Virus record (IMG/VR): IMGVR_UViG_3300023216_000330
Coordinates: 1 to 22,687 of that record
DNA from: a virus
Reading direction: 5' to 3' (one strand)
DNA length: 22,687 bases
Of this stretch, positions 1 through 22,687 are shown in pieces. Numbering within the stretch: position 1 is the first letter of the stretch; each line of letters starts with the position of its first letter. The position numbers were made by a program, and so were the translations under genes. The notes under the pieces were generated by a model that was not told where the DNA came from, ran no database searches, and saw only the letters and a list, made by a program, of their open reading frames with translations.

Positions 1-298
1 AGAGTGGGCGGGGTAGCCGTCTAGGGGGTTTATAGAAGGAGGCGTTCTACGGCCTACCGCAATAGAACAACTGGACTTTACCATAAATAAACGTAACTGT
101 CCCAATGGCATATGGCAGATTTTGCGATTAACTGGTGAGCGACTCTCGTCCATCCCAGCCCAGATAGTACCCCTAACCAAGTAAGTCGTCTTGGTCCACC
201 GCCCTCGTTTATAAGGGGCCAGTTCTATCTGACGCGCCCATCCTATATGGCTGGGCCGGGAGTATTAGTCGCTTCCCGCACTGTTCGCGTAGAGTAGC
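1..298. other. Gene-free leader before the packaging genes
   Basis: No open frame of useful length with a start codon is present on either strand, and stop codons are frequent in all three forward frames. An AGGAGG-like purine run at 38-43 is not followed at normal distance by ATG, GTG or TTG. A weak hairpin (CGGGA at 257-261 pairing with TCCCG at 274-278) lies shortly before the first small gene. I found no convincing tRNA cloverleaf and no well-spaced sigma70-type promoter. It could hold a late promoter, a packaging (cos/pac) region or simply the end of the previous intergenic region. Confidence 0.5.
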
Positions 299-502
299 AT
301 GGGCAGGTCTTCCTTGCAAGGGTCAGTTATCCCGTTGTATGCTGTCCTCATGCGAATACATCTGGGTGAGGTATGTGAGCCCTGCGCCGATGATTGGATC
401 CATCTTTATATGTCGTCAGGGGTGGGCAGAGACTTGATCGAATATGATGTGGTCGATCCACCAGACTGTGATGAATGTGAGGGGGAGCTTCAGGATGATT
501 GA
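299..502 (+). CDS. Small Cys-rich (putative zinc-ribbon) protein
   Basis: A 67-residue product with two CxxC pairs, C26/C29 and C57/C60, separated by about 27 residues. This arrangement could bind one zinc ion. The C-terminus is strongly acidic. No family can be named. The first ATG has only a weak GAG-like sequence upstream. A second in-frame ATG at 350 would give a 50-residue protein that keeps all four cysteines and may be the true start. The stop overlaps the start of the terminase small-subunit candidate by 8 nt, which suggests translational coupling and supports the frame as real. Function is unknown. Phage packaging regions often carry such small zinc-binding proteins, so a DNA-binding or accessory role is only a guess. 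Confidence 0.5.
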   Translation: MGRSSLQGSVIPLYAVLMRIHLGEVCEPCADDWIHLYMSSGVGRDLIEYDVVDPPDCDECEGELQDD

Positions 503-884
503 GCGATCACCACCGCCCCAGTGGCGACCCCCCTGGCGTAAAGGAGAGTCCGGCAACCCATCTGGTAAACCTGTAAAACACAGCAAGGACCTTGCCAGGA
601 AGATACTGTTCTCCACACAGAACGGGGAGATGTTGGTCAAGCGCCTAGTAGCGTTGGCCCAGGGCGAGATAGAGGGCTCCAAGCCCAGCGACCAGATCCG
701 CGCCATAGAACTACTTATGGAACGGGCTTTCGGTAAAGCCACCCAGGTCATAGAGATCGAAGGCGAAGTGATACACCGCGCCATAAACGACTTCTCAGAT
801 GATGAACTAAGAACCCTCGTAGATCTGAGGAAACGCATCATAGAGGGTACTTCACGGGTGAGTGATGATAAAGACAGTCCATGA
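495..884 (+). CDS. DUF5681-type protein, candidate terminase small subunit
   Basis: The N-terminus carries the basic motif KGESGNPSGKP at residues 16-26, which matches the KGxSGNPxGRP signature of DUF5681. That family is common next to phage large terminases and often annotated as TerS-like. The rest (129 residues in all) is predicted mostly helical and charged, as expected for a small oligomeric DNA-recognition subunit that selects the packaging site and hands DNA to TerL. The start was set at the ATG at 495 because a purine-rich AGGGGGAG stands about 8 nt upstream; a longer frame begins at 444 but lacks such a site. The 3' end overlaps the large terminase by about 20 nt. Position and motif are seen directly; the TerS role is inferred. 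Confidence 0.72.
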   Translation: MIERSPPPQWRPPWRKGESGNPSGKPVKHSKDLARKILFSTQNGEMLVKRLVALAQGEIEGSKPSDQIRAIELLMERAFGKATQVIEIEGEVIHRAINDFSDDELRTLVDLRKRIIEGTSRVSDDKDSP

Positions 885-2367
885 ACATGAGTCTCTGGCA
901 CTAGAGGTCGGCGAAGCAGCTAGTTTCGCGTTAGCACAAAGACACTTCAGCGACTTTTTGCACTACGTATATGTACTTGAACCACCCCCTGGCAGGGGGG
1001 TGATCCCCTTTGAGAGATGGGACCACCTAGTAGAGGTATGCCAATACCTAGAAGATGAGAAGCTGATCGTCTGGTTGAAGTCCCGCCAGACCGGGGCATC
1101 CTGGCTCCTTGCAGCCTACGCTACTTGGACGGCCATGTATAAAGAAGGGGCACTGGTCTTGCTCTTATCCCAGGGGGAAGAAGAATCGAAGGTATTGCTC
1201 TCAAAGAGCCGTTTCATCTATGAGAGACTCCCCGTGGGGTTGAGGACGCAACTTGGCACGGACTCCAGACAAGAACTCACCTTCCCCACGATGGAATCAG
1301 GTATCAAAGCCCTCCCGTCTACCGATAAGGCAGGCCGGTCAGCAACCGCATCCCTAGTCATACTGGACGAGGCCGACTTCCACGAACACTTGGAATCGAA
1401 CTATGCCGCAGTCAAGCCCACCATCGACGACCTAGGCGGCCAACTGATCATGGTGTCCACATCCAACGCCCAGAACGCACGCTCCATGTTCAAGAGGGTC
1501 TATCAGGAAGCCCCCGATAATGGGTTCAAGAAGATCTTCTACGGGTGGAACGTGCGCCCCGGCCGGGATAACGAGTGGTTCACCGCTAGACAGCGCGAGT
1601 ATTCGGACATCTCACTGTTCGAGAAAGAATACCCCGCAAGTGAAGCCGAAGCCCTCTCCCCACCTCGGAGCATAGCCGCTTTCGATCACGACATCCTTAA
1701 CTTGATGTCGCAAGACTGCCGTACCCCTATCCGCATCACCCAGGTTGGCCCAGTCACGGCAAATATCTGGCAAGAATTCCACCCTGGCAAGAGATACGTG
1801 GCCGCAACGGACACATCCCACGGCACCGGCGGCGACTACGCCGTAACCGTGGTGCTAGATATAAGCACAGGCTACGTTGTTGCCGATATCCAGACCAACT
1901 TGATCCCCCCGGACCAACTTGCGTTAGCCTCTATGGAACTGATGAAGCTCTATCACAACCCTGTCTGGGGAATCGAAGATAACGACTGGGGCGTGCTTAC
2001 CATCTCCACAGCCAGAGAGGCCCGGTATCCCCGCTTGTATTACAGGGATGACGACAAGTGCGGGTGGCATACAGATGAACGCTCCAGGTATATACTCTGG
2101 GGAGAACTGATAGAAGCTGTATTCGATAGACTTATAGTCGTGCCCAGTCAAGAAGGACTGAACCAGTTCTACTCGGTCATCCGTAATCCCAAGAAGAGTG
2201 GACGGATAGAAGGTCAGGCCGGAGCCCATGACGACTACCCTTTGACCGTAGGCATAGCGTGGCAGCTTAGGCGCTTTGCCCAGTCCACTGGTCGGGATCT
2301 CTACGGCCCCCAGGAGAGTGGCTGGAAACGCATATTAGGACGCAACCGTAACCGTTTGAGGTGGTAG
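865..2367 (+). CDS. terL: Terminase large subunit (packaging ATPase/nuclease)
   Basis: This is the DNA-packaging motor: an N-terminal ATPase pumps DNA through the portal and a C-terminal RNase H-fold nuclease cuts concatemers. The 500-residue length is typical. Motifs seen: a terminase-type Walker A (KSRQTGAS, residues about 72-79), Walker B plus catalytic Glu (LVILDEAD, about 164-171), a coupling motif (MVSTSN, about 196-201), and three nuclease acidic sites: D316 in ATDTSHGTGGDY, E371/D372/D374 in GIEDNDWG, and D456/D457 in AHDDYP. The C-terminus is basic, with several Arg. A GTG at 862 is also in frame, but the GGGTGA site at 856-861 gives usable spacing only for the ATG at 865. The portal gene follows after 1 nt. 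Every core motif appears intact. Confidence 0.95.
   Translation: MIKTVHEHESLALEVGEAASFALAQRHFSDFLHYVYVLEPPPGRGVIPFERWDHLVEVCQYLEDEKLIVWLKSRQTGASWLLAAYATWTAMYKEGALVLLLSQGEEESKVLLSKSRFIYERLPVGLRTQLGTDSRQELTFPTMESGIKALPSTDKAGRSATASLVILDEADFHEHLESNYAAVKPTIDDLGGQLIMVSTSNAQNARSMFKRVYQEAPDNGFKKIFYGWNVRPGRDNEWFTARQREYSDISLFEKEYPASEAEALSPPRSIAAFDHDILNLMSQDCRTPIRITQVGPVTANIWQEFHPGKRYVAATDTSHGTGGDYAVTVVLDISTGYVVADIQTNLIPPDQLALASMELMKLYHNPVWGIEDNDWGVLTISTAREARYPRLYYRDDDKCGWHTDERSRYILWGELIEAVFDRLIVVPSQEGLNQFYSVIRNPKKSGRIEGQAGAHDDYPLTVGIAWQLRRFAQSTGRDLYGPQESGWKRILGRNRNRLRW
2358..2363 (+). promoter_or_regulatory. Ribosome binding site deciding the TTG start of the portal gene
   Basis: GAGGTG lies inside the end of the terminase gene, 5 nt before TTG at 2369. 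There is no ATG in the portal frame between the terminase stop and the conserved coding sequence, so this site supports TTG as the true initiation codon. Confidence 0.6.
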
Positions 2368-2368
2368 T

Positions 2369-4204
2369 TTGGCTTACGACGATAAACCGACAATAGAGTC
2401 CATCCGCCAGATGACCCGGTATCTGCAAGGTCTATGGTCACGCACGCATACCAAGTGGCAGGAAGTAGACAGCTATTACCAACAGAAGTTCAAACTCTGG
2501 CCCGAAGGTATGAACCGCCCCGAATGGCTGAAGCCAGCCCGCTCACGCTCCATCGTCGATCACGCCGTAGACCACCAGCTGGCCTACGAGCCGATGATCC
2601 ATCGGTGGCCCAGTACCCAGACCGAAGTGAGTAAGCGCCGGGCCGACCAGGTGGAGCCTGCCATGAAGGCTATCTTGGATGAGGCGTCCTTATTTGAGCC
2701 GAGCCTCACCTGGAAACAGGTCGGGAAACACCTCCTCTTATATGGGTACGCCGTGGTGGAAGATGGCCTAGATAGTGGTTGCATGACCCACCGTCGGGAG
2801 AAACCCAAGAAGGGGCGGAACGAACCGCAAGACGAATACGAAAGGCGCGTCCGTATCCACCGTAACGCCGTAAAAGGCATGATGCCCTTTCGTACCCGCG
2901 CCCCTCACCCTGCCCGCGTGCTACTTGATCCCACTGAAAAAGAGCCTAGGATAGCCGTAAAACACGCCTACCGACGCTCCATAGACCTTGAAGAGATCAC
3001 CCAGGTGCGTATGTCCGGCGCCCGGGCCAAGCGGGGAGAGGTCAAGCCCTGGAAGCCCGGCGAGGACCCCTTTGAACTTATCATGGTAGACGAGTTCTGG
3101 TCAGAGTGTTGGCACGCGATGGTGGCTAATAACGAACTCTTATTCGTCGAGAAGAATACTTGGGGGTTCGTGCCCTACAGCCACGCTTTCTCTGGTTACG
3201 GCCAGGAAGTGACGGAATTGGAGGAATGTGACCCCAGTTACCTAGCTGTCGGCATCTTAGAACCCGTCATGCCAGTACTTAAAGCGCAGGCACAGGCCAT
3301 CGCAGGTCGGCACAACGCGCTCATGGAAGCTACGTTCAACCCCACAGGCACGGTCATGGACTCAGCCGAACTCCAAGAGCAGATGGCCCGTGGCGACGTT
3401 ATCGAGATGGGCAACCGGGGCGACGTTTGGAAGATGGATATGCCGAACCAACCTAACTGGATGTTCCAGTCCGAGGAATGGTTGGACCGGGATATCGAGA
3501 TGGGCACCTTCTCCCGCGCCCTGCAAGGTATCCGAGAAACCGGCGTTTCGACAGTTGGTCAACAAGCGATACTTACAACTGCTGCTGGTAGGAAATTCGT
3601 ATCCCCTAGTAAACAACTGCAACATCTTGCAACACAATCAGCGTCACATATCTTGCAATGGATAGATGTACTCGATTTGAGCCTAAGAATCAGGGGGCAT
3701 GTCATAGACCCCAGCATGATTGAGAGCGACTATTCTATCCTGGTCAGCTTCGAGCTTGTTGACCCCGTGATGCAGTTACAGCACCGCGAACTTGGACTGA
3801 GAGAGGTACAGCAGGGACTGAAGTCGAAGGAGACTTACTGGTCGGCAGACGCCAAACTGGAAGATGCCACTGGTGAGCAACGCCGGTTGCTTGAAGACCT
3901 TATTAGAGCAGACCCCCGGGTCCAAGAGGTCATGGCAAAGGCCGTGGCTCGTGAGGCTGGCATACTTAATATGCTAGAACAACAAGAAGAAGAACAGGCC
4001 AAGCAGCAAGCACAGGCCCAGGCCCAGGCTCCAGGCGGCGCTATGCCGGGAGAGGAAGGCCCGATGCTTGGCCCTGACGGTATGCCGATACAACAGAGTA
4101 TGGGCGCTATGGCTGGGATGGGCGGGACAGGCAGACCGACACGGAACCCACTTACCCCAGGCACCGCAAGCCCGAGCAGAGTTGGACAGGAGTTGGCACG
4201 ATGA
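2369..4204 (+). CDS. Portal protein
   Basis: A 611-residue protein directly after the terminase, in the standard portal position. Portals form the dodecameric ring at one capsid vertex through which DNA enters and leaves, and they nucleate procapsid assembly. Sequence features fit: a helical N-terminal region, a long central alpha/beta body, and a segment around residues 390-440 with the RETGVS...Q..L pattern and long helices typical of portal stem/wing regions. From about residue 535 the chain becomes Gln/Ala/Glu-rich and then Gly/Pro/Met-rich, a low-complexity tail often seen in portals of this size. It starts with TTG, supported by GAGGTG 5 nt upstream. The stop overlaps the next start in an ATGA junction. 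The family call rests on position and overall pattern rather than a diagnostic motif. Confidence 0.85.
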   Translation: MAYDDKPTIESIRQMTRYLQGLWSRTHTKWQEVDSYYQQKFKLWPEGMNRPEWLKPARSRSIVDHAVDHQLAYEPMIHRWPSTQTEVSKRRADQVEPAMKAILDEASLFEPSLTWKQVGKHLLLYGYAVVEDGLDSGCMTHRREKPKKGRNEPQDEYERRVRIHRNAVKGMMPFRTRAPHPARVLLDPTEKEPRIAVKHAYRRSIDLEEITQVRMSGARAKRGEVKPWKPGEDPFELIMVDEFWSECWHAMVANNELLFVEKNTWGFVPYSHAFSGYGQEVTELEECDPSYLAVGILEPVMPVLKAQAQAIAGRHNALMEATFNPTGTVMDSAELQEQMARGDVIEMGNRGDVWKMDMPNQPNWMFQSEEWLDRDIEMGTFSRALQGIRETGVSTVGQQAILTTAAGRKFVSPSKQLQHLATQSASHILQWIDVLDLSLRIRGHVIDPSMIESDYSILVSFELVDPVMQLQHRELGLREVQQGLKSKETYWSADAKLEDATGEQRRLLEDLIRADPRVQEVMAKAVAREAGILNMLEQQEEEQAKQQAQAQAQAPGGAMPGEEGPMLGPDGMPIQQSMGAMAGMGGTGRPTRNPLTPGTASPSRVGQELAR

Positions 4205-4464
4205 GTGTAAAGAACCAGTTCACCGAAGCTATGTTGAATGTGGCTAACGAGTTCAATGAATTATTCGAGGCTGGAGCAGATGCCGAGAATGGTCCGAACC
4301 CACCTGTACCATTTGGTATGGAGCGGGTAAGCAGTAAGTCAGTCTGGCAGAACGACTGGCAGAAGAAGACACAGTTCCAGCGCCAGATGGAGATAGACGA
4401 ACAAGGCTCGCAGGCGATACTCAATCATATGCCGGGCTACGCAGGGAGAAACGGAATTGGCTAG
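4201..4464 (+). CDS. Small hypothetical protein downstream of the portal
   Basis: An 87-residue protein that I do not recognise. The first 25 residues look like an amphipathic helix, then comes an Asn/Pro-rich linker (residues 30-38) and a Gln/Lys-rich helical segment containing SVWQNDWQKKTQFQRQ. There are no Cys, membrane segments or catalytic motifs. It starts with the ATGA overlap at the end of the portal gene and ends 8 nt inside the next frame, so it is translationally coupled on both sides. Coupling to the portal suggests a virion or assembly accessory role, but nothing in the sequence says more. Confidence 0.65.
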   Translation: MSVKNQFTEAMLNVANEFNELFEAGADAENGPNPPVPFGMERVSSKSVWQNDWQKKTQFQRQMEIDEQGSQAILNHMPGYAGRNGIG

Positions 4465-4792
4465 TCATAATAGCGAAGGCGATCTACAGTTAGGGCCAGA
4501 CGGGCGGTGGCGCGTATGGCACAAGATGATCGGCGCTGGCCACCAGGGCCAGTGGGTCTACTCCCAGGCGATGGATAGGTGGCTCCGTGAAGATATCCGT
4601 GCCAGGCGGGTAGAAGGCAGCGGCGCGAATATGGTGCTGTATGCCGGAGACGGGCCAGACGATGAGATGGTCTTCAACCTCCGCGACCCTGAACAGTTCC
4701 GCGAATACGCCAGCATGTACAATCAGGAGTTCCGTGAGGGCGAAGGGGACCTGGGGCAAAGGGCCGCAGAACAGGGTGCGCCCGTCATCTAA
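4457..4792 (+). CDS. Hypothetical protein with TTG start
   Basis: A 111-residue protein of unknown function. It is rich in Trp, Gly, Asp and Arg in its first half (GRWRVWHKM, GQWVYSQAMDRWLRED), suggesting a small beta-containing fold, and acidic towards the end (REGEGDLG). Initiation is at TTG 4457; AGGGAGA at 4442-4448 gives normal spacing, and no ATG is available near the N-terminus. It overlaps the preceding gene by 8 nt. The region just after its stop is puzzling: from 4738 to 4885 the frame of the next large gene is open and looks protein-like but has no ATG, GTG or TTG codon. A joined product through frameshifting, or an assembly error, therefore cannot be excluded. Confidence 0.6.
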   Translation: MASHNSEGDLQLGPDGRWRVWHKMIGAGHQGQWVYSQAMDRWLREDIRARRVEGSGANMVLYAGDGPDDEMVFNLRDPEQFREYASMYNQEFREGEGDLGQRAAEQGAPVI

Positions 4793-4813
4793 AAGAACTC
4801 TGGGGAAAGGTAT

Positions 4814-4906
4814 ATGGGGAAGATACGTGGCCGGACCTTGAACGGAGAGACTGGAACGGGCGAATACTACTTGGCACCGTCGATATGGAGCAGTTCGCCG
4901 GGGTGA
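4814..4906 (+). CDS. Possible 30-residue leader ORF coupled to the 885-aa gene
   Basis: ATG at 4814 follows GGGGAAAGG (4802-4810) and opens a 30-codon frame starting MGKIRGRTLNGETG and ending with TGA at 4904-4906, so it overlaps the start of the next large gene by 22 nt. Spacing from the AGG is short (3 nt). If translated, it could deliver ribosomes to the ATG at 4885, which has no ribosome site of its own. No homology is recognisable and the alternative reading in the neighbouring frame looks equally protein-like, so this is a weak call. Confidence 0.25.
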   Translation: MGKIRGRTLNGETGTGEYYLAPSIWSSSPG

Positions 4907-7542
4907 TCAAGGCTTTAGAAGCTAGGCTCGGGGACCTATCCAAGTACGGGTTCGATAAGGATGCTGATTACCAGGTCATCCCGTTAGGCGACCAGTATGA
5001 CTCAGATATAGTCATATCAAATGGCAAGGTCACCAAGATAGATAAGGTCAAGCCCGCTGCCGCACTTAAACCAGGAGAGTACGAGGTCAGCGCAGGACGT
5101 TTACGCAAGGATATCGGCGTCGAGCTTACTGGCTATGATGTCTTAGAACAACGAACGGGCGAACTCTCTGCTATCAAACAGCGTGTAGACCCTAGTTACA
5201 TCATCGACCCCCAGACGATGATGCCCTATTTCCAGCAGCCTGACGGGACTTTGAAGGACGCTGCCGTTCCTTCCATCGATGACCAGATATCCATGCACCT
5301 TATCGAAGGCAACATGGACGCGGCTGTCACCAAGGCCAACTTCCGTGACCGCCCAACCAGCCTGGAATACTTCAATGCGGCGATGGACTGGGCACGTACC
5401 CCCGCAGACATCTTCACCATCTCTGCCATAGTCCGTGGCATCTTTGAACCCACTCCCGGCCCGATGGGCGAACTACGCCGTGTCGGTGCGCCGCCTGCGT
5501 GGGCCACACAGGCTTGGGTCGGCCTACAGAACTCTATGGGCATCCCCACAGAGAACATGACATCTACGCCAGGCGCTGAGCCAGGGACTGTCAATGATAT
5601 GACGGTGGCATCTTCCAGCGGTCTTGTACCCACTAACTTCGTGGCACTCAACTCAGCCCCGGTCAGCCTAGACGGCGGCAAGACTCTCACGACAGCGGCT
5701 GCTGCGCCTACCACTGACCCAGCTACCACAGCTGAGGCAATCGTAGATACAGCCCCTATCGGAGCCGACGCTAGTAGTGGTTTTGTCCCTGATACCCCTG
5801 GTGATGAGTGGAAGGATTGGGCCTTCGAGGACATGACATCAGGGATGCAATATAGTGATTTGGCTAGGAGATTGGTTGAAAGCGGCGCGTGGACATATGA
5901 CTCTATACGAGAGACGATTAACGAAGACCTTGCATTTGATGAAGAAATGCCAGCCCGCCTTGCATGGTTGCAGCAGCAACTAGCCTCTACTACTGCCCCT
6001 GAAGTTATCGATGGGAGCGAAGACCCTGGCACGTTAGCCGCAGTAGCACCAACCCCAGTACCAGAATGGATGACTCGGTTCGACACAGGCGAAGGCGAAG
6101 AAATTGCCGCAGCGTCCCAAGCCCCACCAGTAAGCGACTTTACGGCTGTTGTTGCCCCCGGCCAGACTCGCGCGGAAGATGAAGGAATCGACTTTGACTA
6201 CGGGACGTTTGGTGCCGATGCAGCACAGGCAGTAGACCCAGCATCTGGGCTAACTGTTGACGAGATGATTGCAGCAGGTAGAGAACAAGAGATTCGCGCA
6301 CAGGTTGGACAGTATGCCATTGACCAAGCTGTGGAGGGTGGCGGATATGGGGCTGATGATTTAGATGATATATTCGCCACCCCTGGCGAAGGCTTTATGT
6401 CTAGGGGCCAGTTAAATGACCCTGATTACTGGGCACGGATTGGTGCTGAATATCTGGAAGACCCGGAAAGTGCGCGGATAGCACAGCAGGTTAGAGACAG
6501 ACAGGCTCAGATAGAGTATGCTACCGAATTTCCGCAAGGCCAGTATCGAAGCGAGTATCCATATACCTATATTCCAGGCTCCAAACCAGAGGTAGCTGCT
6601 GGTGATTTAACTCCCGCCAGTTGGACTACGTACCCCCGTCCTAAAGAAGCAGGGCCAATAGATACTGGGCCTGCCACGCCTATTATCACTGGCGAGGAGA
6701 TGCGCCGCCGCAATCTAGGAGAGGAGACTACTACCTTTGCTACTGCTCTTGCCCCGGCTAGTATCGTTCCTACCGCAGCGGCGGGGACATCAATGGCGGA
6801 ACCGTGGCAGAGAGCAAGGGCCATAGAGTCAATAACCGAAGAACCTTTCTATGGTGGTATAGACTTTATCCCAGACGTGCGTGTTGAGCCTGAGCAACGC
6901 GGCTTTATGGAAACGATGGCCGGTATCATCCCGTTCTTTGGCTCGTCGTCGGTAGGGGGAGCCGAGGCTGACATACCATATGTTGAAGACTACATAGAAC
7001 CCGCCGAGTGGTATGGCGAAGGTGCAAGGGGAACACGTACTGATGATAGGCTCACCCTCGTTGGGGAATCTGGCCCTGAGCTGGCACTCTTTCCTAATGG
7101 TACGGAGATAATCCCATTAGACAGGAAGATGAAGCCTGCCCAGGCAAAGAGATTACGCCGACGCGGTGAGTTTGCTAAGGCTATAGATTCTTTTCAATTT
7201 GGTGGCTTCGTCGGTGATATGGGGCCAGAGGTTACGGACTTACCCCCAGGTGCACAGGTTATGCCTGCGGGTGTCTCAGAGATGCTGACAGGACGGCCTA
7301 CCCGCGCACCCCGTTCCTTGTTCCGTCAGGCGGGGATGAGAGCGCCATCTGCACAAACAATAAGTAACCTTATTCCTTCTGAGATAGAAGCCTATCAAGA
7401 GCTTGCTTTAACTAAGGGAGGAATAGGCCAAGTTGATTTTGAACGTGAGTTCCGCTCGATGGTTCCGATGGGTCAGGGCGGCACACGGCAGGCAAGATTC
7501 ACTCCTAGGGGAACAGGGAGGACGCGGTATGGGAATAGGTAA
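4885..7542 (+). CDS. Large low-complexity virion protein with tape-measure-like C-terminal motif
   Basis: An 885-residue protein, not recognised as a whole. Residues 1-215 look folded (helical start EQFAGVIKALEARLGDL, then mixed alpha/beta). Residues 215-470 are Ala/Thr/Pro-rich and acidic, probably largely disordered. From residue 726 the motif VGESGPELALFPNGTEIIPL resembles the VGExGPEL...G..IIP element found near the C-termini of many tape-measure proteins, and a looser second copy (GPEVTDLPPGAQVMPAG, about 780-797) follows. The tail is basic and Gly/Arg-rich. Its place between portal and scaffold, and before the giant internal protein, suggests a virion-borne or ejected protein. ATG 4885 lacks a ribosome site; the same frame is open back to 4738 without a standard start. 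It ends 14 nt inside the next small gene. Confidence 0.75.
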   Translation: MEQFAGVIKALEARLGDLSKYGFDKDADYQVIPLGDQYDSDIVISNGKVTKIDKVKPAAALKPGEYEVSAGRLRKDIGVELTGYDVLEQRTGELSAIKQRVDPSYIIDPQTMMPYFQQPDGTLKDAAVPSIDDQISMHLIEGNMDAAVTKANFRDRPTSLEYFNAAMDWARTPADIFTISAIVRGIFEPTPGPMGELRRVGAPPAWATQAWVGLQNSMGIPTENMTSTPGAEPGTVNDMTVASSSGLVPTNFVALNSAPVSLDGGKTLTTAAAAPTTDPATTAEAIVDTAPIGADASSGFVPDTPGDEWKDWAFEDMTSGMQYSDLARRLVESGAWTYDSIRETINEDLAFDEEMPARLAWLQQQLASTTAPEVIDGSEDPGTLAAVAPTPVPEWMTRFDTGEGEEIAAASQAPPVSDFTAVVAPGQTRAEDEGIDFDYGTFGADAAQAVDPASGLTVDEMIAAGREQEIRAQVGQYAIDQAVEGGGYGADDLDDIFATPGEGFMSRGQLNDPDYWARIGAEYLEDPESARIAQQVRDRQAQIEYATEFPQGQYRSEYPYTYIPGSKPEVAAGDLTPASWTTYPRPKEAGPIDTGPATPIITGEEMRRRNLGEETTTFATALAPASIVPTAAAGTSMAEPWQRARAIESITEEPFYGGIDFIPDVRVEPEQRGFMETMAGIIPFFGSSSVGGAEADIPYVEDYIEPAEWYGEGARGTRTDDRLTLVGESGPELALFPNGTEIIPLDRKMKPAQAKRLRRRGEFAKAIDSFQFGGFVGDMGPEVTDLPPGAQVMPAGVSEMLTGRPTRAPRSLFRQAGMRAPSAQTISNLIPSEIEAYQELALTKGGIGQVDFEREFRSMVPMGQGGTRQARFTPRGTGRTRYGNR

Positions 7543-7687
7543 GACGTTGTGCAAGTGGTTTGGGCACGCATGGAATGATAACCCCAAGGAATGGGGACGG
7601 AAAGACTGCAATCGGTGTAAGTTGAGCCACGTATATTTCTATAGCAAAGAACGCGGCGCATACTTTGAAGAGATAGCGCATGGCTAA
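7529..7687 (+). CDS. Small zinc-binding-like protein (DUF1660-like)
   Basis: A 52-residue protein with C8, H13, C27, C30 and H34, starting MGIGKTLCKWFGHAW. The C..FGH.W....C..C layout resembles the small phage proteins of DUF1660, which probably bind one zinc ion; their function is unknown. I chose ATG 7529 rather than the upstream in-frame ATG at 7433 because GGGAGGA at 7516-7522 is well placed and because the longer frame would lie inside the preceding gene. It overlaps the 885-aa gene by 14 nt and the giant gene by 8 nt, so it is wedged tightly between two virion-type genes and is likely translated with them. Confidence 0.7.
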   Translation: MGIGKTLCKWFGHAWNDNPKEWGRKDCNRCKLSHVYFYSKERGAYFEEIAHG

Positions 7688-10600
7688 TCCGTATGATCGG
7701 ATAATAAAGACACCAGCCGAGAAGCGTGCTGACGCCTTTCGGAAAAGTCTAGAGCCACAGCCACAGGTTGGCGACACCACGCTAAGCATGGAAGACCTGG
7801 TGCAGATGGAGTATCAGGAAGGCGGCATAGGTGTCGGTACTGCGGGCTTTATCATGCCTGGTGAAAGCGCCGGGACCATACCACAAGAAGGTGGCGGTGG
7901 TTACCGTGTGCCTTTTGAATCTTTCGAGCAGGCGCTAACGTCACAGCAGCAAGACCAGTTCTTACACCCATTCCCTATAGAACCGCAGGCACCTGACCTA
8001 TTCACCCCGTTCTCTATGGAGCCCCCAGAGCCAGAACAGCCCTGGTATACCAAGGGAAATCTGCCCCACATCCCTTATGTAAGCCCAGCGGCAGCAACAG
8101 TGCGGGATGCGGTAGGTGAGGCTTGGGCTGCTGGTACAGAAATACCCGCTACTATCATGGGCGGAATCAAAACAACCATTGGTGAAACCCTCGGCCAAGA
8201 GACTGAGGATTTCTATGGCAAGTGGTATGCCCTGGGTTTCTTAGGCGAAGAAGGGGCTCAAGAGTGGATGAAGACTCACGGATTCCCTGCTACTGCCTGG
8301 ATGTTTGAAGGGATAGACCCCAAGACAGGGTTTGCCAATACTATCGTAGAAGAACTACTTGCTCAAGATCCTACTGACCCTGATGCTATAACCAGACCAG
8401 GGGACCTCTACCATAAGATCATAGACACCCATATCGCCCGCCCTATGAGGCAACAGATATTCATGGGGGTTGTATCCCCTGATATCGTTTTCCCTGTCGG
8501 CGGTGCAGTTAGCAAGCTATACCGGGGACTGAAGATAAGCGGCAAAACAGCAATTGCTCTAGTCAAGAACGCTGATGATATCGGCAAGGTCATCGACCCC
8601 CAGTCTGTGTATTACAGAATCATAGACGAAACACTGCAAGTAGGCGAACAGCAGATAATCATCGTCAGTCGGGACTTCCCTAATGGCCGCCGCATCACCG
8701 TGCGTCCTTCTGGCCTTGCTGTCGTGGAACCGCCGACACCTAGTGCTGCACCATTTGTGGAGTACAGCGATTGGAAAAATGCGAAGGTTGGCGATATCCT
8801 TCGCCCATATAAGAGAGGCAAACAGTACCAATTAGTCTCTGAGAATCCTAACAAGTGGGACGTTGTACCTTATCCAGGCCCGAAACCAGGTGTGCCTAAT
8901 ATTGAAAGAATAGAGGAAATAGGGGCGCTAGGGCCTGCTGCGACGACTACTTTCCCTGCTACTGGCGCACAAGCATTGAAGGGTAGACTCCGCCTGGAAG
9001 TCAGTAAGGGCTTAGACCCTACAGCTGCAGTAGACGCTATGGAGTTCATAGATAGTCTGCCTGCAAATCTACTAGACGACCTGATGTCTTCGTTCCGAAA
9101 TGTTCTAGATGAAGCTACTGCCGCCCGCCTCGGCGAGCCGGCCGGAACGAGAATAGGGGGATTCTACCAAGCCTCCCCCACGATGCTTACCGTAATAAAG
9201 CAGGTGGTCAATACGTCAGCTGATCCATCTCGTGTCATCATCCATGAGATCTTCCACCACATCGAACAGTTCATTCCCCCTGAGCAGATCGGCCTATTGC
9301 GGACCCAGTGGGCCAAGGATATGGCTGATAATGGCAAGAGTGTCATAGAGGCTACCAACAACCTTAGAGCCGCTCGCACAGGTGGGCGCGTCCTTACAGA
9401 TGCTGAACTACTCTCGATGAACAAGGCTTATCGGTATGAGGGTGGGTTCAATGAATGGTTCGCGGAGGTGATGGCCGACAAAGCTATGCGGGACATCCTC
9501 CAAGAGATACCAGAATATCGGAATCTGCTGCAAAGTATATTTGATCAGTTAGAAGCTATAGCAATAGGGACTATGAACTTCCTCTTGCGTAAGGGCCGCA
9601 CAGATGAAGCTGAAGCGATATACCAGAATATTCTAAAGAACAAATTCTCTGACCGGCTACGGTACTGGTTCGTTGGGCCTGGCGAAGATGCACTTCCTTT
9701 TGCAGAGGCAGGGCCAAGGATGCCCTGGGAGGCTGCTGATCCGGGCATCGACGTTGTTGCTGAAGCACTAGCTAAACAGGGAGATGAGTTCCAGATATTG
9801 CCTGGTAGTGCTAGTAGGGCTGAGGTATTAGAGGCTTCTGCAAAATTAGGCCCACCCAAGGCGCCGTCAATTATTGACCCTGGGCTCTATACAGAAGGAC
9901 CTCACCGTGCCTTTATACCCTCCAGCCGCATCTTACGGGACGAGCCAGCCTTTGCTGCCTCAGGTGTGACTGACCTAGAGCGCGCTGGTGCCCTTGAAAG
10001 ATTCTGGGCATGGCTACCCAAGGAACTCCCAGGTCTTGGGGATGTTGGGCTCCCCACAGATGCGTTCAAGATCACGCGCTTTGTAAGACCGGGGAAGATA
10101 ATCCCGGGAGCCAAGGCTGTCATAGATGAGGATGTCTCGAAGATTGGTGGTTTAAGCCTAGATAGATGGGTGCGTACCCAGCGTGCCAACTTAAGTAGTA
10201 TCGCTAACCAAATAAACACCAAATGGGCGACTGACGCTGCTGATATACAGCAACAAACTATGAAACGCTTCGGGATAGAGCTACCAAGCGACCAGGCCGG
10301 AGCCTTATCGCGCGTAGAACAGCGCCTTGGCCTTCCTGATGAAGATCTTGCTAGACATCATATATCCCATACGCGTGTGGGCCAGGCAAACGAGGTTGGC
10401 CCCCTTGTCCGTAAGGTCAATGCGCCAGCACTAGCCCCTAATGTATTCGGGGATAAAGAACTGCTCCATATCATAGATGGCGATAGCCCTTACGGCGAGG
10501 TCGTAGCCGCTTTAGAGATACAGAAGGTAGGTGATAAAGTCGGTGTCGAGGTCTTGGCGTTCTATCCTATCGCTGAAGGTACTGGCCCTGGCATGTTCGG

Positions 10601-13600
10601 GAGAGCGGGGATGCAGCAGATACTCAGGCAGATCGGAGATATCTACCCCAATCTAGATAACATGAACTTCGCTGGCAGATTTGCTAGAGAAGGTAACACC
10701 AACGCTAATCAGTTCATAGGCACCGCTACCGAGTCTATGGCCCAGCGCCTGAGCGATACCAATATCAGTGACGATATCGCCGACGCTTTAAATGCTAGCT
10801 TCCCCCGTGCGAGTTCTGTGGATGCAGCCCGGGGAGGTGAAGCAGGTGTAAGTGCCTACGGTTATATCCCGAAGCCCACCATCGAGGGCTACACGCACAC
10901 CATAGCGGAACGTATCAATGAAGCACGCGGGATGGCGGCATTGGAGCCCTGGCAGCGGGCAGCCCTGGGCGATAGGGTCTGGCCCATAAAACCAGGCGAA
11001 CTACTCTTTGATATGGCTGAGTACGGCCACTACAACATCCTTTTCGATAAGCCTGGCCTCGCTAATAAGATAGCGGATAGAGTACCAGGCGCGGAGAAAT
11101 TGCTCGGCATTTGGAACCGGGCCCAGTTAGAACTAAAGGACCCCGTGCGGTTCATCGGGCACGAAGCCACTCTACAAATAGAGATGGACGGTACACGGGC
11201 ACATTTCGCGGTCCTAGCCTGGAGGGCCGTAGCCTACCCAGAGCTAGGCATGAAAGAGATCAGGGGTCTGCGCGATATTGCCATGAATAACAAGGGAATA
11301 TGGCGGGCGCAGAAGGTGACTGGCTACGAGGCTGACCTCGTAAAGAACTCCCCCATGCACGGCACCATAGATGACATCTTGAAAGACATGGATGAGGTGG
11401 AGAAGGGCATCCGTGTACCGGCGGAGATAAACCCCAGGACTGGCAAAGAGTTCGTACCGACTGGCAAGAAGAAGCAGGTCTACTTCTTGAACGAAAAACA
11501 GAAGGCTCATATTAAGATGGGCATGGATATGATGGAGCAGAACCTACGTCGTAACCAGGCCATCGGTGTGAACGTCCAGACCCTTGCAGAGAACTACTGG
11601 CACCGTATGGTTCGCGGAGGGCCAGCAGGCCACAAATCCCAGAAGACTTTCGATGAGATCTGGAGGAAGATATCCACTCGCCCGACACCCGCTGGCCGCG
11701 CCAAAGAAGACTATATGTTCGGGCGCGTCTTCGACGATATGGATGAAGCGATTAAGTTGGGATTCCAATGGGAGACTGACCCGGCTGTACGCTTACTAGC
11801 CCGTCTTAATGCCGGTATAGATAGCTATACCCATAAGATGGCCTGGGATAAGGTCTTGAATCTAAAGACCGCTGAAGGTAAGCCTTTCAAGACACGAGCA
11901 GAGAGAGCGGCAGACCCGAAATGGTTCACTGAAGGCCCAGAAGTCAAGAAATCATTAAAGCAAGCTAGAGAGAATCGCGTTCTTGCCCGTAAGTTATATA
12001 AAGCTGATCCGACCCCCCAGCTTGAACTTGCCCTCCGTAGGGCTGATGCGGAATTCGTCACCGCATACAGACAGTACCGCGCCATAGATGCGATGGCTAA
12101 CCCGAATTTCCATGAGGTACTCCTGGGTAGCCGCATCAATGACCGCTCACTCGTCGATGAGATCTTCGAGAATATCTATATACCCCAGGTACAGCGTGCT
12201 AGGAGAGGAGCGGATCCTCTCACTGGTCCCATCGTAGAGACTACCGCTGAGATTGCCCAGCTATCCAGGGCTCTATTGACCAACGTGGACCTTGCGGGCA
12301 TGTTCATTAACGGGCAGACCCTACTTTGGCGTAACCCCGTCGTCTGGTTTAGAGCCGTTAGCGAGAGTACGAAGGCTTTTGTCCGTACCCCGTGGGTATA
12401 TGCGAATAAGAACCACCGGTTCATGGATGAAGGGTCGGAGCTAGGGGGCATCATCATGCCTACCGAATATATGTTCACCCAGACAGGTATAGCGTCCGTA
12501 CCTACCAGGCTGCCTTTGTTCGGGCCGGCGTTCAAAGCGTTCCAGCGGTCTTTTGAGTGGTTCATCATCATAGGCCAGACAGAGATGTACAAGGCCACCA
12601 GGACCAAGGTGTTCAAGGGGCGGGTCAAACCTAACGAGTTCATACCCCTGGAGTCAGACGAGGCGCGAAACGCCCTGATTGACCTTAATAAGGCCATACG
12701 TAAAGAACTGGGCACCGAGAGCCACGCCATCTTGGGTATCCGGCCCACACAGAGGACCATAGAGGCATTGACAGCCTTTGCGGCGCGGTTCATGCGCGCC
12801 AATATGGGGCTGATAGCTCTGGCCGTGCGCCCTACTCGCGGAGCAGATAGCATAGAAGCCAAGCGGGCTCTGATGCAGATGCTGGCGGGTGTCACATCTA
12901 TGACCACTGGCATCCACTACGTGCAGACAGGCAGACCTCCGAACTTCCATGACCCGTATGCGGCAGACTGGTTCCAGTTCCCCGTCGGTAGGACTTACTT
13001 CAACCTAATGGGGCCGCTGTATGGCTATTTCCGCACGATGGCCAGGATCAGTCTGGCCTTGATAGAGGGCGACACAGCCAAAGCCTGGAAAGAGGCTACT
13101 AACTTCTTGAAAAGCCGCGCCGGCGTACCTATCAGGGCGATGGGGATCACTGTAGACATCATGGCTACAGGTGAATATCGCACCTTTGAAGGCGAGGAGA
13201 TTTCCGGCATCGGTGGCGTTCCCGCCCTTCTTTCAGAGTTCGGTGAACCTATATCGGTAGGTGGTGTCATTGAAGCCATACAAGAAGGGCGCTATGAGGC
13301 TATCGCGGCTGAAGTATTCGGCCTACAGGGGCGTGCGTCGCCTAATGCCCAGATGGACATACTCTTTCAAGAGGCGATGAATGACCCACAGCATGAGCTG
13401 TATCGCCGTAGGGTAAGGCTAGGTCTTACGGAACGGGGCAAGACCTGGTATGACGCCGACCCGCTCGAACAGAAATTTATGGAAGAAGAATTCTCGACCA
13501 TAGCCGAGGATATAGTCCGAACAGGCCGGGGTCCATACGGGGATGCGTCCAGGGAATGGGATGAGCAGGATGCTAGATATATCATTGAGCAGACTGAACT

Positions 13601-14447
13601 AGCAAGTCAGCTCCATGAACCTGTAAGTCCCGAAGACCTAGAGAAGGGCGTGCGGCCAGTAGACGGGATCGAGTACCAAAAGCAGCTAGAAGACATCCAG
13701 AAGCGCCGCTGGGCCGAGCATGAGAAGACCATTCGGGATTACGAACTCTTCCAAGAAGAACCTGAGGCTGATGATAGATTCGAGCAGGCCATGTTCGACT
13801 ACCACAAGGTCTTCGAGCTATCCAAGGGGACAGGCGATACGATCCTCTGGGGTATCTTCGATGAACTGATGGAGAAGTTTGAAGACGACCACGCTCCAGA
13901 AGAACTAGAGTACGTACTGAGTGTCTCTGGGTTGAATAACGACACTACGGCCATGCAGTTACGGAAAGACAAACGGGCCTTACGTGAGGTGTGGGACTGG
14001 CAGGAGGAACTAGTCAAGGACGAGAAAGAACTACTGCCAGAACAGCGTCTTGCCTACGAGCAATATAAGAACATGAGCATCACAGCCCAGCGCATGGCTA
14101 ACCCGGCGGTTAGAAGGATACAGACATGGGTCAGCAACATGACCTCAGATTGGCTGATGAAACGGGATCAAGCAGGCGATGCCCAGGCAGGATACCTAGA
14201 ACAGAAACTGGTTCACTGGGGCTATGAGACAAGCCCTGTGACTGGGAAGGGCATCGAGGAGATGAGGAGCATCATCGAGCGGATGGGCTACGACCAGAAC
14301 CCTCAGGCGTTAGAGCTTAGAGATCCCAGGAGGGCTAGACCTGATCTATATCCTGAATTGTTTGGACAGCAAGCAGCTCCTTCTATCCCTAATGAGTCTA
14401 TAGAAGATGATGCACAGTGGTTGCAGAGGCTACGCAGCGGTAGATAG
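7680..14447 (+). CDS. Giant internal virion protein with zinc-peptidase motif
   Basis: A 2255-residue multidomain protein (about 250 kDa). Residues 1-130 are Pro/Gln-rich. A metallopeptidase-like domain lies near 480-610: HEIFH at 522-526 matches HExxH, and NEWFAE at 591-596 supplies a Glu 66-70 residues later, as in gluzincin-type enzymes. Around 930-1010 is an alpha/beta segment with a G-rich turn (GTGPGMFGRAG) that loosely recalls GNAT acetyltransferases; this is tentative. Residues 1080-1630 are mostly helical. Residues 1690-1800 hold three hydrophobic stretches, followed by FLKSRAG...DIMATGEYRTFEGEEISG (about 1808-1842), a pattern I associate with very large phage virion/polyvalent proteins. 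The C-terminus is charged and helical. Size, position before scaffold and capsid, and the peptidase suggest an ejected protein that helps DNA cross the cell envelope. The ATG lies inside the end of the previous gene. Confidence 0.85.
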   Translation: MANPYDRIIKTPAEKRADAFRKSLEPQPQVGDTTLSMEDLVQMEYQEGGIGVGTAGFIMPGESAGTIPQEGGGGYRVPFESFEQALTSQQQDQFLHPFPIEPQAPDLFTPFSMEPPEPEQPWYTKGNLPHIPYVSPAAATVRDAVGEAWAAGTEIPATIMGGIKTTIGETLGQETEDFYGKWYALGFLGEEGAQEWMKTHGFPATAWMFEGIDPKTGFANTIVEELLAQDPTDPDAITRPGDLYHKIIDTHIARPMRQQIFMGVVSPDIVFPVGGAVSKLYRGLKISGKTAIALVKNADDIGKVIDPQSVYYRIIDETLQVGEQQIIIVSRDFPNGRRITVRPSGLAVVEPPTPSAAPFVEYSDWKNAKVGDILRPYKRGKQYQLVSENPNKWDVVPYPGPKPGVPNIERIEEIGALGPAATTTFPATGAQALKGRLRLEVSKGLDPTAAVDAMEFIDSLPANLLDDLMSSFRNVLDEATAARLGEPAGTRIGGFYQASPTMLTVIKQVVNTSADPSRVIIHEIFHHIEQFIPPEQIGLLRTQWAKDMADNGKSVIEATNNLRAARTGGRVLTDAELLSMNKAYRYEGGFNEWFAEVMADKAMRDILQEIPEYRNLLQSIFDQLEAIAIGTMNFLLRKGRTDEAEAIYQNILKNKFSDRLRYWFVGPGEDALPFAEAGPRMPWEAADPGIDVVAEALAKQGDEFQILPGSASRAEVLEASAKLGPPKAPSIIDPGLYTEGPHRAFIPSSRILRDEPAFAASGVTDLERAGALERFWAWLPKELPGLGDVGLPTDAFKITRFVRPGKIIPGAKAVIDEDVSKIGGLSLDRWVRTQRANLSSIANQINTKWATDAADIQQQTMKRFGIELPSDQAGALSRVEQRLGLPDEDLARHHISHTRVGQANEVGPLVRKVNAPALAPNVFGDKELLHIIDGDSPYGEVVAALEIQKVGDKVGVEVLAFYPIAEGTGPGMFGRAGMQQILRQIGDIYPNLDNMNFAGRFAREGNTNANQFIGTATESMAQRLSDTNISDDIADALNASFPRASSVDAARGGEAGVSAYGYIPKPTIEGYTHTIAERINEARGMAALEPWQRAALGDRVWPIKPGELLFDMAEYGHYNILFDKPGLANKIADRVPGAEKLLGIWNRAQLELKDPVRFIGHEATLQIEMDGTRAHFAVLAWRAVAYPELGMKEIRGLRDIAMNNKGIWRAQKVTGYEADLVKNSPMHGTIDDILKDMDEVEKGIRVPAEINPRTGKEFVPTGKKKQVYFLNEKQKAHIKMGMDMMEQNLRRNQAIGVNVQTLAENYWHRMVRGGPAGHKSQKTFDEIWRKISTRPTPAGRAKEDYMFGRVFDDMDEAIKLGFQWETDPAVRLLARLNAGIDSYTHKMAWDKVLNLKTAEGKPFKTRAERAADPKWFTEGPEVKKSLKQARENRVLARKLYKADPTPQLELALRRADAEFVTAYRQYRAIDAMANPNFHEVLLGSRINDRSLVDEIFENIYIPQVQRARRGADPLTGPIVETTAEIAQLSRALLTNVDLAGMFINGQTLLWRNPVVWFRAVSESTKAFVRTPWVYANKNHRFMDEGSELGGIIMPTEYMFTQTGIASVPTRLPLFGPAFKAFQRSFEWFIIIGQTEMYKATRTKVFKGRVKPNEFIPLESDEARNALIDLNKAIRKELGTESHAILGIRPTQRTIEALTAFAARFMRANMGLIALAVRPTRGADSIEAKRALMQMLAGVTSMTTGIHYVQTGRPPNFHDPYAADWFQFPVGRTYFNLMGPLYGYFRTMARISLALIEGDTAKAWKEATNFLKSRAGVPIRAMGITVDIMATGEYRTFEGEEISGIGGVPALLSEFGEPISVGGVIEAIQEGRYEAIAAEVFGLQGRASPNAQMDILFQEAMNDPQHELYRRRVRLGLTERGKTWYDADPLEQKFMEEEFSTIAEDIVRTGRGPYGDASREWDEQDARYIIEQTELASQLHEPVSPEDLEKGVRPVDGIEYQKQLEDIQKRRWAEHEKTIRDYELFQEEPEADDRFEQAMFDYHKVFELSKGTGDTILWGIFDELMEKFEDDHAPEELEYVLSVSGLNNDTTAMQLRKDKRALREVWDWQEELVKDEKELLPEQRLAYEQYKNMSITAQRMANPAVRRIQTWVSNMTSDWLMKRDQAGDAQAGYLEQKLVHWGYETSPVTGKGIEEMRSIIERMGYDQNPQALELRDPRRARPDLYPELFGQQAAPSIPNESIEDDAQWLQRLRSGR

Positions 14448-14481
14448 TTGACATTTAGTAGTCCCAGTGCTTTCATATAAC
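14448..14481 (+). promoter_or_regulatory. Possible promoter before scaffold/capsid genes
   Basis: TTGACA (14448-14453) starts immediately after the stop of the giant gene and TATAAC lies at 14476-14481, in the only clear intergenic gap (71 nt) of this gene run. The spacer is 22 nt, longer than the usual 16-18; the weaker TTCATA at 14472-14477 would give 18. A separate promoter would help capsid genes to be expressed more strongly than the giant gene. Weak evidence. Confidence 0.3.
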
Positions 14482-14509
14482 TGTGACGACCCTATAGTAG
14501 GTAACTCAC

Positions 14510-14515
14510 GGAGGT
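14510..14515 (+). promoter_or_regulatory. Strong ribosome binding site of the scaffold gene
   Basis: GGAGGT stands 3 nt before ATG 14519 and is one of the best Shine-Dalgarno matches in the window. It fits a highly translated scaffold and capsid pair. Confidence 0.65.
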
Positions 14516-14518
14516 AAT

Positions 14519-15289
14519 ATGGCAGACGAGCAGCAAGTATCGGAGGAAGTGGTAACTCAGGAACCTGACGCCCCACAGCCAGAAGTACAAGAAGCTGAAA
14601 CCGAGGCTACGGTAGAGCCAGAAGTAGACTGGAAGACTCAAGCTGAAAGGCTAGAGCAGCAATTAAAGACTGAGCAAGGTAGGAATCGAAAGCGCGATGA
14701 CACTGATACCGCTATTCTTGGTATAGGTGACCGTATGGTTGCTATGGAGCAATCAAACGCAGCCCTGATCAAAGCATTAGCGGAAGGTGACACCGAGAAT
14801 CTTCCACAACAGCTCACTCAAATACAGGCGCAATCACAAAATAACCAGCGTGGCAGGACGTACCAGGGACGATACGAAGCACTTACTAACCAGTTACGTG
14901 GGGCGATGCAAGACGTGGATGGGAATGAAATCCTAGACTTGCATGTTGCCCCCGAACTAGAAGAAGTGCGCCAATCATGGGTAGAAGCGCATAAGAATAA
15001 AAGCGTGTCCGGACTATATAGTACATTGGTCCGAGCCCATGAAGTGGTACGGCAAGCAGAGCGTAGTAAGGCGGTCCAGGCGACTAATAACGTCAGAGAT
15101 GAGGAACGTAAAGCTGCTACCCAACGGCTAGAAGAAGCCGGTATCTATGACTTAGATACTGGCCCCACTAGCGCCGGAGGCGGTGCCAGCCAAGATGACT
15201 GGACGTGGTTTACTCAGACATACGGTAAGATGGATAACCCTAGCCGCGCAGAACACGCAAGAGCAACCAAAATAAATAAACGAAGGTAG
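14519..15289 (+). CDS. Scaffolding protein candidate
   Basis: A 256-residue, highly charged and mostly helical protein directly upstream of the major capsid gene, the classic scaffold position. Residues 1-37 are acidic and low-complexity (Glu/Gln/Pro/Val), residues 38-60 form a likely coiled coil (DWKTQAERLEQQLKTEQGRN), a Gln-rich stretch follows at about 98-112, and the C-terminus is basic (ATKINKRR), as in scaffolds that contact the capsid protein through a basic terminal segment. Scaffolds direct procapsid assembly and then leave before or during packaging. There is no protease motif in it and no separate prohead protease gene nearby. It is preceded by a strong GGAGGT and followed after 9 nt by the capsid gene. 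The call comes from composition and position. Confidence 0.72.
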   Translation: MADEQQVSEEVVTQEPDAPQPEVQEAETEATVEPEVDWKTQAERLEQQLKTEQGRNRKRDDTDTAILGIGDRMVAMEQSNAALIKALAEGDTENLPQQLTQIQAQSQNNQRGRTYQGRYEALTNQLRGAMQDVDGNEILDLHVAPELEEVRQSWVEAHKNKSVSGLYSTLVRAHEVVRQAERSKAVQATNNVRDEERKAATQRLEEAGIYDLDTGPTSAGGGASQDDWTWFTQTYGKMDNPSRAEHARATKINKRR

Positions 15290-15298
15290 GAACTAGCT

Positions 15299-16186
15299 AT
15301 GGCTGCTGGCGATACCATTACCCAATCACTAGCCGATAGTCTTGATACTGTTGTGGCGTCGGCTCGACAAGTCCGTGAATATGAGGGCGTCATGCCCAAC
15401 CTCGTTGACAAAGTAACTTTGTCAGAGGGCACCGGCACCAGCTGGCGTGAGATTTCGATGGCTGCGCTTAGTGCTCAGAACATCACTGAAACCACCACGC
15501 TGGATAACCCACAGCAGATGTCTGATACGGTCTTCAGCATCACCCCCACGGTCACTGGTATTCAAACCCTGGTGACTGACCGGGTTGCTTCCCGTATCAA
15601 CTCGCAGTCCTATGCCCAGCTTGGTAGCTTGGCACAACAGGCAATCCAGCGTAAGAAAGACGAAGACGGCCTCACTGTCCTTGACGGCGCGACCACTATC
15701 CTTTCCGGTGCTGGTACTACCCTGGCTTCTGGCGTCATCGCTGCGGCGGCTTACCGCATCAGCAGCAACGCCACAGAGCCTGGGAACCCGCCTTACCGTG
15801 CGGTTCTCCACGGCTTCCAGATAAAAGACCTCTACGACGAGCTAACCGTCAATGTCGGTACGGCAGCAGGTGGTGAAGTCACTGAGGGTCTTACCGCCCG
15901 TGTATTCACAGAGGGCTTCCGTGGCAAGATTGCGGGGGTCGAAGTCTTTGAAGACGGGAACATCACCATCGACTCTACGACCCTCGATGCCAAGGGCGGC
16001 GTGTTCGCTCAAGAGGCCATCGTGATGGTACAGGGACGCGCTCCCCGTACCGCTACGGTACGCCGGGAAGACATCGGTGGTGGAGCTACCGTGGTGTATC
16101 TCTATGACGAGTATGCCTACGGCGAGCGTAGCGCAGGAAACTGGCTGTTCGAGATACAATCGGACGCTGCCCTGCCTACGTCGTAG
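15299..16186 (+). CDS. Major capsid protein
   Basis: A 295-residue protein that most likely forms the icosahedral shell. It begins with a short helical N-terminus (DTITQSLADSLDTVVASARQ), followed by a segment of the type VMPNLVDKVTLSEGTGTSWRE, a central helical part (SYAQLGSLAQQAIQRKKDEDG, about residues 104-124) that could serve as the spine helix, and beta-rich domains ending in YGERSAGNWLFEIQSD. This layout and the length suit HK97-fold capsid proteins of the kind often grouped near the N4 gp56/P22 type, although I cannot assign the subfamily. Position after the scaffold and unusually regular codon choice support high expression. An AGGTAGGA-like site precedes ATG 15299. The stop TAG shares one nucleotide with the GTG of the next gene. 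Confidence 0.82.
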   Translation: MAAGDTITQSLADSLDTVVASARQVREYEGVMPNLVDKVTLSEGTGTSWREISMAALSAQNITETTTLDNPQQMSDTVFSITPTVTGIQTLVTDRVASRINSQSYAQLGSLAQQAIQRKKDEDGLTVLDGATTILSGAGTTLASGVIAAAAYRISSNATEPGNPPYRAVLHGFQIKDLYDELTVNVGTAAGGEVTEGLTARVFTEGFRGKIAGVEVFEDGNITIDSTTLDAKGGVFAQEAIVMVQGRAPRTATVRREDIGGGATVVYLYDEYAYGERSAGNWLFEIQSDAALPTS

Positions 16187-16404
16187 TGAACATCCGGCGC
16201 ACCATCTGGTCTGAGGCTCATGGCCCCATACCTAAAGGGTGGGTCGTACATAATCTGAATGGTCAACCTGCGGATGTGCGGTTAGAGAACCTAGCCGCCA
16301 TCCCTAGGGATAGCATATTCCTAGCAGTGGCCCCCTATAGGGTGCGAATACGAAATCTAGAGCTACAGCTCAAACAAAAAGGTGAACAATATGGCACAAG
16401 GTAG
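16186..16404 (+). CDS. HNH-like small protein, probably catalytically altered
   Basis: A 72-residue protein whose first 40 residues match the HNH_3-type pattern: GPIPKGWVVHNLNG at 13-26, then PADVRLENL at 28-36. In active relatives the central sequence is usually HH and later DN; here they are H22-N23 and D30-V31, and the trailing His-containing segment is replaced by an Arg-rich helix (YRVRIRNLELQLKQK). It is therefore likely to be inactive or to use a different metal site. It starts with GTG overlapping the capsid stop by 1 nt and ends 14 nt inside the following gene, so it is coupled to capsid translation rather than looking like a recent free homing insertion. It may be a domesticated DNA-binding or capsid-associated protein. 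Confidence 0.7.
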   Translation: MNIRRTIWSEAHGPIPKGWVVHNLNGQPADVRLENLAAIPRDSIFLAVAPYRVRIRNLELQLKQKGEQYGTR

Positions 16405-17140
16405 TGACAGCAGACTTATGATTGACGAGGATTTCTATGGTGCGGCGTCTACGTTGGCCGCGACCACTGTTCCTCCGATAGCCCTTGGGGGGCTGAACAT
16501 TGTTGGTCAGGGCATTTCAGAGACTGACTCTGGTGCGCCTCGTCTGGACTCTGATGATGGCCTTAATGGTGTGATACAACTCACCACGACCAATGAGGAT
16601 GTCCATGCCGCTGGCCTCCAGAGTGCGACCATGTTTGATGTAGCTCTTATGGGCAGCATCGTTCTGGAAGCGCGGGTTCGCCAGGCAGCACTCAACACGG
16701 GTGAAGTCTTCATTGGTTTTTCTGATGTAAACACTGATCTGGCTATCGTTGAAGGCGCGATTTGTCATGGTGATACCATCACCGTCACACTGACCGCTTC
16801 CGACTTAGTAGGGTTCCTGATGGCATCAGACCTAACTGATAATAGTGACTGGCACGGTGTGTACAACGGTGGTACTACCACCGGGGAGACTACTTCCACG
16901 TCAGTTGATTTTGATGCCGATGCTACCGCTGGTAAGTACCAAGTCCTGCGACTGGAACTGTTCCCCAACGGCACCGTCGAATGGTGGGTTGATGGAGTAT
17001 TGGAGCAGACCGTTACCGGCGCAGTTTCTACTTCTGTAGACCTGTGCTTGAACGTCATAGTGGAGTCCAAGACCACAGCGGTGAAAACCCTGGACGTTGA
17101 TTACATCAGGGTCTGGGCCAACCGCGACTGGACTGTCTAA
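16391..17140 (+). CDS. Concanavalin-like capsid-associated/decoration protein
   Basis: A 249-residue beta-rich protein. Its C-terminal part carries the jelly-roll signature VLRLELFPNGTVEWWVDGVLEQTVTG (about residues 179-204) followed by VDYIRVWANRDW at the end, as in LamG/glycoside-hydrolase-16-like sandwich domains that bind sugars or other virion proteins. The N-terminus begins MAQGSDSRLMIDEDFYG. I set the start at ATG 16391 because AAAGGTGA lies at 16378-16385; an in-frame GTG at 16382 would have no site. The position right after the capsid block suggests a head decoration or head fibre role. I see no catalytic glutamate cluster that would argue for an active glycosidase. Confidence 0.65.
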   Translation: MAQGSDSRLMIDEDFYGAASTLAATTVPPIALGGLNIVGQGISETDSGAPRLDSDDGLNGVIQLTTTNEDVHAAGLQSATMFDVALMGSIVLEARVRQAALNTGEVFIGFSDVNTDLAIVEGAICHGDTITVTLTASDLVGFLMASDLTDNSDWHGVYNGGTTTGETTSTSVDFDADATAGKYQVLRLELFPNGTVEWWVDGVLEQTVTGAVSTSVDLCLNVIVESKTTAVKTLDVDYIRVWANRDWTV

Positions 17141-17152
17141 GGCTAGTCACGG

Positions 17153-17449
17153 TTGACCACTCGTAGAGGGTTTCACTACGACAGTAGCCGTTCACGGTTG
17201 GAAGTAACTGTGGACGGTACTGTCGTGGCACAATTCAACAATATTGCACCAAGCCTATCTATCGTCAACGGCCTTACGGTGGATGGGACCATCACCATGA
17301 ATGACAGTGACCAGTGGACGGCCAATGCTTCTGGGACTGTCACCATCTCCAATGTTGCGCCATCTGGGGTAGGCACAGCCACCATCACTAAGTGGCTTAC
17401 CGTCACAGATGACGGTGGCACAGTCATGTATATCCCGGCCTGGACATAG
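17153..17449 (+). CDS. Small beta-rich structural protein, TTG start
   Basis: A 98-residue protein composed of short Thr/Val-rich strands: GFHYDSSRSRLEVTVDG near the start, a TVDGTITMNDSDQ segment, then ANASGTVTISNVAPSGVGTATITKWL and a closing DDGGTVMYIPAW. Such small proteins ending in a KWLxVxDxxGxxxYIPxW-like motif recur in environmental phage structural modules; a virion surface or fibre-attachment role is probable but unproved. Initiation is at TTG 17153, with AAGG about 10 nt upstream and no ATG near the N-terminus. It lies 12 nt after the decoration gene and 1 nt before the next ATG. Confidence 0.6.
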   Translation: MTTRRGFHYDSSRSRLEVTVDGTVVAQFNNIAPSLSIVNGLTVDGTITMNDSDQWTANASGTVTISNVAPSGVGTATITKWLTVTDDGGTVMYIPAWT

Positions 17450-17450
17450 C

Positions 17451-17843
17451 ATGAGTAAATTAGTTTCAGCCACCATCGAAGTACATCTCGACGAACCTGC
17501 GTTTAATCTTGTCGAGCTTAATCTGCAATCCCCTGATAGTAGTGGGTGGCGCAGATATCAGATTATCTCCGTGGTACGGGGGGAACGACTTGCCGAATAC
17601 CGTGAAGACCTGGGGGCGGCTAAAGACTTCTCCGCTGATGCGTTTCGTATACCAGGGGGTGTATGGGATGCGGCTACCAGGCGTATGGAAGTCCTTCATA
17701 GTGTAGGTGAGTTGCGGGAGATAGCTGAGTTTGTACGACTAGGCCCAACAGTCCGTCCAGAGATACAGCCCCGTGATTTAGTCACTGAATACCACGACCA
17801 CGTAGATAAATTAATAACGGTAGCTAAGGAGAAGGGCGTATGA
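17451..17843 (+). CDS. Hypothetical protein, possible head-tail module member
   Basis: A 130-residue protein that I do not recognise. The N-terminal half alternates hydrophobic residues (VSATIEVHLDEPAFNLVELNLQ), suggesting strands, the middle is charged, and the C-terminal 50 residues look helical (GELREIAEFVRLG, EYHDHVDKLITVAKEK). There are no Cys clusters, membrane segments or known motifs. It begins at ATG 17451, right after the previous stop; the longer in-frame start at 17409 lies inside the preceding gene and is unlikely. It overlaps the following gene by 4 nt (ATGA). Its size and location between capsid and fibre genes would suit a head completion or neck protein, but this is positional inference only. 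Confidence 0.6.
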   Translation: MSKLVSATIEVHLDEPAFNLVELNLQSPDSSGWRRYQIISVVRGERLAEYREDLGAAKDFSADAFRIPGGVWDAATRRMEVLHSVGELREIAEFVRLGPTVRPEIQPRDLVTEYHDHVDKLITVAKEKGV

Positions 17844-18496
17844 CAACTGAAAAGATGACCGTGGAGTTGATAGAAGAAGCAGAAGCGGCCCCCGAACCTG
17901 GGAATTTTAACAGAAGCCAGGTCATTCATTCTTCGTCGGATGCCTTCCCGATTGATGTGCAGATAGCATCCCTAGAATCGGCGGGCTATGTCTATGTTTA
18001 CGATACAGCGGATGGTGAACGGTCTGTCGTTAATCGTAATATGCTCGAAGCCCAACTTTCGAAGCTCCGGCTAGATGGCACAAGGTTCTTCACGACAGTA
18101 AAACCTGCGTTCGAGCCTGTAAGGGGCACGCTCAAGTGCCTACTCCATAAAGACGATCCTGATAGGGGGCAGTATGATATCTGGGGTTTTGCGGTTTGTA
18201 ATAAGTCCAATCTCGTTTCTGAGTTCCAAGTTAATCGGCACGTCCAAGTCCGACACCGAATGGAATGGCAAACCATCTCCGACGACAGGGAAAGGAAAGA
18301 GAAAGAAGAAGAACGTAACTTCCAACGCCAGCTCCTCGGACTCGCAACCCAAACAGGAGCGCAGCCCCAAGCTGTCGTCAGCGCCGAAGCCCGATTCGAC
18401 ATCTGCACCTGTGGACAAGAATATAAGGCCGGATACATAGCTCAGCACCAACGCGGCAAGAAACACCAGAAGTGGGAGAAGAAGAATGGCAGCTAA
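17840..18496 (+). CDS. Protein with two candidate zinc-binding sites
   Basis: A 218-residue protein with an acidic N-terminus (residues 7-20). The middle contains C100, H103, C120, H134 and H139 around a WGFAVCNKSN core, which may form one zinc site. Residues 148-165 are a strongly charged helix. The C-terminus holds a C2H2-like finger: C189-x-C191, then H203-x5-H209 with basic residues between and after (HQRGKKHQKWEKK). Zinc and basic residues point to nucleic-acid or protein binding. No family is identified. A good purine-rich site (AAGGAG) precedes ATG 17840; the gene overlaps its neighbours by 4 nt upstream and 11 nt downstream. It could be an adaptor in the virion or an assembly regulator. 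Confidence 0.65.
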   Translation: MTTEKMTVELIEEAEAAPEPGNFNRSQVIHSSSDAFPIDVQIASLESAGYVYVYDTADGERSVVNRNMLEAQLSKLRLDGTRFFTTVKPAFEPVRGTLKCLLHKDDPDRGQYDIWGFAVCNKSNLVSEFQVNRHVQVRHRMEWQTISDDRERKEKEEERNFQRQLLGLATQTGAQPQAVVSAEARFDICTCGQEYKAGYIAQHQRGKKHQKWEKKNGS

Positions 18497-18779
18497 TTAC
18501 AATGTGGGCGCATATGAATCTTTGACGATTGCAGGTACGGCTGTTGCTTTGACTGCTGATAGCTCCCATCGCAAGTCGTTTGTTGGAATACTAGAGACTG
18601 CCCAGGTTCGTTACCGTGGGGACGGGACAGCCCCTACAGCCAGCGAGGGCAAGTTAATGGAAATAGGAGACCAGATTACTCTTAGCCAAAGTGAGATTGT
18701 GAACACTAAGTTCATACGGACTAGCGGTACTTCTGGGGTGTTGAAAGGGGAGTTCTATGATGCCGACCCCACGCTATAA
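18486..18779 (+). CDS. Small beta-rich phage structural protein
   Basis: A 97-residue protein whose central segment AQVRYRGDGTAPTASEGKLMEIGDQITL and ending TKFIRTSGTSGVLKGEFYDADPTL match a pattern I know from many small phage virion proteins of roughly 100 residues (xxRxDGTxPTASxGxxxxxGD ... FIRTGxTSGxLxxxY). They are predicted beta sandwiches and are encoded near capsid or tail-fibre genes; the exact position in the particle is not established. GGGAGAAG at 18474-18481 gives good spacing to ATG 18486. The gene overlaps the zinc-protein gene by 11 nt and is the last gene before the LamG-like tandem set. Confidence 0.65.
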   Translation: MAANYNVGAYESLTIAGTAVALTADSSHRKSFVGILETAQVRYRGDGTAPTASEGKLMEIGDQITLSQSEIVNTKFIRTSGTSGVLKGEFYDADPTL

Positions 18780-18786
18780 CATGGGG

Positions 18787-18801
18787 CCATTAGTCTAATG
18801 G
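18787..18801. repeat. Inverted repeat over the start codon of the first LamG-like gene
   Basis: CCATTAG, one T, CTAATGG: a perfect 7-nt inverted repeat that includes ATG 18798. As RNA it could fold as a 5-bp stem (CCATT/AATGG) with a 5-nt loop, hiding the start codon. No strong ribosome site precedes this gene apart from GGGG at 18783-18786. It may be chance. Confidence 0.4.
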
Positions 18802-19616
18802 TACTCACCCGCGCTCCCTACGGTTCGCTGTACGCTGAGAAGCAGGCCATCTGGGCACCTGCCTATGAGGCACGTCTGGGGATAATTGGCTCCACGGGCA
18901 TCATCGTGCCGCTGTTTGATGCGAACCATGAGAATGCTGGCCGTACGACTACTACTTCCATTGGTGAGGAACAGTTAGTTTATACCCACGAGTCGGCTTT
19001 GACGGATTGGGACGTACCGCCAACTTTCATTGGCCCTTCCACTATCCCGTTACTGACATTCAATGGAACAGGGGAACAAACCGATACGCCCGACATTAAC
19101 TATTTTAGCCGTGACGATACGAGTGGGGAACCTTGGAGTCTTGGCTTCTGGGGTACATCTACAGCCGCTGGTTCTAACATGGTGATGTCAAAATACGCGG
19201 GCGGAAACATTGAGTGGCGATTTGCAGTAATAACTGGTCGTGGACAATTAGAAATTTCAGACCAAAGCGTACAGAAGTACATAAATCGTGCCGGGGCTAC
19301 CCAAATGAGTGCAGGAGTTCTGTCCTTTATTGTTGCAACTTATGATGGGGCCGGTGGCGCATCAGCAGCAGACTCAATCCACCTATATTTCAATGGCGTT
19401 CTGGATGATGGCTCGGCAACCAATGACGCTGCTTACGTCGGGATGGAGAACGGGACTGCAAAGATGGAGATTGGAGCTAGAAGTTATGGGTCGAGCAACA
19501 TATATGAAGGAACCATGGTAGGAGGCCCCCTCGGCCCCATCTTCACCCAGATAGAACTAACCGCCGACCAAGTCCTAGAACTCTACCAGCATGACCGCGC
19601 GTTGTTGGGGGTGTAA
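18798..19616 (+). CDS. LamG-like (concanavalin fold) virion protein, copy 1
   Basis: A 272-residue protein, first of three adjacent paralogues. The N-terminal 75 residues (MVLTRAPYG, KQAIWAPAYEARLGIIG) are shared by the set. Residues about 80-245 form a LamG-type jelly roll: FIVATYDG at 177-184 and LYFNGVLDDG at 196-205 match the W/FxxVxxTYDG...LYxNG core, and VGGPLGPI at 241-248 is the closing strand signature. The C-terminus (ELTADQVLELYQ...RALLGV) is again shared with the other copies. LamG domains bind carbohydrates or proteins, so a role in host recognition or virion decoration is likely. The start codon sits inside a short inverted repeat. The DNA of the core is AT-richer than the ends. 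Confidence 0.78.
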   Translation: MVLTRAPYGSLYAEKQAIWAPAYEARLGIIGSTGIIVPLFDANHENAGRTTTTSIGEEQLVYTHESALTDWDVPPTFIGPSTIPLLTFNGTGEQTDTPDINYFSRDDTSGEPWSLGFWGTSTAAGSNMVMSKYAGGNIEWRFAVITGRGQLEISDQSVQKYINRAGATQMSAGVLSFIVATYDGAGGASAADSIHLYFNGVLDDGSATNDAAYVGMENGTAKMEIGARSYGSSNIYEGTMVGGPLGPIFTQIELTADQVLELYQHDRALLGV

Positions 19617-20452
19617 TGGTTCTACAGAAAGCCCGCTCCCCGATAGTCTCCCTCGCCGCCAAGCAGGCGTTGTGGGCACCGGCCTACGCCCGTGTCCAGA
19701 GCATCATCGGCATCACCACGGGGGTCATCCTACCCTTTGGCGACCCGAACCATGAGGCCAGCAACTTCACGACCTTCACGACCAGGGGTGTGGAGCAGTT
19801 GGTGTTCACGTGGTCAGAGGCCAGGACGAGCTTTGATACGCCGCTGGAGTACGTAGGGCCGGGGCAGGTTCCGGTAGTTACGTTTAACGGGACGGACGAA
19901 GAAGCAGACAGTCCTGATGCGGGCTACTGGACTCATGGAAACGGCACGGTTGACACGGCTTTTAGCGTGGCATGTTGGGTTAATAATAAATCTGCGATTA
20001 GTATTAACACGACCATGTTGGCAAAACAATCCTCAGTTAATATACGTGAATGGTTACTAGACATCCAAAACGACGGATATTGGGAAATGAGAGTTATTGA
20101 TTCTAGCCAGAATCGTAACCGAGGGCGCACGTATTCGGTTGTTCCATCGATTGACACTTGGTATCACGTAGTTGGAACTTATGGCGGGGATGAATCTGAC
20201 CCAAACGCAAGCATTACATTGTATATTAACGGCGTATCTGTTGGCGATGCAGATGTTTCTACGGCTGGAATATACGATTCGATGGAAGATACTGATGCGA
20301 TTATAGGCTTTGCACAGAATAGCAATAATGGTTCTCGTTGGAACGGAGCCATAGCGGGCGGGCCGTGTGGAATGATTCATACAGGTGCTGAACTGACCGC
20401 CAACCAGGTCAAGGCCCTGTACCAGACTGGCCGGGAAATGTTGGGGGTATAG
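19616..20452 (+). CDS. LamG-like (concanavalin fold) virion protein, copy 2
   Basis: A 278-residue paralogue of the genes on both sides. Shared ends are MVLQKARSP...KQALWAPAYARVQSIIG and AELTANQVKALYQ...REMLGV. The LamG core spans about 83-250: FSVACWVN at 116-123, TWYHVVGTYGG at 181-191, ITLYINGVSVGD at 200-211, and AGGPCGMI at 247-254. The ATG at 19616 shares one nucleotide with the preceding TAA (TAATG), with GGGGG of the upstream coding end as ribosome site, so translation is coupled. Its core is strikingly AT-rich (19 G/C in the 60 nt from 19981) compared with its N-terminal part (38 in the 60 nt from 19681), which suggests that the core was exchanged by recombination. Probable receptor-binding or decoration function. 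Confidence 0.78.
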   Translation: MVLQKARSPIVSLAAKQALWAPAYARVQSIIGITTGVILPFGDPNHEASNFTTFTTRGVEQLVFTWSEARTSFDTPLEYVGPGQVPVVTFNGTDEEADSPDAGYWTHGNGTVDTAFSVACWVNNKSAISINTTMLAKQSSVNIREWLLDIQNDGYWEMRVIDSSQNRNRGRTYSVVPSIDTWYHVVGTYGGDESDPNASITLYINGVSVGDADVSTAGIYDSMEDTDAIIGFAQNSNNGSRWNGAIAGGPCGMIHTGAELTANQVKALYQTGREMLGV

Positions 20453-21277
20453 ATGGTACTTGAGAAAGCGCGTCTAACCCTCGCTGAACGGGAAGTCCGG
20501 TGGCAGGCTCTTGCCGACGCCCGACTATCTCTGTTCGGCCCAGACGCCCTGATAGTCCCGATGGGCTGGCAGACCCACGATACCGGGACTGTCGTTAAGA
20601 CCATTGGCGGGCAGCAGGTGAACTTCACCTACAGCCAGAGCCAGAGCGTGTTCGACTTTGACACCCCGCCAAGTTACTTGGGGCCAACGGGGATTCCGGT
20701 CATCAACTTCAACCAAAGCGATGAGTGGCTTCAATCTCCTAATGCCGCGTTCTGGAATGATACAGCGGAAACGAACGAGCCTAGCTATTACTGGTCGTGT
20801 TGGGTCAATATCGTAAATGGTTCAGATATCCAATCGTTGATGTCAAAATCCTCTACTCAAGGAAACGCAGGCACGGATTGGGAAACATATCTTTCAGCCA
20901 CCGAGCGATTTCATTTGAACGTTATTGACGATTCGGCAAACGCGACAATTGGTAGCCGGACTGGAGTTCTTGCAGAAGGGTGGCATCACCTTGCCGTAAC
21001 CAAGCATGACGATGCGGCCACAGCGGCGTCAATTATCACCTATGCGGACGGTGTGGCCGATAGGGAAGACTTCAACGATGGGTCATACGTTGCTCAAGAA
21101 GACGGAACAACCGTAGTCAGATTTGGCGCTGCTGCCGATGGCGGTACGCCGTTAGGAATGTCAACTGCCGGTGGCCCACTTGGCCCGATGTTCATCGCTG
21201 TGGGAGCCAACGCCGTCCCAACCGCTGACGCTATCCTCCGGGACTACCAACTAGGCCGAGCGGCACTAGGAATTTAA
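20453..21277 (+). CDS. LamG-like (concanavalin fold) virion protein, copy 3
   Basis: A 274-residue member of the tandem set and the most diverged one. It keeps MVLEKARLTL at the start, the Y/F-x-GP...PV-x-F-N element near 75-86, the core WHHLAVTKHDD (177-187) with TYADG (196-200) where the others have LYxNG, STAGGPLGPMF at 237-247, and the closing DYQLGRAALGI. An additional WSCWVN at 114-119 corresponds to ACWVN of copy 2. ATG 20453 follows the stop of copy 2 directly, with GGGGG 5-10 nt upstream. Three co-translated but diverged copies could build a hetero-oligomeric fibre or widen receptor range; which of these applies is unknown. Confidence 0.75.
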   Translation: MVLEKARLTLAEREVRWQALADARLSLFGPDALIVPMGWQTHDTGTVVKTIGGQQVNFTYSQSQSVFDFDTPPSYLGPTGIPVINFNQSDEWLQSPNAAFWNDTAETNEPSYYWSCWVNIVNGSDIQSLMSKSSTQGNAGTDWETYLSATERFHLNVIDDSANATIGSRTGVLAEGWHHLAVTKHDDAATAASIITYADGVADREDFNDGSYVAQEDGTTVVRFGAAADGGTPLGMSTAGGPLGPMFIAVGANAVPTADAILRDYQLGRAALGI

Positions 21278-21289
21278 GGAGCGCAACTT

Positions 21290-21616
21290 ATGTCCTTTCA
21301 CTTCAACTTAGCAGTCAATCTCCCTGGCACAGCCCAAGGGCCAGTGGTCAAGACTCTCCGCTCCGCTATCGCCAAGCATGTGGGCGAGGACGGGGTAGGG
21401 TTAACCTCCAAAGAGCAGACAGAGTTAGCGGTGCGCAGGTTCCTACGTTCTCTTTATGACCGGGAGCTTCAACAGGTGGACGTTGCAGAAGCGACTGCGG
21501 CGAAACGTGTGGAGATGGACGAGGCAAGGGACGTTATTGAACTTGGTGGGCAAGAGATTATCGTCATTGAGCGAGCCTTACACGATAAAGCAGATGATGA
21601 CTGGACGGAAGAATAA
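21290..21616 (+). CDS. Hypothetical helical protein
   Basis: A 108-residue protein of unknown function. After a short beta-like start (SFHFNLAVNLPG) it is mostly helical and charged: TELAVRRFLRSLYDRELQQVDVAEATAAKRVEMDEARDV, with a short hydrophobic strand (IIVI) and an acidic end (DKADDDWTEE). A clean AAGGAG site at 21276-21281 precedes ATG 21290 at normal spacing. It sits between the LamG triplet and the tail-fibre gene, so it might be a small fibre chaperone or connector, but there is no motif to support this. No Cys or membrane segments. Confidence 0.65.
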   Translation: MSFHFNLAVNLPGTAQGPVVKTLRSAIAKHVGEDGVGLTSKEQTELAVRRFLRSLYDRELQQVDVAEATAAKRVEMDEARDVIELGGQEIIVIERALHDKADDDWTEE

Positions 21617-21622
21617 ATACTA

Positions 21623-22462
21623 ATGGCTAACGAATTCAAACATAAAGACCCAGGCGCGGAGATGACCTCGACAGAGTACATCTCCAGCGACGGTACGGGC
21701 CATGTCTTTCAGTCTCAGGCGACGGGTGACATCCCATACGCTGAGTCTGCGACAGGGCTACGTCGCCTTGCGGTGGGCGTGACTGACGCCGTACTCCACG
21801 TAGTCGGCGGTATCCCCGCCTGGGCCACGACCCTAGCGGGAATCACGCTTACGACGCCCACGCTTACAACGCCGACAATCGTAGACTTCACGAACGCCTC
21901 ACATGACCACGCAGATGCCGCTGGTGGGGCGGCTGTCGTTTCTTCCTCAGTGACTGTTTCAGGCATCGTTGAGTTGGCTACCACCGCAGAGACAACCACA
22001 GGTACTGATACTGGTAGGGCGGTAACACCAGACAGTCTATCTCAAAGCGTGGTTTTTGGAACACGCTATGTTCAATGCGTAGTATTTGATTCTGGAACAG
22101 ATATAGCCGAGGGGGATGGAAAGTTTTTTCTGCATATCCCCGCAGGGTTAAACGGCATGAACTTAGTAGAGGCTCACGCAAGAGTAGCCACAGCAGGAAG
22201 TGGCTCTACTGTAGATGTCGATTTTTTCCTCAACACAAGCACGACGAATGCAGCTACCGGAAACGATATGCTTGCCAACCATCTAGTCATAGATGACGGG
22301 GAGCTAGACAGTTCTGATGCTGGGACAGCAGTAACTTTTGAAGGTGCCTACGACGATGTTGATACAAACGACATGATAAGAATTGATGTGGACGGCAACG
22401 GAGGGGATTCTACGATTGCCAAGGGGCTTATCGTGACTATGGGATTTAGGTTGCCAGACTAA
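21623..22462 (+). CDS. Tail fibre / receptor-binding protein
   Basis: A 279-residue protein with typical fibre architecture. Residues about 70-100 contain the shaft-like repeat ITLTTPTLTTPTIVDFTNASHDH; residues 110-140 carry SGIVELATTAETTTGTDTGRAVTPDSL, a linker motif very common in phage tail fibres. The C-terminal 130 residues (from about YVQCVVFDSGTDIAEGDGKF to KGLIVTMGFRLPD) match a jelly-roll-like receptor-binding domain that I have seen in many fibres: GDGK-F...IPAGLNGMNLV, DMLA, ID-GE, GLIV. The DNA of this domain is AT-richer than the first half (25 of 60 G/C from 22081, against 43 of 60 from 21781). The ribosome site is weak (GGAAG, long spacing). The stop overlaps the next ATG (TAATG). 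Confidence 0.8.
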   Translation: MANEFKHKDPGAEMTSTEYISSDGTGHVFQSQATGDIPYAESATGLRRLAVGVTDAVLHVVGGIPAWATTLAGITLTTPTLTTPTIVDFTNASHDHADAAGGAAVVSSSVTVSGIVELATTAETTTGTDTGRAVTPDSLSQSVVFGTRYVQCVVFDSGTDIAEGDGKFFLHIPAGLNGMNLVEAHARVATAGSGSTVDVDFFLNTSTTNAATGNDMLANHLVIDDGELDSSDAGTAVTFEGAYDDVDTNDMIRIDVDGNGGDSTIAKGLIVTMGFRLPD

Positions 22463-22687
22463 TGCTTGCCGACTTCAAAATCAGGTACATCACGAACACC
22501 GATGACGGTAAACAAGTCATCGCGTTCCGTTTCTACGAGGGGGCTATTGCTACTGAAGACGAACGAGACGAAGCTGGGGACATGCAGGCTGTGACACGCT
22601 ATCGGCGGTCTGCGTTTTTGAGCGCACTGAACGTCAATAGGGACACGCAACTATCAGAGGCTGACATCGACGCACTAGGTCGAGTCG
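22462..22687 (+). CDS. Partial hypothetical protein, continues past the window
   Basis: An ATG overlapping the tail-fibre stop (TAATG) opens a frame that stays open for 75 codons to the window end, beginning MLADFKIRYITNTDDGKQV and containing VIAFRFYEGAIATEDERDEAGD. The composition resembles a small mixed alpha/beta phage protein; no family is recognisable from the visible part. It lacks its own clear ribosome site and is probably translated by coupling to the fibre gene, so a fibre chaperone or another tail component is possible. Confidence 0.6.
   Translation, partial: MLADFKIRYITNTDDGKQVIAFRFYEGAIATEDERDEAGDMQAVTRYRRSAFLSALNVNRDTQLSEADIDALGRV

What the first reader, a model, noticed from the sequence alone, without database searches (positions are those of the whole stretch)
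7680..14447. A 2255-residue ejected-type protein carrying a zinc-peptidase signature
One uninterrupted gene fills 30% of the window. It combines HEIFH (522-526) with a candidate third ligand in NEWFAE (591-596), a long helical body, hydrophobic segments around 1690-1800 and a FLK...TGEY..FEGEE-type tail. Very large phage virion proteins that enter the host are known (for example N4 virion RNA polymerase and T7 internal proteins), but a built-in peptidase is uncommon. It could cut envelope or defence proteins at entry, or mature the virion.
Basis: partly seen in the sequence, partly recalled or inferred. Interest (0 to 1): 0.65.

Follow-up and report, generated by a model that had tools for sequence, protein, structure and literature searches.

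The report
Swappable peptidase in giant phage protein
A very large marine-phage protein carries a zinc-peptidase module in an internal slot that is empty in most close relatives and holds a different enzyme-like module in another, so the protein looks like a carrier for interchangeable tools probably delivered into the bacterium at infection.

Summary
Window 7680-14447 is one 2255-aa frame with HEIFH at 522-526 and NEWFAE at 591-596. The motif is not chance: a metallopeptidase-like domain (about residues 430-665) recurs in giant proteins of other phages. HExxHH and a downstream Glu occur in 80 of 80 members of a wider clade; E592, not E596, is the invariant candidate zinc ligand. AlphaFold2 puts both motifs on helices, but no solved zincin was matched, so fold proof is missing. 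Less expected: the peptidase fills a discrete internal slot. In six relatives with 86-94% identical capsid protein the slot is only 20-24 residues; in another (L015) it holds an ADP-ribosyltransferase-like domain. The same two cassettes, and a ParB-like one, sit in a second, diverged giant-protein lineage. A peptidase that close relatives lack, and that trades places with an ADP-ribosyltransferase-like module, is more likely a host-targeting early effector than a virion-maturation enzyme. Packaging, injection, zinc binding and activity are inferred, not shown.

The parts
7680..14447 (+). Giant protein gene, 2255 aa plus stop
   Evidence: full-length relative L002 (1884 aa) aligns at 53% and 58% identity on either side of the cassette
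7680..8699 (+). Conserved N-terminal region, residues 1-340, ending in QQIIIVSRDFPNGRRIT
   Evidence: Aligned in L002, L008, L014, L015
8700..9788 (+). Cassette slot, residues 341-703 (363 aa here; 20-24 aa in six relatives; 192 aa in L015)
   Evidence: Slot lengths between the GRRIT and ILPGxASRAEV anchors
8967..9674 (+). Zincin-like metallopeptidase domain, residues 430-665
   Evidence: Alignments with L084, L087, L089, L055; profile-profile match to the wide phage clade, probability 98%, E 2.5e-13
9243..9257 (+). HEIFH, residues 522-526: two predicted zinc-ligand His and the general-base Glu
   Evidence: in a predicted helix
9429..9431 (+). Tyr584, invariant in 57 aligned sequences, 8 residues before E592
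9450..9467 (+). NEWFAE, residues 591-596; E592 is the predicted third zinc ligand
   Evidence: E592 invariant in 57 sequences; in a predicted helix
9789..14444 (+). Conserved body, residues 704-2255, starting at FQILPGSASRAEV; no recognised domain and no LPD38
   Evidence: no Pfam or PHROG match; LPD38 not found
862..2367 (+). Terminase large subunit (context)
   Evidence: phrog_2 E 1e-19
2369..4204 (+). 611-aa protein in the portal position (assignment by position only)
   Evidence: Order TerL-portal as in HTVC112P; no sequence match
4885..7542 (+). 885-aa protein just upstream, also mosaic (context)
14519..15289 (+). Probable scaffold protein (context)
   Evidence: Same position as the annotated scaffold of HTVC112P/HTVC026P
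15299..16186 (+). Major capsid protein (context)
   Evidence: 26-31% identity to annotated capsid proteins of four Pelagibacter phages; anchor for 80 related loci

Best explanation
The gene encodes a giant virion-associated protein of the polyvalent type. It is probably packaged in the head and injected with the DNA. An internal slot between two conserved regions carries one exchangeable effector module. In this phage the module is a zincin-like metallopeptidase whose zinc would be held by H522, H526 and E592, with E523 as general base. After delivery it most likely cleaves one or more host proteins early in infection; relatives use an ADP-ribosyltransferase-like module at the same site, or none. 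Shown by sequence: the conserved active-site pattern, the discrete slot, its different contents in close relatives, and shared cassettes between two diverged giant-protein lineages. Inferred: zinc binding, proteolysis, packaging, injection and a host target.
For: (1) HExxHH in 80/80 and the E[FW]WA motif in 80/80 relatives; E592 and Y584 invariant in 57 aligned sequences; both motifs on helices, mean pLDDT 78.6. (2) Residues 345-695 missing as a block in L002 while the flanks align at 53% and 58%; slot 20-24 aa in L002, L008, L014, L017, L019, L025, 192 aa in L015, 363 aa here. (3) L015's slot holds an ART-like domain: PF18760 E 6.7e-4, below the curated cut-off; 38% identical to the ART-like domain of L058, E 2e-30; recovered by an iterated profile started from an above-cut-off ART-PolyVal. 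(4) Second body lineage, 65-78% identical among its members: L055 zincin 66% identical to the window's, L058 ART-like, L052 ParB_N above cut-off. (5) The domain occurs beside ART-PolyVal and LPD38 in L084, beside ART-PolyVal and SNF2/helicase in L105 and LPD23 in L129, and in the 4914-aa DarB-like protein of Erwinia phage PEp14. (6) JC1 gp69, another DarB-like giant with an LPD38 region, was found in purified virions by mass spectrometry with 51 unique peptides (PMC9144972). (7) Gene lies directly before scaffold and capsid genes. (8) dN 0.25 against dS 0.96 between the window and L055 over 108 aligned cassette codons: purifying selection.
Against: No curated peptidase family matches the window's own domain. 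Only one catalytic domain is recognised here, so 'polyvalent' rests on relatives. No virion data exist for this phage family; the JC1 protein shares neither the body nor this peptidase clade with the window. The cassette in L055 lies at a contig end, where chimeras are likelier. The window's own cassette rests on one contig.
Confidence: 0.6

Rival explanations
1. Self-processing: the peptidase cuts the giant chain, in the capsid or after injection, to release its parts. This is the role favoured for many such peptidases in PMC5512222, by analogy with P1 DdrB.
For: PMC5512222 notes that P1 DdrB is cut before packaging and carries such a domain; giant chains with several domains would profit from cutting.
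Against: Relatives with the same N-terminal region and body lack the peptidase and have no substitute in the slot; the site can hold an ART-like domain instead, which cannot cut a chain.
Confidence: 0.24
2. Virion maturation: the peptidase processes capsid or scaffold proteins during head assembly.
For: Gene lies directly before the scaffold and capsid genes.
Against: Phages with 90-94% identical capsid protein (L002, L008, L014, L019) lack the domain, so it cannot be needed for their maturation.
Confidence: 0.04
3. The peptidase acts on the envelope or peptidoglycan peptides during DNA entry.
For: Ejected proteins cross the envelope; many phages carry wall-cutting enzymes in virions (general knowledge; PMC5512222 section on peptidoglycan enzymes).
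Against: The module is optional among close relatives with the same body; its neighbours in other giants are ART, ParB, SNF2 and LPD domains, which point to the cytoplasm.
Confidence: 0.08
4. The cassette in this window is an assembly chimera of two phages.
For: No independent contig spans the cassette junctions; only residues 1444-2255 are confirmed by the identical L003.
Against: Reading frame kept through both junctions, flanks collinear with L002 on both sides, slot boundaries agree with those of L015; L084, L087 and L089 carry the cassette inside contigs.
Confidence: 0.03

Closest known systems
Phage polyvalent proteins with zincin-like metallopeptidase (MPTase) domains (Iyer et al. 2017, PMC5512222)
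   Same: Giant protein coded among virion genes of a terminase-type phage; HExxH with a Glu on a later helix; the same domain clade sits with ART-PolyVal, LPD38, LPD23 and SNF2 domains in relatives
   Different: The window's body has no recognised LPD and only one recognised enzyme domain; the peptidase is an optional cassette in a defined internal slot. Whether this clade is among the 12 in that paper was not tested.
DarB-like giant protein of Erwinia phages PEp14, Pavtok and Stean (PEp14 gp27, 4914 aa)
   Same: Carries the same wide peptidase clade with HEILHH and SEYWAVN
   Different: Twice the length; the cultured-phage search with the whole window protein found no match to its body
Phage N4 virion RNA polymerase
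   Same: Giant ejected virion protein; contains an MPTase domain according to PMC5512222; one HExxH at 2228
   Different: No significant profile match to this peptidase clade; no polymerase domain recognised in the window
Phage P1 DdrB
   Same: HELGHH at 872, predicted self-processing peptidase (PMC5512222)
   Different: Only marginal profile similarity; 995 aa, different body
Anthrax lethal-factor-like zincins (Pfam ATLF, PF07737)
   Same: Sub-threshold Pfam match over the HExxH region of relative L089 (E 0.09 for the whole protein; best E 0.0075 among cassette members)
   Different: Below the curated cut-off; no match for the window's own domain

Membership tests
Zincin-like metallopeptidase | HExxH on a helix, conserved | tested here: met
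   80/80 relatives; predicted helix 87-102 of the model with the motif at 93-97
Zincin-like metallopeptidase | Third ligand Glu on a following helix | tested here: met
   E592 invariant in 57 sequences; in predicted helix 161-170
Zincin-like metallopeptidase | Zincin core fold with a small beta sheet, ligands clustered | tested here: inconclusive
   Strands barely predicted; no Foldseek or VIA match; distances could not be measured
Zincin-like metallopeptidase | Match to a curated zincin family | tested here: inconclusive
   Only sub-threshold ATLF and M90 hits in relatives
Zincin-like metallopeptidase | Zinc binding and proteolysis | not testable with these tools
   Needs the purified protein
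Polyvalent proteins (PMC5512222) | Large protein coded in the late/virion gene region of a terminase-portal phage | tested here: met
   2255 aa, between TerL and scaffold/capsid genes
Polyvalent proteins (PMC5512222) | Two or more domains of disparate activity in one chain | tested here: inconclusive
   One recognised catalytic domain in the window; met in L084, which has the same peptidase plus ART-PolyVal plus LPD38
Polyvalent proteins (PMC5512222) | Phage-type LPD38 domain (common, not obligatory) | tested here: not met
   Not in the window, though giants L031, L046, L051, L054, L065 and L075 of the same capsid family have it
Polyvalent proteins (PMC5512222) | Packaged and delivered with the DNA | not testable with these tools
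   Packaging is shown by mass spectrometry only for JC1 gp69 (PMC9144972)

The most novel reading that the evidence does not exclude
The giant protein is a delivery chassis with a dedicated effector slot: phages with nearly the same capsid exchange complete enzyme cassettes (metallopeptidase, ADP-ribosyltransferase-like, or none) at one site, and the same cassettes, plus a ParB-like one, occur in a second, diverged chassis lineage. If so, the metallopeptidase so common in such proteins acts here on host proteins rather than as the enzyme that cuts up its own chain.
Probability: 0.5. Interest if true: 0.7.

Novelty: new variant of a known kind. Interest (0 to 1): 0.5.

Why it matters
Zincin peptidases are the most frequent domain of phage polyvalent proteins, and whether they cut their own chain or host proteins is left open in PMC5512222. 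A family of near-identical phages in which the peptidase is present, absent, or replaced by another enzyme-like domain at one site is a natural experiment that separates the two roles. It also gives a set of candidate early-infection effectors for uncultured phages, and a simple way to find more: look in the slot.

Tried and rejected
Pfam and PHROG scans of the whole protein and of pieces: no family. Full protein or cassette against cultured phage genomes: no convincing match. Cassette in bacterial and archaeal genomes: two scans found none. A weak plasmid match in Piscirickettsia (44 aa, E 0.3) lies in a stretch with no clear gene and was dropped. First AlphaFold2 model, 7 sequences, pLDDT 49.6: too poor. 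Second model, 57 sequences, pLDDT 78.6: helices as expected, but Foldseek on PDB and on viral models and VIA gave only helical, unrelated matches; taken as inconclusive. Profile comparison with N4 vRNAP, P1 DdrB and JC1 gp69: only PEp14 gp27 is a clear member. LPD38 in the window's body: tested, not found. A GNAT-like guess for residues 905-1045 found no Pfam support and was not pursued. Direct repeats at the cassette borders as a recombination trace: none.

Full report
OBSERVATION. The frame at 7680-14447 is open over 2255 residues. HEIFH is at 522-526 and NEWFAE at 591-596; it is the only HExxH. Composition alone predicts 0.039 such motifs in a protein of this make-up, so the motif needed testing by conservation.

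CONTEXT. The gene lies behind a terminase large subunit (phrog_2, E 1e-19) and directly before a probable scaffold gene and a major capsid gene. The capsid protein is 26-31% identical to annotated capsid proteins of four Pelagibacter phages; in two of these that were inspected the same place between portal and scaffold holds an uncharacterised gene of about 340-610 aa. A scan with the capsid protein gave 80 related viral contigs, many with a giant gene in the same place.

THE PEPTIDASE IS A CASSETTE. The only full-length relative found directly, L002 (1884 aa, capsid 90% identical), aligns with residues 1-344 and 696-2255 at 53% and 58% identity and lacks everything between. Measured between two anchors (..GRRIT and ..ILPGxASRAEV), the slot is 20, 24, 22, 20, 20 and 23 residues in L002, L008, L014, L017, L019 and L025, 192 in L015 and 363 in the window. 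These phages have capsid proteins 86-94% identical to the window's. In L015 the slot carries an ADP-ribosyltransferase-like domain: PF18760 at E 6.7e-4, below the curated cut-off, and recovered by an iterated profile that began with an above-cut-off ART-PolyVal of L105 (iteration inflates that E-value).

THE SAME CASSETTES IN ANOTHER CHASSIS. A second giant-protein lineage (L052, L055, L058; 65-78% identical to each other over the body, capsid about 68% identical to the window's) shows almost no similarity to the window's body. Yet L055 begins, at its contig end, with a zincin cassette 66% identical to the window's over 109 residues, L058 has an ART-like domain 38% identical to that of L015 (E 2e-30), and L052 has a ParB_N domain above cut-off. 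Cassette and chassis thus have different histories. Between the window and L055 the cassette shows dN 0.25 and dS 0.96, so it is under purifying selection.

THE DOMAIN. Further copies lie in giant proteins of other phages: L084, L087 and L089, with HEVAHH and (N/S/G)EWFAE. L084 also has ART-PolyVal above cut-off and LPD38 at E 8e-44. From two more distant members a wide clade was found: 182 viral contigs, 80 kept. All 80 have HExxHH and all have E[FW]WAVN; most were recruited by the second motif, so the first is an independent result. Profile-profile comparison joins the window's group to this clade with probability 98%, E 2.5e-13. Over 57 sequences E592 and Y584 are invariant, while the position of E596 is V or N in the wide clade. 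Hence H522, H526 and E592 are the likely zinc ligands and E523 the general base; Y584 may help catalysis (inference).

STRUCTURE. With 57 sequences AlphaFold2 gave mean pLDDT 78.6; HEIFH lies in helix 87-102 and E592 in helix 161-170 of the 236-residue model, with pLDDT about 80-90 around HEIFH. The beta strands of a zincin core were barely predicted, and searches of PDB and of viral models gave no zincin. The fold is therefore not shown.

KNOWN KIND. Iyer et al. 2017 (PMC5512222) describe polyvalent proteins: giant, multidomain, coded among phage late genes, predicted to be injected. Zincin MPTases are their commonest domain, in about 36%, and N4 virion RNA polymerase has one. The authors mainly suggest self-processing and leave effector action open. 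The wide clade here sits with ART-PolyVal, SNF2/helicase or LPD23, often with an LPD38 region, and in the 4914-aa DarB-like protein of Erwinia phage PEp14. JC1 gp69, a DarB-like giant with the LPD38 region, is a virion protein by mass spectrometry (PMC9144972). The window's own body has no LPD38, but other giants of the same capsid family do (L031, L046, L051, L054, L065, L075).

MECHANISM. The module is absent from phages with the same N-terminal region, body and nearly the same capsid, and another enzyme-like domain can occupy its site. That argues against a needed role in maturation or in processing the shared body, and for an accessory effector acting after delivery. I give this 0.6, self-processing 0.24, envelope action 0.08, maturation 0.04, artefact 0.03. 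All steps after the sequence pattern are inference.

VERDICT. A real, conserved peptidase-type module in a probable ejected giant protein: a known kind of thing, with a cassette slot that makes its role testable.

Noticed in passing
window 4885-7542: The 885-aa protein just upstream is mosaic too: its ends are 70-74% identical to L082 and 57-63% to L014 while the middle does not align. No known family.
   Followed up: partly
window 16186-16404: Small HNH endonuclease gene directly after the capsid gene (phrog_1891, E 7e-9); L002 has a frame at the same place (7545-7745).
   Followed up: no
window 18798-21277: Three successive proteins of 272-278 aa each with a ConA-like lectin/Laminin_G_3 match (the third just below cut-off), possibly duplicated surface or fibre proteins.
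   Followed up: no
L141: A giant protein of at least 2526 aa with the peptidase clade and at least three ART-like stretches.
   Followed up: no
L084 and L092 (contig IMGVR_UViG_3300048878_000193): The giant gene runs off one contig end and continues at the other with an overlap, so the 42.9 kb contig is probably a complete genome with terminal repeats.
   Followed up: partly
L052:1-1074: ParB_N domain above cut-off in the N-terminal variable part of a giant protein.
   Followed up: partly
L078:5390-5902: GNAT-like acetyltransferase stretch in the variable N-terminal part of another giant of the same capsid family, below cut-off.
   Followed up: no
L090: A 3029-aa protein with two HExxH sites, HEIFHH at 1228 and HEFGH at 1508, possibly two peptidase domains.
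   Followed up: no
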